From: Salegentibacter tibetensis
GTDB lineage: Bacteria; Bacteroidota; Bacteroidia; Flavobacteriales; Flavobacteriaceae
Length of the DNA: 64,000 nucleotides
Direction: 5' to 3'
NCBI RefSeq assembly: GCF_020164485.1
Contig: NZ_JAIQZA010000003.1
Span: forward strand, 1 to 64,000
Positions 1 to 64,000 of this stretch are shown here, in pieces. Every line of letters begins with the position of its first letter. Position 1 is the stretch's first letter. A program made the position numbers and the translations under genes. The notes beneath the pieces were generated by a model, which ran no database searches, was not told where the DNA came from, and was given only the letters and a program-made list of their open reading frames with translations.

Positions 1-198
1 AGTAAGAAAGCTTTAGTAGCGGTCAGCCATAAGATCATCATAGCAACGTATTTTATTCTTAAGAATAAAGAGGCCTATAAAGAGCCCTTGTTGCAAATCG
101 AAAAAGCGGAGCAGAAGCGTAAAGTGAGGGAAGTTCAAAAAACAGTTGGCCACCTGCGAAAACTGGGATTTGATGTAAGGCTTACTCCGGTAGCCTAA
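1..198 (+). mobile_element. IS110-family transposase, C-terminal fragment (cut by window edge)
   Basis: The first frame is open from base 1 to a TAA at 196-198 and encodes 65 residues. It begins SKKALVAVSHKIIIATYFIL and ends in a basic tail with LRKLGFDVRLTPVA. The pattern of K/R-A-V-A-HK-I-ATY-IL-K followed by an arginine-rich helix and a short L-G-F/Y-V-L-P end is typical of the C-terminus of IS110/IS116 transposases. These use a RuvC-like DEDD N-terminal domain, which here lies outside the window. Only the tail is visible, so whether the element is intact cannot be judged. The family call rests on motif memory, not a search. Confidence 0.72.
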
Positions 199-492
199 AG
201 ATAAACCTGGAGCTCGTTTTTTTTACTAGGAAATTAAACCTGTGTATGAAATTGAGTCGAAAACTGGATAAGCACAAACACTTGTCGTAAAGAAGGGTAG
301 CAATACCTTTTGGAAGCACGTATATGAAAATTTACATCTTTCTTATCCTTTTATAATCACGTATCTCTTAAATATAGATCACCATTATAATTGGGCCTAT
401 AGCACACTTTAAATAGTGGAAACCGGTCATAGAGCAGTAAGCCCTACGGGAGAGTTTTGGCCCTAATTGATTAAAAATAAAATAAAACACAT
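199..492. other. Intergenic stretch downstream of the transposase
   Basis: About 290 bases without a convincing gene. It should contain the right end of the IS110-type element, but this family often lacks terminal inverted repeats and no boundary can be fixed here. No clear TAnnTTTG promoter or terminator hairpin was found upstream of the following lipoprotein gene. Confidence 0.4.
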
Positions 493-1014
493 ATGAAACT
501 AATAAAGTTACTATTTGTATTTGCATTGCTGTCATCTTGCAATGCACCAAAAGCGATTTATGATTATGATGACACGGTAAATTTTAATACTTACAATACA
601 TACCAACTTTTTCCAGATTTTCAGTCCGGGCTTTCCCAATTAGATGAAACCAGGTTAATTACTAGTTTAAAGAATGGAATGGAAGTGCAGGGCCTTTCAA
701 ATTCAGAAGAGCCCGGAATTTATGTGAATGTTTATTCCCGGGAATTTATGGATCAGAACCGAAGCAATGTTGGCATTGGAATTGGAGGCGGAGGCCGGCA
801 TGGTGGAGTAGGAGTTTCCGGCGGGATTCCCATGGAGAATAATTCCGTTGTTCTGGAAGTCACAATCGACTTTATAGATGTTGCTGAAGATTCTCTGGTT
901 TGGCAGTCGGTTGTAGAAAGCAAGTTCAACCCAAATGCTTCTCCCGAACAACGCCGGGCAATGTTTGATAAGATCGTTAAGAAAGCCCTTGAGGGGTATC
1001 CTCCTAAGGAATAA
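493..1014 (+). CDS. DUF4136-like lipoprotein
   Basis: Encodes 173 residues. An N-terminal signal ends in the lipobox LSSC (Cys16), so the protein is predicted to be lipid-anchored. The rest fits the DUF4136 pattern: an early Y-D-D-V-F-Y-T-Y segment, a central glycine-rich run (IGIGGGG...GVGVSGG, residues about 95-110), then a beta-rich end where V-W-Q-S and a P-E-Q-R-R-A-M-F-D-K-I-V-K helix resemble other family members. Function of the family is unknown; envelope location is inferred from the lipobox. It stands alone between a transposase remnant and a degraded GIY-YIG gene. The start is the first ATG after an A-rich leader. Confidence 0.8.
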   Translation: MKLIKLLFVFALLSSCNAPKAIYDYDDTVNFNTYNTYQLFPDFQSGLSQLDETRLITSLKNGMEVQGLSNSEEPGIYVNVYSREFMDQNRSNVGIGIGGGGRHGGVGVSGGIPMENNSVVLEVTIDFIDVAEDSLVWQSVVESKFNPNASPEQRRAMFDKIVKKALEGYPPKE

Positions 1015-1160
1015 GCATCCTCAAATTTTCATAAAAACAGTGCAATTTGCGGGATTACCAGCGAGCAAGAAGTTTGGATCGAGATTGATTTTAGCATTGT
1101 TTTATTATGCACATTGTTTCTATTTTCTATTCAATTTAGATTCTGTATTTGTTACTTCTT

Positions 1161-1514
1161 TTATATGTGCATTCCAGCGCTATGACTCCCATTTTTCTCT
1201 ATTTCATTTAGAAATTGTTTGCCCCGGTTTTTTAATCCCTCATTGGGGTTTAATTCCCCGAGGCTTGCCTCGAAATTATAAAATAGTTCTTCATTCATAC
1301 CTCGTGGGCTTGCCCCGAGGTTGTTGATTCCTTTTCTTGCATTGCTCATACCTATGTAAAAGATATCCCTCGGTTCAACTGTTTGTCCATTAAGGTTTTT
1401 GTCGGTAAAAGCTAAAAGATAGTTTCCCGGGTAATTTCCATCTTCTATATTTTTATAATTCCCAAAAAGTGGTTCCCATTTCTTATTTAAAATTTTCTGA
1501 ATTTTATCAGTCAT
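1161..1514 (-). pseudogene. GIY-YIG-like nuclease remnant with an in-frame repeat insertion
   Basis: A 117-residue frame. Residues 1-63 look like the start of a small GIY-YIG-type protein: PGNYLLAF stands where the GIY strand lies, and DIFYIGMSNAR carries the YIG motif. Residues about 64-94 are encoded by a copy of the dispersed two-hairpin repeat (1234-1330), inserted without breaking the frame. The host sequence resumes at LKNRGKQF and ends soon after HSAGMHI. A stop follows, and codons in a shifted frame (TYKRSNKYRI) look like a continuation, so the 3' half appears lost by frameshift or deletion. Catalytic residues usually found further on are absent. The fold assignment is inference from motifs, and activity is unlikely. 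Confidence 0.55.
1234..1330 (-). repeat. REP-like two-hairpin dispersed repeat, copy A
   Basis: About 97 bp with two GC-rich hairpins, CGAGGC-TT-GCCTCG and CCTCG-T-GGGC-TT-GCCC-CGAGG, joined by an AT-rich spacer containing AAATTATAAAATAGTT. The same layout recurs at 1531-1629 and 11230-11328. This copy lies inside the GIY-YIG-like reading frame. It resembles REP/BIME elements, which are mobilised in trans by RAYT transposases; no RAYT gene is in this window. Confidence 0.8.
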
Positions 1515-1530
1515 ACATAAAGCCTTTTTT

Positions 1531-1629
1531 AATCCCTAATTGAGGTTTAATTCCCCCCGAGGCTGGCTTCGAAATTATAAAATAGTTTTCCAATTCATAC
1601 CTCTCGGGCTTTCCCCGGGGTTCTTGATT
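1531..1629 (-). repeat. REP-like two-hairpin dispersed repeat, copy B
   Basis: Second copy of the element, starting AATCCCTAATTGAGG and sharing the AAATTATAAAATAGTTTTCC core with copy C. Its hairpins are more degraded than in copy A (for example GGCTGGCTTC in place of GGCTTGCCTC). It sits just upstream of the GIY-YIG-like remnant's start codon and downstream of the surface operon terminator. Confidence 0.8.
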
Positions 1630-1652
1630 TCATCTTTTAAAATTTAGCAATA

Positions 1653-1682
1653 AAAAAGCCCCGGAAAATTTCCGGGGCTTTT
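1653..1682 (-). terminator. Rho-independent terminator of the adhesin/PorP/OmpA operon
   Basis: Near-perfect stem AAAAGCCCCGGAAA / TTTCCGGGGCTTTT flanked by A and T runs, about 70 bases past the OmpA stop codon. Symmetric flanks mean it could act in both directions; its main use is probably to end the leftward operon. Confidence 0.85.
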
Positions 1683-1754
1683 CACATTTTGGTTGGTTAG
1701 TTAGTAGCTAACCTATGGAAGATTATTCTTCCATTTCTTCAGAACTTATAGTGA

Positions 1755-3374
1755 TTAATTCATTATAGTAAATTCACTACGTCTGTTCTTAGCATACTGC
1801 TCTACAGTACAACCTGTCGGTTCGGTACAGTCGTTAAGTGGCATGCTTTCTCCATAACCCTTAGAAGTTAATCTGCTACGGTCTATACCGTTTTCAACAA
1901 GATACTCTAAAGTAGAAGCTGCACGTCTTTCAGACAGTCCCATATTGTATTGATCTGAACCTCTAGCATCAGCGTGAGAGCCAATTTCAATTTTAAGTTC
2001 AGGATACTTGTTCATAATATTTACAACTTTATCAAGAGTTGGTTTAGACTCGTCTTTAATAGTTGATTTGTCAAAGTCGAAGTAAATGTTTCCGACATCT
2101 CTTAATTGTTGTCTACCAGTTTCAAGGTTTGTTTCTCTGTCATCAAAATCAACAACCGGAGGAACATAATCTTCTCTGGTGAAAACATAAAGGTTATCTG
2201 ACCCTCTTCTGTTAGAGGCAAGATATCCTTTTTGGTTTTCTTCATCAATTATAAAAGCGAAATCATCGTGACCACTGTTAACTGTGCTTCCAAGGTTCTG
2301 AACTTCAGAAAAATCTCCTTCAGTTCTAAATACATCCAGGTTGCCAAATCCCTGATGACCATCTGAAGAGAAGTAAAGTACTCCTTCTTCACTGATGTGA
2401 GGAAATTGCTCGCGGTTAGGAGTATTAACTCCGGTACCAAGATTTTGTGGTTCACCATAAGTTCCGTCTTCGTTTACATCTACTACGTAGATATCAAAAG
2501 AGCCTTCAGAACCTGGCATATCGCTGGCAAAGTAAAGTTTGCTGCCATCTGCACTTAGGCTTGGGTGTTCAGTGGAATATTCATCACTTGTGAAAGGAAG
2601 GGCTTCAATATTGCTCCATTCGCCATCTACCATTTCAGCACGGAAAATTTTAATATGTGCAACTCTAATTCCTTCTTCGTTCTTCACTCTTTTCTCGCTG
2701 TTACGGTCAAAAAACATTACCTGACCATCCTGGCTAAAAGTAGCAGAGCTTTCGTGCTCATCGGTATTAATAGCATCAGAAAACAAAACGATGTCACTTA
2801 ATTCTCCGTCTTCAGACATTTCAGCTGAGTAAAGATCTAAAGTTGGTTTTTTGTTCCAGGGATAAATTGGTCGCTCTTGGTTTCTTGTTGAAGCGAAAGT
2901 AATTCGATCTCCATAAAAAGCAATACCAAAATCGGCTGAAGAACTGTTGTTCATGATTTGATTAGTGGTATAAACGTGAGGACCAGTTGTATCCAATTTA
3001 CGTGCAAAATCCTCATAGCTTATAGCTTCACCAGTATAATCACTCATATACTCATCAGCTTCATCCTGTTCTCCAATTGCACGTAAAGAATGTGCAAAGC
3101 GAAATTGATATTCAGGAGCTGCAATCTCTTCGTGTCTAAGGAAAAGTGTGCGGTAAACTTCCGCAGCTTCTTCCATTTGATTTGTGTAGAAATAAGCATC
3201 TCCAAGGTTTTGTAAAACCTCCTGATTTTTATCTACAACTTTTTCATAAGCTTCTGCAGCGTCCATGTAGGCTCTTTGAGCAAACAGTTTTTCTGCCTTC
3301 TTTATTTCAGCACTTTGCCCAAAAGCGGCAAGTCCTATAAAAAGAATAAAAAGTGTACTATATAAATTTTTCAT
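1755..3374 (-). CDS. OmpA-family protein with TPR and PD40 (WD40-like) repeats
   Basis: 539 residues. A signal peptide ends near FGQS (about residue 20). It is followed by two or three TPR-like helices (about 22-110), then four PD40-type beta-propeller repeats (about 150-400; for example EHPSLSADGSKLYFASD and EQFPHISEEGVLYFSSD). A C-terminal OmpA domain spans about 425-539: IYFDFDKSTI, SHADARGSDQYN and KNRRSEF carry the usual peptidoglycan-contact Asp and Arg. It probably tethers an outer-membrane complex to the cell wall. It is last in a three-gene operon with PorP/SprF 12 bases upstream, an arrangement common beside T9SS type B adhesins in flavobacteria. The partnership is inferred from that context. 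Confidence 0.9.
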   Translation of the reverse strand: MKNLYSTLFILFIGLAAFGQSAEIKKAEKLFAQRAYMDAAEAYEKVVDKNQEVLQNLGDAYFYTNQMEEAAEVYRTLFLRHEEIAAPEYQFRFAHSLRAIGEQDEADEYMSDYTGEAISYEDFARKLDTTGPHVYTTNQIMNNSSSADFGIAFYGDRITFASTRNQERPIYPWNKKPTLDLYSAEMSEDGELSDIVLFSDAINTDEHESSATFSQDGQVMFFDRNSEKRVKNEEGIRVAHIKIFRAEMVDGEWSNIEALPFTSDEYSTEHPSLSADGSKLYFASDMPGSEGSFDIYVVDVNEDGTYGEPQNLGTGVNTPNREQFPHISEEGVLYFSSDGHQGFGNLDVFRTEGDFSEVQNLGSTVNSGHDDFAFIIDEENQKGYLASNRRGSDNLYVFTREDYVPPVVDFDDRETNLETGRQQLRDVGNIYFDFDKSTIKDESKPTLDKVVNIMNKYPELKIEIGSHADARGSDQYNMGLSERRAASTLEYLVENGIDRSRLTSKGYGESMPLNDCTEPTGCTVEQYAKNRRSEFTIMN

Positions 3375-3386
3375 ATTATTCGTTTT

Positions 3387-4328
3387 TTAGAAGAATCTAG
3401 GTGATTTGTCATATCCTTTGGTAAGGCCAAACAGGTCAAGATCAAATAACAACATGATCTCGTGAGTTCCACCTAAATTGTAGTTGGCGAACCTTGAGGT
3501 GAAATGATCGTAAGCATAACCTACACGTAGGGCTGGTGTTATCTTAAAGTTCACCAAACCTGTAATGGTTTCATTAAATCTGTAACCAACACCGGCTTCT
3601 AGCCTGTCATATAACAAAACGTTTGCAGTAACATCTACTGCCAACGGAGCACCTTGAACACCTCTTGCCATAAAAGCAGGCTTCAATTTAAGATCTGGGT
3701 TAAGTTGAAAAACGTATCCACCGGTTAAATAGTAGTGGATTGCTTCTTCGCCTAAAGCCGCAAGGCCTTGTTCGTTCTCAATGTATTTTGAAGTAAATAC
3801 GTTAGGGGCAGAAGCACCTAAATAGTAATTATCTCCAAACCAAAAAGCACCTAGTCCAAATACAGGAAAAACTTCGTTTACGTTTTCCAAGGCTGGATCT
3901 GTAGGATCGTTTGCACGAAGGCCGGAAAGGTTCGCGTCAAAAGTGGTAAGTCCACCTTTAAGACCGAAAGATAGTTTGCTGTCTCCACCTGTTGGAAGCA
4001 CATAAGCGAAATCGGCAGTTATATTGTTTTCTTTAACAATACCGCCAATTTCATCGTGAACTACAGTTAGACCAAGCTCTACTCTTTCACTCACCGGGGT
4101 GTGGGCAAAGAAGTTGGCGGTGCTTGGAGCACCGTCAACATTTTGCCATTGAGATCTGTAAATACCCCCCAGATTTAGCATACCAGGATCATCGGTAGCA
4201 TAAGCTGGGTTAATTACACTCATATTATACATATACTGAGTGAACAGCGGGTCTTGCTGAGACATACCCTTAATGGAGAAAAGGATAATGCCTGTAAATA
4301 TTAAATATTTTGTGATTGTTTTTTTCAT
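3387..4328 (-). CDS. PorP/SprF family T9SS-associated outer-membrane protein
   Basis: 313 residues with a signal peptide ending near GMSQQ. The mature start DPLFTQYMYNMSVINPAYA is the hallmark of PorP/SprF proteins, followed by an Ig-free beta-barrel with alternating amphipathic strands and an aromatic C-terminus (PRFF). In Flavobacterium johnsoniae, SprF is needed for surface attachment of SprB, its neighbouring adhesin; this copy probably serves the adhesin encoded 26 bases upstream. Whether it is the sprF ortholog or one of several paralogs cannot be decided from the window, so no symbol is given. Confidence 0.93.
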   Translation of the reverse strand: MKKTITKYLIFTGIILFSIKGMSQQDPLFTQYMYNMSVINPAYATDDPGMLNLGGIYRSQWQNVDGAPSTANFFAHTPVSERVELGLTVVHDEIGGIVKENNITADFAYVLPTGGDSKLSFGLKGGLTTFDANLSGLRANDPTDPALENVNEVFPVFGLGAFWFGDNYYLGASAPNVFTSKYIENEQGLAALGEEAIHYYLTGGYVFQLNPDLKLKPAFMARGVQGAPLAVDVTANVLLYDRLEAGVGYRFNETITGLVNFKITPALRVGYAYDHFTSRFANYNLGGTHEIMLLFDLDLFGLTKGYDKSPRFF

Positions 4329-4354
4329 TTCTTTCTAATGTTTATCCTTTTATA

Positions 4355-7300
4355 TTATCTGTTCAAGTATACTTTACCCTGACGTGGCGATGTGCTTCCG
4401 TCGTTAAAGTCTACCACATAGAAATATACACCTACAGGTAGTACATCGTCTCCCAGACTTCCGGATTGATTAGCAGTTCCATCCCAGGTAGGAGTAGAGG
4501 CATTACCTTTATACACTGCATTACCCCATCTGTTAAAGATCGTAATGTTGTAGTTTGGATATTCTCTTTCAATATTTTCTATTACGAACCTGTCGTTTCT
4601 ACCGTCTCCATTTGGCGTAATAGCTTCCGGGAAAAGTAGTGCGCAGTCTTCAAGAGTAACTGTAACAGCTAATCTTTCTGAACTTTCGCAACCGTTATCT
4701 GAAATTAGAGTAGCGTAGTAAGTAGTCCCATCATTTAGCATAGCATTGTTACTTAACGCAGTCATACTTTGGGCTGAATCGTACCAGGTTACTTCTCCGC
4801 TTTCATTGATTTCGGCAGTAAGGTCTGCGATTGTTGGATCGTCAAACTCACATAGTTCATAATCTGAACTGATGGTTGGAGCAGGAGAATCTACAATGTT
4901 TACCATTATCATAGCAGCATCAGATTCACATCCGTTGTCTGATGATTGAGTCACATAGTATTCACCATTAACCAAAACGTCTTCTTCACTAACCATCATA
5001 GTTAGATCGGCATCAGAATACCAGGTTAAGTTGGTTCCTTCAGCTTCAAGACGCGCTGCCGTTTCACCATCTATCGCACAGAATGCAACAGATTCGTTTG
5101 TGGTTGGAGCTTCAGGAGCTTCTCCAAGCGTTATAGTGATCGTAGCCATATCATCTTCACCACATTCACCATCTTCAACCATTACGCTATAGATAACTTC
5201 GTATGTTCCAACTTCAAAAGCTGAAGGATCCATAATGCCTTCGGCGATAACTTCACCGTCTAAAGTAAACTCTCCATCCATATCTGCATCTGCAGAAATA
5301 AATGAGAATAGATCCTGAAGGCCATCGTTACTACAAATGTTTACTTCCATATCCTCACCGGCATGAGCACCTTGTTGAACTTCGATAGTGAAAGTAGTAC
5401 TTGCTTCACCTTCTACACAAGGAATGTCTTCGCCCACTGTGTAGGTAATTTCAAAGCTTCCAGCTCCTACCATTGATGGACTAAAGATTCCATCTTCGTA
5501 CCCTTCAAAAACACCGTCTTTATTCGCATCATCAGATAAATAAGTGAATAGATCTATGTCTGCATCACTTGAGCATACTGTTTGATCTTCGATCTCACCG
5601 GCATCTGCTTCTACGGTTTCTTTTACGGTAACAGAAAGTTCTACAGAATCAGGGCATTGTCCTTCTCCTACTGTATAAGTAGTGGTAAAAGTTCCAATTT
5701 GGTTACCGCTATCGTACTGGTCTATAAATTCCTGTAAGGAAGGACTAAATGTTCCTTCTCTTGAAACGCCTTCATCTAAAAGATCTAGATAAAATTCTCT
5801 TAATATAGTTTCAGATCCTTCAAACATACCGTCAAGGATATCCTGGTTGCAAATAATAGTGGAGTTATCTTCACCGGCATCAGCGCTGTCTATCACTTCA
5901 ATTACAAAAGAAGTACTGGCTTCACCTGTTACACAAGCATCATTATCTTCACTTACGGTATAAGTAATTGTGTATCCGTCTTCATTTGACCCAATAGAAG
6001 AATCAAACATTCCGTCATCTACTCCTTCTCCAGTAAAAGTACCTCCTTCAACAGCTCCAGATCCTTCAAGATAATCGGAAAGATCTATCATGCCTTCGTT
6101 TGAGCAAACTGTTTGATCGTCAATTTCACCGGCATCCGCTGGTTCTGTGTCAATAATTCTAACTGTTAATTCTGTAGAATCTTCACAATCTTCGTTTGCT
6201 AAAGTGTATGTTGTAGTAAAATCACCTAATCCGTCTTCATCGTTCTGATATTGATTGGCTATTTCTGCAGGAGTTGGATTAAAAGTTCCATCTGTGGCAA
6301 CCCCTTCATCCAAAAGACTTAAATAATACTTTCTTATTTCATCTATACTAGGGAAAGTTTCTTCCACATCAGTGATACAAACTTCACCAATAGCATCTTC
6401 GCCGGCACACCCTGGTTCCGTTGGGTCTGTTGGATCACTCGTCACTGTAACAGTTACAATAGCTGAATCTTCACAGCTTTCAGTTCCTATTGTATAAGTA
6501 TAATCTCCAGGCTCATCAGTTGCAGGATCAAAAGTCCCGTTTCCTGGACTCCAGGTTCCACCTTCGTCAGGAGTTCCTTCCAGAAAGTCAAAAAGGTTAA
6601 CGGGCTCATCATCTTCATTTAAAGTGACACTTCCATCTTCCCCGGCATCTACGTCCTCTACAATTCTAACTGTAAGTTGTACTGAATCCGTACACTCATC
6701 GTTGGACACTGTATAGGTTGTTGTAAAATCACCTAAACCATCTTCATCATTTTGATATTGATCAGCTATTTCTGTAGGTGTTGGATCAAAAGTTCCATCT
6801 CTGGAAACTCCTTCATCTAAAAGGTTTAGATAATATTTTCGGATTTCATCTATACTTGGAAAAGTTTCCTGAACATCAGCCTCACATACAACTCCAAGGG
6901 AGTCGGTTCCTGCAAGGTTAGGGCATTCTGGTTCTTGCAAATCAACCTCTTCTATTACAACTGTAAAGTTTAAAATCTCACAAGAATTTCCGTTGTAGGA
7001 TACTTGATAGGTTCCTTCTGGATTTTCTGGGTCTAGTTCTGCGAAGGCTACTTCTAATTGCGGATCAAAAGCATTTTCATCGGGAACTCCATCGAAAAAT
7101 GGAGAAAATCTGTCCACAAGATCATTCAGAATTTCTTCCTCAGTCATGCCTTCCAATTCAGAGGGATCTATATCAATAGTAATATTTTCTTCGCTTACTT
7201 CATTCACTTCTAATGTAAAAGTGGCTTCATCAGAACCGTTTACACAAGAATTATCCTCGTTAACAGAGTAGGTTATAGTATAGGTTCCTGCTCCTTCTTC

Positions 7301-8590
7301 CGAAGGGTTGAAAACGCCATCTTCAAATGGTGCAGAAAACTCACCGGTTTCAATAGCATCATCACTTAAAAAGCTATAGAGATCGAAATTTTCATCCTGG
7401 TCAACACAATATGTGGATGAAAAATCATCACCTGCTTCAGCTTCTTCAGCCGCAATTATTGTAATTGTTAGGTCTACGGAATCAGTACAATTATCTTCTC
7501 CAATTGTGTATGTAGTTGTAAACTCTCCCAATCCATCCTCATCGTTTTGATATTGATCTACAATTTGGTCAATCGTTGGATTAAATGTTCCATCTGCTGG
7601 AACCCCATCCTCCAATAAGCTTAAATAAAAGTTTCGTACTGCATCATTAGAAGGAAAAATTTCCTCTACATCTGATTCACATACAATTCCATCACCTTCC
7701 TGCACTCCGGCATCTGGCCCTTCAACAAGTTCTACTGTAACTGCAGTTCTATCAGCAGCAGGAGTTTCACAAGGTGGTGCAGGACTATCACTATCATTCA
7801 CTACCTGTGCAGCATAATAAGTTTGACCATCGATTAATTCAGTGCTTTCTGATAATGGTTCATTTGCATTTAGAGAACGATACCATCTAATTGCCTGGGT
7901 ATTATCATAAGTTCCAGTGGCCTCAAGGTCGGCTACAGTAGCACTTTCGCAAAATGTTTGTGGGGTAGTTGCGGTAGGACCTTCAATAGTAATTGGGTTG
8001 AATCTCACCGCAGTTCTTAGGGATGCGCAAACATCGTTTTCCGCATCTTCTCCAGCGGTTGGGACCTGTCCTACAAAGTAGCTTTCTCCACCTTGAAGAT
8101 TGTCAGTAGAATTCATTGGAGTTGTTCCAAATTCTGAATCATATACTTCAATAGAATAAGCTAAATCGGCTTCAAAGAGTGACGCCAGATCTCCAGCATT
8201 AAAATCCTCTGATGCACAGGAAGTAAATTCAAAACCTGGGGATCGTGAATTTGTAATGTTGTTTACGGGGCGTTGTTCACTATTTACAGTTACTGCAACT
8301 TCAATTCTGTTACAATCTCCTGATGTTGAGCCGGCCCAATAGGTTCCGCTCGATAGCACTTCTCCTGAAGGAATAGGCTGCGTGTCGTTCTCATTATCTG
8401 CAGTTTGGTAGATCGCATCGCCATCGGTCGAAATATCGCCAACAGTTTCTAAATAACAGAAGGTCTGTTCAGCGTCAGTTCCTCCTGTCGTGGGGCATGT
8501 TTGTCCAAACGAGGGCAAGGTTCCAATTAACATAATAAAGGCGAAAAGGAACCAGTTTGTTCCCTTCCTCCCAAAAGTAAAATTTTGCAT
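4355..8590 (-). CDS. Giant modular adhesin with T9SS type B (gliding motility-associated) C-terminal domain
   Basis: 1411 residues, strongly acidic. A signal peptide ends near SFGQT. N-terminal Ig-like units precede alternating modules of two kinds. Type A (about residues 300-387, 567-650, 733-820, 914-1000) carries FPSIDEIRKYYLNLLDEGV, DGTF-P and FTTTYT, and ends with a C-x-DS strand. Type B carries C-x-D-x-DLF-YLSDD, E-G-F and TITYTV-ED. Two Ig-like units with TYYATLISDNGCES-type strands follow. The last 90 residues start at LLFPEAITPNGDGRNDRFVI and include IFNRWGNAVYKG, the CHU_C/type B sorting domain that directs T9SS export and SprB-like surface display. It is first in its operon. Paired cysteines suggest disulfides within modules. 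The ligand is unknown. Confidence 0.92.
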   Translation of the reverse strand: MQNFTFGRKGTNWFLFAFIMLIGTLPSFGQTCPTTGGTDAEQTFCYLETVGDISTDGDAIYQTADNENDTQPIPSGEVLSSGTYWAGSTSGDCNRIEVAVTVNSEQRPVNNITNSRSPGFEFTSCASEDFNAGDLASLFEADLAYSIEVYDSEFGTTPMNSTDNLQGGESYFVGQVPTAGEDAENDVCASLRTAVRFNPITIEGPTATTPQTFCESATVADLEATGTYDNTQAIRWYRSLNANEPLSESTELIDGQTYYAAQVVNDSDSPAPPCETPAADRTAVTVELVEGPDAGVQEGDGIVCESDVEEIFPSNDAVRNFYLSLLEDGVPADGTFNPTIDQIVDQYQNDEDGLGEFTTTYTIGEDNCTDSVDLTITIIAAEEAEAGDDFSSTYCVDQDENFDLYSFLSDDAIETGEFSAPFEDGVFNPSEEGAGTYTITYSVNEDNSCVNGSDEATFTLEVNEVSEENITIDIDPSELEGMTEEEILNDLVDRFSPFFDGVPDENAFDPQLEVAFAELDPENPEGTYQVSYNGNSCEILNFTVVIEEVDLQEPECPNLAGTDSLGVVCEADVQETFPSIDEIRKYYLNLLDEGVSRDGTFDPTPTEIADQYQNDEDGLGDFTTTYTVSNDECTDSVQLTVRIVEDVDAGEDGSVTLNEDDEPVNLFDFLEGTPDEGGTWSPGNGTFDPATDEPGDYTYTIGTESCEDSAIVTVTVTSDPTDPTEPGCAGEDAIGEVCITDVEETFPSIDEIRKYYLSLLDEGVATDGTFNPTPAEIANQYQNDEDGLGDFTTTYTLANEDCEDSTELTVRIIDTEPADAGEIDDQTVCSNEGMIDLSDYLEGSGAVEGGTFTGEGVDDGMFDSSIGSNEDGYTITYTVSEDNDACVTGEASTSFVIEVIDSADAGEDNSTIICNQDILDGMFEGSETILREFYLDLLDEGVSREGTFSPSLQEFIDQYDSGNQIGTFTTTYTVGEGQCPDSVELSVTVKETVEADAGEIEDQTVCSSDADIDLFTYLSDDANKDGVFEGYEDGIFSPSMVGAGSFEITYTVGEDIPCVEGEASTTFTIEVQQGAHAGEDMEVNICSNDGLQDLFSFISADADMDGEFTLDGEVIAEGIMDPSAFEVGTYEVIYSVMVEDGECGEDDMATITITLGEAPEAPTTNESVAFCAIDGETAARLEAEGTNLTWYSDADLTMMVSEEDVLVNGEYYVTQSSDNGCESDAAMIMVNIVDSPAPTISSDYELCEFDDPTIADLTAEINESGEVTWYDSAQSMTALSNNAMLNDGTTYYATLISDNGCESSERLAVTVTLEDCALLFPEAITPNGDGRNDRFVIENIEREYPNYNITIFNRWGNAVYKGNASTPTWDGTANQSGSLGDDVLPVGVYFYVVDFNDGSTSPRQGKVYLNR
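5590..7690 (-). repeat. Tandemly related ~250-bp modules inside the adhesin gene
   Basis: Four type A module copies lie near 7430-7690, 6640-6890, 6130-6392 and 5590-5850. The second and third are close at the DNA level over about 200 bases, sharing blocks such as TTTCATCTATACT and GAAAAGTTTC and many silent matches, which suggests a recent duplication of a unit of roughly 500 bp. Such repeats can recombine and change adhesin length. Confidence 0.75.
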
Positions 8591-8675
8591 AGGCTAGGTG
8601 TTAAAATTCAATTATTAGTATTAGGTTTAAATAATTTTAGCAGCACAAATATTAAAATAATTTTTAACATTGTTA

Positions 8676-8698
8676 GTTAAAGTATGTACTACTTTAAC
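8676..8698. promoter_or_regulatory. Perfect 9-bp dyad between the adhesin operon and a divergent TPR gene
   Basis: GTTAAAGTA, a 5-base spacer (TGTAC) and TACTTTAAC form an exact inverted repeat. It lies 86-108 bases upstream of the adhesin start and about 100 bases upstream of the rightward gene. The size and symmetry suit a dimeric regulator; no regulator gene is adjacent and no binding data exist. Confidence 0.4.
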
Positions 8699-8796
8699 AA
8701 TTTTTATCATTTGGCACTGATTGTGTTCATTTATGTTGAACGGCACTTGGTGCTCTATGTCGAAAATCGCAATAAATTTATGAAAAAATTAATAGG

Positions 8797-9675
8797 ATGA
8801 CCAAGAAATTATTAATAATCAGGATATTTCTCTTTTCAATTGTGACAACAGCTGCGGCCCAACCGTCTATGGAAACCGGGGAAGAATATCTTAAAAAAAA
8901 CCAAATAAAACAGGCGAAAAAGGTTTTTCTTGATCATCAGGATAATTTAAAGGCCATAGAGTATCTGGGAGATATCGCCAGTTTCGAAAAGAACTGGGAT
9001 GATGCTATAAATTATTACGAAAAACTGGTGGAATACCAGCCTAACTCTTCGGGTTATAACTTCAAACTTGGAGCTGCTATGGGAATGCAAGCTAGGGAAG
9101 CTTCTCAATTTAAAGCAGCTTTAATGTTGGGTGATATTAAATCTTACCTGAACAAAGCAGCCGAATTAGACGAGAACTACGCTGAAGTTCGTCGGGCGTT
9201 AGTTGAATTCTATATGCAATTACCTTCTATAGTTGGTGGAAGTAAAGATTTGGCTCAGCAATATGTAAAAGAATTGCAGGCAATTAATAAAGTAGATGCT
9301 TATTTGGCTCAGGCTTATATTCATAAAATCGAAGAAGACCGGGAAGCAACAAAAACCGCCATATCTAAAGCCCTGGAAGAGGCGAAAAAGAATAAAAGCC
9401 TGGTGGAACGTAATTACCTTAATTTTGAATTAGGGGAAAGAGCTGCTTCTTTAGAGGTTATGCCCGATATGGCTGTAAAATTTCTTGAAAGTTATATAGA
9501 AAATTATAATTACAAAGATTTAAAATCTCCTGCCTGGGCGCATTTTTATATCGCTAAAATTCTGGCCTCACAAAATAATCAGGATAAAGCCTTAACTCAC
9601 ATAAATAAAGCTTTGGCCAATAAATTTAATTTTCCGGAGGCAGAAAAACTTAAGCAACAAATTTTAGAGTTGTAA
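8797..9675 (+). CDS. Secreted/periplasmic TPR-repeat protein
   Basis: 292 residues with a signal peptide (hydrophobic core LLIIRIFLFSIV, cleavage near AAAQ). The body is alpha-helical with TPR-like pairs, for example AIEYLGDIASFEKNWDDAI and a final repeat HFYIAKILASQNNQDKALTH. It is transcribed divergently from the adhesin operon and alone, with Mpl 92 bases further on. TPR proteins act as scaffolds; no partner is evident. Start ATG follows an A-rich leader. Confidence 0.75.
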   Translation: MTKKLLIIRIFLFSIVTTAAAQPSMETGEEYLKKNQIKQAKKVFLDHQDNLKAIEYLGDIASFEKNWDDAINYYEKLVEYQPNSSGYNFKLGAAMGMQAREASQFKAALMLGDIKSYLNKAAELDENYAEVRRALVEFYMQLPSIVGGSKDLAQQYVKELQAINKVDAYLAQAYIHKIEEDREATKTAISKALEEAKKNKSLVERNYLNFELGERAASLEVMPDMAVKFLESYIENYNYKDLKSPAWAHFYIAKILASQNNQDKALTHINKALANKFNFPEAEKLKQQILEL

Positions 9676-9767
9676 GCTAAAGGCTTTTCCTCATGTCTTA
9701 ACTATATTTGTAGCCAGTTAAAAGAGTTGGAAATAGCCAGATTAATTGGCGCACGAAAGAAAATCTA

Positions 9768-11120
9768 ATGAAACTTCATTTTATAGCAATAGGCGGTAGC
9801 GCTATGCATAGCCTTGCCCTTGCATTGCACGAAAAAGGAAATACTATCACCGGCAGCGACGACGCTATTTACGAACCCTCCAAATCGGCTTTGGAGAAAG
9901 TAGGTTTACTACCCGGGGAATTCGGTTGGTTTCCGCAAAAGATAACACAAGATCTGGATGCGGTTGTGCTGGGAATGCACGCCAAAAAAGATAATCCCGA
10001 ATTAAAGAGAGCCGGGGAATTAGGCTTGAAAATCTATTCTTATCCTGAATTCCTTTTTGAACTCTCTAAAGAAAAAACCCGGGTGGTGATTGGAGGTTCC
10101 CACGGAAAAACTACGATTACGGCTATGATAATTCACGTGATGCATTATCACGGAAAAGAAATTGATTACATGCTTGGCGCGCCTGTTCGGGGAATTGAGG
10201 GTACAATTAATTTAAGCGATGAGAATGATTTTATGCTGATTGAAGGCGACGAATACCCGGCTTCCGCAATAGATCTTCGGCCAAAATTTCATTTGTATCA
10301 GCCTAATATAGCTTTGCTAAGTGGCATCGCCTGGGATCATATTAATGTTTTTCCAACTTTTGAAAACTACGTTGAGCAGTTTCAAATTTTTATAAGCTCA
10401 ATAGTAAAAGGAGGCATTCTTGTTTATAACGTAGAAGATGAAACCCTAAAAAATCTGGCTGAAAATACCGAAAACCAAATAAGAAAGCATCCCTATTTCA
10501 CGCCGGAATATCACGTAGAAGATGGAGAAACTATTCTGGAAACTTCGGAAGGTGATATGCCATTGGAAATCTTCGGGAGACATAATATGAATAACCTGGC
10601 CGGCGCAAAATGGATTTGCCAGCATATGGGGATTGATGAAGATGATTTCTATGAAGCGATGATGGAGTTTGAAGGTGCCGAACGAAGGTTGGAGAAAATT
10701 TATGAAAATGGGAATGCAATTCTTTTTAAAGATTTTGCACATAGCCCTTCTAAAGTAAAGGCCAGTAATCAGGCCGTAAAAGAGCAGTATCCCGATAAAA
10801 AACTAATAGCTTGTTTAGAATTACACACTTTTAGTAGTCTTAATTCAGAATTTATTCAAGAGTATAAGGATACTTTGAATAAGGCTGATGAAGTAATTAT
10901 TTTCTACTCTCCAGAGGCAATAGCGCAAAAACAAATGCAGTTTATTTCTGCAGAAGACATAAAAGTGGCATTTAATAAGTCGGATCTGGAAGTAATTTCT
11001 GAAACTTCAGAATTAAAAGATATTCTTGAATCTAAAGATTTTAATAATTCCGTTTTACTTTTAATGAGCAGCGGGACTTTTGGAAATTTAGACCTGGAGG
11101 AGGTGAAGGCTTTATTTTAG
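9768..11120 (+). CDS. mpl: Mpl-type UDP-N-acetylmuramate:murein tripeptide ligase
   Basis: 450 residues, the usual Mur ligase length. The N-terminal Rossmann part starts KLHFIAIGGSAMHSLALAL, the ATP loop is GSHGKTT (110-116), and the central domain has EGDEYPASAIDLRPKF and a later DFAHSPSKV. The N-terminus with G-S-A-M in place of MurC's G-G-I-G-M-S, and the E-G-D-E-Y-P motif, point to Mpl rather than MurC. Mpl joins recycled L-Ala-gamma-D-Glu-meso-DAP to UDP-MurNAc in the cytoplasm, returning cell-wall peptide to synthesis. An exact TAnnTTTG box (TATATTTG, 9703-9710) lies upstream, without a clear TTG partner. Confidence 0.9.
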   Translation: MKLHFIAIGGSAMHSLALALHEKGNTITGSDDAIYEPSKSALEKVGLLPGEFGWFPQKITQDLDAVVLGMHAKKDNPELKRAGELGLKIYSYPEFLFELSKEKTRVVIGGSHGKTTITAMIIHVMHYHGKEIDYMLGAPVRGIEGTINLSDENDFMLIEGDEYPASAIDLRPKFHLYQPNIALLSGIAWDHINVFPTFENYVEQFQIFISSIVKGGILVYNVEDETLKNLAENTENQIRKHPYFTPEYHVEDGETILETSEGDMPLEIFGRHNMNNLAGAKWICQHMGIDEDDFYEAMMEFEGAERRLEKIYENGNAILFKDFAHSPSKVKASNQAVKEQYPDKKLIACLELHTFSSLNSEFIQEYKDTLNKADEVIIFYSPEAIAQKQMQFISAEDIKVAFNKSDLEVISETSELKDILESKDFNNSVLLLMSSGTFGNLDLEEVKALF

Positions 11121-11229
11121 TTAGTCCAATGTCCATTTGAGACGAGATATTAATCATCTTTTTATCGATGTGATTTCGGTCAGGTTGGTGTTGTAAATTT
11201 TGCGTCCATCATCATATTGGTTTCATTTC

Positions 11230-11328
11230 AAATCCCTCAATGAGGGATTGATTCCCCGTGGCTTGCCTCGAAATTATAAAATAGTTTTCCAATTCATACC
11301 TCGTAGGCTTGCCCCGAGGTTCTTGATT
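11230..11328 (-). repeat. REP-like two-hairpin dispersed repeat, copy C
   Basis: Third copy, in the gap between mpl and radC. It shares AAATTATAAAATAGTTTTCC with copy B and the CTCG-x-GGCTTGCCCCGAGG hairpin with copy A. An extra small palindrome, AATCCCTCA/TGAGGGATT, marks its left end. Confidence 0.85.
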
Positions 11329-11372
11329 AGTTTTGAGGATGATAAAGAATCATTTTTTATCTTTATAAAACT

Positions 11373-12074
11373 ATGAGGCAGGAAAATCAAATTGGTTTTG
11401 GAATTAAATCCTGGGCAGAAGACGATCGGCCCAGGGAAAAATTGCTTCAAAAAGGTAAACTAAGCCTAAGTGATGCTGAACTCATAGCCATTTTAATCGG
11501 GTCTGGAAGTCGGAATGAATCTGCCGTGCAATTAAGCAAACGTATTTTAGCTTCCACTGGAAACCAATTGGGTGATCTCGGGAAACTTTCAGTAAAAAAA
11601 CTTTGTGAATTTAAAGGAATAGGTCCTGCGAAAGCCGTAAGTATTGTGGCAGCGATGGAACTTGGCCGCCGTCGAAGGACAGAAGAAGCTTTAGAAAAAA
11701 AGAAAATTACCTCCAGCGCTTCGGTTTTTGAATTAATGCAGCCTATAATCGGCGAGTTGTATCACGAGGAGTTCTGGATTATTTATCTTAATAATTCGAA
11801 TAAAGTTATTGAGCAATTACAACTCAGTAAGGGCGGGATTACCGGTACACTTGTAGATGTGCGTATCACGCTAAGAAAAGCGTTGGAAGTTGGCGCTACG
11901 TCTATAATCCTGGCGCATAATCATCCTTCGGGAACTTTAAAGCCCAGCGAAGCCGATAAACAACTTACACAAAAGCTTAAAACAGCGGCTCAAAGTTTAG
12001 ATATTAAGGTGCTGGATCATCTTATTGTAACTGAAAAATCATACTTTAGCTTTGCAGACGAAGGCGTACTTTAA
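11373..12074 (+). CDS. radC: RadC family JAB1/MPN-domain protein
   Basis: 233 residues, normal RadC length. The N-terminal RPREKLL segment and a helix-hairpin-helix (KGIGPAKA, 81-88) suggest DNA contact. The C-terminal JAMM metalloprotease-like domain carries HNHPSG (His182, His184) with Asp195 in PSEADKQL, the complete zinc ligand set. The historic link to repair in E. coli has been withdrawn and the cellular role remains unclear. A TATCTTTA box lies shortly upstream. It may be co-transcribed with the next gene, which starts 9 bases after its stop. Confidence 0.93.
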   Translation: MRQENQIGFGIKSWAEDDRPREKLLQKGKLSLSDAELIAILIGSGSRNESAVQLSKRILASTGNQLGDLGKLSVKKLCEFKGIGPAKAVSIVAAMELGRRRRTEEALEKKKITSSASVFELMQPIIGELYHEEFWIIYLNNSNKVIEQLQLSKGGITGTLVDVRITLRKALEVGATSIILAHNHPSGTLKPSEADKQLTQKLKTAAQSLDIKVLDHLIVTEKSYFSFADEGVL

Positions 12075-12083
12075 ATTGTTTAG

Positions 12084-13373
12084 ATGCTACTAATTTATAC
12101 CCAGAAGATCACCCCGAGAATAGTTTATACCTTTAAACATATTTGCACAAATGTTCTGGGAATTTCTATAAAATTCACCACTAAAATCGAAGAATTCATC
12201 GCTCATGAAGGGATGAAACTTTCTTACGGAAAACAAGCCCTGGGAAACGAATTATTTGTGCAAAAAGTAGGGCTTTTGCTTGAGCAGGGTTTAAGTGAAG
12301 TAGATATTAAAGTGCAGCCCTGGGGCGATAATTTTTGTTTCTTTCCGGTCTCAGAAAACAGCGCATTGCCCTTTGATATTTTTGCGGCTTCTTTCTTTCT
12401 GCTGAGTAGATATGAAGAATATTTGCCGCATGTGAAAGACGATTTAGGTCGATTTCCGGCTTCAGAAAGTCTAGGGTTTCAGGAAGGCTTTTTACAATCT
12501 CCTGTGGTAGATGTCTGGGCTTATAAATTTAAAGAGGTTCTTCTGGAAAGATTTCCTGAAATCACCCATGCCGACAGAAAATTTCATACCCGGGCCGTTA
12601 TTGCGGTAGAGCATGTTTTTAATTTTCAGAATAAAGGATTTTTGCGAAGCCTGGCGGGAATGCATCTAGATTTGGTGAAGCTTCAGTTTAATAAAGTTGT
12701 AGACCGTATTCAGGTGCTGATGCGGATAAAGAAAGACCCTATAAATATTTTTGAAGATTTAATTGCTTTTATCAAAAAACACAAGGTGTCTTTACTGTTT
12801 ATGTTTCAGATAAGTGATTTCTCAATTTACGATCGTAATATTAATTACAACCGGAATCCTTATCGTTCCATTATTAAATACGTTGGGGATTATGCTAAGG
12901 TGGGTTTAATGCCGGGATATTTTGCTTTAGAGAACTTTAAAACACTTCGGAAGGAAAAACTGCGAATGGAAAACACCGTGCATACACCACTTGAAAGTGT
13001 GATTAATGTAAAATACAACCTGAATATTCCTGAATTTTACAATTTCCTGACAGAACTGGAAATTCCGCAGGATTATTCTATGGGATACCCAGAGACTCCT
13101 GGTTTTAGGGCAGGAACCTGCAGTCCTTTTTTTTTCTATGATATTAATACAGAATCAACACTTGATTTAAAAATACATCCTTACGTCTTCAATTCGAGTA
13201 TTGTTGAAAAAATGGATTTTGGGCAATTGACCAGCGATGTTGGAAAAATGTTAAGTGAAGTAAAGGAAGTTGACGGTAGTTTTAAAGCCATTTTCAAAAA
13301 TCAGGATTTTTCTGAATATTCTAATCACCAGAACTATTACGCGTTGTTAAAACAGATTTATGAAGTTAGATAA
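12084..13373 (+). CDS. Polysaccharide deacetylase-like protein (DUF7033-type N-terminus)
   Basis: 429 residues without a signal peptide. LPFDIFAASFFLLSRYEEYL (about 92-111) and the segment HVKDDLGRFPASESLGFQ match a family of Bacteroidota deacetylase-like proteins. The C-terminal half carries MGYPETPGFRAGTCSPFFFY, the barrel motif of carbohydrate esterase family 4 relatives. Where the metal-binding Asp pair is expected (before NKGFLRSLAG) the sequence reads AVIAVEHVFNF, so the usual D-x-D is not visible and activity is uncertain. It sits in a run with radC and the HAD gene, which overlaps its last 14 bases. Confidence 0.7.
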   Translation: MLLIYTQKITPRIVYTFKHICTNVLGISIKFTTKIEEFIAHEGMKLSYGKQALGNELFVQKVGLLLEQGLSEVDIKVQPWGDNFCFFPVSENSALPFDIFAASFFLLSRYEEYLPHVKDDLGRFPASESLGFQEGFLQSPVVDVWAYKFKEVLLERFPEITHADRKFHTRAVIAVEHVFNFQNKGFLRSLAGMHLDLVKLQFNKVVDRIQVLMRIKKDPINIFEDLIAFIKKHKVSLLFMFQISDFSIYDRNINYNRNPYRSIIKYVGDYAKVGLMPGYFALENFKTLRKEKLRMENTVHTPLESVINVKYNLNIPEFYNFLTELEIPQDYSMGYPETPGFRAGTCSPFFFYDINTESTLDLKIHPYVFNSSIVEKMDFGQLTSDVGKMLSEVKEVDGSFKAIFKNQDFSEYSNHQNYYALLKQIYEVR

Positions 13374-14049
13374 TATCAACCATATTTTTTTTGATCTGGA
13401 TCATACCTTATGGGATTTCGACAGGAACTCTGCCCTGGCTTTTGAGCGTGTTTTTAAGTTTAGGAATATTCCGCTGGGAATAAATGATTTTCTTAAGGTT
13501 TATATGCCGGTAAATTTTAAATACTGGGAACGTTATAGAAATGATGAAGTTACCAAGGAAGCTTTGCGCTACGGAAGGCTGAAAGACAGTTTTGATCTTT
13601 TAAAATTTGAAGCTGATAAAGTTTTGATAGATAATATTGCCATAGATTATATAGAATACCTGCCAGATCATAATCATCTATTAGACGGAAGTAAAGAGGT
13701 GCTGGAGTATTTACAGGAAACTTATGTTTTGCATATCATAACCAATGGTTTTGAAGAAGTGCAGCATAAAAAACTTATCAATTCGGGAATAAGTAAGTAT
13801 TTTACTACAATTACTACTTCCGAAGAAGCGGGTGTTAAAAAACCTCACAAACAAATATTTGAAACAGCATTGAAAAAATCTTCGGCTACTCCGGAAAACA
13901 GTATTATGATTGGAGATAATTTTGAGGCCGATTGTACCGGTGCTGTAAATTGTGGGATTAAACCTATCTTCTTTGATTACTACGGGGACAAGGAGGATGT
14001 CGGCATAATACATATAAAAACGTTAAATGAACTGAAGATCTATTTGTAA
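13360..14049 (+). CDS. YjjG-family HAD nucleotidase
   Basis: 229 residues. HAD motif I is FFDLDHTLWDF with nucleophile Asp12 and Asp14. Motif II is HIITNGFEEVQHKKL, motif III KKPHKQIF, and motif IV MIGDNFEADCTGA. The W after DHTL and the C1 helical cap fit the YjjG group of 5'-nucleotidases that remove noncanonical pyrimidine nucleotides; substrate is inferred from family. The ATG overlaps the previous gene by 14 bases, implying translational coupling. Confidence 0.87.
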   Translation: MKLDNINHIFFDLDHTLWDFDRNSALAFERVFKFRNIPLGINDFLKVYMPVNFKYWERYRNDEVTKEALRYGRLKDSFDLLKFEADKVLIDNIAIDYIEYLPDHNHLLDGSKEVLEYLQETYVLHIITNGFEEVQHKKLINSGISKYFTTITTSEEAGVKKPHKQIFETALKKSSATPENSIMIGDNFEADCTGAVNCGIKPIFFDYYGDKEDVGIIHIKTLNELKIYL

Positions 14050-14096
14050 TAATAATCTTTTGTTAATTTCGTTAGTACAACCCAATCCGGTGGCTA

Positions 14097-14651
14097 ATGA
14101 AATTTTATTCTTCTTTACTTACTAAATTTGTAAGGCTTGCTACTGTGAGTTTTCTTTTAATGGGTTGTGTTAAGGATGTAGACCTTGATCAACGCAACGA
14201 TATCACCCTTGGTCCCGATTTGCAAATTGATCTTCTTATCTACGATATAGATCAATCTCATTTTAGAGATACTGCTACAGGAAATATTAAGAACCGTATT
14301 AGTGATACGGTGCGCCTGGAATTTTTGGACGATTCCTATATTCAGGAGGATCTTACTTCGGTAGAATTTTATTTTAGGCATATTAATACGTTTCCACGAG
14401 AAATTGAAAGTAAGATCAGGTTCCTTTCTGAAGGCAACCGCGAACAGTTTGCGGTAAATTATAGCATAACCCCAGGGGCTGATGGTAATCCCGTAACTAC
14501 AGAACAATATGAGTTAATTGAAGAAGATCGTATAAATTTAGTGCGTAGAAGCATAAAAATGGTGGTGGAATTAGAGGTGCAGCCGGGTACAGCGGTTTTT
14601 GAAGGAGAATTGGATTTCGCTTCAAAAGGCTTCTTTTCGTTTGAATTTTGA
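14097..14651 (+). CDS. Hypothetical lipoprotein partnered with a DUF5723 protein
   Basis: 184 residues. The signal ends in lipobox LLMGC (Cys24), followed by an acidic start and a beta-rich body with RISDTVRLEFLDDSYIQED and a C-terminal FEGELDFASKGFFSFEF. No family recognised. Its TGA overlaps or abuts the start of the next gene, so the two are probably translated together and form an envelope pair. Confidence 0.75.
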   Translation: MKFYSSLLTKFVRLATVSFLLMGCVKDVDLDQRNDITLGPDLQIDLLIYDIDQSHFRDTATGNIKNRISDTVRLEFLDDSYIQEDLTSVEFYFRHINTFPREIESKIRFLSEGNREQFAVNYSITPGADGNPVTTEQYELIEEDRINLVRRSIKMVVELEVQPGTAVFEGELDFASKGFFSFEF

Positions 14652-14653
14652 AG

Positions 14654-16060
14654 ATGTGGAGACTAATATTTTTATTTTTTCTTGTTTGCAGTTCGGTTGT
14701 TGCTCAAAACAAACCGCTTCTTTTCAATGTGGATGATCTTCCGCAAACTTTAATGAGCAATCCCGGAGCTCAAATTAATTTTACCGGGCATATTGGAATT
14801 CCGCTTTTTTCTCAAATTCATCTTTCTGCAGGTACTACCGGTGTCGACCTCTACGATATCTTTGCTGATGATGGCACTAATATCAATACCCGAATTCAGG
14901 AAACCATGCGAAGTATGGATGCCAGAGATTATTTTGCGATAAATCAGCAGCTTGAAATAATTTCCCTGGGATGGAAATTAGATAGGAAGAACTATCTCTC
15001 TATGGGGATTTACCAGGAAATGGATTTATTTGCATATTTCCCAAAAGGTCCTGCAATTCTCGTCAATGAGGGAAATAATGATTATTTAAATGAGCCTTTT
15101 TATTTCGACGATGTCTCTTTTACAGGCGAAATTCTGACGGTTTATCACTTAGGAATTAATCATAAATTTGATAGACGACTTACAGTGGGAGCCAGGGCTA
15201 AATTCTATTCAGGGGTTTTTAATGCTGAGAGTACGGGAAATTCGGGAAGGTTTACTACTTACACCACTCCCAATGGCAGAAATGTTTACAAGCACGAAGT
15301 TGTAGATCTGAATGTTTTAGTCAATACTTCCGGTTTTGCATCTTTAAGGGAAGAAGAAGAAGTTATGACCGTAGAACAGGCCACAGCCGAATTACTAAGC
15401 CGCTCTTTTTTTGGGGGTAATGTGGGTTTCGGACTTGATTTGGGTCTTTCTTATATTCTTGACGAACAATTTATACTTTCCGGGTCTGTACAGGATCTTG
15501 GGGCTGTTTTCCAAAGAAAAGACGTTGAAAATTATAGGTATTTTGGGGCTTATGAAACCAGTGGTTTAGAGCCTCTTTTCCCAGATTTAGATGAGAATGA
15601 TGAAGCCATACCCTATTGGGATATTTTTGAAGACGAGGTAGACAGAAATCTTAGAGACCAAACAACCTACGAATCTTATACAACCTGGCGTCCCATAAAA
15701 GCGAATTTCGCTATGGAATATGGCTTCGGTCCGGGATTTTTACCCTGTCATTATCTAAGCGACAAAGAAGTGAGGTATATGAATTTGTTAGGAATGCAGC
15801 TCAGCGGGGTAAAAAGGCCCAAAGGTTTTGTTTACGCTTTAACCGCATATTATGACCGAAAAATTAATGAAAACCAGCGTTTTAAGCTTACTTACACTTT
15901 AGATGACTATTCTTTAACCAATATCGGTTTGATGTATACCAAGACTTTTAATAAATTTAATGTATATCTTGCAGTAAATAACGTATTGGCATATCCAGAT
16001 CTGGCAAAAGCACATAGTGCTTCTATACAGTTAGGGATGCAGTTGGTTTTTAATGACTAG
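14654..16060 (+). CDS. DUF5723 family outer-membrane protein
   Basis: About 468 residues. The chosen ATG gives MWRLIFLFFLVCSSVVAQ, a clean signal peptide; a TTG two codons earlier (14648) would overlap the upstream stop and is the alternative start. The mature protein has repeated amphipathic strands, an early QTLMSNPGAQINFTGHIGIP and ends SIQLGMQLVFND, as in DUF5723 barrels, which resemble OmpA/FadL-like porins. Function unknown; outer-membrane placement is inferred. It follows the lipoprotein gene directly. Confidence 0.85.
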   Translation: MWRLIFLFFLVCSSVVAQNKPLLFNVDDLPQTLMSNPGAQINFTGHIGIPLFSQIHLSAGTTGVDLYDIFADDGTNINTRIQETMRSMDARDYFAINQQLEIISLGWKLDRKNYLSMGIYQEMDLFAYFPKGPAILVNEGNNDYLNEPFYFDDVSFTGEILTVYHLGINHKFDRRLTVGARAKFYSGVFNAESTGNSGRFTTYTTPNGRNVYKHEVVDLNVLVNTSGFASLREEEEVMTVEQATAELLSRSFFGGNVGFGLDLGLSYILDEQFILSGSVQDLGAVFQRKDVENYRYFGAYETSGLEPLFPDLDENDEAIPYWDIFEDEVDRNLRDQTTYESYTTWRPIKANFAMEYGFGPGFLPCHYLSDKEVRYMNLLGMQLSGVKRPKGFVYALTAYYDRKINENQRFKLTYTLDDYSLTNIGLMYTKTFNKFNVYLAVNNVLAYPDLAKAHSASIQLGMQLVFND

Positions 16061-16164
16061 AAGAGTTTAATGAAAACCGGCAAAATGGTGGCCTCGGAAA
16101 TGGCAACATTTTCGAGAGAATTTGGTAACCTAATTTCACTTCATTTTGCTGAAAATATAAACAC

Positions 16165-17031
16165 ATGAAAAAAATACTTTTTATACTATTTGTAATTTCT
16201 GGAGCACTAAATGTTTCTGCACAGGATCTAAATGAATATAAATACGTAATTGTACCGGAAGATTTTGAACTTTCAAAAGAAAAAAATCAATATCAATTAA
16301 ACGCACTTACCAAATTTCTATTTGAAAAATACGGGTTTGAAACCCTGATGAAGAACGAGGAAAAACCTCTCGATTTACAGGAAAATTATTGTTTGGGCCT
16401 AAGCGCTAAAGTAAAAGACAATTCGGGTTTGTTTGTTACTAAGTTGGTAGTTCAATTAGAGGATTGTCGCGGAAATATTGTTTTTGAAACAAAAGAGGGG
16501 AGAAGTAGGGAGAAAGATTTTAAAGCAGCACATCACGAAGCTTTGCGCGATGCTTTTAGTGATATTGAAGAATTAAATTATCAATTTAATCCTGGGGAAG
16601 TTTCAGCTGCTGCTCCTTCTAGTGATAAGCAACCGCAAGCTGTAGAAAATGCTGAAATTGCACAGAGTGAACCAGAAACCCAGGCCCCTGAAGCTTCCGA
16701 AGAAGTTAAAACTCCTATTTCTGCACCCGCTGAAGTAGTGGTGGAAAATCCTATGATAAATAATGCTTCAGCAAAAGAACTGAATTTTGAAAAGGACGGT
16801 ATTACCTATTTACTCGAAAAATCTGATGCAGGATATTCATTTTATCAAACAAATTCCGAAGAGCCATTTGCGGTTCTGGCAAAGTCCGGTGATGAGGATA
16901 GCTTTATATATAAATCCCTTACCCGTCAAGGCATAGCCTATTTTGATGATGGAGGTAATTTGATAATTGAATATTTAAATGCAGAAAATAAAAAGGTAAA
17001 GCTGGTTTATAAAGCTTCGGCGAATCAATAA
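16165..17031 (+). CDS. Hypothetical secreted protein with a Pro/Glu/Ala-rich linker
   Basis: 288 residues: signal peptide ending VSAQD, an alpha/beta domain starting YKYVIVPEDFELSKEKNQYQ (about 25-140), a low-complexity linker rich in P, E, A and S (about 145-195), and a second small beta domain (about 200-285). The YKYVIVP opening is a common pattern of Bacteroidota envelope proteins; no named family is certain. A weak promoter (TTG 16122, TCATTTTG 16141-16148, 16-base spacer) may serve it. Its 3' end overlaps rarA on the other strand by 7 bases. Confidence 0.75.
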   Translation: MKKILFILFVISGALNVSAQDLNEYKYVIVPEDFELSKEKNQYQLNALTKFLFEKYGFETLMKNEEKPLDLQENYCLGLSAKVKDNSGLFVTKLVVQLEDCRGNIVFETKEGRSREKDFKAAHHEALRDAFSDIEELNYQFNPGEVSAAAPSSDKQPQAVENAEIAQSEPETQAPEASEEVKTPISAPAEVVVENPMINNASAKELNFEKDGITYLLEKSDAGYSFYQTNSEEPFAVLAKSGDEDSFIYKSLTRQGIAYFDDGGNLIIEYLNAENKKVKLVYKASANQ

Positions 17032-18299
17032 TTATACTTGGTTTTCCAACGTTTTTTAAGAAATTCCCGTTGCGCATTTTCCCTCGGATTGTTCCCCGGA
17101 TTATAAAATTTGGTGCTTTTTAATTCATCGGGTAAGAATTCAGCTTTCACAAAATTGTTCTCGTGGTTATGAGCGTATTTATAATCTTTTCCGTAGCCAA
17201 TATCTTTCATTAACTTGGTTGGTGCATTTCTAATCGATAGAGGCACCGAGAGATTCCCGGTTTTCTTTACAGCACTTTGTGCCTGATTAATTGCCATATA
17301 AGCCGCGTTGCTTTTAGGTGAAGTTGCCAGATAAGTGACACATTGACTCAACACGATTCTGGCTTCGGGAAAACCAATTGTGGTTACCGCCTGAAACGTG
17401 CTATTTGCGATTACCAGCGCAGTAGGGTTCGCATTCCCAATATCCTCACTGGCAAGAATAAGTAATCTTCTGGCGATGAATTTTACATCTTCACCGCCCT
17501 CAATCATTCTTGCAAGCCAGTAAACCGCAGCGTTGGGATCGCTACCTCGAATAGATTTAATAAAAGCCGAAATAATATCGTAATGCTGCTCGCCGGCTTT
17601 ATCGTAAAGCACCGTATTCTGCTGAACCCTATTGAAAACCAGTTCGTTGGTGATTTCCAGGTCTCCTTCAGAAGAGGTGACTAAAAGTTCAAAAATATTA
17701 AGCAATTTTCTCGCATCACCACCGCTTAATCTAAGCAAGGCCTCGGTTTCCTTTAGTTTTATATTTTTAGCAGCAATTATTTTATCTTCCCGCATAGCTC
17801 TCTCTAAAAGCGCCACCAAATCTTCTTTACTGAAAGGCTTTAGAATATACACCTGGCAACGGGAAAGTAGGGCTGAAATCACTTCGAAACTCGGATTCTC
17901 GGTAGTGGCACCAATTAAAGTTACCCAACCTTTTTCTACTGCTCCTAAAAGGGAATCCTGCTGCGATTTGCTGAAACGATGAATTTCATCAATAAAAAGG
18001 ATAGGATTTTTAGTGGTAAACAAGCCATCGCTTTTCTTAGCCTTTTCAATCACTTCCCGAACATCTTTTACTCCGCTGCTTACTGCGCTGAGTTGAAAGA
18101 ATGGTCTGTCTGAAGTTGTGGCAATAATATTGGCCAAAGTGGTTTTTCCGACTCCCGGAGGCCCCCAGAAAATTATGGAAGGAATAATACCTTGCTTGAG
18201 CTGCTGGCGCAAAGCTCCTTTAGGGCCAATAAGGTGCTGCTGACTTAAATAATCCTCTAATGTTTGGGGTCGTAATCTTTCTGCTAATGGTTTGCTCAT
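17025..18299 (-). CDS. rarA: Replication-associated recombination protein A (RarA/MgsA)
   Basis: 424 residues. AAA+ clamp-loader-like ATPase with Walker A GPPGVGKT (46-53), Walker B ILFIDEIHRF (Asp103-Glu104), sensor 1 LIGATTENPSFEV, and arginine finger region ALLSRCQVY. The C-terminal tetramerisation part has YWLARMIEGGEDVKFIARRL and RNAPTKLMKDIGYGKDYKYA, as in MgsA. It acts at stalled replication forks. Convergent with the preceding gene and divergent from the rhomboid gene. Confidence 0.95.
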   Translation of the reverse strand: MSKPLAERLRPQTLEDYLSQQHLIGPKGALRQQLKQGIIPSIIFWGPPGVGKTTLANIIATTSDRPFFQLSAVSSGVKDVREVIEKAKKSDGLFTTKNPILFIDEIHRFSKSQQDSLLGAVEKGWVTLIGATTENPSFEVISALLSRCQVYILKPFSKEDLVALLERAMREDKIIAAKNIKLKETEALLRLSGGDARKLLNIFELLVTSSEGDLEITNELVFNRVQQNTVLYDKAGEQHYDIISAFIKSIRGSDPNAAVYWLARMIEGGEDVKFIARRLLILASEDIGNANPTALVIANSTFQAVTTIGFPEARIVLSQCVTYLATSPKSNAAYMAINQAQSAVKKTGNLSVPLSIRNAPTKLMKDIGYGKDYKYAHNHENNFVKAEFLPDELKSTKFYNPGNNPRENAQREFLKKRWKTKYNY

Positions 18300-18384
18300 C
18301 TGACAAAATTAGTAATTTGAATAACACTTTGTCATCTATTAACAAATGGATTCTTTTTTGTAATATTAAATTAAACTTATTCAT

Positions 18385-19137
18385 TTGAAACAGTCCAGTC
18401 CATTTGTTTTTACCACCGGCGTTTTGGGATATCCCATCCTTTTTGTGCTGCTTATATGGGTGGTTTTCTGGTTTGAAATCCGTTTCGGAATAAGTTTTAA
18501 CGATTTTGGTGTGCGCCCCAGGGATGTTAAAGGTTTACGCGGAATTATATTTTCACCTTTTATTCACGGGGATTTAAAACACCTTTTCAATAATACCATC
18601 CCGCTTTTTGTACTCTCGATGTCACTCTTTTATTTCTACAGGAGAATTAGCTGGAAGGTACTTTTAATTGGTTTATTATTAACCGGAATACTTACCTGGG
18701 GTATAGGCAGGACAGCCAATCATATAGGTGCCAGTGGCATAATTTATATGCTTGCTGCATTTTTATTTTTTAAAGGTATTTTCTCGAAATATTATCGGTT
18801 GGTAGCCCTTTCTTTAATTGTTGTTTTTCTTTACGGTGGAATGCTGTGGTATGTTACCCCTATAAATCCTGAAATATCCTGGGAAGGGCATCTTTCAGGG
18901 CTAATATCTGGTTTTGTTTTGTCTTTAATTTACCGAACTAATATTGCGAAATCACCTAAATATGACTGGGAAAGACCCGAATACAAGGAGGAAGAGGATT
19001 TGTTTATGCGGCATTTTGATGAAAACGGAAATTTCATCGAAAGGCGGTTTGAAATAGAGGAAGAGGATAATACTGAAGATAACTCAGGAATTACCTATCG
19101 CTATTTTTATAAGAGATCAGAAGAAAATAAGGAGTAA
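18385..19137 (+). CDS. Rhomboid family intramembrane serine protease
   Basis: 250 residues with six hydrophobic segments. The catalytic serine is in GASG (Ser117) and the partner histidine is His169 in EGHLSGLISG; HGDLKHLFNN (61-70) is the loop with the supporting residues. A cytosolic acidic tail (about 190-250) follows the last helix. The start is a TTG, since no in-frame ATG precedes the first membrane segment. Cleaves membrane proteins in the inner membrane; substrates unknown. A possible promoter is TTG (18329) with CTTTTTTG (18353). Confidence 0.9.
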   Translation: MKQSSPFVFTTGVLGYPILFVLLIWVVFWFEIRFGISFNDFGVRPRDVKGLRGIIFSPFIHGDLKHLFNNTIPLFVLSMSLFYFYRRISWKVLLIGLLLTGILTWGIGRTANHIGASGIIYMLAAFLFFKGIFSKYYRLVALSLIVVFLYGGMLWYVTPINPEISWEGHLSGLISGFVLSLIYRTNIAKSPKYDWERPEYKEEEDLFMRHFDENGNFIERRFEIEEEDNTEDNSGITYRYFYKRSEENKE

Positions 19138-19163
19138 AGACTGGAGATCCTTTATTTGTTTGT

Positions 19164-19904
19164 TTAGGAGTGCTGTCTTTGTCTAATCGCTTCATATAGA
19201 AAAACACCACAGGCCACAGAAACATTAAGCGATTCTATTTTACCAAACATGGGCAGTTTAGCTTTTTTGTCTACGCTTTTCAAGGTTGAATTAGAGACTC
19301 CTTTCGCTTCGTTCCCCATTACAATTGCAGATGGCTGATTAAAATCAACATCATAAATTGTATCATCTGTTTTTTCGGTAGCGGCTACAATTTGCACGCC
19401 TGAAGATTGTAAGTAAAAAACAGCATCCTTGATATGATTTACTTTTACAATAGGAAGGTTAAAAACCCCACCGGCCGATGTTTTAACGGTATCGGCATTT
19501 AAGGGTGCACCACCTTTTTCAGGAATAATTATAGCGTCAACTCCTGTGCATTCTGCAGTTCGAATAATCGCACCGAAATTTCGAACATCGGTAATTTGGT
19601 CGAGCAATAGGAAAAGGGGAGTGGTTTTTTCTTCAAGAATCTTTTCAATGGTTTCTTCCAGGTTCCCAAACTTTATTGGAGAAATGGTAGCTACGACACC
19701 CTGGTGGTTTCCTTTAGAAAGTTTGTTGAGCTTCTCTACCGGAACAAAGGAAATGTTATATTCACCTTTTTGAACCAAATGGTTTAATTCCTGAAATAAA
19801 GGTCCTGAAAGCCCTTTTTGTATATAGACCTTATCAATGCTCTTTCCTCCTTGTATTGCCTCTATAACAGCTCTAATTCCAAAAATACGCGTAGTTTCTT
19901 CCAT
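19164..19904 (-). CDS. rlmB: 23S rRNA 2'-O-ribose methyltransferase, RlmB-type (SpoU/TrmH family)
   Basis: 246 residues. An N-terminal substrate-binding part (TTRIFGIRAVIEAI) precedes the SPOUT domain, with motif 1 RNFGAIIRTAE (Asn109), motif 2 AIVMGNEAKGVS (about 193-204) and motif 3 LNVSVACGVFLYEAIRQR (226-243). These form the knotted SAM site. RlmB methylates G2251 in the peptidyl-transferase P-loop; other TrmH-family targets are possible, so the exact site is inferred. Monocistronic on the minus strand. Confidence 0.88.
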   Translation of the reverse strand: MEETTRIFGIRAVIEAIQGGKSIDKVYIQKGLSGPLFQELNHLVQKGEYNISFVPVEKLNKLSKGNHQGVVATISPIKFGNLEETIEKILEEKTTPLFLLLDQITDVRNFGAIIRTAECTGVDAIIIPEKGGAPLNADTVKTSAGGVFNLPIVKVNHIKDAVFYLQSSGVQIVAATEKTDDTIYDVDFNQPSAIVMGNEAKGVSNSTLKSVDKKAKLPMFGKIESLNVSVACGVFLYEAIRQRQHS

Positions 19905-19951
19905 GGTGCAAAGGTATGTTTTGTTTTTAAAAATTATAAGGTCTATAAAAT

Positions 19952-19987
19952 AAAAAAAGCTGTCTCGGTTTAGTGAGACAGCTTTTT
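19952..19987 (-). terminator. Rho-independent terminator after the first susCD operon
   Basis: AAAAAAAGCTGTCTC / GAGACAGCTTTTT stem with loop GGTTTAGT, about 25 bases past the susD stop on the minus strand. It also separates rlmB from read-through. Confidence 0.88.
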
Positions 19988-20009
19988 ATAAAATCTAATG
20001 AAAATTAAT

Positions 20010-21386
20010 TTAATTTCTTGGGAAAACCCAAATATCATCATCAAGTAAATGTCCACCTTGAGCTTGAATTGCAGCTTCATAGGCGTCAGGGTTTGATTGT
20101 CTTTCAGAAATAGGGTATAATAACCTTCTTGGTATAATTCCAGAAGGGTTATTACCATTTTCACCATCAGGATTAGGTGTTAAATTTGGAAATCCTGTGC
20201 GTCTATATCCATTCCATACCTGCATTGGTGATTGGCCATACAGAGCTTTATATTTTTCATTAATTATGGTTTCTATGCTAGCGTCTCCAATACTGGAAAT
20301 ATACTCGTTTGCATTTGCGGTGGTTACACCTAAATAGTTCATATTCGCCATAATAGCTTCCTCGAGGGCTTCAGAGCCATCCCCGCCAGTTCTTTCCAAT
20401 GCTTCTGCTTCAATAAATTTAACTTCAGCATAGCTAATTACCGGAGAAGGACTGTCTAATTTGCTCCAGAATAGATTAGGATCGGCTGCATCAAAGTAAA
20501 GAAAAGTTCCTCCCTCACTCTCGGTCATATACAAAGGCATTCTTGGATCACCCATCATAACATCTGCGAAATATTCTGCAACAACCATGGTATTAGGTCT
20601 TTGGAAACCAAACAATGCTAATGGATGACCTCCATTCTGAGTATTCTCAAAAAAGAAATCCAGTTGTTCTGCATTACCGTTTGTGGCCATATCCAATTCA
20701 TCCAATGCCATTTGTGCAGCGTTAGGATTAACACTGGTTTGTTGAATATAAAAGCGTGCCTTTAAAGCATGGGCAGCACTTATCCATTGCTGGTTGCTTC
20801 CTCCAATTAGATCGCCCTGGATACCTGCAGGATCTTCGGCATTCAAATCTGTAATTGCTTCTGATAATAATGTTTGTAAAACACCATAAAGTTCTTCCTG
20901 ATCATCATATTTAGGTGAAAGGTTTTCCTCTCCCTCGAAAGCTTCAGAATATGGTACATCTCCCCAGGCATTTGTTGCTAATCCTAAATTAATGGCCATA
21001 TATATTTTGGCCAGACCCCTTGTGTTAGGGGCGTCTCGATTTGTGGCTCTTTCAATAATATCATCAGCGTCTCTCATAGCACCGGTGTAGAGGCCAAAAT
21101 CCCAGGGGTTGTTTGTATCGTTTTCACCAATTATATAAGATGTATATGCAAGCTGTTGTGCATCTACTCCTTCCCATTGTTGGGTTAGAATCCCGGCATA
21201 ACGGCCCAGAACAGCACCAATATTTCTATGGGTTTGAGTTTGCATTGCCGGTACTATGGCTACCAGTTCCACATTATCGCCCCCTGGGCGCGTGGGATCC
21301 TGGTTGGTAGAGTGATAGTCACACGAGCTCAAAATTGCAATAAATATTATCGCTAATTTTGATATGTTGTTTTTAATATATTTCAT
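20010..21386 (-). CDS. SusD/RagB-like nutrient-binding outer-membrane lipoprotein (locus 1)
   Basis: 458 residues. Lipoprotein signal with LSSC (Cys22). TPR-like helical fold with MQTQTHRNIGAVLGRYAGIL, then AKIYMAINLGLATNAWGDVPYSEAF, a segment typical of the SusD-like_2 group, and a C-terminal KYKALYGQSPMQVWNGYRRT. It caps the SusC partner, which lies 11 bases upstream, and binds an unknown ligand at the cell surface. Many members of this group bind peptides or sugars, so substrate is open. Confidence 0.93.
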   Translation of the reverse strand: MKYIKNNISKLAIIFIAILSSCDYHSTNQDPTRPGGDNVELVAIVPAMQTQTHRNIGAVLGRYAGILTQQWEGVDAQQLAYTSYIIGENDTNNPWDFGLYTGAMRDADDIIERATNRDAPNTRGLAKIYMAINLGLATNAWGDVPYSEAFEGEENLSPKYDDQEELYGVLQTLLSEAITDLNAEDPAGIQGDLIGGSNQQWISAAHALKARFYIQQTSVNPNAAQMALDELDMATNGNAEQLDFFFENTQNGGHPLALFGFQRPNTMVVAEYFADVMMGDPRMPLYMTESEGGTFLYFDAADPNLFWSKLDSPSPVISYAEVKFIEAEALERTGGDGSEALEEAIMANMNYLGVTTANANEYISSIGDASIETIINEKYKALYGQSPMQVWNGYRRTGFPNLTPNPDGENGNNPSGIIPRRLLYPISERQSNPDAYEAAIQAQGGHLLDDDIWVFPRN

Positions 21387-21397
21387 GATAAAGCTTA

Positions 21398-24300
21398 TTA
21401 AAAGTTGAGTTTTACAGTTAACGCATAACTGCGAGTGTTGGGTTGGTTAAAGTAATCCAAACCTATACCGTTCGATGCGCCGGTTAAGTTGGTTTCAGGA
21501 TCAATACCAGGATAGTCGGTTATAAGGAATAAGTTCCTGCCCGCAAGAGTAAAAGATCCACCTGATAAAAACGTATTATCTAAAAGGCTTGAAGGTAATG
21601 CATACGAAATTGAAGCTTCCCTTAGTCTTACCCAGGAAGAGTCAAATACATAATCTTCTGAAACTCCTCCAAAACCATATCTTACCCATCTGTTGGCTCC
21701 CAGGCCATCGGCGGGATCTGCCAATGCCACCTCGGTAGTATTAGACTCACCGGTATTTTCATTTACCCCGTCAAATACGAAATCTGTAACATCTCTTTGA
21801 TCTGCAGTAGTTTGGGAAACACCAAAATAATCGATAATACCACAGGTTCCACACCATACGTCACCACCTTGTCTTACATCTAAAAGAGCAGAGACGCTGA
21901 AGTTTTTATAAGATAGTGAGTTACGAATCCCCATAGTCCAATCTGGAATAGGGTTTCCTATAACCGCATCTTCCGAATCAACAATAGGAAAACCATTGTC
22001 TCCAATTAAAACCTCTCCCTGTTCATTTCTTTGAAATCTAGACCCGAATATTGCGCCATAAGGTTCACCTGCAATCACCCTACTGGAGGTGGAAGTAAAT
22101 CCGGCTAATAGAATAGACTCTACATCTGGGGCGAGTTCTAAGACATCGTTCGTAAAAGTAGTCCAGTTTACGTCTATATTCCAATTGAAATCATCGGTTC
22201 TTACGGGTTGGAAACCGGCAGATACTTCCCATCCTTTGTTCTCTATAACTCCGGCGTTTAGAACCCTTGCGGTATATCCAGTTACTGCAGGCTGGTCAAC
22301 CTGAATAATTTGGTCCTCTGTAGTTTTGTTGTAATAAGCTACATCAAGTTTTATTCTGGAACTAAAGAAATTAAATTCAGCTCCTACTTCGTATTCTGTA
22401 GTAACCTCTGGTCTAATATTGGCATTACCAAGTAAAGAAGATCTTTCAAAAGCTACAGTAGAAAAGATAGGAAACTGGTTAGCATCTATAAAGCCATCAC
22501 CTCCGGCTGCTGCTGCACCATAATAAGTAAGCGTAGAAAATGTCGGAGCATCGTTACCGGTTTTACCATAAGATCCTCTTAATTTACCATAGTTCATTAT
22601 TCCGCTGTCCCATAATTCTGTAAAAACAAAACTGGAACCAAAGCTATAGGACTGGAAAGAGTTATTATCTTCTGGAAGTGTTGAAGACCAGTCGTTTCTA
22701 AATGTACCGTTTATAAAGAAGGTGTCATCATAAGAAAAACGTGCATCTGCAAGTACAGCATCAAGCTGTCTTCTATCTATAGTTTCTGATACCGCCTGGC
22801 TTGCTGTATTAGAAATAACGAAAAAGCCTGGTATAGTCATTCCAAGTCCGGTAACCTGGTCAAACTGGGTTTGAGTTTTATACCCATCGTAACCAAGAAC
22901 ATCATTAAATGACCATTTATCGCTTATTTCTTTTTCTGTTAGAAACAAAAGCTGTGTATTGATGTCTTCGTTAAATATAGTTTGGTTAAAAACCGATCCT
23001 TGTGGGTTTCCGGCAGAATTTACATCTATTCCCTGTTTTCTTTTATCGGCATATTGATCGTATCCTAAAGTACCCTGAATGGTAGCCCATTCAAATGGCT
23101 TGTATTCAAAAGATAGTCTACCAATAAAACGTTTTACATCATCAAAGGAAGGGTTTTGAGTTACCGTCCAGTATGGATTGTCATAAATCCCGGCTCGGTA
23201 ACTTCTTTGTCTTCCATCAGGCAATAGGTAGGTAGCCGGTGTATTGGCTGCCTCTCTTCCAGATAGGCCATTTCCGTTATCGAAAGTGGGTGTTGAGCGA
23301 AGTAATCCAAGCATAACACCAGAAACGTTCGATCCACGCTGTACTCTACGACCACCAGAATTAACGAAATTTGCACTCCCAGATATTTCAAAGTTATCAG
23401 TTAAAGCAGCACTTATATCACTTCTAAAAGATGTTCGGTTGAATTGTTCCTGTGGAGCAACACCAGTTTGATCCAGGTGGGACCCCGAAATGTAATATTT
23501 CACATCTTCGCTTCCTCCCCGAACAGAAACATTATTGTCCTGAAGAATACCGGTTGTAAAAAAATCATAGGAATCATATGCATTAGCAGGTTGACCATTA
23601 CCCTCACCGGCAGGCACTAATCTACCATTACGATCGTAAGGATAGGAAGTGTCTCCGTCAAACTCAAGGGAAGAAATTCTTGGTCCCCAGCTAAAACCTT
23701 CGAAGGTTTCAGGTCCTCTGTAAGTAGCAACACCACCAACAGGCCGTCCCTGAGCGAATTGACTTTGTAATTCTGGCAACTTATTAACTTCACTAAATTG
23801 AAGCGTGGAGGAAACCGAAACCACTGGTGCTCCTGTTTTACCCTTTTTGGTTGTAATAAGTACAACCCCGTTAGCAGCTCTAAGCCCGTAGAGGGTTTGA
23901 GCAGCAGTACCTTTTAAAATCTCGATAGATTCAATATCTGCTTGAGCGATGTCGACAGCCCTGTTCGAGGAATCTACTCCACCAACTCCATTACCAGCAG
24001 AAGAATTGTCAATTGGAACACCATCTATTACAAATAGGGGTGCATTAGATCTGTTAATAGAAGTGTTTCCTCTAATACGAATATTAGATGAAGCACCTAC
24101 AGAACCTGAAGAGCTTACCACACTTACTCCGGCAGCTTTAGATGATAGGGAATTAACCAAATTAGTTTCCCCAGTGTTTTCAATATCATCTGCAGTTACC
24201 GTTTCGGCGGCATAGGTTAATGACCGTGGGTTTGCTTTAATACCTAATGCTGTTACTACAACTTCGTCAAGTTGTGCTGCATCAGTTCCCATGGTGATCT

Positions 24301-24577
24301 CCACTTCAGTGGTTTCATTAGTAATGGGGAATTCTGTGGTTTCCATACCAACAAAGGAGAGAACGAGTATATCTCCTGTTTCAGCATTAATGGTAAACTC
24401 ACCATCAAAATTAGTTTGGGTACCCGTGTTGGTTCCCTTAATTAAAACGGTAACACCTGGTAGGGGTAGCCCGTCCTCATCGATTACCGTACCGGTAATC
24501 GTTCGTTCTTGTGCAAAGGTGATTTGCACAGCCAACACTAATAATAGTGTTAAAATACTACTAAACTTTGTTCTCAT
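21398..24577 (-). CDS. SusC/RagA family TonB-dependent transporter (locus 1)
   Basis: 1059 residues. Signal peptide MRTKFSSILTLLLVLAVQ ending FAQE. A carboxypeptidase regulatory-like domain (about 25-105: ITGTVIDEDGLPLPGVTVLI and EFTINAETGDILVLSFVGM) is followed by a TonB-box-like EVVVTALGIK, the plug (about 115-235: VSSSGSVGASSNIRIRG, PLFVIDGVPID, IEILKGTAAQTLYG) and a 22-strand barrel ending in KLNF. Imports a bulky substrate with the SusD encoded downstream. Its 5' end and promoter are mirrored by the pseudogene at 36.6-36.8 kb. Confidence 0.96.
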   Translation of the reverse strand: MRTKFSSILTLLLVLAVQITFAQERTITGTVIDEDGLPLPGVTVLIKGTNTGTQTNFDGEFTINAETGDILVLSFVGMETTEFPITNETTEVEITMGTDAAQLDEVVVTALGIKANPRSLTYAAETVTADDIENTGETNLVNSLSSKAAGVSVVSSSGSVGASSNIRIRGNTSINRSNAPLFVIDGVPIDNSSAGNGVGGVDSSNRAVDIAQADIESIEILKGTAAQTLYGLRAANGVVLITTKKGKTGAPVVSVSSTLQFSEVNKLPELQSQFAQGRPVGGVATYRGPETFEGFSWGPRISSLEFDGDTSYPYDRNGRLVPAGEGNGQPANAYDSYDFFTTGILQDNNVSVRGGSEDVKYYISGSHLDQTGVAPQEQFNRTSFRSDISAALTDNFEISGSANFVNSGGRRVQRGSNVSGVMLGLLRSTPTFDNGNGLSGREAANTPATYLLPDGRQRSYRAGIYDNPYWTVTQNPSFDDVKRFIGRLSFEYKPFEWATIQGTLGYDQYADKRKQGIDVNSAGNPQGSVFNQTIFNEDINTQLLFLTEKEISDKWSFNDVLGYDGYKTQTQFDQVTGLGMTIPGFFVISNTASQAVSETIDRRQLDAVLADARFSYDDTFFINGTFRNDWSSTLPEDNNSFQSYSFGSSFVFTELWDSGIMNYGKLRGSYGKTGNDAPTFSTLTYYGAAAAGGDGFIDANQFPIFSTVAFERSSLLGNANIRPEVTTEYEVGAEFNFFSSRIKLDVAYYNKTTEDQIIQVDQPAVTGYTARVLNAGVIENKGWEVSAGFQPVRTDDFNWNIDVNWTTFTNDVLELAPDVESILLAGFTSTSSRVIAGEPYGAIFGSRFQRNEQGEVLIGDNGFPIVDSEDAVIGNPIPDWTMGIRNSLSYKNFSVSALLDVRQGGDVWCGTCGIIDYFGVSQTTADQRDVTDFVFDGVNENTGESNTTEVALADPADGLGANRWVRYGFGGVSEDYVFDSSWVRLREASISYALPSSLLDNTFLSGGSFTLAGRNLFLITDYPGIDPETNLTGASNGIGLDYFNQPNTRSYALTVKLNF

Positions 24578-25014
24578 TTTTACTTTTGTTTGAATTAGCC
24601 AGTTCCAAAATTGCTAATAAATGGTTAGCTGAACAAGCAATAAGTTTTAAATAAATTCTTGAATGTTAACTAAAAGTTAATCCTGAATATTAATAATCTG
24701 AAATACAGAAATTTATAAAAATCATTTATTTTGTTAAAAAATAGGGAGGGTTTTGATAAATCCCAATAAGCTAATGATTAGAACTAAAAATTGAAATTAT
24801 TTTGATTTCTTGAGGGGTATTTGAGGAAATAAAAAAGGGAATCAAAATTTTTAGTGCCTTTCTGTTAATAAAAATAAATCTTAAGATTGAGGAAAAATAT
24901 CATCAACTAATAGATGGCTATACTATACTTTGAGGACCTTGTAAGTGTCATAGATTTGCTACATTTCATTTTACTAATATGCCTAGCTATGTGTAAATAA
25001 TTAAAACTTTAACT
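24578..25014. other. Intergenic region upstream of susC locus 1
   Basis: 437 AT-rich bases. The part nearest susC holds the promoter at 24606-24636. Further out there is no open frame of note and no clear terminator for the small secreted protein gene; an imperfect inverted pair (TTTTGATTTC near 24800, GAATCAAAA near 24840) is the only other structure seen. Confidence 0.6.
24606..24636 (-). promoter_or_regulatory. Putative Bacteroidota promoter of susCD locus 1
   Basis: On the minus strand TTG, 20 bases, then CAATTTTG, one mismatch from the TAnnTTTG -7 element, 28 bases upstream of the susC ATG. The same spacing and near-identical boxes (TTG-N20-CACTTTTG) precede the susC remnant at 36811-36841, so the element looks conserved by descent and functional. 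Confidence 0.55.
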
Positions 25015-25764
25015 CTAGTTTAAAAATTGAATAGCTTTAATTAGATCAATTTCGTTTTTAATTTTTAGATTGTTGTCTTTTATAAAAACTTCTAGCTCCT
25101 TTTTCTTCGCTGTATCAACCATCTTTAAGAGCTTTCTGTTTTTTAAAATTATTTCTTCAATTTTATTAACACCTTTTTTTTGAAGATAGTATTCTGTGAA
25201 ATGCGTAAATCTATTGGAAGTTGCTTTTACAAATGAATTTTGGGCCGGCTGGGCTTCTGTGAATTTGACCTTGGTTCTTTTAAAAAGATCATATATTTCA
25301 CCATCATAGAGTTTTGTTAGGTAGCCATTTAGTGTATTGTCACTTTTATCGATGAAGGTCTTAAAAGAAAGACGTTTTCCCCCTCCCAATTCAATACTTA
25401 TTGCTTTGTCGGTATGCAGTGCGTTTATAGTTTCTTCCTCCAACGGATTTTTTTTGATTTCTATTTCTTCATTATAGGCATTATAACGATAGTAAACCTG
25501 TCCCTGGTTTTCGTCCTCGTAGAATAGAAGGGCTGGTTTAAAATTATTATCAGTATATGGCGACCCTATAAAATCATCTGAGATATACCGGTTAGATTTA
25601 TTTTTATTTAATGAAGAACTTAGCATTGATATAGCTGCTCCATTTACATTCTGGGCTCCGGCACCCGACAAATTGGTTGCGGGTTGCCCGGCGTATTGCG
25701 CCGATCCGGCAAAAGGCATGATTACCAGAGCACATATTAATAATATTATGGTTTTCATAATCAT
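25015..25764 (-). CDS. Small secreted hypothetical protein downstream of the VCBS lipoprotein
   Basis: 249 residues. Signal peptide with cleavage near GSAQY, a Gly/Asn/Ala-rich start, then a mixed alpha/beta body with YEDENQGQVYYRYNAYNEEI and a lysine-rich helical C-terminus (YLQKKGVNKIEEIILKNRK). No family recognised. It begins directly after the VCBS gene's stop, so the two are co-transcribed; a second ATG two codons in is an equally good start. Confidence 0.75.
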   Translation of the reverse strand: MIMKTIILLICALVIMPFAGSAQYAGQPATNLSGAGAQNVNGAAISMLSSSLNKNKSNRYISDDFIGSPYTDNNFKPALLFYEDENQGQVYYRYNAYNEEIEIKKNPLEEETINALHTDKAISIELGGGKRLSFKTFIDKSDNTLNGYLTKLYDGEIYDLFKRTKVKFTEAQPAQNSFVKATSNRFTHFTEYYLQKKGVNKIEEIILKNRKLLKMVDTAKKKELEVFIKDNNLKIKNEIDLIKAIQFLN

Positions 25765-28700
25765 TTAATTTATTAAATATGTTTTCAAAGTTCCATTGTT
25801 GGATCCGGTAATGATTAATTTTTTATCGTTTAGCTGGATTAGCTCAATATCTTTTATATTTCCTTTAAGATATAATCCCGATTCTTCATAAGTAGTTGGA
25901 TCGTAACCATCTTTACCATTGGAGAGAAGAACTTGCCCTGAGATAGCATCCAGCCGGGGAGTTTCTACTTCAGTTTCATAAATATTCCCCGCTAAAACAG
26001 CATCCTCGAAACCGTCATTATTCAAGTCTATAAAAATAGTTTCAAAAACCGGAAACATTTGCGCTTCAATAGGCAGAATACGGATATCAAACTCGTTATT
26101 CCCTTTATTGATCAATAGTATGGAATTAAATTGTGTTGCTTCAGCTTTATATGAGTCCTCAAGGGAATCACCAAAAATATCTTTAAGATTGGCATTTGCG
26201 AAATCTGAATATGTAGAAAATTTATCGTTGAGAAAAGGCATTTGTTGTGATGAACATTCCTTTCCTCTAACCGGGACATATTCATTAAAATATTGTTTAC
26301 CCAGCACAATATCGTTAGTTCCATTTCCATCGAAATCGTTGGCAAATATTTTTAGTGGTTTTTTTAAAGAAGCTTTGAATTTAATATTCAACCCAACATT
26401 TCCTAAAATGTAATCTTTAAGGCCGTCATTGTTAATATCTGTTTCAGCTATAGAGTACCACCAGCCTTTTTGTTCAGATAAATTCTCATTGGACAAAAGC
26501 TGGAATTTGCCATTCTTATTTTCAAAAAATCCAATTCCGGTCCATTCACCCACCACTATAATGTCTTCCCATCCATCGTTATTAAAATCTGTGGTCACGA
26601 TGCTATTTACTATTCCAAAATCTTGTAAATCGGGGGCCTTTTCTTTTGTGACATCTTTAAGTTCACCATTCACATTCTCGTAAACAACAGAGGGACTAAA
26701 CCTGGGATAGGCCTGGGGGATTATACGGTTGCCTATAATTATATCGTTGTCTCCATCTTTATCCATATCCAGAACAGTAATACTTTTTCCGCTATAAGGA
26801 TTAGAATTAAGGGCATTGCTTTCATGACGGGTAAATTGTTCATTGCCATTGTTGATATACAATCTGTCAATATAGCGTGGATCACCACTTTCAAATTCAT
26901 TCCCTCCGCTTACCACGAATAAATCCTGATCACCATCACCGTCAAAGTCAAAAAAGACTGATTCCATATCTTCATAAATGCTATCTTTTAAAAAGTCTTC
27001 CACAATTATTTTTCTAAACTTTTCACCATCCTGTACATAAAGCTCCCCAGGTTGTCCGGCCGCTCCCCCTATGTAGAAATCAGTTTTTCCATCATTGTTG
27101 ATATCTGCTTTTGAGATATATGGTCCGAAAGTGGATTGCTTATATGGGAGAAGGACTTCAGTTTCAAAATCATCATAATGGTTTTCCCGATGTTGATAAG
27201 ATATATTTAAAGATTCAGAGGGAATCTCCTGAAATAAAACAGGTGTTTTTTTCTCCGTTAATTCTTGTTTTAAAGTCTCAGTTTTTGCAAAGGCTATAGT
27301 TTGATTTGCCTCGATGTTATGATGAATATTTTCAGTTCCATCTATCCACTTTATTTTAATACTATCTATCTTTTCATATTTGCCAATACCAAAATGAGCA
27401 ATATTTTGTTGTGAAGACCTGTATCCCCTAATATTTTTCAGCTCTATAAATTGATTTTTACCATCATAAAAAAGGCTAATCTTAGGAAAAAACTGTGAAT
27501 CTTGTCCCTCTATTTTTACCTTTAAAAAATTACCCAAATTTCTGTCGCTAGAGAGATTTTTATATAGAAAAGCTTCCTGGTCTATATTATTCACCAGGAT
27601 ATCCAGGTCTCCATCATTATCCAGATCGGCTACTGCTGCACCGTTACTGAACGAATAATCTGTTAACCCCCATTGAGTAGCTATGTCTTCAAATTCAAGG
27701 TTGCCCTTGTTTTTATACAGGATGTTTCTTAATTTTTCAGAAGGCATACTTTGATAAAGTTGAGATTTTACTCCCAGTGGGACATTCCTTCCATATTTTC
27801 TTTTTGCTTCAAGGACTCTTTGCTGTAGATCATTATCCAGAGCATAGCGTCTGTAACCGTTGGTGATAAATATATCCCTCCTTTCGTTCAAATCAAAATC
27901 ATACATCAGTACAGACCAGCTCCAATCTGTATTGGCAGTATTTGAGAGTTGAGCAATATTGCTGAAATTGTTGTTTCCCTGATTCAATTGAAAAGAATTA
28001 TACATATATTGATGATGGAAATCTAAAGTATCGGTTAGATAACTAAACCTTTTTGTATCCATAGAAGCCATTAAAGTTTTTGACCGAACATGATCCCTTG
28101 CGGCCATATCTAATACAAAAATGTCCTGAAGCCCGTCATTATTTATGTCGGCGATATCCAATCCCATTCCGTAGAAAGAAATTTGACTGGTATATTCTTT
28201 TATTTTATCTGAAAAAGTGCCATCCATATTGTTTATAAATAGCGCATCTGGTATGTAATAATCACTGGCAATATAGATATCCAGCCAACCATCATTATTT
28301 ATATCGCTAACACCAAGCCCAAGTCCGAAAATAGGTCTTTCCAGTCCGGCTTCTTTGGTGACATTTTTAAATTTTCCATTATCGTTTCTGTAAAGATGAG
28401 AGCTATTAAAGTATTTACTCTCCTCGTCGCGGGCAGCCAAATTATAGAGATTGTAGGGATCTACCCCATAAAGTTCATTTTCATTCATTACCAGACAGTC
28501 CAGATCACCATCCTTGTCATAATCAAAAAATACAGCATGAGTGCTTATGCCCATATCGGCTAAGCCATAGTCTGCGGCTTTTTCTGTAAATGTATTATCT
28601 TTATTGTTTATAAAAAGCAAGTTTTTTCGTTGTAATCTTTGATTGGGACCCCCTTGCGAAATGTAAATGTCCTGCCAACCATCCTGATTGATATCTACTA

Positions 28701-29109
28701 TAGTTACAGCATTAGACCATACTTTACCTACGTTAATTCCTGCTGAATTTGAGATGTCTTCAAATTTGAGATCTCCTTTATTAAGGTATAGTTTATTCTC
28801 CACCTGGTTGCCGCAAAAGAAAACATCGGGTAGCCCGTCATTATTAAAATCCCCAATACCAACACCAGCGCCATTATAGAAATAATCAAAATCGAAAAGG
28901 TTTGCGATGCCAGATAAATCTTCTTTTATATTGTTGGAAAATTTAATATTACTAACACTGCCCGGAACTTTCTCGAAGATTTTATTTTCTGGCTTGCTTA
29001 AAGCATCTTCACTTGCTTTTGTTGCGATTTCATCTTTTTTATCAATCTTATTATCACAAGAAAAAAATAGAAATGAGGATAAAATCAATATTGAAAACTT
29101 GTAGCGCAT
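25765..29109 (-). CDS. Large VCBS/FG-GAP repeat lipoprotein with ASPIC/UnbV domain
   Basis: 1114 residues. Lipobox FFSC (Cys18). At least a dozen FG-GAP/VCBS repeats with Ca-binding loops of the form D-x-N-x-D-G (DFNNDGLPDVFF, DINQDGWQDIYI, DLDNDGDLDILV), forming beta-propellers at about 60-530 and 660-1110. An ASPIC/UnbV segment lies between (about 550-620: YRSSQQNIAHFGIGKY, IKIKWIDGTENI). Surface lipoproteins of this type often accompany SusCD pairs in marine Bacteroidota and may bind ligand or stabilise complexes; the role is inferred. Starts 4 bases after the arylsulfotransferase-like gene's stop. Confidence 0.92.
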   Translation of the reverse strand: MRYKFSILILSSFLFFSCDNKIDKKDEIATKASEDALSKPENKIFEKVPGSVSNIKFSNNIKEDLSGIANLFDFDYFYNGAGVGIGDFNNDGLPDVFFCGNQVENKLYLNKGDLKFEDISNSAGINVGKVWSNAVTIVDINQDGWQDIYISQGGPNQRLQRKNLLFINNKDNTFTEKAADYGLADMGISTHAVFFDYDKDGDLDCLVMNENELYGVDPYNLYNLAARDEESKYFNSSHLYRNDNGKFKNVTKEAGLERPIFGLGLGVSDINNDGWLDIYIASDYYIPDALFINNMDGTFSDKIKEYTSQISFYGMGLDIADINNDGLQDIFVLDMAARDHVRSKTLMASMDTKRFSYLTDTLDFHHQYMYNSFQLNQGNNNFSNIAQLSNTANTDWSWSVLMYDFDLNERRDIFITNGYRRYALDNDLQQRVLEAKRKYGRNVPLGVKSQLYQSMPSEKLRNILYKNKGNLEFEDIATQWGLTDYSFSNGAAVADLDNDGDLDILVNNIDQEAFLYKNLSSDRNLGNFLKVKIEGQDSQFFPKISLFYDGKNQFIELKNIRGYRSSQQNIAHFGIGKYEKIDSIKIKWIDGTENIHHNIEANQTIAFAKTETLKQELTEKKTPVLFQEIPSESLNISYQHRENHYDDFETEVLLPYKQSTFGPYISKADINNDGKTDFYIGGAAGQPGELYVQDGEKFRKIIVEDFLKDSIYEDMESVFFDFDGDGDQDLFVVSGGNEFESGDPRYIDRLYINNGNEQFTRHESNALNSNPYSGKSITVLDMDKDGDNDIIIGNRIIPQAYPRFSPSVVYENVNGELKDVTKEKAPDLQDFGIVNSIVTTDFNNDGWEDIIVVGEWTGIGFFENKNGKFQLLSNENLSEQKGWWYSIAETDINNDGLKDYILGNVGLNIKFKASLKKPLKIFANDFDGNGTNDIVLGKQYFNEYVPVRGKECSSQQMPFLNDKFSTYSDFANANLKDIFGDSLEDSYKAEATQFNSILLINKGNNEFDIRILPIEAQMFPVFETIFIDLNNDGFEDAVLAGNIYETEVETPRLDAISGQVLLSNGKDGYDPTTYEESGLYLKGNIKDIELIQLNDKKLIITGSNNGTLKTYLIN

Positions 29110-29113
29110 AATT

Positions 29114-30484
29114 TTAAAGTTCTAATAATTTTAATTCTGGAGCATTCTGTGGATAATGATAAATTCTCCAGTAGAATCCATCACCTTTAAATTTCCAAAC
29201 TACATTTCCGCTGTTAGTTACCTCCCAACCACCATGGTCCCCTTCGGTAATTAAAGTGTTTCCGTTAGGAAGACGAACACCACCGGAGACTTTAGGTGAA
29301 AAAAGATTTGTAGAAGTAAAACTCCATAAAACATCAAGTTCATTGTTTTGATTGGATGCCAGGTCATATTCAGCTGGTAATTTTAACTCATAGAGAATTG
29401 ACTGTTCAGCGGTAATATTGTTGTTGAAGACCAAAATTGAGCCGGTGTCTTCTCCGTTCAATAAATTGGGGAAATGATTTCTATCAAACATTCTTGTGCC
29501 TTCAGGATTTTGGTATGCTTCAGGGTTTCCAAACCTATACACGAGATCTCCGCCTTTATTAAAATTACCGCCTGATGAATCTTTAGCTTCAGCTGTAGTT
29601 GTGCTGTGGTCAATTACCCAAACCTCACTATAAAAGTTGATACTCAGAAAAATTAGATCCTTATCAGGATCATAGGCAATACCATTGCCATGCATTATAT
29701 CACCTTTTTCATCTTTTACGTAGTTGATGTCAATTAATTCAGGATGGTCAGCAATAACACCATAATTTGCCTTTTCTGAATCAAAATCCTGAACTATATG
29801 GTCCCAGGAACGCCATTCCCAAACAATTGCATTAGTTGCAGGGTCTATTTCTATGATCTTCTCGGGGAAAATATCGGTATTGGTATCTACACCAGACTCT
29901 TTTGCTTCCTGGATGGGGATCTTTTCCCATACCATAGCCAGTATATTTCCATTAGGAAGCATTTCAATATCATGATGGAGATTGTAATCTTCTGTAGAGT
30001 ATGGGAATTCCCATAAGATATTACTGTCTTTATCCAATAACTGGATAAGCCCACCAAAGCCGCCAAAATTTATAATGGCATCTTCATCCATTAACAGAGT
30101 AAGAAGGTTTCCATCAGGTAATAGGGTAGAATCGTTTCCTATTCCTGCAACTAAATCCCATTCATGAAGAATATCCAGGTCATAGTTCATAAGGAATACC
30201 CTATTATTGCCTGCATCATTAACGAGTAAATATCCCCCATTGACCAGGGAAGGGGAGAACACTTCAATTTTACCAGCTTTTTCATATTCTGAGCTTCCCT
30301 CATTTCCTCCTCCTTCTTGTCCTTCCTGTCCTTCCTCTTTATCAACAGGTTCTTCCGGAGTTGAATTATTCTCGTCTGGTTCAGAAAATAATTCATTATT
30401 ATCACTGGAACAACCGGCAATCATAAATATTACAAGAAAGAGCACTGCCGAAGTTAATGTTCTTATTTTTAATTTTTTATCCAT
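29114..30484 (-). CDS. Arylsulfotransferase (ASST)-like lipoprotein
   Basis: 456 residues. Lipobox IAGC (Cys25), then a Glu/Gly/Gln-rich linker (about 27-68). The catalytic region is a propeller of repeats such as YLLVNDAGNNRVFLMNYD, LHHDIEMLPNGNILAMVWEK, IMHGNGIAYDPDKDLIFLS, and a final RLPNGNTLITEGDHGGWEV. This matches the aryl-sulfate sulfotransferase family, whose classical members move sulfate between phenols without PAPS. Whether this lipoprotein is an enzyme or only a propeller relative is open. First gene of a three-gene operon. Confidence 0.82.
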   Translation of the reverse strand: MDKKLKIRTLTSAVLFLVIFMIAGCSSDNNELFSEPDENNSTPEEPVDKEEGQEGQEGGGNEGSSEYEKAGKIEVFSPSLVNGGYLLVNDAGNNRVFLMNYDLDILHEWDLVAGIGNDSTLLPDGNLLTLLMDEDAIINFGGFGGLIQLLDKDSNILWEFPYSTEDYNLHHDIEMLPNGNILAMVWEKIPIQEAKESGVDTNTDIFPEKIIEIDPATNAIVWEWRSWDHIVQDFDSEKANYGVIADHPELIDINYVKDEKGDIMHGNGIAYDPDKDLIFLSINFYSEVWVIDHSTTTAEAKDSSGGNFNKGGDLVYRFGNPEAYQNPEGTRMFDRNHFPNLLNGEDTGSILVFNNNITAEQSILYELKLPAEYDLASNQNNELDVLWSFTSTNLFSPKVSGGVRLPNGNTLITEGDHGGWEVTNSGNVVWKFKGDGFYWRIYHYPQNAPELKLLEL

Positions 30485-30508
30485 TCTTATTTTGTTAAAA
30501 AAATCAAA

Positions 30509-30537
30509 AAAAAATACTAGAGTCTAAAAGTAAGCAA
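30509..30537 (-). promoter_or_regulatory. Putative promoter of the ASST-VCBS operon
   Basis: On the minus strand TTG, 18 bases, then TATTTTTT, running into a T-tract, 25 bases upstream of the ATG. It fits the TTG/TAnnTTTG pattern with one mismatch and lies just past the terminator of the preceding operon. Confidence 0.4.
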
Positions 30538-30566
30538 ATTTTCTTATTCTGGATTTTGCCTAAAAC

Positions 30567-30599
30567 AAAAAAGTCGTCTATTTTAGACGACTTTTTTTT
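30567..30599 (-). terminator. Rho-independent terminator after susCD locus 2
   Basis: AAAAAAGTCGTCTA / TAGACGACTTTTTTT stem with a TTT loop, 17 bases past the lipoprotein stop on the minus strand. It insulates the downstream ASST operon. Confidence 0.9.
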
Positions 30600-30615
30600 A
30601 TATAGGTTTTGTGAT

Positions 30616-31500
30616 TTATAAATTGTTAGGACAGTAATCCAGTAATTGCAAACCTGCTGTTGGAGAAGGTCCTAAATCCAGAACCTCGTTTCCGTTAGCG
30701 GAGGTAACCTGGAATGTAACCTCACTATCCCAGTCTCCAGAAACGTAATTGATAGCTATTTCAGAAGTTCCTTCTGGAACATTAAATGTTCTGGTGCCTG
30801 AAGCTCCATCTTCCAGAGTATAGCTGGTTTCCGTTCCATCTATGGTAACCACTAAAGCGGCACCATTCCAACCATCTCCATAAGAATCCTGAAGTTCTAT
30901 TGTCCATTCTCCAGCTGTAGGTGGAGAAGGCGCACAAACTATAGGGGCAGTATATTGGAAAGGAGACCTGAAGAAAGATCCTGTTAAAGTACCGGTGTTC
31001 TGATCGAAAGAAAATCTTCTTCCATCTTCAAGAACAAGCTCAAATCTTATCCTGAATTCATCGCCCCCATCTATTGCGCTAATGGGAACTCCTGTAGAGC
31101 TTGCCAATTCAGTTGCCGGGATAGAAAAATCTAATCTTGGCAACCCGAATTCACCAGTAAAAAACTCTGAACGTGGAATTGTAGTAAATAGGTTATCCTC
31201 GGTATCTAAATCGGTACCATCAGTATTTGTATTATCTACGAATCTGGTGTATACTTCTACGGATTCTACGAGAGCACCCATTTCGCTGTCCTGAACTTCA
31301 AGGGTTATATCAAATTCACCCTGAAGTGCATTTTCGCCTACCAGTAATTCATCAGCGCGAATTTCAATTGTCCTTAAAATAGCGCCTCTGGTGGTGTTTT
31401 CTGTGATATCATCTATCAGTGCATCTCCATCGTCACAGCTCTGCATAAACAGGCCGCAGAACAAAAATAAAGGGAGATAAATTTTTATATGATCTTTCAT
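30616..31500 (-). CDS. Hypothetical SusE-position lipoprotein
   Basis: 294 residues. Lipobox MQSC (Cys22). The N-terminal beta domain (about 35-190: RGAILRTIEIRADELLVGE, GGDEFRIRFELVLEDGRRF) is followed by a small C-terminal module with WTIELQDSYGDGWNGAALVV and a late Cys, a pattern found in Bacteroidota surface proteins. As third gene after susC and susD it takes the place of SusE/SusF-type ligand binders, which this role assignment follows; no sequence family is certain. Confidence 0.78.
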   Translation of the reverse strand: MKDHIKIYLPLFLFCGLFMQSCDDGDALIDDITENTTRGAILRTIEIRADELLVGENALQGEFDITLEVQDSEMGALVESVEVYTRFVDNTNTDGTDLDTEDNLFTTIPRSEFFTGEFGLPRLDFSIPATELASSTGVPISAIDGGDEFRIRFELVLEDGRRFSFDQNTGTLTGSFFRSPFQYTAPIVCAPSPPTAGEWTIELQDSYGDGWNGAALVVTIDGTETSYTLEDGASGTRTFNVPEGTSEIAINYVSGDWDSEVTFQVTSANGNEVLDLGPSPTAGLQLLDYCPNNL

Positions 31501-31517
31501 GTTTCTAATTTTTATTT

Positions 31518-33179
31518 TTAGTTAGCTGGAGGAAAAGCTGGACTTGAAGGATTTGTATCCCAAAATACCTGTTCTGTTAAACCTGACTTTTGATCCAGAT
31601 TAGGATTTGTTACAACCTCTGTTTGCGGGTACAGGAATGTCCTTGGGAAAGGGCCCGGATCTACTGACCAGTTAGGTGTTAAAGTAGTAGGGAATCCGGT
31701 TCGTCGGTAAAAGTTATAGGCGTGGGTTCCATCACCATAAAGCGTCACAAAGTACTGCCTTGCAAAAATGTTCCATTTTTCATCTCCTGAAGCAGCTTGT
31801 AGGGCTGAAACCTGATCGTTAATGAAATCTTCAACTTCATCACTATTTGGTGCGATTGAAAGATCGGCATCGCCATCAAGCTCACCAAAGCTTTGTACTT
31901 TTTCAATTGATTTTTCAAGAGCAGTTCTGAATAAGTCAGGATCGGCATCCTGCATTTCAGATCTCCAGAAATATACGTAAGAAGAAAGTATTATTGGTTC
32001 AATCCCGGCACCAGCGCCTCCTTCACCTAAACCAACGGTGCCAAAACTATTGTCGTCAAATTTTCCTCCTGCAGGATAGACACCTACAGCGGTTCGACGG
32101 AAATTATCTGGAGGGGTACCTTCGTTGTTACCGTGAGATCTTCCCCAATACCCATTAGGCACTGCGCAATAAGTGAAGCCACCATCCAGAAAATGTTGAG
32201 GCGGAACTGCAAGAGAGCAGGCCAAAGTTTCTTCATTAGGGTCTGCATCAGCGCCAGGTGTTGCACTAACCTGTCGATAAAAATAATATCTTATTCTTGG
32301 GTCATCATTGTTTAACATTAATTCCATTAACCAGTTAGACCTATAGAGATCAGAACCGCTGGGAGTGTAGTCTAATACATAGTCCTGGTGTCTGGTATCT
32401 GGCTGTAATTCTCTTGAACCAAAATTAAACTGAAAATCATCTGCAATATCATCTATATAGTTCCCACCATTTATTACTGCATCGAATCCCTGGGAATTAC
32501 CTGTTGTAACATAAGCTCGCAAACGTAAGGTGTTTATCAATTTTAGCCATTTACCAGAATCACCCTGGTAAAAGAAATCTGTTGCTCCCTGTGGCGAAGG
32601 AGATTCAGAAAAGAGTGATTCTGCTTCATCCAACAAAGCAAGTGCGCCATCATATACTGCTCTACCTTCATCAAGTTGTGGGGCTGGAAATTCATTTGGG
32701 TTACCAGCTTCAGATAAAACTGCTTTACCTAAGTAGTCTACCAATATCATTAGCATGTGGGCTTTTAAAGTCTTACCCATGGCGATATGGAAGCTGTAGT
32801 CTACCTCAGATTGTTCATCAAATTCCTTCAATGCTTCTACGTTAGTGTAGATACCTACACTAATAGGTCTTCCTATAAGATTGGTGCCGCTACTATAGGT
32901 TCTTTCCCATACACCATCCAGCGTACTACCTGGGTAATTGTTGAAGTAATCCCGTCCAAACATATAGTCAATCCTCGTAAGCTCAGATCCCAAATCGTTT
33001 ACTGAAGTCATATTACTGGCGTATGCCAACTGTATGGAATTAAGTAGCAAATTGGGATCGGCTTGATCTGAAGCCAAATCATTAGGACTGACGCGCAAGT
33101 CCATATCTACTGTTTCACAAGAATTGAATACACCTAAAAGGATAGACAATATTGTGAAAAATTTAATTGTTGTTTTCAT
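31518..33179 (-). CDS. SusD/RagB-like nutrient-binding lipoprotein (locus 2)
   Basis: 553 residues. Lipobox VFNSC (Cys21). SusD-like_2 traits: LLLNSIQLAYASNMTSVND, YSFHIAMGKTLKAHMLMILV, SGKWLKLINTLRLRAYV, and a C-terminal FARQYFVTLYGDGTHAYNFY. It is about 95 residues longer than the locus 1 SusD, mainly through a Gly-rich insert near residues 300-380. Works with the SusC encoded 26 bases upstream; ligand unknown. Confidence 0.93.
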   Translation of the reverse strand: MKTTIKFFTILSILLGVFNSCETVDMDLRVSPNDLASDQADPNLLLNSIQLAYASNMTSVNDLGSELTRIDYMFGRDYFNNYPGSTLDGVWERTYSSGTNLIGRPISVGIYTNVEALKEFDEQSEVDYSFHIAMGKTLKAHMLMILVDYLGKAVLSEAGNPNEFPAPQLDEGRAVYDGALALLDEAESLFSESPSPQGATDFFYQGDSGKWLKLINTLRLRAYVTTGNSQGFDAVINGGNYIDDIADDFQFNFGSRELQPDTRHQDYVLDYTPSGSDLYRSNWLMELMLNNDDPRIRYYFYRQVSATPGADADPNEETLACSLAVPPQHFLDGGFTYCAVPNGYWGRSHGNNEGTPPDNFRRTAVGVYPAGGKFDDNSFGTVGLGEGGAGAGIEPIILSSYVYFWRSEMQDADPDLFRTALEKSIEKVQSFGELDGDADLSIAPNSDEVEDFINDQVSALQAASGDEKWNIFARQYFVTLYGDGTHAYNFYRRTGFPTTLTPNWSVDPGPFPRTFLYPQTEVVTNPNLDQKSGLTEQVFWDTNPSSPAFPPAN

Positions 33180-33205
33180 ATTTAAAATTTTTTCTACAAT
33201 TTGTA

Positions 33206-36200
33206 TTAAAAGGTTGCTTTAAGGCTCAGTCCAATTCTACGGGCACTGGGACCATTAAGGAAGTCAAACCCTTGTGAATTCCCAATTCCAGCTCCCTGTA
33301 CGTTTGGATCAAAATTAGCGCCATCAGGAGTGTTGTAGGCATTGTACCACAGGTTGAATCCTTGTGCTGTGATAGATAGAGATCCAAATGGTGACTGTCC
33401 AAGAGCATCAGATGAGAATGTATAACCCAGAGATACCTCCTGTAGGCGAACAACTGAAGCGTCATATATCTTGGCCTCTGCCGGTCCAAATAATATGTTA
33501 TTAAAGTAATAAGTTGAGTTGTTAATCTGAAGATCATTTGGTTCACCTGTACTTTCTCTTATTCCCGGTAAAATATAGGTGTTTTCTCTATCAAGGGTTT
33601 CTGTAATAAGTCCTCTACCTAAAAGAGTAGCAATGGTGCTCGACATGATGTCACCACCTTTTATGTGAGATACCAGGAAACTAAAGTTCCAGTTTTTGTA
33701 CTGGATGTTATTACTTAGGTTCATTGTGTAATCAGGGTTGGGATCACCTATTACTGGAACATTTCCATCATTATCAGCTTCAGTAATAATATAGTCACCA
33801 CCTTCATTTACTAGGAGCTCTCCGTTTTCATTACGATCAAACGCCGTTCCAACAATGGCTCCCAAAGGCTGTCCTTCTATAGCCGCGTTACCTCCAATAA
33901 AGAGCTGTGTACTACCTGCGTAAATGATGATGTCCTGTTCTTGTTGAGTCACAACAGGATTATAAGTGGCAAAATTAACATTTGTGTTCCAGTTAAAATT
34001 ATCTCTTCTAATCCAATTGATGCCTAGATCGGCTTCAACTCCATCTCCTCTGATTTCACCAACATTACTTTGTGTGAATGTAAAACCTGTAGAAGGGGAT
34101 AGCGGTTCATTAACAATAAGGTTTTCAGTTGTCCTTTCAAACCAGGTGAAATCTAAAGATACACGATTATCAAAAAACCTTGATTCAAATCCTAATTCAA
34201 TTTCAGATAACAATTCGGGTTTTAAATCTGGATTTGCTCTAAAGCCAGCTACCTGGTTCGTAGTAACCTCACCTCCTTCTCCAAATACCTGGGTATTTTG
34301 TTCAACAATACCTACAGTAGGGTAGCCCGTTGGGAAGGTTGCAGATTGCCCTAAACCTCCTCTCAGTTTCAAGAAATTGAGGCCGTTGGTTGATCTTAAG
34401 CCCTCAAAAGCCTGGGTTGGAAGAAAGGATACACTGGCACTAGGATAAGATTGGCTGTTGTTTTCAGAGGTAAGGTTTGAAACCCAATCTGTTCTCGTAG
34501 AAGCCGTTAAGAATAGCATGTTGTCGTAGTCAAGGGTAACCTGGCCAAGTACACCTGCAATATTCCTTTTTTCAGAAAATTGGATTGGAGCCTGGTTTCT
34601 GTAGTTAAAATGTCTTTGTACACCATATACTAATTGACCGGTACTGGCAACCCCCTGCTGATCGTAATCGGTCAAACGGGAAGTGGCGCCCACGTTAAAT
34701 GTCAAGCCTAATTTATCTGAAAGATCATACTCTCCATTTAAAGCCAGGTAATGGTCCCAAATGAGATTGTTGTTATCATATGTATTAAGATAACCGAAGA
34801 TTGCATTTTGGAAATTTACTCCTCCTTTATTAGAATGCTGTGTGTTTCTTTCAGTATAAAAATCCAGACCAGCCCTGTAGGTTGCGTTTAAATTGTCATT
34901 AAACTCATAGGTTAAAGAAGTATTCCAAAAAACCCTATTCGTTAATTGGGAATTTTTAATGTTAGCTGCAATCCATCTTGGATTAATAATATCATTACCA
35001 TTACGATAATAAACACTGGAGCCGTCTATAGGGTTTTGAAAGGGTAATCCCATTAAATCAACACTTCGCGGGGTAAAAAAGACATTCGCGAAAAGTGATA
35101 ACCCAAGAGTACCGTTACCCCTACTTGCTGCAATAGGAGGAGAAGTATAATCTGTCCTGGAATAATTCATAGACCCAGAAATTGTAAACTTATTAGAAAG
35201 TTTAGAACTCCCTCCAATAGACATGGTTAGTCTCTCTAATGAATTGCCGGGAACAAAACTCTCATCATCCAAATGGCCCATATTCACGTTGTAATTAGAG
35301 TTTCCGTCTTTTGAAGAGCCGTTTATATTTACTGAGGTTGTGATTATTCTTCCATCCTGGAAGAAATTCTCTACAGAGTTATACGGCCTCCATTCATATC
35401 GTGCGCCCTGTAATTCAGGGAAAGCTTCTCTGGTACTCGCTACAGAAGTCGTTGAGTAAGGATGTTCCAGGGTTCCATTATCATCAATAGCAGGTTGACC
35501 TCCCCATCCTGATACTCCTTCTCTATCAAAACTTGGTCCCCAGTTGCTAAAGAACCAGCCAAAAGATTGATCAAATCCATTTCCATATTGATTTTGGTAA
35601 TCTGGCATAGAGGCCATTTGATTTACAAAATATGATTGACTTACGGAAATTTCAGATTTTTTGGCAACGCCCTCCTGAGCCCCTGCTTTAGTGGTGATTA
35701 AGATCACCCCATTCTTTCCTTGAGATCCGTAAAGTGTAGAGGCAGCAAGACCTTTCAAAACTTCGATATTTGCGATGTTATTAGGGTCAAGATCCAGGAA
35801 ACGCGAAGACCCTGTGTTTCCTGAAACGAAGTCTCCTGATGCGTTGGTGTCACTACTAAATGGAACTCCATCTACTATAAATAGTGCCTGGTTACTACCG
35901 CTGAAAGAACTTAATCCCCTAATTACAACGTTAGTACCAGATCCAGACATTCCCCCTGCAGCTGTAATACTAACCCCGGAGGCCTTCCCTGAAAGAACCC
36001 TGGCAACATCACCATCTGCTCTTTGTTCGAGTTGCTCAGAATCAACAGAAGATACTGCGTACCCCAAAGCTTTTTTCTCTCTTTTAATTCCCTGTGCTGT
36101 AACCACAACTTCTTCAAGTTGAGCAGAATCAGCTTCCATCACGACATCAATTATGTCGACATCACCAACTGAATATTCGACGGTTTGCAAACCAACAAAG

Positions 36201-36421
36201 GAGAATAGAAGAATGTCTCCTTGATTTGCCTGAATAGAATAGTTACCATCAAAATCAGTTTGTACTCCGGTTGAAGTTCCTTGCACTACAATGTTTACAC
36301 CTGGTAGCGGAAGTCCGGAATTATCTGTCACTGTACCAGTAATTGTTTGCTCCTGCGCAAAAATTGTATGCGCAAGAAAAACAAAAATAAGCGTAAAAAT
36401 ACGAGTTAATTTTTGTTTCAT
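33206..36421 (-). CDS. SusC/RagA family TonB-dependent transporter (locus 2)
   Basis: 1071 residues. Signal peptide ending IFAQE, regulatory-like domain (ITGTVTDNSGLPLPGVNIVV), conserved EVVVTAQGIKREKKALGYAV, plug with NVVIRGLSSFSGSNQALFIV and IEVLKGLAASTLYGSQG, then a barrel ending SLKATF. Similar in build to the locus 1 transporter but clearly diverged outside conserved motifs. Its promoter is not obvious: a TACTTTTT box lies close to the ATG with no clear TTG. Confidence 0.96.
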   Translation of the reverse strand: MKQKLTRIFTLIFVFLAHTIFAQEQTITGTVTDNSGLPLPGVNIVVQGTSTGVQTDFDGNYSIQANQGDILLFSFVGLQTVEYSVGDVDIIDVVMEADSAQLEEVVVTAQGIKREKKALGYAVSSVDSEQLEQRADGDVARVLSGKASGVSITAAGGMSGSGTNVVIRGLSSFSGSNQALFIVDGVPFSSDTNASGDFVSGNTGSSRFLDLDPNNIANIEVLKGLAASTLYGSQGKNGVILITTKAGAQEGVAKKSEISVSQSYFVNQMASMPDYQNQYGNGFDQSFGWFFSNWGPSFDREGVSGWGGQPAIDDNGTLEHPYSTTSVASTREAFPELQGARYEWRPYNSVENFFQDGRIITTSVNINGSSKDGNSNYNVNMGHLDDESFVPGNSLERLTMSIGGSSKLSNKFTISGSMNYSRTDYTSPPIAASRGNGTLGLSLFANVFFTPRSVDLMGLPFQNPIDGSSVYYRNGNDIINPRWIAANIKNSQLTNRVFWNTSLTYEFNDNLNATYRAGLDFYTERNTQHSNKGGVNFQNAIFGYLNTYDNNNLIWDHYLALNGEYDLSDKLGLTFNVGATSRLTDYDQQGVASTGQLVYGVQRHFNYRNQAPIQFSEKRNIAGVLGQVTLDYDNMLFLTASTRTDWVSNLTSENNSQSYPSASVSFLPTQAFEGLRSTNGLNFLKLRGGLGQSATFPTGYPTVGIVEQNTQVFGEGGEVTTNQVAGFRANPDLKPELLSEIELGFESRFFDNRVSLDFTWFERTTENLIVNEPLSPSTGFTFTQSNVGEIRGDGVEADLGINWIRRDNFNWNTNVNFATYNPVVTQQEQDIIIYAGSTQLFIGGNAAIEGQPLGAIVGTAFDRNENGELLVNEGGDYIITEADNDGNVPVIGDPNPDYTMNLSNNIQYKNWNFSFLVSHIKGGDIMSSTIATLLGRGLITETLDRENTYILPGIRESTGEPNDLQINNSTYYFNNILFGPAEAKIYDASVVRLQEVSLGYTFSSDALGQSPFGSLSITAQGFNLWYNAYNTPDGANFDPNVQGAGIGNSQGFDFLNGPSARRIGLSLKATF

Positions 36422-36596
36422 TTTTGGTTTATTTGAATTAGTTTATTAAAAAGTAAAAAAAATGTTAATAGCATATAATGCACTTTATAAATCATTGGTG
36501 ATTATAATTTTTTGCATACAATAATTAACATTCAAAGTTGAGTTTATCAGTCTTTAATACGATAAAAACCAGAAAAATTTTCTGAAAACCTAAAGA

Positions 36597-36781
36597 ATTT
36601 AATTTCCATCAAAAGTCGGTTTGTTTTACCAGTATAGGGTTCTATTAACTAAAACAGTTGCCTGTTAGGGGTAATCTGCTTCATCGGTTGCTATGCCGGT
36701 AATCGTTTGTTTTCGTGTTAAGTTAATTTGCACAGCTAACACCAATAAAAGTGTTATAATACTGCTAAATTTTGTTCTCAT
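36597..36781 (-). pseudogene. Decayed 5' end of a third susC gene
   Basis: From an ATG at 36781 the minus strand reads MRTKFSSIITLLLVLAVQ, matching the locus 1 SusC signal peptide at 17 of 18 positions. It continues KQTITGIATDEADYP and stops at 36665. Beyond the stop, DNA similarity to the locus 1 gene continues through the GVTVLIKGTNTG and FDGEF codons to about 36597, with indels and stops, and then ends. No plug or barrel sequence follows; the intact locus 2 susC starts 175 bases further on. Confidence 0.85.
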
Positions 36782-36810
36782 TATTTGATTTTGTTTGAAT
36801 TAGCCAATAC

Positions 36811-36841
36811 CAAAAGTGCTAATAAATAGTTAATAAAACAA
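36811..36841 (-). promoter_or_regulatory. Relict promoter of the susC pseudogene
   Basis: TTG-N20-CACTTTTG on the minus strand, 30 bases upstream of the remnant's ATG, with the same spacing and flanks (CTAATAAAT, TTTGAATTAGCCA on the plus strand) as the locus 1 susC promoter. It could still drive transcription toward locus 2. Confidence 0.5.
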
Positions 36842-37130
36842 AAATTTTTTTTTAAAAGTTAACAATAGTATCATCACATTAACAATATTGACTGATGAAT
36901 CGCAAGAATTTAGTAGTTATTGGTGAACATTTGAATGTTAAAATAATGCGAATTTAGTATTTTCTTTTGTTTGGATTATGGGTAAAGTGTAATGTAGGTG
37001 TGAGGTTATCTAATTTTTAAGCTATGTCTTAGTTGGTTCTAACATTATGATATAACTAGTGTTTTTATGAAGATAATTCTGGATATTAAATTTAGTTGCA
37101 TCATCCTTCTGAAAATTAATCCATTATAGT

Positions 37131-37160
37131 TTGATAAATTTGTTTTTATTTCTACATTTG
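37131..37160 (+). promoter_or_regulatory. Promoter of the str operon (rpsL)
   Basis: TTG (37131-37133), 19 bases, then TACATTTG (37153-37160): an exact match to the Bacteroidota consensus TTG-N17/23-TAnnTTTG. It lies 54 bases upstream of the rpsL ATG, leaving a leader of roughly 47 bases. Confidence 0.8.
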
Positions 37161-37214
37161 CAAACCCTAAAAAACAGGGGATTAAATTTAAATAATAATT
37201 AGGTAAAAGAAATT

Positions 37215-37589
37215 ATGCCAACAATTTCACAATTAGTACGAAAAGGAAGAGCCCAGATGACCAAGAAGAGTAAATCGGCTGCTTTAGATTCGTGCCCTCA
37301 AAGAAGAGGAGTATGCACACGTGTGTATACTACTACACCTAAGAAACCAAACTCGGCTATGCGTAAAGTAGCTAGGGTAAGGTTGACTAACGGAAAAGAA
37401 GTTAACGCTTATATTCCAGGTGAGGGACACAATCTACAAGAGCACTCGATAGTATTGGTCAGAGGTGGAAGGGTAAAAGATTTGCCAGGTGTGAGATACC
37501 ACATTGTTCGCGGTGCATTAGATACTGCGGGTGTTGAAGGTAGAAGCCAGCGTAGGTCTAAATACGGAGCCAAACGCCCTAAAAAGTAA
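37215..37589 (+). CDS. rpsL: 30S ribosomal protein uS12
   Basis: 124 residues, normal length. It carries the decoding-centre loop [13 protein letters not shown] (Lys43/Lys44) and [20 protein letters not shown], both in the form seen in streptomycin-sensitive bacteria, with no known resistance change visible. First gene of the supercluster, driven by a consensus promoter. Two cysteines (27, 34) sit in the CPQRRGVC segment. Confidence 0.99.
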
Positions 37590-37612
37590 TTAAAAACTTT
37601 TAATGTAAAGAA

Positions 37613-38089
37613 ATGAGAAAAAGACAGGCCAAAAAAAGACCACTTTTACCAGATCCAAAATTTAACGATCAACTTGTGACACGTTTTGTGAACATGATGA
37701 TGTGGGACGGTAAAAAATCGGTAGCCTTTAAAATTTTCTATGATTCAATCGCAATTATAGAGGAGAAAAAACAAGACGAAGAAAAAACCGGTTTGGAAAT
37801 TTGGAAAGATGCTCTTTCTAATGTTATGCCTCACGTTGAAGTTAGAAGTAGACGAGTTGGAGGTGCAACCTTCCAGATCCCAATGCAGATAAGACCAGAT
37901 AGAAAAGTATCAACCGCTATGAAGTGGTTAATTTCATTTGCGCGCAAGAGAAATGAAAAATCTATGGCGTTGAAATTAGCTTCTGAAGTTCTTGCTGCTT
38001 CCAAAGAAGAAGGAGCTGCAGTTAAGAGAAGAGTAGATACTCATAAAATGGCTGAAGCTAATAAAGCATTCTCTCACTTTAGATTCTAA
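37613..38089 (+). CDS. rpsG: 30S ribosomal protein uS7
   Basis: 158 residues. Starts [20 protein letters not shown] and carries [19 protein letters not shown], the 16S 3'-domain contact. It nucleates assembly of the 30S head. It lies 23 bases after rpsL and 5 bases before fusA, as in the usual str operon. Confidence 0.99.
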
Positions 38090-38094
38090 AAAAA

Positions 38095-40206
38095 ATGGCA
38101 CAAAGAGATTTAAAATTTACTAGAAATATAGGAATTGCAGCTCATATTGATGCGGGTAAAACCACAACAACAGAGCGTATTCTATATTACACAGGGATAA
38201 GCCACAAAATAGGAGAGGTGCACGATGGTGCAGCTACTATGGACTGGATGGAGCAGGAGCAGGAAAGAGGTATTACTATTACTTCTGCCGCTACACACTG
38301 TAAATGGATGTACAGAGATCAGGAATTCACGGTAAATATTATCGATACTCCTGGTCACGTTGATTTTACTGTAGAGGTAGAGCGTTCTTTACGTGTTCTT
38401 GATGGTGTGGTTGCGTTGTTTAGTGCTGTAGATGGTGTTGAGCCGCAATCTGAAACCGTTTGGAGACAGGCTGATAAATATAAAGTACCACGTTTAGGAT
38501 TTGTGAATAAAATGGACCGTCAGGGAGCTGACTTTTTTAATGTGTGTAAGCAGGTTAGAGAAATGCTTGGTGGAAACCCTGTTCCATTACAAGTTCCTAT
38601 TGGTGATGAAATAGACTTTAAAGGTGTTGTTGATCTTATTTCCAAAAAAGCAATTATTTGGAACGATGAAGATCACGGGATGACCTATGAAATCATAGAT
38701 ATTCCTGAAGAACTTATGGAAGATGTTAATAAATACCGAACTGAGCTTGTAGAAGCCGTGGCCGAGTATGATGAAGCATTGATGGAAAAGTTTTTTGAAG
38801 ACGAAGATTCAATTACTGAAGATGAGATTATTGCTGCGCTTAGGGCTGCAACCATAGATATGTCTATCATTCCTATGATGTGTGGTTCTGCCTTTAAAAA
38901 CAAAGGTGTGCAGGCAATGCTTGACGCGGTAATGAGATATATGCCTTCTCCAGTAGATGTTGAAGCTATTATAGGTACAAATCCAGATACCAATGAGGAT
39001 GAAAGCAGAAAGCCACACGTTGACTCTCCTTTCTCTGCATTGGCATTTAAAATTGCAACCGATCCTTTCGTAGGACGCTTGGCATTTTTCCGTGTATACT
39101 CAGGAGCTTTAGATGCAGGATCTTATGTTTTAAATAACAGATCTGGTAAGAAAGAGCGTATTTCACGTATTTACCAAATGCACTCTAACAAGCAAGAGCC
39201 TATAGATAGAATTGAAGCTGGTGATATTGGTGCAGCAGTTGGTTTTAAAGATATTAAAACCGGTGATACGCTTACCGATGAGAAAAACCCAATCGTTCTT
39301 GAGTCTATGACTTTCCCTGAGCCGGTAATTGGTATCGCGGTAGAGCCTAAGACTAAGGCGGATGTTGATAAAATGGGCATGGCTTTAGCTAAATTAGCTG
39401 AAGAAGATCCAACTTTCCAGGTTAAGACTGATGAGATTTCAGGACAAACCATTATCTCGGGAATGGGAGAGCTTCATATCGAAATTCTTGTAGACCGTTT
39501 GAAGAGGGAGTTTAAAGTTGAAGTAAACGAAGGTCAACCTCAGGTTGAGTATAAAGAAACAGTAACTAAAACTGCAGATCATAGGGAGGTTTATAAAAAG
39601 CAATCTGGTGGTCGTGGTAAATTTGCTGATATCGTTTTTGAGATGGGACCTGTAGATGAAGACTTTGAAGGAAAAGGACTTCAGTTTGTGGACCAGATAA
39701 AAGGTGGACGTATTCCTAAAGAATTTGTTCCTTCGGTAGAAAAAGGATTTAGAGAAGCTATGAAGACCGGTCCAATGGCTGGTTTCCAAATGGATACTTT
39801 AAAAGTAATCCTTAAGGATGGATCTTTCCACCCTGTGGATTCCGATCAGCTTTCTTTTGAATTGGCTGCCAAAATGGGTTACAAAGCCGCTGCTAAAAAA
39901 GCCGGTGCTGTAGTTCTTGAGCCAATTATGAAAATTGAAGTAGTTACTCCGGAAGAAAATATGGGTGATATTGTTGGTGACCTTAACAGAAGAAGAGGTC
40001 AGGTAAACAGCATGTCAGACAGGTCTGGAGCTAAGATTATTAAAGCGGAAGTGCCTTTGGCTGAAATGTTTGGATATGTAACAACATTAAGAACATTGTC
40101 TTCTGGTAGAGCAACTTCAACTATGGAATTCTCTCACTATGCTGAAACTCCTTCTAATATCTCAGAAGAAGTGATTAAAGCAGCAAAAGGTACATCTAAC
40201 GAATAA
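38095..40206 (+). CDS. fusA: Elongation factor G
   Basis: 703 residues. GTPase motifs: AHIDAGKTT (16-24), [13 protein letters not shown] (84-88) and NKMD (138-141). Domains II-V follow, with [15 protein letters not shown] and the C-terminal [14 protein letters not shown] typical of true EF-G. It catalyses ribosomal translocation and, with RRF, recycling. Placement between rpsG and rpsJ supports the main EF-G rather than a paralog. No tuf gene follows, unlike in Proteobacteria. Confidence 0.99.
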
Positions 40207-40216
40207 TATTAGGAAA

Positions 40217-40522
40217 ATGAGTCAGAAAATAAGAATAAAACTAAAATCCTACGATCATAACCTGGTAGATAAATCTGCAGAAAAGATCGTAAAGACTGTA
40301 AAAACTACAGGTGCGGTGGTAACAGGACCAATTCCTTTACCTACTCACAAAAAACTTTTTACTGTTTTGCGTTCTCCTCACGTAAACAAAAAAGCTAGAG
40401 AGCAATTTCAATTAAGCTCTTACAAAAGGCTTTTAGATATCTATAGTTCTTCTTCAAAAACCATCGATGCGTTGATGAAGCTTGAACTACCAAGTGGGGT
40501 TGAAGTAGAGATCAAAGTATAA
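40217..40522 (+). CDS. rpsJ: 30S ribosomal protein uS10 (NusE)
   Basis: 101 residues. It has [19 protein letters not shown] and [20 protein letters not shown], the long loop reaching into the 30S head. S10 also pairs with NusG/NusB in transcription antitermination. Only 10 bases from fusA, but 166 bases from rplC, so it behaves as the last gene of the str unit here. Confidence 0.98.
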
Positions 40523-40527
40523 GTGTG

Positions 40528-40573
40528 TCCCCGCGAAGGCGGGGATCCTAAAAGATTCCCGCCTTCGCGGGAA
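40528..40573. repeat. GC-rich palindromic repeat between rpsJ and rplC
   Basis: Left arm CCCCGCGAAGGCGGGGATC and right arm GATTCCCGCCTTCGCGGG are inverted copies; each arm is itself a mini-hairpin (CCCGC-GAAG-GCGGG; CCCGC-CTTC-GCGGG). The GC content is far above the surroundings and the layout resembles REP-type extragenic palindromes. It directly follows the rpsJ stop. Confidence 0.75.
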
Positions 40574-40621
40574 TAAACATGTCCCAAGCAGTTGGCGAGG
40601 GAAAAACGGAAGAAAGATACA

Positions 40622-40658
40622 TTCAGGGCGAAAGTATTTTTCTGCCCTGAATTTTTTT
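40622..40658 (+). terminator. Terminator-like hairpin (possible attenuator) upstream of rplC
   Basis: TTCAGGGC / GCCCTGAA stem with a 14-base loop, followed by seven T. It ends 30 bases before the rplC ATG and no consensus promoter is seen between it and the gene. So it either ends the str transcript or works as a regulated attenuator for the L3-L4 unit, as L4 does at the S10 leader of E. coli; which of these is inference. Confidence 0.7.
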
Positions 40659-40688
40659 AAATAAATAAGTAATAATCAATAATTAATT

Positions 40689-41300
40689 ATGTCTGGGTTA
40701 ATAGGAAAAAAAATAGGCATGACCAGTATTTTTGACGAGAATGGGAAAAATGTTCCCTGTACCGTTATAGAAGCAGGTCCATGCGTAGTTACCCAAGTCA
40801 GAACCACAGAGGTTGACGGGTATGAGGCACTTCAAGTTGGTTTCGATGACAAAAAGACTGCAAACAAAGCCGCCGAAGGGCATGCTAAAAAAGCAGGAAG
40901 CGTTGCAAAACGTAAAGTCGTTGAATTCAAAGGATTTGAAGCAGATTATAAATTAGGGGATGCTATCACGGTAGAGCACTTTAACGAAGGGGAATTTGTA
41001 GATATTGCAGGTACTTCTAAAGGTAAAGGCTTTCAAGGAGTTGTAAAAAGACACAACTTTGGTGGTGTGGGTCAGGCGACTCACGGTCAGCATAACCGTT
41101 TAAGAGCTCCGGGTTCTATTGGTGCAGCGTCTTACCCTGCACGGGTTTTCAAAGGAATGAAAATGGCCGGTAGAATGGGTGGAGAGAGAGTTAAAGTAGA
41201 AAACCTGAGAGTTTTAAAAGTGGTGGCAGATAAAAACCTTTTAGTAGTAAAAGGATGTGTGCCAGGTCACAAAAACTCATACGTAATCATTAGCAAGTAA
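40689..41300 (+). CDS. rplC: 50S ribosomal protein uL3
   Basis: 203 residues. [18 protein letters not shown] start and the [18 protein letters not shown] loop that reaches the peptidyl-transferase centre. It initiates 50S assembly. The TAATG junction overlaps its stop with the rplD start by one base, implying coupling. Confidence 0.98.
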
Positions 41301-41929
41301 TGGAAGTAGCAGTTTTAGATATAAAAGGAAAAGAAACAGGTAGAAAAGCAAAGCTTTCTGACTCTGTTTTCGCTATAGAGCCAAACGATCACGCTGTTTA
41401 TCTTGATGTTAAGCAATATTTAGCTAATCAGCGCCAGGGAACCCACAAAGCTAAAGAAAGAGCTGAGATTGTTGGGAGTACCCGTAAGATCAAAAAGCAA
41501 AAAGGTACCGGTACAGCACGTGCAGGTAGCATTAAGTCACCAATCTTTAAAGGGGGTGGACGTGTTTTTGGACCTAGACCAAGAAGCTACAGTTTTAAAT
41601 TGAATAAAAATTTAAAGCGATTGGCTAGAAAATCGGCTTTATCAATAAAAGCAAAAGGAGAATCAATTTTTGTAATTGAAGACTTTTCTTTTGATGCGCC
41701 GAAGACAAAAAGTATGATAGATGTTTTGAAAGCCCTTGGTATTCAGGACAAAAAATCGCTTATAGTGTTGGGTGACTCAAATAAAAATGTATATTTGTCG
41801 TCACGTAATTTAAAAGGACTTGAGGTTATAAACTCCTCAGAATTAAGTACTTACGGAATTCTTAATGCTAAGAATATCGTGTTGCTTGAAGGTTCTTTAG
41901 AAGGAATTGAGTCGAATTTAAGTAAATAA
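41300..41929 (+). CDS. rplD: 50S ribosomal protein uL4
   Basis: 209 residues. It carries [13 protein letters not shown], the exit-tunnel loop [13 protein letters not shown] and [14 protein letters not shown]4 lines the peptide tunnel and in E. coli represses its own operon; the hairpin upstream of rplC is a possible target here. Starts within the rplC stop codon. Confidence 0.98.
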
Positions 41930-41934
41930 GCCTT

Positions 41935-42225
41935 ATGAGTATCTTGATAAAACCAATTATTACAGAAAAAGCCACCGGAGATAGCGAGTTGAATAACCGT
42001 TTTTCTTTTGTGGTAGAAAATAAGGCGAATAAGATTGAAATTAAGAATGCAGTAGAAGCTGCTTATGGAGTTTCAGTTGAAAAAGTTCGTACCATAAATG
42101 TCCGTCCAGATCGCAAAACCAGATATACAAAATCTGGTATGATCACTGGTAAAACCAAAGCTTTCAAAAAAGCATTGGTACAGGTGACGGAAGGTGAAAC
42201 TATTGATTTATACAGTAATCTTTAA
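41935..42225 (+). CDS. rplW: 50S ribosomal protein uL23
   Basis: 96 residues beginning SILIKPIITEKATGDSE, with KVRTINVRPDRKTRYTKSG. It sits at the tunnel exit and is the docking site for trigger factor and SRP. 5 bases after rplD. Confidence 0.97.
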   Translation: MSILIKPIITEKATGDSELNNRFSFVVENKANKIEIKNAVEAAYGVSVEKVRTINVRPDRKTRYTKSGMITGKTKAFKKALVQVTEGETIDLYSNL

Positions 42226-42234
42226 GATTAAAAA

Positions 42235-43062
42235 ATGTCAGTTAGAAAATTAAAACCAATCACCCCTGGCCAGCGTTTTAGAGTAGTAAACGGGTATGAC
42301 GCCGTGACTACTGATAAGCCGGAAAAAAGCCTTTTGGCTCCGATTAAAAAGTCAGGTGGGAGAAACAGTCAGGGAAAAATGACAATCCGCTACAAAGGTG
42401 GAGGTCATAAAAGACGTTACAGAATTGTAGACTTTAAGCGCGACAAGCATGGTATTCCTGCAACTGTTGCGAGTATAGAATATGATCCTAATAGAACTGC
42501 CTTTATTGCATTGTTGAATTACCAGGATGGTGAGAAACGATATGTTATTGCTCAAAATGGGTTACAGGTAGGTCAAAATATTGTGTCAAGTACGGAATCT
42601 GCTGCTCCAGAAATTGGAAATGCAATGCCGTTATCGAGCATTCCGCTTGGTACTGTAGTTTCTTGTATAGAGTTAAGAGCCGGGCAAGGTGCTGTGATGG
42701 CAAGAAGTGCTGGAGCTTTTGCTCAATTATTGGCAAGAGAAGGGAAATATGCAACCGTGAAGCTACCTTCAGGAGAAATTAGAAGAGTATTATCTACTTG
42801 TATGGCGACAATTGGAGCTGTATCAAATAGTGATCACCAACTTCAGGTTTCTGGTAAAGCTGGTAGAAAACGTTGGTTGGGTATAAGACCAAGAACCAGA
42901 CCAGTAGCGATGAACCCTGTAGATCACCCAATGGGTGGTGGTGAAGGAAGAGCTTCCGGTGGTCACCCACGTTCAAGAAAAGGTTTACCTGCTAAAGGTT
43001 TCAAAACCCGTTCAAGAACAAAAGCGAGTAATAAATATATTGTAGAACGTAGAAAGAAATAA
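42235..43062 (+). CDS. rplB: 50S ribosomal protein uL2
   Basis: 275 residues. [20 protein letters not shown] near the start and the C-terminal [16 protein letters not shown]-type loop, here [18 protein letters not shown], with the conserved His near the peptidyl-transferase centre. Needed for subunit joining. Confidence 0.99.
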
Positions 43063-43068
43063 TAAGAT

Positions 43069-43347
43069 ATGGCACGTTCATTAAAAAAAGGACCTTACGT
43101 TCACTATAAGTTAGATAAGAAAGTTGCTCAAAATGTTGAGTCTGGAAAAAAAGCCGTGATCAAGACCTGGTCTAGAGCTTCAATGATTACTCCAGATTTC
43201 GTAGGGCAAACTATCGCTGTTCACAACGGGAAACAATTTGTACCTGTATATGTAACAGAGAACATGGTAGGGCATAAATTAGGAGAATTTTCACCAACAC
43301 GTTCCTTTAGAGGGCATTCAGGTGCAAAAAATAAAGGTAAAAGATAA
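43069..43347 (+). CDS. rpsS: 30S ribosomal protein uS19
   Basis: 92 residues, starting [18 protein letters not shown] and with [13 protein letters not shown] at the end. Binds the 30S head with S13 near the A-site finger. 6 bases after rplB. Confidence 0.98.
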
Positions 43348-43355
43348 TTGAAGCT

Positions 43356-43763
43356 ATGGGAGTTCGTAAAAGAGAAAGAGCAGAGCAGATAAAAGAGGCC
43401 AAAAAACAGGTAGCTTTTGCAAAGTTGAATAACTGCCCTACTTCACCTAGAAAAATGCGTTTAGTTGCGGATTTAGTAAGAGGTGAGAAAGTAGAAAAGG
43501 CGCTTCAGATATTGAAATTCAGTTCAAAAGAAGCTTCTGGACGTTTAGAGAAATTATTGCTTTCGGCATTAGCCAACTGGCAATCTAAAAACGAAGAAGC
43601 CAGTATTGAAGAGGCTGAATTGTTTGTAAAAGAAATCCGTGTAGATGGAGGAGCGATGCTTAAGAGGCTACGTCCTGCACCACAGGGTCGCGCACATAGA
43701 ATTAGAAAGAGATCCAACCACGTTACTTTGGTGCTTGGAGAAAACAATAATACACAAAGCTAA
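43356..43763 (+). CDS. rplV: 50S ribosomal protein uL22
   Basis: 135 residues. It has [19 protein letters not shown] and the beta-hairpin [20 protein letters not shown] that reaches the exit tunnel, where macrolide-resistance deletions arise in other species; it is intact here. Confidence 0.98.
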
Positions 43764-43770
43764 GTAGAGT

Positions 43771-44490
43771 ATGGGACAAAAAACAAATCCAATCGGGAAT
43801 CGCCTTGGTATCGTAAGAGGATGGGAATCCAACTGGTACGGAGGAAATGACTACGGCGATAAATTAGCCGAAGACGATAAGATTAGAAAGTACATCCATG
43901 CTCGTCTATCAAAAGCGAGTGTATCCAGGGTAATTATTGAGCGTACGCTTAAGCTTGTAACCGTTACTATCACCACTGCCAGACCGGGTATTATTATTGG
44001 GAAAGGCGGACAGGAGGTAGACAAGCTTAAAGAAGAACTTAAGAAAATTACCGACAAGGAAGTTCAAATTAACATCTTTGAGATTAAGAGGCCAGAACTT
44101 GATGCGCATTTAGTAGCGTCTAGTGTTGCAAGGCAAATAGAAAATCGTATTTCTTACCGTCGTGCAATTAAAATGGCTATCGCGGCTGCTATGAGAATGA
44201 ATGCTGAAGGAATCAAAATTCAGATTTCCGGACGTTTAAATGGTGCTGAAATGGCACGTTCAGAAGCATACAAAGATGGTAGAATTCCTTTGTCTACTTT
44301 TAGGGCCGATATTGACTATGCTTTGGTTGAAGCTCACACTACTTATGGTAGGTTGGGTGTTAAAGTATGGATCATGAAAGGCGAAGTTTATGGTAAAAGA
44401 GATCTTTCTCCGCTTGTTGGCATGTCTAAGAAGCAAGGAGGGAAACCTGGAGCCGGGCGAGGTGGTAACAAATCACGTCGTAGAAAGTAA
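43771..44490 (+). CDS. rpsC: 30S ribosomal protein uS3
   Basis: 239 residues. It begins [19 protein letters not shown], with KH motif [15 protein letters not shown] and the C-terminal domain [20 protein letters not shown]. The tail is Lys/Arg/Gly-rich. It guards the mRNA entry channel with S4 and S5. Confidence 0.99.
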
Positions 44491-44509
44491 TTTTTTAAAG
44501 TAAAGAAAA

Positions 44510-44929
44510 ATGTTACAACCTAAAAGAACAAAATACCGTAAACAGCAGAAGGGCCGTATGAAAGGCAACGCCGGAAGAGGGCATAGACTCTCTAACGGAA
44601 CCTTTGGAATAAAATCTATGGATTCTAGTTTCATTACTGCCCGCCAAATTGAAGCTGCACGTATTGCTGCAACCCGATATATGAAAAGGGAAGGTTCTAT
44701 CTGGATTAAAATTTTCCCAGATAAGCCTATCACTAAGAAACCTCTAGAGGTGCGTATGGGTAAAGGTAAAGGTGCTGTTGAATATTGGGCTGCTATTGTA
44801 AAACCAGGAAGAATTATGTTTGAAATTGGCGGAGTGCCAATGGATGTTGCTAAAGAAGCTTTAAGGCTTGCGGCACAGAAACTTCCGGTAAGAACCAAAT
44901 TTATTGTAGCTAGAGACTATCAAGCTTAA
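44510..44929 (+). CDS. rplP: 50S ribosomal protein uL16
   Basis: 139 residues: [37 protein letters not shown], and [19 protein letters not shown], with the conserved Arg region near the A-site tRNA elbow. Late-assembling protein. 19 bases after rpsC. Confidence 0.99.
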
Positions 44930-44941
44930 TATTATAAAGTT

Positions 44942-45133
44942 ATGAAACAATCAGAAGTAAAAGAACTGTCTGTGGCAGAATTACAGGAAGAGCTTGGGAA
45001 ATCTAGAAAAGCATATTCAGATTTGAAAATGGCTCACGCAGTTTCGCCATTAGAGAACCCAATACAGCTTAGAGCTGTACGAAGAACTATAGCGAGACTT
45101 GCTACAGAGTTAACTAAAAGAGAACAACAATAA
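44942..45133 (+). CDS. rpmC: 50S ribosomal protein uL29
   Basis: 63 residues, two-helix protein: EVKELSVAELQEELGKSRKA and LENPIQLRAVRRTIARLATE. Lies next to L23 at the tunnel exit. Confidence 0.97.
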   Translation: MKQSEVKELSVAELQEELGKSRKAYSDLKMAHAVSPLENPIQLRAVRRTIARLATELTKREQQ

Positions 45134-45151
45134 GTGTTATTCTGCTGAAAG

Positions 45152-45409
45152 ATGGAAAAAAGAAATTTAAGAAAAGAGCGTATAGGCGTTGTTACAAGTA
45201 ATAAAATGCAGAAATCAATCGTGGTTTCTGAAGTTAAGAAAGTAAAACACCCTATGTATGGTAAGTTCGTTTTAAAAACGAAAAAATACGTAGCGCACGA
45301 CGAAACAAACGACTGCAACGAAGGAGATACGGTAAGGATCATGGAGACACGACCTTTAAGTAAATCTAAATGTTGGAGATTAGTAGAAATAATTGAAAGA
45401 GCGAAGTAA
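45152..45409 (+). CDS. rpsQ: 30S ribosomal protein uS17
   Basis: 85 residues: [40 protein letters not shown] and [22 protein letters not shown]-fold primary binder of the 16S body. Its last base overlaps the rplN ATG. Confidence 0.98.
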
Positions 45410-45777
45410 TGGTACAACAAGAGTCTAGACTAAGAGTAGCAGACAATACCGGGGCAAAAGAAGTTTTGACCATTCGTGTATTGGGCGGTACAAAGAAAAG
45501 ATACGCTTCTGTTGGGGACAAAATAGTTGTCAGCGTAAAAGAAGCTACACCTAACGGTAATATCAAAAAAGGTGCAGTTTCAACAGCAGTTGTAGTTCGT
45601 ACCAAGAAAGAAGTACGTAGGCAGGACGGGTCTTATATCCGTTTTGATGATAATGCCTGTGTATTGTTAAACCCTACCGGAGAGATGCGCGGAACCCGTG
45701 TATTTGGACCGGTTGCGAGAGAACTTCGTGATAAGCAATTCATGAAAATTGTATCATTGGCACCAGAGGTGCTTTAA
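45409..45777 (+). CDS. rplN: 50S ribosomal protein uL14
   Basis: 122 residues: [20 protein letters not shown] and [20 protein letters not shown]. It contacts 16S rRNA in bridge B8 and binds the silencing factor RsfS in other bacteria. Start coupled to the rpsQ stop. Confidence 0.99.
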
Positions 45778-45789
45778 TACATTAACAAG

Positions 45790-46101
45790 ATGAGAAAGCT
45801 TAAAATAAAATCTGGAGATACTGTAAGAGTTATTGCCGGTGACCATAAAGGTCAGGAAGGTAAAGTTCAAAAAGTTCTCATAGAAAAGAATAAAGCCATC
45901 GTGGAAGGTGTAAACACTATCTCAAAACATGAGAAGCCTAGTGCATCTAATCCTCAAGGTGGTATTGTAAAGAAAGAAGCTCCTATTCATATTTCTAACC
46001 TTTCTTTGTTAGACAAAGATGGTAATACTACCAGAGTTGGATATAAAGAAGAGGATGGAAAGAAAGTAAGATTTTCCAAAAAATCTAATGAAGTAATTTA
46101 G
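45790..46101 (+). CDS. rplX: 50S ribosomal protein uL24
   Basis: 103 residues with a KOW motif ([20 protein letters not shown]) and [19 protein letters not shown]. Starts 50S assembly at the 5' domain of 23S rRNA. 12 bases after rplN. Confidence 0.98.
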
Positions 46102-46103
46102 TT

Positions 46104-46655
46104 ATGGCATACGTACCAAGACTTAGAGCAGAATATGCAGAGCGAGTAAAGCCTGCATTAAAAGAAGAATTTAGCTACGCTAACGTAATGGAGGTTCCAA
46201 AACTTGAGAAGATAGTTTTGAGCCGTGGCGTTGGTGCAGCTGTAGCAGATAAAAAGCTAATTGACCATGCTGTAGATGAACTTTCTACAATTACAGGTCA
46301 AAAAGCGGTGCAAACCATTTCTAAAAAGGATGTTGCTTCCTTCAAACTTCGTAAAGGAATGCCAATTGGGGCAAAAGTTACTTTGCGAGGATACAGAATG
46401 TACGAATTCTTAGATCGTTTAATAACATCAGCACTTCCACGTGTTCGTGACTTTAACGGGATTAAGGCTAATGGTTTTGATGGAAGAGGAAACTATAATT
46501 TAGGTGTTACCGAACAAATCATCTTTCCGGAGATCGATATTGATAAGGTAAACCGAATTAATGGTATGGATATCACCTTCGTAACCACTGCAAAGACAGA
46601 TAAGGAAGCGAAATCATTGTTAACCGAACTAGGATTACCTTTTAAAAAGAATTAA
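46104..46655 (+). CDS. rplE: 50S ribosomal protein uL5
   Basis: 183 residues. [40 protein letters not shown] and [19 protein letters not shown]. Binds 5S rRNA in the central protuberance. Only two bases separate it from rplX and from rpsN. Confidence 0.98.
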
Positions 46656-46657
46656 TT

Positions 46658-46927
46658 ATGGCTAAAGAATCAATGAAAGCCCGTGAGGTGAAGAGACAAA
46701 AAATGGTAAAAAAGTATGCTGAAAAGCGCGCAGCTCTTAAAGAGGCTGGTGACTTTGAAGGTTTGCAAAAATTACCAAAGAATGCTTCTCCTGTACGTTT
46801 GCACAACCGTTGTAAACTAACTGGTAGGCCAAAAGGTTATATGAGACAGTTTGGTCTTTCTCGTGTGATGTTTAGAGAAATGGCTAATCAGGGTTTAATT
46901 CCTGGAGTTAGAAAAGCTAGTTGGTAA
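46658..46927 (+). CDS. rpsN: 30S ribosomal protein uS14
   Basis: 89 residues. Long form without the CxxC zinc knuckles of the short type ([20 protein letters not shown] has a single Cys). Ends [11 protein letters not shown], the standard C-terminus. The 66-base gap to rpsH is the largest in the spc part. Confidence 0.97.
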
Positions 46928-46945
46928 AATTATAAATTGGTTGAA

Positions 46946-46973
46946 GGTTCTCCCGAGTGTCGGGAAGAAAACC
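46946..46973 (+). promoter_or_regulatory. Hairpin in the rpsN-rpsH gap
   Basis: GGTTCT-CCCGA, loop GTG, TCGGG-AAGAAAACC; a single bulge interrupts the stem and no T run follows, so it is not a terminator. It precedes rpsH by 20 bases and could mark a control or processing point. Confidence 0.35.
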
Positions 46974-46993
46974 ACATCCGCAAATTAAAATAG

Positions 46994-47392
46994 ATGAATA
47001 CAGATCCTATTGCAGATTATTTGACGAGAGTTAGAAACGCTGTGGCTGCAAACCACAGGGTGGTAGAGATACCAGCTTCTAACCTCAAAAAGGAGATTAC
47101 AAAAATATTATTCGACCAGGGATATATTCTTAGTTACAAGTTTGATGATGCTACTGCTCAGGGGACAATTAAAATTGCCCTGAAGTATGACAAAATCACA
47201 AAAGAGCCTGTAATTAAAGATATTCAGAGAATAAGTAAACCTGGTTTACGTAAGTATGCCGGCGCTGATGAATTACCACGTATCCTTAACGGTCTTGGTA
47301 TCGCTATAGTTTCTACTTCCCACGGTGTAATGACGGGGAAACAAGCTAAAGCAGAGAAAGTTGGTGGTGAAGTATTGTGTTACGTTTACTAA
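46994..47392 (+). CDS. rpsH: 30S ribosomal protein uS8
   Basis: 132 residues: MNTDPIADYLTRVRNAVAAN and GIAIVSTSHGVMTGKQAKAE. Primary binder of 16S h21 and, in E. coli, the repressor of the spc operon. Confidence 0.98.
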   Translation: MNTDPIADYLTRVRNAVAANHRVVEIPASNLKKEITKILFDQGYILSYKFDDATAQGTIKIALKYDKITKEPVIKDIQRISKPGLRKYAGADELPRILNGLGIAIVSTSHGVMTGKQAKAEKVGGEVLCYVY

Positions 47393-47411
47393 TACTTAAA
47401 AGACTAAAGAA

Positions 47412-47954
47412 ATGTCAAGAATAGGTAAAAGCCCAATTACAATTCCAGAAGGTGTAAATGTAGACCTTAAGGATGGCGTTGTAACGGTAAAAGGAAAATT
47501 AGGAGAACTTAGACAAGAGGTTAGCGACATTGATGTGAAAATTGAAGATGGCGTAATTACTTTTGAACGTTCTTCAGAGAAAAGTGATCAAAAAGCAAAA
47601 CACGGTCTTTATCGTGCTTTGATAGATAATATGATTGAAGGGGTGTCTAACGGATACACAAAATCTTTGGAATTGGTAGGAGTAGGATATAGAGCTTCTA
47701 ACCAGGGACAAAAATTAGAATTAGCCGTTGGGTTTTCCCATAATATTGTAATAGATTTGGCGCCAGAAGTTAAAGTAGAAGCAATTTCAGAGAAAGGGAA
47801 GAACCCTATCGTGAAATTGACCTCTTATGATAAACAGCTTGTGGGCCAGGTAGCTGCTAAGATACGCTCCTTTAGAGCACCAGAACCTTACAAAGGTAAA
47901 GGTATCAAGTACGTTGGAGAACAATTACGTAGAAAAGCAGGTAAATCAGCTTAA
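47412..47954 (+). CDS. rplF: 50S ribosomal protein uL6
   Basis: 180 residues: SRIGKSPITIPEGVNVDLKD and the C-terminal PEPYKGKGIKYVGEQLRRK signature. It sits near the factor-binding stalk base. Confidence 0.98.
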   Translation: MSRIGKSPITIPEGVNVDLKDGVVTVKGKLGELRQEVSDIDVKIEDGVITFERSSEKSDQKAKHGLYRALIDNMIEGVSNGYTKSLELVGVGYRASNQGQKLELAVGFSHNIVIDLAPEVKVEAISEKGKNPIVKLTSYDKQLVGQVAAKIRSFRAPEPYKGKGIKYVGEQLRRKAGKSA

Positions 47955-47966
47955 TAAAGTTTAGAT

Positions 47967-48320
47967 ATGGCAGTTTCAAAACAAGATAGACGAAATAAGA
48001 TAAGAAAGCGTGTTCGTAAGTCAATTACGGGTACCGCTAGCCGTCCAAGATTATCTGTATTTAGAAGTAATAAAGAAATTTATGCTCAAATTATAGATGA
48101 TGTAGAAGGAAAAACCCTGGCTGCAGCCTCTTCGAGAGATAAAGGCGTGTCAGTAGAAGGTGATAAATCCAAGCAAGCAGAATTGGTTGGTAAAGCACTT
48201 GCTGAAAAAGCTTTGAAAGCCGGTGTAGAAACCATTTCCTTTGACAGAGGTGGTTACCTGTATCACGGTAGAGTTAAATCATTAGCAGAAGGTGCTCGAG
48301 AAGGAGGACTAAAATTCTAG
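47967..48320 (+). CDS. rplR: 50S ribosomal protein uL18
   Basis: 117 residues: [38 protein letters not shown] and [20 protein letters not shown]. Binds 5S rRNA with L5. The N-terminal tail is Arg/Lys-rich. Confidence 0.98.
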
Positions 48321-48326
48321 AAAATT

Positions 48327-48851
48327 ATGTATCAAGATTATAAAAACGTAGAACATGTAAAACCGGGCGGACTTGAATTAAAAGACCGTTTGGTAGGAGT
48401 ACAACGTGTGACCAAAGTAACCAAAGGTGGTAGAGCTTTTGGATTTTCTGCTATCGTAGTAGTAGGAGATGAGAATGGTGTTGTTGGGCAAGGTTTAGGG
48501 AAATCTAAAGAAGTTGCCGATGCTATCTCTAAAGCTGTGGAAGATGCAAAGAAGAATTTAGTACGTATTCCTTTACATAAGGGAAGCATTCCTCACGAAC
48601 AAAAAGGTAAGTATGGTGGCGCAAGAGTTCTTTTGCTACCTGCTGCAACTGGTACCGGGATTATAGCCGGTGGTGCAATTCGTGCCGTACTGGAATCTGT
48701 TGGTGTGCATGACGTACTTTCTAAAAACCAGGGGTCTTCAAACCCACACAACGTGGTAAAGGCTACTTTTGATGCGCTACTTCAATTAAGAAGTGCAGAT
48801 ACAGTTGCTAAACAACGTGGTATTTCATTAGAAAAGGTTTTTAAAGGATAA
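48327..48851 (+). CDS. rpsE: 30S ribosomal protein uS5
   Basis: 174 residues. [20 protein letters not shown], the loop where spectinomycin-resistance changes map, is normal. The C-terminal domain has [20 protein letters not shown]. Supports accuracy at the decoding site with S4. Confidence 0.98.
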
Positions 48852-48864
48852 ATCAAGGAGAAAG

Positions 48865-49047
48865 ATGGGAAAGATAAAAGTTACAAAAGTAAAAAGTGCT
48901 ATTAACCGTTCTAAAAACCAGAAATTGGTTTTGGAGTCTCTAGGTCTTAAGAAAATTGGCCAGACGGTAGAGCATAACGATACGCCAAACATCCTTGGTA
49001 TGGTAAATAAAGTTAAACATTTAGTTTCCTTTGAGGAAACAAAATAA
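48865..49047 (+). CDS. rpmD: 50S ribosomal protein uL30
   Basis: 60 residues: KIKVTKVKSAINRSKNQKLV and TPNILGMVNKVKHLVSFEE. It is preceded by AAGGAGA, one of the few Shine-Dalgarno-like stretches in this cluster. Confidence 0.97.
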   Translation: MGKIKVTKVKSAINRSKNQKLVLESLGLKKIGQTVEHNDTPNILGMVNKVKHLVSFEETK

Positions 49048-49056
49048 TAGATTCAC

Positions 49057-49509
49057 ATGGAATTAAATAACTTAAAACCTGCAAAAGGTTCAGTTAAGAG
49101 TAACAACAAGCGTGTTGGCCGTGGAGAAGGATCAGGTAAAGGTGGTACTGCTACCCGTGGTCACAAAGGGGCTAAATCTCGTTCTGGTTACTCCAAGAAG
49201 ATAGGTTTTGAAGGTGGGCAGATGCCACTTCAACGTCGTGTTCCAAAATTTGGTTTCACTAACAGAAATCGTGTAGCTTACCAGGGTGTAAATCTTGATA
49301 CTTTACAGCGTTTGGTTGATGAAGGTAAAATTAAAGATACTGTAGATGTTAATGCTTTGATCGAAAACGGTCTTGTAGGCAAAAACGAACCAGTTAAGAT
49401 ATTAGGTAGAGGTGAATTAAAGGCAAAGTTGAAAATATCTGTTCATAAATTTACAGCCACAGCGAAAGAAGCTATAGAAGCTGCCGGAGGTGAAGTTGTT
49501 ACTTTATAA
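49057..49509 (+). CDS. rplO: 50S ribosomal protein uL15
   Basis: 150 residues: LNNLKPAKGSVKSNNKRVGR, RGHKGAKSRSGYSKKIGFEG and QMPLQRRVPKFGF. A long extended N-terminus threads through 23S rRNA. 11 bases before secY. Confidence 0.98.
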   Translation: MELNNLKPAKGSVKSNNKRVGRGEGSGKGGTATRGHKGAKSRSGYSKKIGFEGGQMPLQRRVPKFGFTNRNRVAYQGVNLDTLQRLVDEGKIKDTVDVNALIENGLVGKNEPVKILGRGELKAKLKISVHKFTATAKEAIEAAGGEVVTL

Positions 49510-49520
49510 TAGATAGCCAA

Positions 49521-50858
49521 ATGAAATTCATCAATACTATTAAGAATATTTGGAAGATCGAGGAGCTAAAAAATAGAATTTTAGTAACCCTCGGTCTATT
49601 ATTAGTTTATCGTTTTGGGGCACAGGTTGTGCTTCCCGGGATAGATGCTTCACAGCTATCTAATCTGGCATCCCAAACAGATGGAGGTCTTCTTGGCCTC
49701 TTAAACGCATTTACAGGTGGCGCTTTTTCTAACGCCTCTGTGTTTGCTTTGGGAATTATGCCATATATCTCGGCTTCTATTGTTGTTCAGCTAATGGGTA
49801 TTGCGATACCTTATTTGCAGAAATTACAAAAAGAAGGTGAAAGCGGTAGACGTAAGATCAATCAGATCACCCGTTGGTTAACCATTGCAATTACATTGGT
49901 TCAGGGACCCGGTTATATCTATAACCTTTTTGCTACACTTCCTCAGCAAGCCTTTTTATTAGGTGATACTGTTACATTTGTAGCTTCTGCAGTAGTAATT
50001 CTTACTACAGGGACCATTTTCGCAATGTGGCTGGGTGAAAAGATAACCGACAAAGGTATTGGTAATGGTATTTCGCTATTAATTATGGTAGGTATTATTG
50101 CTACCTTACCACAAGCATTTATTCAGGAATTCGCTTCCAGGGTATTTGAATCTAACGGTGGACTTATTATGATTCTTATTGAATTGGTAATTTGGTTTGC
50201 TATTATTCTTGCTTCGGTAATGTTGGTAATGGCTGTACGTCAAATTCCCGTACAATATGCTAGAAGAACCGCCTCTGGAGGTTACGAAAAGAACGTTTTT
50301 GGATCAAGACAGTACATCCCGCTTAAGCTTAATGCTTCAGGTGTGATGCCAATTATATTTGCCCAGGCTATTATGTTTATCCCGGCCGCCGTAGCAGGAC
50401 TATCAGATTCTGATGCTGCACAAGGGGTTACCGCTGCCTTTAGTGATATCTTTGGATTTTGGTATAATGTAGTATTTGCACTATTGATTATTGTATTTAC
50501 ATACTTCTATACCGCGATTACTGTACCTACCAATAAAATGGCTGATGATCTAAAACGAAGTGGAGGATTTATTCCCGGCATTCGTCCCGGAACTGAAACC
50601 GCTGAGTTTTTAGATAGAATTATGTCTCAAATTACCTTGCCAGGATCTATTTTCCTTGCACTTATTGCTGTGTTCCCAGCGGTTGTAGTGCAACTTTTAG
50701 GTTTGCAACAAGGATGGGCATTGTTTTTTGGAGGAACCTCGCTTTTAATTATGGTTGGAGTTGCAATAGATACTATGCAACAGGTAAATTCTTACCTGCT
50801 GAATAGACATTACGACGGATTAATGAAAACAGGTAAAAACAGAAAAGCAGTAGCTTAA
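49521..50858 (+). CDS. secY: Preprotein translocase subunit SecY
   Basis: 445 residues with ten hydrophobic helices. [15 protein letters not shown] is the SecY signature after TM2, GQALGNGIS-like GLGNGIS appears as [14 protein letters not shown], and the cytosolic loop [20 protein letters not shown] and [13 protein letters not shown] are conserved contacts for ribosome and SecA. Forms the channel with SecE and SecG, encoded elsewhere. Classical position after rplO; no adk or map follows. Confidence 0.98.
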
Positions 50859-50860
50859 TT

Positions 50861-51076
50861 ATGGCAAAACAACCGGCAATAGAACAAGACGGAACAATTA
50901 TAGAAGCATTATCTAATGCAATGTTTCGTGTAGAATTGGAAAATGGTCACGTTGTGACAGCTCATATCTCTGGGAAGATGCGTATGCACTACATTAAATT
51001 GTTACCTGGAGATAAAGTAAAACTGGAAATGAGTCCTTACGATTTAAGTAAGGCTCGTATAACATACAGATACTAA
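50861..51076 (+). CDS. infA: Translation initiation factor IF-1
   Basis: 71 residues, OB fold: [40 protein letters not shown] and [20 protein letters not shown]. Blocks the A site during initiation. Two bases after secY. Confidence 0.98.
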
Positions 51077-51083
51077 AAGTAAT

Positions 51084-51115
51084 TTGAGCTATTTGTAAAA
51101 TTTTCAGTACTTTTG
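51084..51115 (+). promoter_or_regulatory. Internal promoter of the rpmJ-rpsM-rpsK-rpsD-rpoA-rplQ unit
   Basis: TTG (51084-51086), 21 bases, TACTTTTG (51108-51115): an exact match to the TAnnTTTG consensus with good spacing, in the 118-base gap after infA. It lets the alpha-operon genes be transcribed apart from the upstream units. Confidence 0.72.
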
Positions 51116-51145
51116 CAACCTGAAAAAATTATGAATGCTGAAATC

Positions 51146-51172
51146 CTGATTTTGAGCATATTTCAAAATCAG
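51146..51172 (+). promoter_or_regulatory. Leader hairpin upstream of rpmJ
   Basis: CTGATTTTGA, loop GCATATT, TCAAAATCAG: a perfect 10-bp stem inside the predicted transcript leader, 22 bases before the rpmJ ATG, without a T run. In E. coli S4 represses the alpha operon through a leader structure; this could be an analogue. Confidence 0.5.
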
Positions 51173-51194
51173 CGAATTGTAAAAAACTAAAGAG

Positions 51195-51311
51195 ATGAAA
51201 GTTAGAGCATCAGTAAAGAAAAGAAGTGCCGACTGCAAAATTGTACGCAGAAAAGGGCGCCTTTACGTAATTAACAAAAAGAATCCTAGATTTAAACAAA
51301 GACAAGGCTAA
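51195..51311 (+). CDS. rpmJ: 50S ribosomal protein bL36
   Basis: 38 residues: [20 protein letters not shown] followed by [18 protein letters not shown]. Cys14 is present, but the CxxC/C/H zinc set of the classical form is incomplete, so this is the zinc-free type. 2 bases before rpsM. Confidence 0.95.
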
Positions 51312-51313
51312 TT

Positions 51314-51688
51314 ATGGCAAGAATTGCAGGGGTAGATATACCTAAACAAAAGCGAGGAGTTATAGCATTGACCTATATCTTCGGAATTGGTAGAAGCAGG
51401 GCTCAAAAGATCCTTAGCCAGGCCAAAGTAGATGAAAGCAAAAAAGTTTCAGACTGGGACGATGATGAAATTGGTCGTATCCGTGAAGCCGTTGGTGAAT
51501 TTACAATCGAAGGAGAATTACGTACAGAAGTTCAATTGAGTATTAAACGTCTAATGGATATTGGATGTTATAGAGGTATTCGTCACAGAAGTGGTTTGCC
51601 ACTTAGAGGACAAAGAACCAAAAACAACTCAAGAACCAGAAAAGGTAGAAGAAAAACAGTTGCTAACAAGAAGAAAGCGACTAAATAG
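51314..51688 (+). CDS. rpsM: 30S ribosomal protein uS13
   Basis: 124 residues: [40 protein letters not shown] and a basic tail reaching the P-site tRNA. Forms the head bridge B1 with L5. Confidence 0.98.
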
Positions 51689-51696
51689 TAATTAAT

Positions 51697-52083
51697 ATGG
51701 CAAAGAAGACAGTTCAAAAAAAGCGTAAAGTAACCGTTGAGTCCGTAGGACAAGCGCACGTTACGGCTTCTTTCAATAACATTATTGTTTCCCTTACCAA
51801 CAAAAAGGGGGATGTTATTGCTTGGTCATCTGCAGGAAAAATGGGTTTTAGGGGTTCTAAAAAGAATACTCCTTATGCTGCCCAGTTAGCTGCAGAAGAC
51901 GCGTCTAAAGTAGCTCACGAAGCTGGTTTGCGCAAAGTTAAAGTTTACGTTAAAGGGCCGGGGAATGGTAGAGAATCTGCTATTCGTTCGCTTCACAACA
52001 ATGGGATTGAAGTAACAGAAATTATTGATGTTACTCCATTACCACACAACGGATGTCGTCCTCCTAAGAGACGTAGAGTTTAA
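51697..52083 (+). CDS. rpsK: 30S ribosomal protein uS11
   Basis: 128 residues: [40 protein letters not shown] and [18 protein letters not shown]. Located at the platform near the mRNA exit. Followed by a 91-base gap before rpsD. Confidence 0.98.
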
Positions 52084-52174
52084 TAATAAGTATAACAATA
52101 AATAAGAGAGGAGTTAAGATTATCGAAGGACAGAGACCTTAATTCATAATCCCTTTCTTCTAAATTCAAAGTTA

Positions 52175-52780
52175 ATGGCAAGATATACTGGTCCAAAGAC
52201 TAAAATAGCCCGTAAATTCGGTGAAGCTATTTTTGGAGACGACAAGTCTTTTGAAAAAAGAAATTATCCTCCGGGACAACACGGTAACAACCGTCGTCGC
52301 GGTAAAAAATCTGAATATGCTATCCAGTTAATGGAAAAGCAAAAAGCAAAGTATACTTATGGTATCCTTGAGCGTCAGTTTAGCAATATGTTTAAAAAAG
52401 CTACCAGAGCGCAGGGCATCACCGGTGAAGTTCTACTTCAACTTTGTGAATCCCGTCTTGATAACGTTGTTTATAGAATGGGTATTGCCCCAACTAGAAG
52501 CGCTGCAAGACAATTCGTATCTCACAGACACATTACGGTTAATGGCGAGTTGGTAAACATACCATCTTACCAATTGAAAGCGGGTGATGTAGTAAGTGTT
52601 CGTGAAAAATCAAAATCTTTACAGGCTATCCAGGACTCACTAGCTAACTCTAGCAGTGTTTACGAATGGATTACCTGGAATAACGAGACAAAAGAAGGTA
52701 CTTTTGTTTCAGTACCCGGACGTATTCAGATTCCGGAAAACATAAATGAACAATTCATCGTCGAATTATATTCGAAATAA
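52175..52780 (+). CDS. rpsD: 30S ribosomal protein uS4
   Basis: 201 residues: [20 protein letters not shown], an S4 RNA-binding domain ([40 protein letters not shown]), lacking the Cys zinc knuckle of some bacteria. 16S primary binder, mRNA helicase component, and repressor of the alpha operon in E. coli. Confidence 0.98.
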
Positions 52781-52800
52781 TAATTCACAGAAGTCGTAAT

Positions 52801-53793
52801 ATGGCAATACTAAATTTTCAGAAGCCCGATAAAGTTATAATGATTGATTCAACCGATTTCGAAGGGAAATTTGAATTTCGCCCTTTGGAACCCGGCTATG
52901 GATTAACCGTTGGTAACGCTTTAAGGAGAGTGCTTTTATCTTCATTAGAAGGTTATGCAATCACTTCAATTCGTATAGAAGGCGTAGATCACGAATTCTC
53001 CGCTATTCCTGGAGTTGTGGAAGACGTAACAGAAATCATCCTAAACCTTAAACAAGTAAGGTTTAAAAGGCAAATTGATGAAATAGATAACGAAGCCGTT
53101 ACCATTTCTATAACTGGAGAAGAACAAATTACTGCCGGTCACTTTCAAAAATTCATTTCAGGCTTTCAGGTCCTAAACCCAGATCAGGTGATCTGTACTG
53201 CAGACAAGAAAGTCAACCTGAATATGGAAATGACCATAGAAAAAGGTAGAGGTTATGTTCCGGCCGAAGAAAACAAAAAAGCCAACGCACCTCTTGGAAC
53301 TATATTTACCGATTCTATTTATACACCAATAAAGAACGTTAAGTATAGCATTGAAAACTATCGTGTAGAGCAAAAAACCGATTATGAAAAATTGGTTTTT
53401 GAAATCGTAAGCGACGGTTCTATCCATCCAAAAGATGCACTTACTGAAGCTGCAAAAACACTTATTCACCACTTTATGTTATTCTCTGACGAGCGTATTA
53501 CGCTTGAAGCTGACGAGATAGCACAAACTGAAACTTATGATGAAGAATCTCTTCACATGAGACAGTTGCTAAAAACCAAGTTGGTAGATATGGATCTTTC
53601 AGTAAGAGCTTTAAATTGCTTAAAAGCGGCAGAAGTCGATACCCTGGGAGACCTTGTATCTTACAATAAAAACGACTTGATGAAGTTTAGAAACTTCGGA
53701 AAGAAATCTTTGACAGAGCTTGAAGAATTGGTAAGTAACAAAGGACTTAACTTTGGTATGGACCTTTCAAAATACAAATTAGATAAGGACTAA
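52801..53793 (+). CDS. rpoA: DNA-directed RNA polymerase subunit alpha
   Basis: 330 residues. NTD (about 1-230) with [20 protein letters not shown] and [15 protein letters not shown], the dimer and beta-contact elements. Flexible linker, then CTD (about 255-320) with [20 protein letters not shown] and [19 protein letters not shown] for UP-element and activator contacts. Genes rpsD-rpoA-rplQ keep the standard order. Confidence 0.99.
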
Positions 53794-53862
53794 TACATAA
53801 GTAGTTTTCCATAAAAGCCGGCAAAAGATCGCGCTTTGGGAAAATGAATTAAGAACAAAACA

Positions 53863-54372
53863 ATGAGACACGGAAAGAAAATAAACCATTTAGGTAGAAA
53901 GACCGCTCACAGGAAGTCTATGCTAGCCAATATGGCCTGCTCTCTTATAGAGCACAAAAGAATCAATACCACCGTAGCTAAAGCAAAAGCCTTAAAAGTT
54001 TTTGTAGAGCCTTTGGTAACTAAGTCTAAAGAAGATACAACCCACAACCGTAGGTTAGTATTTAGTAAACTTCGCCAAAAGGAAGCTGTAGCCGAATTGT
54101 TTCGTGATGTAGCTCCTAAAGTTGGTGACCGCCCTGGTGGATACACAAGGGTAATTAAATTAGGTAACCGTCTTGGGGATAATGCCGATATGGCCCTTAT
54201 CGAGTTAGTTGATTACAACGAGACTTACAACCTAAGTAAAACAGAGAAGAAGAAATCTACACGTAGAGCGGGTAGAAAGAAATCTACTGAAGCTACTCCA
54301 AATGCTCCAAAGGCAGAAGGAAAAACAGAAGAGAAATCTTCAGAAAATAAAGAAGATAAAAAAGAGGAATAG
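53863..54372 (+). CDS. rplQ: 50S ribosomal protein bL17, with long charged tail
   Basis: 169 residues. Core [20 protein letters not shown] to [14 protein letters not shown] (about 1-120), then a Lys/Glu/Ser-rich tail of about 45 residues not found in the 127-residue E. coli protein but common in Bacteroidota. Last gene of the supercluster, followed by a strong terminator. Confidence 0.97.
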
Positions 54373-54400
54373 AAATGAATCTTTTAAAAATCTACTTTCT

Positions 54401-54435
54401 AAAAAGGATAAACTCTCTGGGTTTATCCTTTTTTT
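54401..54435 (+). terminator. Rho-independent terminator of the ribosomal supercluster
   Basis: AAAAAGGATAAAC / GTTTATCCTTTTT with a 7-base loop and a T run, about 30 bases after rplQ. Confidence 0.93.
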
Positions 54436-54501
54436 ATATATTAAAACCAAATAGTCTATTTCCGTGTAAACGGAATCCCACAACATAACAAATTATTTAA
54501 A

Positions 54502-55614
54502 ATGAAATACCAAACCCGAAAAAAAGCGATTATCCTCCTGGAAGACGGCACTATCTTTCACGGTAAGGCTGTAGGAGATAAAGACGGTAAAGCCGTTGGA
54601 GAAGTTTGTTTTAATACCGGGATGACCGGTTACCAGGAGATTTTTACAGATCCTTCTTACTTTGGCCAGCTTATGGTAACAACCAATGCACACATTGGAA
54701 ATTACGGAACTCTAGCAGAAGAAAGTGAATCTGATAAAGCCAAAATTTCTGGACTTATCTGTAAAAATTTTAGTTATACCCATTCCCGACAGGCTGCCGA
54801 TTCATCACTTCAGGAATTTCTTGACGACAGTAACCTTTTCGCGATTTCTGATATAGATACACGTGCTTTGGTGACTTACATTCGGGAAAATGGCGCAATG
54901 AACGCGATTATTTCCACCGATGTAGATAATATTGAAGGGCTGAAGAAGGAACTAGCTAAAGTGCCAGATATGAATGGACTGGAACTTGCTTCTAAAGTGT
55001 CTACCAAAGAGCCTTATTATTTCGGTAACGAAAACGCTACTTATAAAATTGCAGCGCTGGATATTGGAATTAAAAAGAATATACTTCGCAATTTTGAACA
55101 GCGTGATGTCTATGTAAAGGTTTTTCCATACAACGCGACTTACGAAGAAATGAGCGAGTGGAATCCTGATGGTTATTTTCTTTCAAATGGTCCCGGAGAT
55201 CCACAACCTTTAGAAAGTGCGATTAGGCTTACCAAAGCTATTCTGGAGAAAGATCATCCTCTTTTTGGTATATGTTTGGGGCATCAGGTTATAGCCATTG
55301 CTAATGGGATTAAAACCTATAAAATGCATCACGGCCACCGCGGAATAAATCACCCGGTAAAAAATCTTAAAACCGGAAAAGGAGAAATCACTTCCCAAAA
55401 TCACGGTTTCTCGGTAGATAAAGCTGAAACTGAAGCAAATGCTGAAGTAGAGATCACGCATATTTGCCTTAATGATGATACCGTTGGAGGAATTGCAATG
55501 AAAAACAAAAATTGTTTCTCAGTACAATATCACCCAGAGGCAAGTCCGGGTCCTCATGATGCGAGTTACTTATTTGATGAATTTATGGATAGAATAAAAG
55601 GTGCAAAAGCTTAA
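54502..55614 (+). CDS. carA: Carbamoyl-phosphate synthase small subunit
   Basis: 370 residues. N-terminal CPSase domain (FNTGMTGYQEIFTDPSYFGQ), then a class I glutamine amidotransferase domain: SNGPGDPQP oxyanion region, nucleophile Cys258 in GICLGHQ, and His344/Glu346 in QYHPE. Releases ammonia from glutamine and channels it to CarB for arginine and pyrimidine synthesis. carB is not adjacent. Single gene between two terminators. Confidence 0.98.
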   Translation: MKYQTRKKAIILLEDGTIFHGKAVGDKDGKAVGEVCFNTGMTGYQEIFTDPSYFGQLMVTTNAHIGNYGTLAEESESDKAKISGLICKNFSYTHSRQAADSSLQEFLDDSNLFAISDIDTRALVTYIRENGAMNAIISTDVDNIEGLKKELAKVPDMNGLELASKVSTKEPYYFGNENATYKIAALDIGIKKNILRNFEQRDVYVKVFPYNATYEEMSEWNPDGYFLSNGPGDPQPLESAIRLTKAILEKDHPLFGICLGHQVIAIANGIKTYKMHHGHRGINHPVKNLKTGKGEITSQNHGFSVDKAETEANAEVEITHICLNDDTVGGIAMKNKNCFSVQYHPEASPGPHDASYLFDEFMDRIKGAKA

Positions 55615-55638
55615 ATTTATTTTATAAAAGTTAATGGA

Positions 55639-55674
55639 AAAGCCCAAAATTTAAAGATTTTGGGCTTTATTTTT
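55639..55674 (+). terminator. Rho-independent terminator after carA
   Basis: AAAGCCCAAAAT / ATTTTGGGCTTT stem with loop TTAAAG and a following ATTTTT. Confidence 0.9.
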
Positions 55675-55697
55675 GTGAAAACTGATTTTATTCTAAA

Positions 55698-56306
55698 TTG
55701 AGGCCACAAATTCATCACAACGCATCACAACGCATCACAACGCATCACAACGCATCACAATTCATCAATGAAAAATTATTACTATTCAGCTTTTACCTTG
55801 TCTCATTTTTCTCCATTAATGCTCAGGAATCAGCATCTGTTGAAGATGGACTTTTGTCAATAAACATCTTAACTCCTGGCATGGAATACGAATACGGGCT
55901 TACAAATTCTACTACTCTTGATTTAAGGGCTGGTTCCTCTGCTTTTGCTTTTGGGGCGGGTTCATCTGGGAAGTTCTTTGCGATCTTTCCGGTTTTTGCT
56001 GCGCAGTATCGTTATTATTATAATTTCGCTAATAGAATTCAAAAGGATAAACCAGTAAAAAATAATAGTGCTAATTATGTAGCGCTAAGTACTGGTTTGC
56101 AATCAGGAAAACCCATTATCGGTAACATAGAGTATTCAGCTGATTACTTTGGAGTTGTTGGTCCTGTGTGGGGCTTGCAGCGTTATTACGGCAGCGGCTT
56201 TAAATTAGATCTTAATCTAGGTGCGGGTTACGGTTTTGATGAGTTAGGGGATTCCTTCTTTTCTCCAATTATAGGTATAAGATTAGGATGGCTTCTTTCA
56301 AATTAA
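55698..56306 (+). CDS. Putative outer-membrane barrel protein with tandem-repeat start (frame uncertain)
   Basis: The open frame begins at a TTG and gives 202 residues, but the first 22 come from 10-bp repeats. A natural signal peptide (LLLFSFYLVSFFSINAQ) follows without an in-frame ATG. The only ATG (55768) is out of frame by one base: with A6 instead of A5 after it, the start would read MKKLLLFSFYLVSFFSINAQ. From the present ATG only a 31-residue peptide is made. The mature part has alternating Tyr/Gly strands (YEYGLTNSTTLDLRAGSSAF, FSPIIGIRLGWLLSN) fitting a small beta-barrel. Either a phase-off gene, a sequence error, or an unusual TTG start. It overlaps the next gene by 19 bases. Confidence 0.6.
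   Translation: MRPQIHHNASQRITTHHNASQFINEKLLLFSFYLVSFFSINAQESASVEDGLLSINILTPGMEYEYGLTNSTTLDLRAGSSAFAFGAGSSGKFFAIFPVFAAQYRYYYNFANRIQKDKPVKNNSANYVALSTGLQSGKPIIGNIEYSADYFGVVGPVWGLQRYYGSGFKLDLNLGAGYGFDELGDSFFSPIIGIRLGWLLSN
55711..55760 (+). repeat. 10-bp direct tandem repeat at the start of a barrel-protein gene
   Basis: One TTCATCACAA followed by four exact CGCATCACAA units, then a partial TTCATCAATG that contains the only ATG. The unit is not a multiple of three, so copy changes shift the TTG-initiated frame. Confidence 0.95.
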
Positions 56307-56968
56307 CCGCCTTTTGTTTTCTATTTCTTTGCGTCTCTCATTTGCAGGCACAAAAACATCCTGTATTTTATGCGGGCATAGAAATGTACCGGCATACTGA
56401 TTTTGAGAATAACGGCTTCGCAAAATTTTCAGTAGGCTCTCAAATTTATCAGTTCAAATTTTTTGCTCCAGAAATCGGCTTTGATTTTGGAGGAAGTTCC
56501 TTTCGAGAAAAAGAGATATACGATGAAACTGTACTAATCGATAATTTAAGTGAGGGGCTTTTGCGTCAACGTTTTACTTTTTCAGTTTTAACTTTAAATC
56601 CCAAATTGAAATTTGGAAATGAAGATGCGTTTATCACTTTTTCGCCAAAATATCACATCGGTTGGTTAACAGGGCGGGCAGATTATCTGGAATTTAGCGA
56701 TGATAACAGGTACGTTGGTTTAAAAGAGTCCCAGGAATCTCGGGCCAATACTTCTTTTTGGAGTTTCGCTATTGGTTTTGAAGGCTTTCAAATCACAACA
56801 AAATACTGGTTTGCGCTCTCACTTCATTATACTTTGGTAAATGCCAATAATGTGTGGGAAACGATGCAATTTTCAGCAGAAGATGCATTTATGCAATCAG
56901 CTATAACTTCTACCATAGGTTTGGGATTTAGGTTTTATTATAATCCATTCGATTCAGAAAACGATTAA
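56288..56968 (+). CDS. Hypothetical outer-membrane barrel-like protein
   Basis: 226 residues. Signal peptide with core LTAFCFLFLCVSH and cleavage near LQAQK. Beta-strand pattern rich in Phe/Tyr: FFAPEIGFDFGGSSF, FITFSPKYHIGWLTG, FWSFAIGFEGFQITTKYWFA, with a C-terminal LGFRFYYN. No family recognised. Start lies inside the previous gene, so the two are probably co-expressed. Confidence 0.72.
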   Translation: MASFKLTAFCFLFLCVSHLQAQKHPVFYAGIEMYRHTDFENNGFAKFSVGSQIYQFKFFAPEIGFDFGGSSFREKEIYDETVLIDNLSEGLLRQRFTFSVLTLNPKLKFGNEDAFITFSPKYHIGWLTGRADYLEFSDDNRYVGLKESQESRANTSFWSFAIGFEGFQITTKYWFALSLHYTLVNANNVWETMQFSAEDAFMQSAITSTIGLGFRFYYNPFDSEND

Positions 56969-57209
56969 AAGAATACTGCTTGCGTATTAAGGCTTCTTTA
57001 AAATATATATCCTAAAGTTCGGAAATCCTTTCTTTTTTAGGATTTAATCAAATCCGTAACAAATAAAAGCTTTTCCTAAGATTCTTTTAGTCATTTTCTT
57101 TTCGAAAACCATTTAGTGTTTCCATAATGTTATAAATGCTTTAAAACTACCTGTTTCACTCGCTATTTTGGGCTTCAATTTGTATCTTGCATTTAAATTA
57201 ATTAACTAA

Positions 57210-58508
<1,299 letters not shown>

Positions 58509-58529
58509 TTAGAGAATTCTAATAAAAAT

Positions 58530-58569
58530 CAAATCCCTTTTGAAGAAAGTTCAAAAGGGATTTTTTTTT
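58530..58569 (+). terminator. Rho-independent terminator after eno
   Basis: AAATCCCTTTTGA / TTCAAAAGGGATTT stem with AGAAAG loop and nine T. Confidence 0.94.
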
Positions 58570-58707
58570 GAGATAATTCAGCAAAAAAACGTCCAAAATC
58601 GGTTGTCTCAGTGAAAATCTTATCGACGCTTAACGCAAAATTAACAGTAGATTTCTTAAATTAGCAACTCTCGAAAATAAGTTAAATCAAGTATATAAAT
58701 TTTAGAT

Positions 58708-59991
58708 ATGTCAAAAGTCGCGACGATTGAAATAGAAGGGAAAAAATACGAATTTCCCGTTGTAGAAGGAACTGAAAATGAATTAGGAATAGATATTAAA
58801 AAACTACGAGCTGAAGCAGGAGTTATTACCCTGGATCGTGGTTATAAAAATACAGGAAGTTGTGAGAGCGCCATTACTTTCCTTGACGGGGAAAAAGGAG
58901 TGCTTCGCTATAGAGGTTATGCTATAGAAGACCTGGCAGAAAAAGCCGATTTCCTTGAAGTGGCCTACCTGCTTATTTTTGGGGAATTGCCAACCAAGAC
59001 CCAATTAGATAAATTTTACGCTGATATTAAAGAAGAGTCTGCGGTAGACGAAGAGATGAAGAAAATCCTCGATGGTTTTCCAAAATCTGCGCACCCAATG
59101 GGCGTGCTTTCTTCTTTAACCAGTGCGCTTATTGCCTTCAATCCATCTTCAGTAAATGTTGAATCTGAAGAAGAGATGTATAAGGCTATAGTAAAAATTC
59201 TTGGTAAATTCCCGGTTCTTGCAGCCTGGACGCTTAGAAAGAAAAACAGCCTTCCGCTTAACTACGGTGACGATTCACTAGGTTATGTTGAGAACCTTCA
59301 TAAAATGATGTTTGAAAAGCCGGGAAAAAGCTACAAAGTAGACCAGGCAGTTATTGATGCGTTAGATAAATTATTAATTCTTCACGCAGATCACGAACAA
59401 AACTGTTCTACTTCCACGGTAAGAATGGTTGGTTCTTCTCACGCGGGACTTTTCGCTTCAATTTCAGCCGGAATTTCTGCACTTTGGGGACCACTTCACG
59501 GTGGGGCTAACCAGGCAGTGATAGAAATGCTGGAAAGAATTAAAGAAGATGGTGGTGATACCAAGAAATTTATGGCAAAAGCTAAAGACAAGGAAGATCC
59601 TTTTCGTCTGATGGGCTTTGGTCACCGTGTGTATAAAAACTTTGACCCTCGTGCTAAGATCATTAAGAAATCTGCAGATGATGTTCTTGGGCAACTAGGT
59701 GTAGACGATCCGGTATTAGACATTGCTAAAGGCCTTGAAAAAGAAGCTTTAGAAGATCAATATTTCGTAGATAGAAAATTATATCCAAACGTAGATTTCT
59801 ATTCAGGAATTATTTACCGTGCATTGGGTATTCCGGTAGAAATGTTTACCGTAATGTTCGCACTCGGTAGACTTCCGGGTTGGATTGCTCAATGGAGAGA
59901 AATGAGATTGATGAAAGAACCAATAGGGCGTCCACGTCAAATTTATACCGGTGCAAACCTGCGTGACTTTAAAGAAGTTGAAAAGAGATAA
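58708..59991 (+). CDS. gltA: Citrate synthase
   Basis: 427 residues, type II (hexameric, Gram-negative) length. The N-terminal ATIEIEGKKYEFPVVEGTEN, HADHEQNCSTSTVRMVGSSH and PLHGGANQAV, and the signature MGFGHRVYKNFDPRAKIIK (catalytic His near 306), are all present; the final GRLPGWIAQWREM is standard. Condenses oxaloacetate and acetyl-CoA at TCA cycle entry. Confidence 0.98.
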   Translation: MSKVATIEIEGKKYEFPVVEGTENELGIDIKKLRAEAGVITLDRGYKNTGSCESAITFLDGEKGVLRYRGYAIEDLAEKADFLEVAYLLIFGELPTKTQLDKFYADIKEESAVDEEMKKILDGFPKSAHPMGVLSSLTSALIAFNPSSVNVESEEEMYKAIVKILGKFPVLAAWTLRKKNSLPLNYGDDSLGYVENLHKMMFEKPGKSYKVDQAVIDALDKLLILHADHEQNCSTSTVRMVGSSHAGLFASISAGISALWGPLHGGANQAVIEMLERIKEDGGDTKKFMAKAKDKEDPFRLMGFGHRVYKNFDPRAKIIKKSADDVLGQLGVDDPVLDIAKGLEKEALEDQYFVDRKLYPNVDFYSGIIYRALGIPVEMFTVMFALGRLPGWIAQWREMRLMKEPIGRPRQIYTGANLRDFKEVEKR

Positions 59992-60022
59992 GAATATCTT
60001 TTATATATTAATAAATTCGGAA

Positions 60023-60053
60023 AAAGCTTCATCATCGTATGAAGCTTTTTCTA
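60023..60053 (+). terminator. Rho-independent terminator after gltA
   Basis: AAAAAGCTTCAT / ATGAAGCTTTTT with a short CATCGT loop. An exact TATATTTG box (60054-60061) abuts it and may be the -7 element of the next gene. Confidence 0.88.
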
Positions 60054-60074
60054 TATTTGACGAAAATTTAACTA

Positions 60075-60986
60075 GTGAAATTGAATATCAATAATGAGAC
60101 TTCCCGCCTTAAAGCGGTGGTTTTAGGCACAGCAGAAAGTAACGGTCCTGTACCATCTCTTGAAGATGCCTACGATCCAAAATCAGCCGAATTCATCAGG
60201 ATGGGGTCGTACCCCAAAGAGGAGGATATGGTAGAGGAAATGGAAGCTGTAGCCAAAGTTCTTAAAAAGTATGATGTACAGATTTTTAGGCCAAAAGTCA
60301 TTAAAGATTACAACCAGATTTTTACCCGGGATATCGCCTTTGTTATAGAGGATAAATTAATAAAATCTAACATTCTGCCAGATCGCGAACAGGAAATTGA
60401 AGCTATTAGCCACGTAATTGAGCAAATAAATCCTTCAAAAATACTTCAATTGCCCGAAGAAGCTCATATAGAAGGCGGCGATGTCATGCCTTTGGGCGAC
60501 TACATTCTGGTGGGAACTTACCGTGGTGCAGATTATAAAGATTATATCACGGCACGCACCAACGTGCAGGCAGTAGAAGCATTGCAGGAGTTATTTCCGA
60601 ATAAAAAAGTGGTTTCTTTCAACTTAAGAAAGTCAAATACCGAGCCTCGTGATAACGCTTTACACCTGGATTGCTGTTTTCAGCCAGTGGGAAAAGGCAA
60701 GGCGATAATTCATAGAAATGGATTCCTCGAAGAAAAAGAGTATAACTGGCTGGTAGATCTCTTCGGAAAAGAAAATGTTTTTGAAATTTCTCGTGATGAG
60801 ATGTATTATATGAATTCCAATATTTTCTCTATTGATGAAGATGTGGTAATTTCAGAAAAGAATTTTACAAGATTAAACTCCTGGTTGAGGGATCAGGGCA
60901 TTACGGTAGAAGAAGTACCTTATGCTGAAATTTCTAAGCAGGAAGGGCTTTTGCGTTGTTCAACCTTACCTTTAATTAGAGAATAG
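60075..60986 (+). CDS. Dimethylarginine dimethylaminohydrolase/amidinotransferase-like enzyme
   Basis: 303 residues from a GTG start (an ATG is absent before conserved RLKAVVLGTAESNG). Guanidino-modifying fold: FTRDIAFVI (83-91), HIEGGDVMPLGDYILVG (EGGD 133-136), His197 in NALHLDCCF and Cys295 in LLRCSTLPL, the full catalytic set for cleaving a guanidine group. Could act on arginine, methylarginine or agmatine-like substrates; family known, substrate inferred. Followed after 4 bases by ctlX. Confidence 0.85.
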   Translation: MKLNINNETSRLKAVVLGTAESNGPVPSLEDAYDPKSAEFIRMGSYPKEEDMVEEMEAVAKVLKKYDVQIFRPKVIKDYNQIFTRDIAFVIEDKLIKSNILPDREQEIEAISHVIEQINPSKILQLPEEAHIEGGDVMPLGDYILVGTYRGADYKDYITARTNVQAVEALQELFPNKKVVSFNLRKSNTEPRDNALHLDCCFQPVGKGKAIIHRNGFLEEKEYNWLVDLFGKENVFEISRDEMYYMNSNIFSIDEDVVISEKNFTRLNSWLRDQGITVEEVPYAEISKQEGLLRCSTLPLIRE

Positions 60987-60990
60987 AATT

Positions 60991-61917
60991 ATGAGACAGA
61001 TTACAGATACGATTTTAATGGTACGCCCGGTAGCGTTTAGAATGAACGAGCAAACCGCGGTAAACAACTATTTTCAAAAAGACCTTACGGCCGATAATGT
61101 AAATGAACGTGCTCAGGAAGAATTCGATGAATTTGCTTCAAAACTTAGGAAAGTTGGGGTGAATGTGGTTGTGGTAGATGATAAGCTGGAAGACGATACG
61201 CCCGATTCTATTTTTCCAAATAACTGGGTTTCTTTTCACGAGAATGGTCATATCGCTCTATATCCGATGTTTGCCGAAAACAGGAGGAAAGAGCGTCGTA
61301 TGGAGTATTTCGCCAAATTAGAAGAAAACGGCTTCAAGATCACGCAAATAGTAGATTATACTTCAGCTGAAGAGCACGATCTGTTTTTGGAAGGTACCGG
61401 CAGCCTTTTACTGGACAGGGAAAATCAAAAAGCTTATTGCGCTTTGTCTCCTAGGGCGGATGAAGATCTTTTGATAGAATTTTGCGAGGATTTTGAATTT
61501 ACGCCGGTTATATTCAATGCCAATCAAAGTGTTGGCGGAAAAAGAAAAGCTATCTATCATACCAATGTAATGATGTGTTTAGCTGAAAAATTCGCTGTTA
61601 TTTGTCTGGATACTATAGATGATAGCAAGGAACGTAAAAATGTATTGAAACATTTAAAAGATGACGGCAAGGAGGTAATTACAATTACTGAAGCCCAAAT
61701 GCACGAATTTGCCGGAAATATGTTGCAGGTACAGGGTGCGTTTGATAAAAAATACCTTGTAATGAGCGCTAAGGCTCATAAAAGTTTAACCCGGGATCAA
61801 ATCACCAAAATAGAGAAACATTGTGAGATTTTAAGCAGTGACCTTGAAGTGATAGAAACCTGCGGTGGCGGCAGCGCCCGTTGTATGATGGCTGAAGTGT
61901 TTCTACCGAAGGCTTAG
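60991..61917 (+). CDS. ctlX: Citrulline utilization hydrolase CtlX-like protein
   Basis: 308 residues, another guanidino-modifying fold: ILMVRPVAFRMNEQTAVNN start typical of CtlX, PDSIFPNNWVSFH (71-83), FLEGTGSLLLDR, His190 in AIYHTNVMM and Cys298 in GGGSARCMMAEVF. CtlX is named for citrulline use in Francisella; here citrulline or a related ureido/guanidino compound is likely. With the upstream enzyme it suggests stepwise breakdown of an arginine-type compound. Confidence 0.85.
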   Translation: MRQITDTILMVRPVAFRMNEQTAVNNYFQKDLTADNVNERAQEEFDEFASKLRKVGVNVVVVDDKLEDDTPDSIFPNNWVSFHENGHIALYPMFAENRRKERRMEYFAKLEENGFKITQIVDYTSAEEHDLFLEGTGSLLLDRENQKAYCALSPRADEDLLIEFCEDFEFTPVIFNANQSVGGKRKAIYHTNVMMCLAEKFAVICLDTIDDSKERKNVLKHLKDDGKEVITITEAQMHEFAGNMLQVQGAFDKKYLVMSAKAHKSLTRDQITKIEKHCEILSSDLEVIETCGGGSARCMMAEVFLPKA

Positions 61918-62051
61918 TTTTACATATTTTTTTAGACAAAATAATTAAGAGACTTTCGTCAAGCTGAGACCCGTGATAAAAAAAATTACCTAGCGGAGGA
62001 AAATGACGTTTTCGAGCAAAGCGAGTTTTAAACTCCGTGTGTGAGTGTAGA

Positions 62052-62106
62052 AAATCAGCAGCGTTAATAATTTTTGAAGCCTTGGAAAAAATTTAGCTGC
62101 TGATTT
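62052..62106. repeat. Long hairpin with 11-bp perfect arms
   Basis: AAATCAGCAGC and GCTGCTGATTT pair exactly around a 33-base loop, which itself contains AATTTTT and AAAAAATT that can pair further. No T run on the plus strand directly follows, so the role is open: dispersed element or processed RNA. Confidence 0.6.
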
Positions 62107-62325
62107 GCGATTTTTTGGCCCTGTTGCCAAAAAAAACACCTCCACATAGGACGCCCTTTTTTGTTTCGTTTTTTGGGCGAGCAAAAAATGAAAAAAAGAA
62201 ACTTCCATACCAGTTAAGTTTCATTTTGAATTATAAAAACAAGCCTGAATAACAGGATTTTAAAAATACGTCAATGGTAATTTATTTCAGCTTCTAACAT
62301 GATGGAAATTATAAACAACTTAGAT

Positions 62326-62344
62326 CTCCGAATAAATTTCGGAG
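62326..62344. repeat. REP-like palindrome CTCCGAA-TAAAT-TTCGGAG
   Basis: Seven-bp perfect arms followed by CAGGCTCTGAAACAAGTTC and AGGATGACG, wording familiar from repeated extragenic palindromes of flavobacteria. It lies 39 bases past the BCCT gene's stop and could also slow its transcripts. Confidence 0.5.
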
Positions 62345-62382
62345 CAGGCTCTGAAACAAGTTCAGGATGACGATAGGACAAA

Positions 62383-63873
62383 TTAGTGCTTTTTGTATAA
62401 TTCCCTTAAAAACAATACCATAATCCCGGCGGTGAAAAACGCAAAAGGTAAAGAGCTTATTATTAAAAACTTTTGCATTGCGGTGAGTACATCGCTATCG
62501 GGTTTTATGTTCCCCAATATAATTATTGCTTCTGAAAATACCAGGATTAAAATCGCCCAGATTAATCTGAATTTCTTCCTGGGGTGCTCTTTCCCTTTAT
62601 CGCTAAACATACTCAATACATAAATGGCTGAATCTACCGAGGTCACTAAAAAACTAACTAGTAAAATTATCGTTACGATATTAATAAAATTTGACAGGGG
62701 GAAAGCTTCAAAAAATCGAAATAAGGAAGTGAAAACATTATCAAATTCGCCGCTGTAGGAATTCATATTTCCTATAAGATCAAAAGAAGCAGAACCAAAA
62801 ATGCTAAACCAAAAGAAACTCCCCAGCGACGGAATAAGTAAAACTCCCAGGATCATTTCTCGAATGCTTCTTCCTTTAGAAATCCTGGCGATAAAAATTC
62901 CGGTGAAAGGTGCCCACGCCAACCAGAACGCCCAGTAATAATAGGTCCAGTCGGTTAAAAACTCTTTCCCGGGATTGTACTTTCCAAGTGCCAAGCTAAG
63001 CGGAACAAAATCTACGATATAGCTGTAAAAAGACTCGAAGAACCGACTAAAAACCTTCAGCATATCTACCTGGAAAAATACGAAAGACATTAAAATAACG
63101 GTCACGTAGATGTTCCAGTTGGAAATTCTTTTTATGCCTTTTTTTATTCCGGCGAAGGCCGAAATAAATGCCAGAAGACAAATCACAAAAACCAGGAGAA
63201 TTGTAATCCAAAGCGTTCCCGCTGATTTTGAAGTAAGATGACTAATGCCACCTTCAATTTGTGTCGTGCCCAAAACAATTGCCGCTACCAGACCAAAAAC
63301 TGTAGTAAGAATAGTGAGCAGATTTACACCCTGCGGCAGGTGTTTAATCTTCTTTAATTGAGGTAAGCTTGTACCCAAAAGAATATCAGATTTTCGAACA
63401 AAAAGAGCGTAGGCGATAAGTAGGGCGAAAATCCCGTAAAAGGCCCAGGCGGTGAAACCCCACTGGTAAAAAGTATACTCCAGGGCAATTATATCTGGTG
63501 CAGAACCGGTTTGTATCGGGGGATTCAAAAACATAAAAACCGGTTCCTGTACTGCTCTTAGTAAAATCCCGGCGCCCATTCCCGCACTGTATAACATCGC
63601 GATCCAGGAGAGTCCGTCGAATTCCGGTGGTGAATTCCCAAGTTTTATTTTTCCAAATTTGGAAAAGGCTATGAAAATGAGAAAGAATACGCATAATAAG
63701 CCAAGCCATAAATAAAATCCACCGAAAAACTCCCGTACCTGAACAGAGCCGTTTTCGATTATTTTATAGAAAAATTCGGTAAAGAAAAAGATGAAAAGCG
63801 CGAGAAAAAACAAAATTCCCGAAGCAATATAAAGCAACGGATTTTTAAGAAATTCCCGGGACAGTTGCGTCAA
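62383..63873 (-). CDS. BCCT family (betaine/choline/carnitine) transporter
   Basis: 496 residues with about 12 membrane helices. The GMGAGILLRAVQEPVFMFLN stretch matches the family's GxGxGxxxxxxAEP region, with Leu-Leu-Arg where most members have a Trp. The hallmark helix YYWAFWLAWAPFTGIFIARI is followed by SKGRSIREMILGVLLIPSLG. Imports compatible solutes such as glycine betaine, using Na+ or H+. The changed G-x-G region may alter ion or ligand choice. Consistent with a salty habitat. Substrate is inferred. Confidence 0.93.
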   Translation of the reverse strand: MTQLSREFLKNPLLYIASGILFFLALFIFFFTEFFYKIIENGSVQVREFFGGFYLWLGLLCVFFLIFIAFSKFGKIKLGNSPPEFDGLSWIAMLYSAGMGAGILLRAVQEPVFMFLNPPIQTGSAPDIIALEYTFYQWGFTAWAFYGIFALLIAYALFVRKSDILLGTSLPQLKKIKHLPQGVNLLTILTTVFGLVAAIVLGTTQIEGGISHLTSKSAGTLWITILLVFVICLLAFISAFAGIKKGIKRISNWNIYVTVILMSFVFFQVDMLKVFSRFFESFYSYIVDFVPLSLALGKYNPGKEFLTDWTYYYWAFWLAWAPFTGIFIARISKGRSIREMILGVLLIPSLGSFFWFSIFGSASFDLIGNMNSYSGEFDNVFTSLFRFFEAFPLSNFINIVTIILLVSFLVTSVDSAIYVLSMFSDKGKEHPRKKFRLIWAILILVFSEAIIILGNIKPDSDVLTAMQKFLIISSLPFAFFTAGIMVLFLRELYKKH

Positions 63874-63945
63874 AATTTACTGCTTTTCAGTTTGTATTTG
63901 GTTTGCCAATAAGTGGTATTTCAAATTTAAACAAATAAGAAGGAA

Positions 63946-64000
63946 TCAGGCGATTTGCTTTTTTGGCTCGCCTTTGGCAATTTTATTCAGCATTCCTTCA
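63946..64000 (-). CDS. Possible C-terminus of a gene entering from beyond the window
   Basis: The last 55 bases, read on the minus strand, are open into the right edge and end EGMLNKIAKGEPKKQIA before a TGA, with a lysine-rich tail as at many protein ends. It is 72 bases upstream of the BCCT ATG on the same strand. Too short to identify or to prove coding. Confidence 0.3.
   Translation of the reverse strand, partial: EGMLNKIAKGEPKKQIA

Follow-up and report, generated by a model that had tools for sequence, protein, structure and literature searches.

SusC/SusD pairs decide what Bacteroidota import. In the window analysed here, the first 64,000 nucleotides of contig NZ_JAIQZA010000003.1 of Salegentibacter tibetensis, the interval between rpsL and rlmB holds two such pairs and, directly before one of them, the start of a further susC that breaks off after its opening codons. 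What is the front of a transporter gene, with promoter and leader, doing ahead of another, intact gene of the same kind, and what became of the gene that it once opened? A sequence-only reading had called it the relic of a third susC, promoter included, and that description survives here, for the fragment is a genus-resident 5' end at the usual distance from rpsL. Our fuller answer, whose parts taken jointly we hold to be true with a probability of about 0.7, is that 36600..36857 is what is left of the 5' end of a resident susC, that transporter modules would have been exchanged here by recombination, that the old promoter would now drive the neighbouring locus 2, and that the relic would form one arm of a repeat.

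The relic and its place beside rpsL

The relic lies close to rpsL, at one end of an interval, hereafter the slot, that is closed at the other end by rlmB:

36600..36857, minus strand: relic, the decayed 5' end of the resident slot susC with promoter, leader and codons 1-61, recognised by DNA identity to the other genus genomes
36665..36781, minus strand: open frame that remains in the relic, 38 codons by translation
37215..37589, plus strand: rpsL, near border of the slot (TIGR00981 above cut-off)
19164..19904, minus strand: rlmB, far border of the slot here and in relatives (TIGR00186 above cut-off)

Read from 36781 on the minus strand, the relic opens with MRTKFSSIITLLLVLAVQ, which differs by one residue from the N-terminus of susC1 (ATG at 24577), so that the near identity with the signal peptide of the locus 1 transporter first noticed at this place is real. 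Relic and susC1 front align as DNA over 227 bp at 78% identity, including about 50 bp 5' of the ATG, with a local score of 204, where 500 dinucleotide shuffles gave a mean of 23.6 and a maximum of 36. A search of its own 4.21 Mb genome with the relic DNA gives four matches at E <= 0.001, namely the relic itself, susC1 (78%) and two susC fronts of contig C129 (72% and 69%). Promoter and leader are common to relic and susC1 front, as had been proposed and as both the alignment and a position weight matrix (PWM) confirm. Homology to the resident genes of relatives reaches from 60-76 bp 5' of the ATG to nt +182 (36600) and takes in promoter, leader, signal peptide and half of an N-terminal CarboxypepD_reg-like domain; the decay of this homology had been described correctly, whereas its length past the 18-residue peptide is some 128 bp and not about 100. 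The frame meets a TAA after 38 codons and another stop later, with small insertions and deletions besides, and a resident SusC protein used as query retrieves the relic as 36596-36781 with three stops.

The fragment thus has the marks of a SusC pseudogene, the 5' relic of a TIGR04056-type gene: its DNA matches the beginning of an intact susC better than chance, its frame is broken and free of coding constraint, and relatives have an intact ortholog where it stands, with none elsewhere in its own genome. SusC fronts are alike genome-wide, a front search of the genome at hand giving six matches at E 1e-8, and one might ask whether convergent or generic likeness of signal peptides, without common origin, would account for the match. 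Such an account is extremely improbable, for the likeness is one of DNA that spans promoter and leader, exceeds every shuffle, and belongs to a sequence at the canonical distance from rpsL. Chance likeness of signal peptides is ruled out by the shuffle test and the genus-wide DNA matches. The relic also resembles susC1 far more than do unrelated SusC fronts of the genome, which disposes of the objection that the similarity might be no better than between unrelated signal peptides. The two susCs of C129, at about 7.6 and 13.2 kb, lie next to each other and have slot-like fronts (63-68% in protein); the slot promoter pattern described below has no match at either.

Position tells the same story as likeness. 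The relic DNA finds a susC front in each of the 14 other genus genomes at 71-81% identity, and its ATG stands 434 bp from rpsL. For the 13 relatives in which rpsL lies in the fetched region, the corresponding distance of the resident susC is 414-435 bp in ten, and in the remaining three another susC stands between the two. The search of sister genomes that the sequence-only reading had proposed thus finds the intact gene next to rpsL in ten relatives and as the second susC in three. In the 14th relative (G002), whose stretch is without rpsL, the resident susC adjoins rlmB. The rpsL-proximal part of the relic-side intergenic region matches residents and its middle part does not; the DNA 5' of the susC1 promoter matches neither the relic region nor residents. 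Searched against the whole genome, a resident SusC finds susC1 at 40%, with no full-length relative closer than that, and other susCs at no more than 46% over parts; a resident SusD has no match beyond 32%. With no resident body or susD in the genome and the relic at the canonical distance, it follows that the resident pair is gone and that the relic is its susC start. That the relic began as the 5' end of the slot susC resident in the genus is a supported conclusion.

Foreign modules and the isolation of the relic

Between rlmB and the relic lie the genes of locus 1 and locus 2:

20010..21386, minus strand: susD1, partner of susC1 (Pfam SusD-like_2; 56% to a slot gene of G085)
21398..24577, minus strand: susC1, a chimera, codons 1 to about 57 of resident type and the remainder foreign (change point nt 173, range 158-176; identity profiles)
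25015..25764, minus strand: hyp249, with which the foreign slot operon ends (no Pfam match; 58% to G136, where rlmB is next)
25765..29109, minus strand: FG-GAP / ASPIC-UnbV repeat protein (PF13517, PF07593; 65% to G136)
29114..30484, minus strand: arylsulfotransferase-like (ASST) gene (PF05935; 51% to G136)
30616..31500, minus strand: hyp294, a locus 2 operon gene (no Pfam match; 50% to G136, same order)
31518..33179, minus strand: susD2 (Pfam SusD-like_2; 67% to G136)
33206..36421, minus strand: susC2, intact, its body akin to slot susCs of other genera (77% to the slot susC of G136)
36530..36551, minus strand: suggestive only, bases that may remain from the 3' end of a resident susC, with those after them perhaps from the start of a susD (86% to the last 22 nt of susC1)

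Compared with ten close residents at near-invariant sites, susC1 differs at 8 of 156 up to nt 173 and then at 32 of 112 up to nt 330, and its codons 1-50 are 85-95% identical to theirs in DNA. Its body has relatives in the slots of G085 (60-61%) and G098 (55-57%), and further ones at 55% in G024, away from rpsL, and in G173, outside the survey. A resident SusC is 40% identical to susC1 over the whole length; by aligned segment, residents stand at 31-40% to susC1, one N-terminal segment at 76% being set aside. Only in their fronts are the lost resident gene and susC1 alike, and the proposed replacement of a locus 1-type susC calls for correction: the gene lost was not of that type, and susC1 is itself a chimera. 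The end of relic homology (+182) and the break in susC1 lie about 6-24 nt apart, at the TDFDGNY block.

Locus 2 has its counterpart in another genus, where G136 carries rpsL, six locus 2 orthologs in the same order (50-77%) and then rlmB. In the window, susC1-susD1 adjoin rlmB, and hyp249, ASPIC, ASST, hyp294, susD2 and susC2 follow towards rpsL. ASPIC genes occur in 9 of 23 slots with susC2-type operons (type 2) versus none of 74 others, and ASST genes in 12 of 23 versus 7 of 74.

Three routes remain by which the relic could have been cut loose: duplication of the front on either side of the insert, erosion within a tandem array, or a replacement that has one of its borders inside the resident gene. 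On the first, the front was copied in place as locus 2 entered, and relic and susC1 front would be sister direct repeats around it. Two front copies do flank locus 2, relic homology and susC1 front both end near the same codon, and over -62..165 the two share four derived states where 1.5 are expected (p 0.04; the p of 0.001 for -62..190 spans sites past the susC1 break, which is why the former is used). These shared changes weakly favour the duplication of a 5' end that had been among the original suggestions. The AU test, however, gives no preference (p 0.36 vs 0.64), the relic is no nearer to susC1 (75.5%) than to the ten close residents (75.5-78.4%), and a simple single-crossover insertion would not result in a susC2 that stands behind the relic complete and with a leader of its own. 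The front tree, of low support, does not tell duplication from replacement, and duplication in place is in our judgement a doubtful, though serious, candidate.

On the second route the foreign units came in on the rlmB side of the resident pair, after which the resident susC and susD lost their middles. Other slots carry two or three units, and the sequence at 36530-36551 resembles a susC 3' end with the next bases resembling a susD start (4 of 19 targets at p <0.02), which weakly favours erosion. The corrected support is just p 0.02-0.035, however, a profile of resident ends misses the place, and 755 of 1500 control windows also align across stop and susD start, so that the register adds nothing. 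For the wider stretch 36422-36600 short BLAST matches are all that was found, and in a broad alignment test three of 13 targets scored above all 100 shuffles. We hold array and erosion tentatively, at somewhat less than even odds. Maintenance of the relic by gene conversion from susC1 is unlikely, because between -60 and -20 the relic agrees better with the resident consensus, at 92%, than with susC1, at 80%; further on, the two are about equally near to it.

The promoter left in the relic

Each of the two fronts retains a promoter, and that of the relic has the higher score:

36811..36841, minus strand: slot-type promoter of the relic, intact (PWM 37.1, 60th percentile of 92 training sites)
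24606..24636, minus strand: slot-type promoter of susC1 (PWM 23.4, 22nd percentile; one of two pattern matches in the genome)

The PWM was trained on 92 first slot susCs from other genomes, and by its measure the conserved boxes of the relic stand at the family norm of a flavobacterial promoter. Upstream of susC2 the score is -1.6 (4th percentile), so that this gene itself is without a slot-type promoter. In 4.2 Mb there are just two instances of the pattern TTG-N6-TAAC-N5-ATTR-NN-A-N-TTTTG, one at the relic and one at susC1, and none of a reversed control. Across 120 family genomes it has 67 matches in 60 genomes and the control has none; 57 of the matches lie within 20 kb of rpsL, seven do not, and three are in genomes without a located rpsL. 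The exact pattern is missing from 60 of the 120 family genomes and from 5 of 15 genus genomes. At 80 named loci, which partly overlap with the training species of the PWM, a slot promoter scoring above 15 is found in 27 of 34 with rpsL or rlmB versus 3 of 45 scored others; at 13 named loci without rpsL or rlmB the match begins off the start codon, so that a promoter could be missed.

The first units of the slots have the box nAnnTTTG in 70 of 93 cases and TAnnTTTG at that spacing in none; the latter is described as the usual box (PMC9723704). The spacer has a conserved TTAAC, seen in promoters of the class of 24606-24636 and 36811-36841. Slot promoters are possibly a special class.

Among 125 slot susCs (127 units minus G115_1, which has no usable start, and G128_2, which has a wrong one), 104 have an own-promoter score above 15 and ten score 5 or less; start positions and alignments were assigned by a script. 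A slot promoter displaced 110-800 nt upstream is found at susC2 only, where it is the relic's promoter; susC2 is one of the ten low scorers, and the other nine have no displaced slot promoter. Were the two features independent, a displaced promoter would land on a promoterless gene with a chance of about 8% (10/125).

Decay within the relic is uneven. Of the near-invariant resident sites, 10 of 122 are mismatched as far as +58 and 33 of 105 beyond it (permutation p 0.0006, or 0.002 without gaps), and by codon position the mismatches amount to 6/40, 9/41 and 9/35, as against 2/49, 0/52 and 5/45 in susC1. Coding constraint has gone from the relic, and the promoter is undecayed. The first 19 codons are kept as well as the promoter, which a pure promoter role leaves unexplained. 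Because the neighbouring susC2 is without a slot-type promoter, we infer that locus 2 is probably transcribed today from the relic's promoter. Another kind of promoter could serve susC2, slot type and sigma-70 being those scanned; the sigma-70 scan gave nothing above shuffles, with one minus-strand site before susC2. Directly after the relic lies a weak AU-rich hairpin with a T run (z -1.1 vs shuffles), which could weaken read-through, and between relic and susC2 this weak hairpin is the only terminator candidate, a further scan listing plus-strand sites alone. Known RNA elements have no match in 24000-37700 at gathering scores.

It may be objected that a dead remnant of the resident susC needs no function at all, its promoter having been kept by chance or through recent age. 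The broken frame and the missing coding constraint suit this view, as does the similar orphan front of G074, whose promoter score is weak (7.0) and which is followed by a hairpin that looks terminator-like by eye. Uneven decay suits it badly, and so does a promoter at the family norm that outscores that of the intact susC1; we think an inert pseudogene the less likely account. A relic whose promoter still fires is the reading that we carry forward.

A proposed exchange of bodies in the slot, and known systems

Is the arrangement beside rpsL a single accident or one instance of a habit? The survey, in a collection with one genome per species, comprised 80 of 113 genomes with an rpsL match, 14 genus loci, three family loci chosen for their susC matches and the window's own locus, 98 in all, with rpsL located in 97. 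A susC pointing away from rpsL stands in 76 of the 80 surveyed family loci (fetched stretch up to about 19 kb), and in 93 of 97 once the own locus, 13 genus loci and the three chosen loci are included. The four family loci without such a susC are G087, G110 (stretch just 2.9 kb), G130 and G052 (an intact susC on the other strand). The distance from rpsL in the 76 loci is within 1.5 kb in 21, 1.5-3 kb in 51 and greater in four. In G066 (L125), whose spacing is of the 1.5-3 kb kind seen in 51 of the 80, rpsL and the slot susC are separated by a gene of 564 residues (1223-2917, plus strand), whose product seems to resemble an outer membrane protein of BamA type.

An rlmB match was found in 86 of the 98 fetched stretches, and the susC bodies fall into 38 clusters at 50%; the borders are constant and the modules between them divergent, as in rag-like multi-allelic exchange of SusC/SusD. 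The 93 first slot susCs, compared in the 3,321 pairs with enough aligned border protein, average 68% identity in fronts and 31% in bodies. In these pairs, which are not independent and for which no significance was computed, fronts resemble each other as the border genes do (partial correlation 0.49) and depend hardly at all on the body (0.12); bodies in turn hardly track the border genes (0.14). Exact shared DNA runs of at least 20 nt between susCs of different genomes with bodies below 35% fall in codons 1-60 in 1,351 of 1,424 cases. Fronts of different units within a genome are on average more alike than fronts across genomes (0.72 vs 0.67; 0 of 5,000 permutations reached that), and of 37 within-genome pairs 25 are more alike than their mean to others, two equal and ten less, the window's own susC1 and susC2 being among the last. 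Constraint could explain conserved fronts, but not sharp breaks. One such break, at about codon 82, is seen in the slot of G105 (L135), where two susC units some 6.3 kb apart have bodies 93% identical in protein and fronts 66% identical in DNA; at the DNA level codons 91-300 are 87-100% identical, with 97 or 100 in most bins, codons 1-80 reach 57-80%, and what lies upstream is unrelated. The pair records a recent exchange of front or body within one genome.

Stranded fronts are rarer. A scan of the 98 slot loci for orphan fronts found, besides the window's own relic, one clear second case and also picked up G115. The clear case, G074 (L085, oriented 16593-16718, minus strand), is an orphan susC front of 47 codons at a distance of 1976 bp from rpsL; some 440 bp beyond it an intact susC follows. 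G115 (L094, oriented 16656-16841, minus strand) has a slot susC with a single in-frame TAA after codon 66 and an open frame afterwards, which could be a pseudogene or a sequencing error. Such relics thus arise elsewhere, yet are uncommon.

In the explanation that we prefer, modules would enter the slot by homologous recombination at the conserved front and the slot borders, the resident susC would have eroded after its displacement, and its promoter would still fire, now starting transcription of locus 2. With about 12.2 kb between them, relic and susC1 front form direct repeats that may serve as a recombination substrate; recombination between them would remove locus 2 and set susC1 at the standard distance from rpsL. 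The suggestion that such relics could seed swaps of transporter N-termini fits the family-wide pattern.

Generalised, and with rather less confidence than we place in the relic itself, the rpsL-rlmB interval of Flavobacteriaceae may be a dedicated expression slot: a lineage-kept cassette of slot promoter, TAATTCAAA leader, signal peptide and the first 60 or so codons (about 82 in one instance), to which interchangeable SusC bodies with SusD and cargo would be joined by homologous recombination within the cassette, orphan fronts being debris, spare promoters and repeat arms. If true, a slot beside the ribosomal operon would explain how uptake can change while expression and export signals are kept. 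The relic would be physical evidence of one transporter exchange, and the idea predicts promoter use, breakpoints near codon 60 and excision between front copies.

The slot may be set beside known systems. Shufflon-type inversions of SusC/SusD clusters in Bacteroides fragilis (Tsr0667), in which a site-specific DNA invertase acts, resemble it in the effect of recombination on such clusters. There, recombination alters the outer membrane proteins that are made (PMC4747536). The slot differs in that its front copies are direct repeats, and an inverted-repeat switch is unsupported: of 19 inverted pairs listed (70-94% complementary) none pairs the two fronts. Among the slot genes those with a Pfam match include no recombinase; hyp249 and hyp294 have no Pfam match.

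Among the matches listed in the open-licence PMC literature, judged by titles and the starts of abstracts, we found no description of an rpsL-linked SusC slot. Fjoh_0403-0405 of Flavobacterium johnsoniae, a highly abundant SUS complex of unknown function (PMC12611786), is alike as an abundant SusC/SusD complex in Flavobacteriaceae, and is a lead only.

A further comparison is the rag locus of Porphyromonas gingivalis, where RagA/RagB occur as four divergent alleles among strains and the N-terminus of RagA (signal peptide and CarbopepD_reg_2) is highly conserved (PMC11817032, PMC5266723); the passages of these two sources that we draw on mention no front relic of the slot kind. Slot and rag are alike in the SusC/SusD-type pair, the divergent alleles and the conserved N-terminus. 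For rag the variation is chiefly one between strains within a species, with RagA types at about 58-97% relative to W83 as reference, whereas in the slot the bodies at one place are on average about 31% identical across a family, units stack, and the front of a displaced gene has been left behind.
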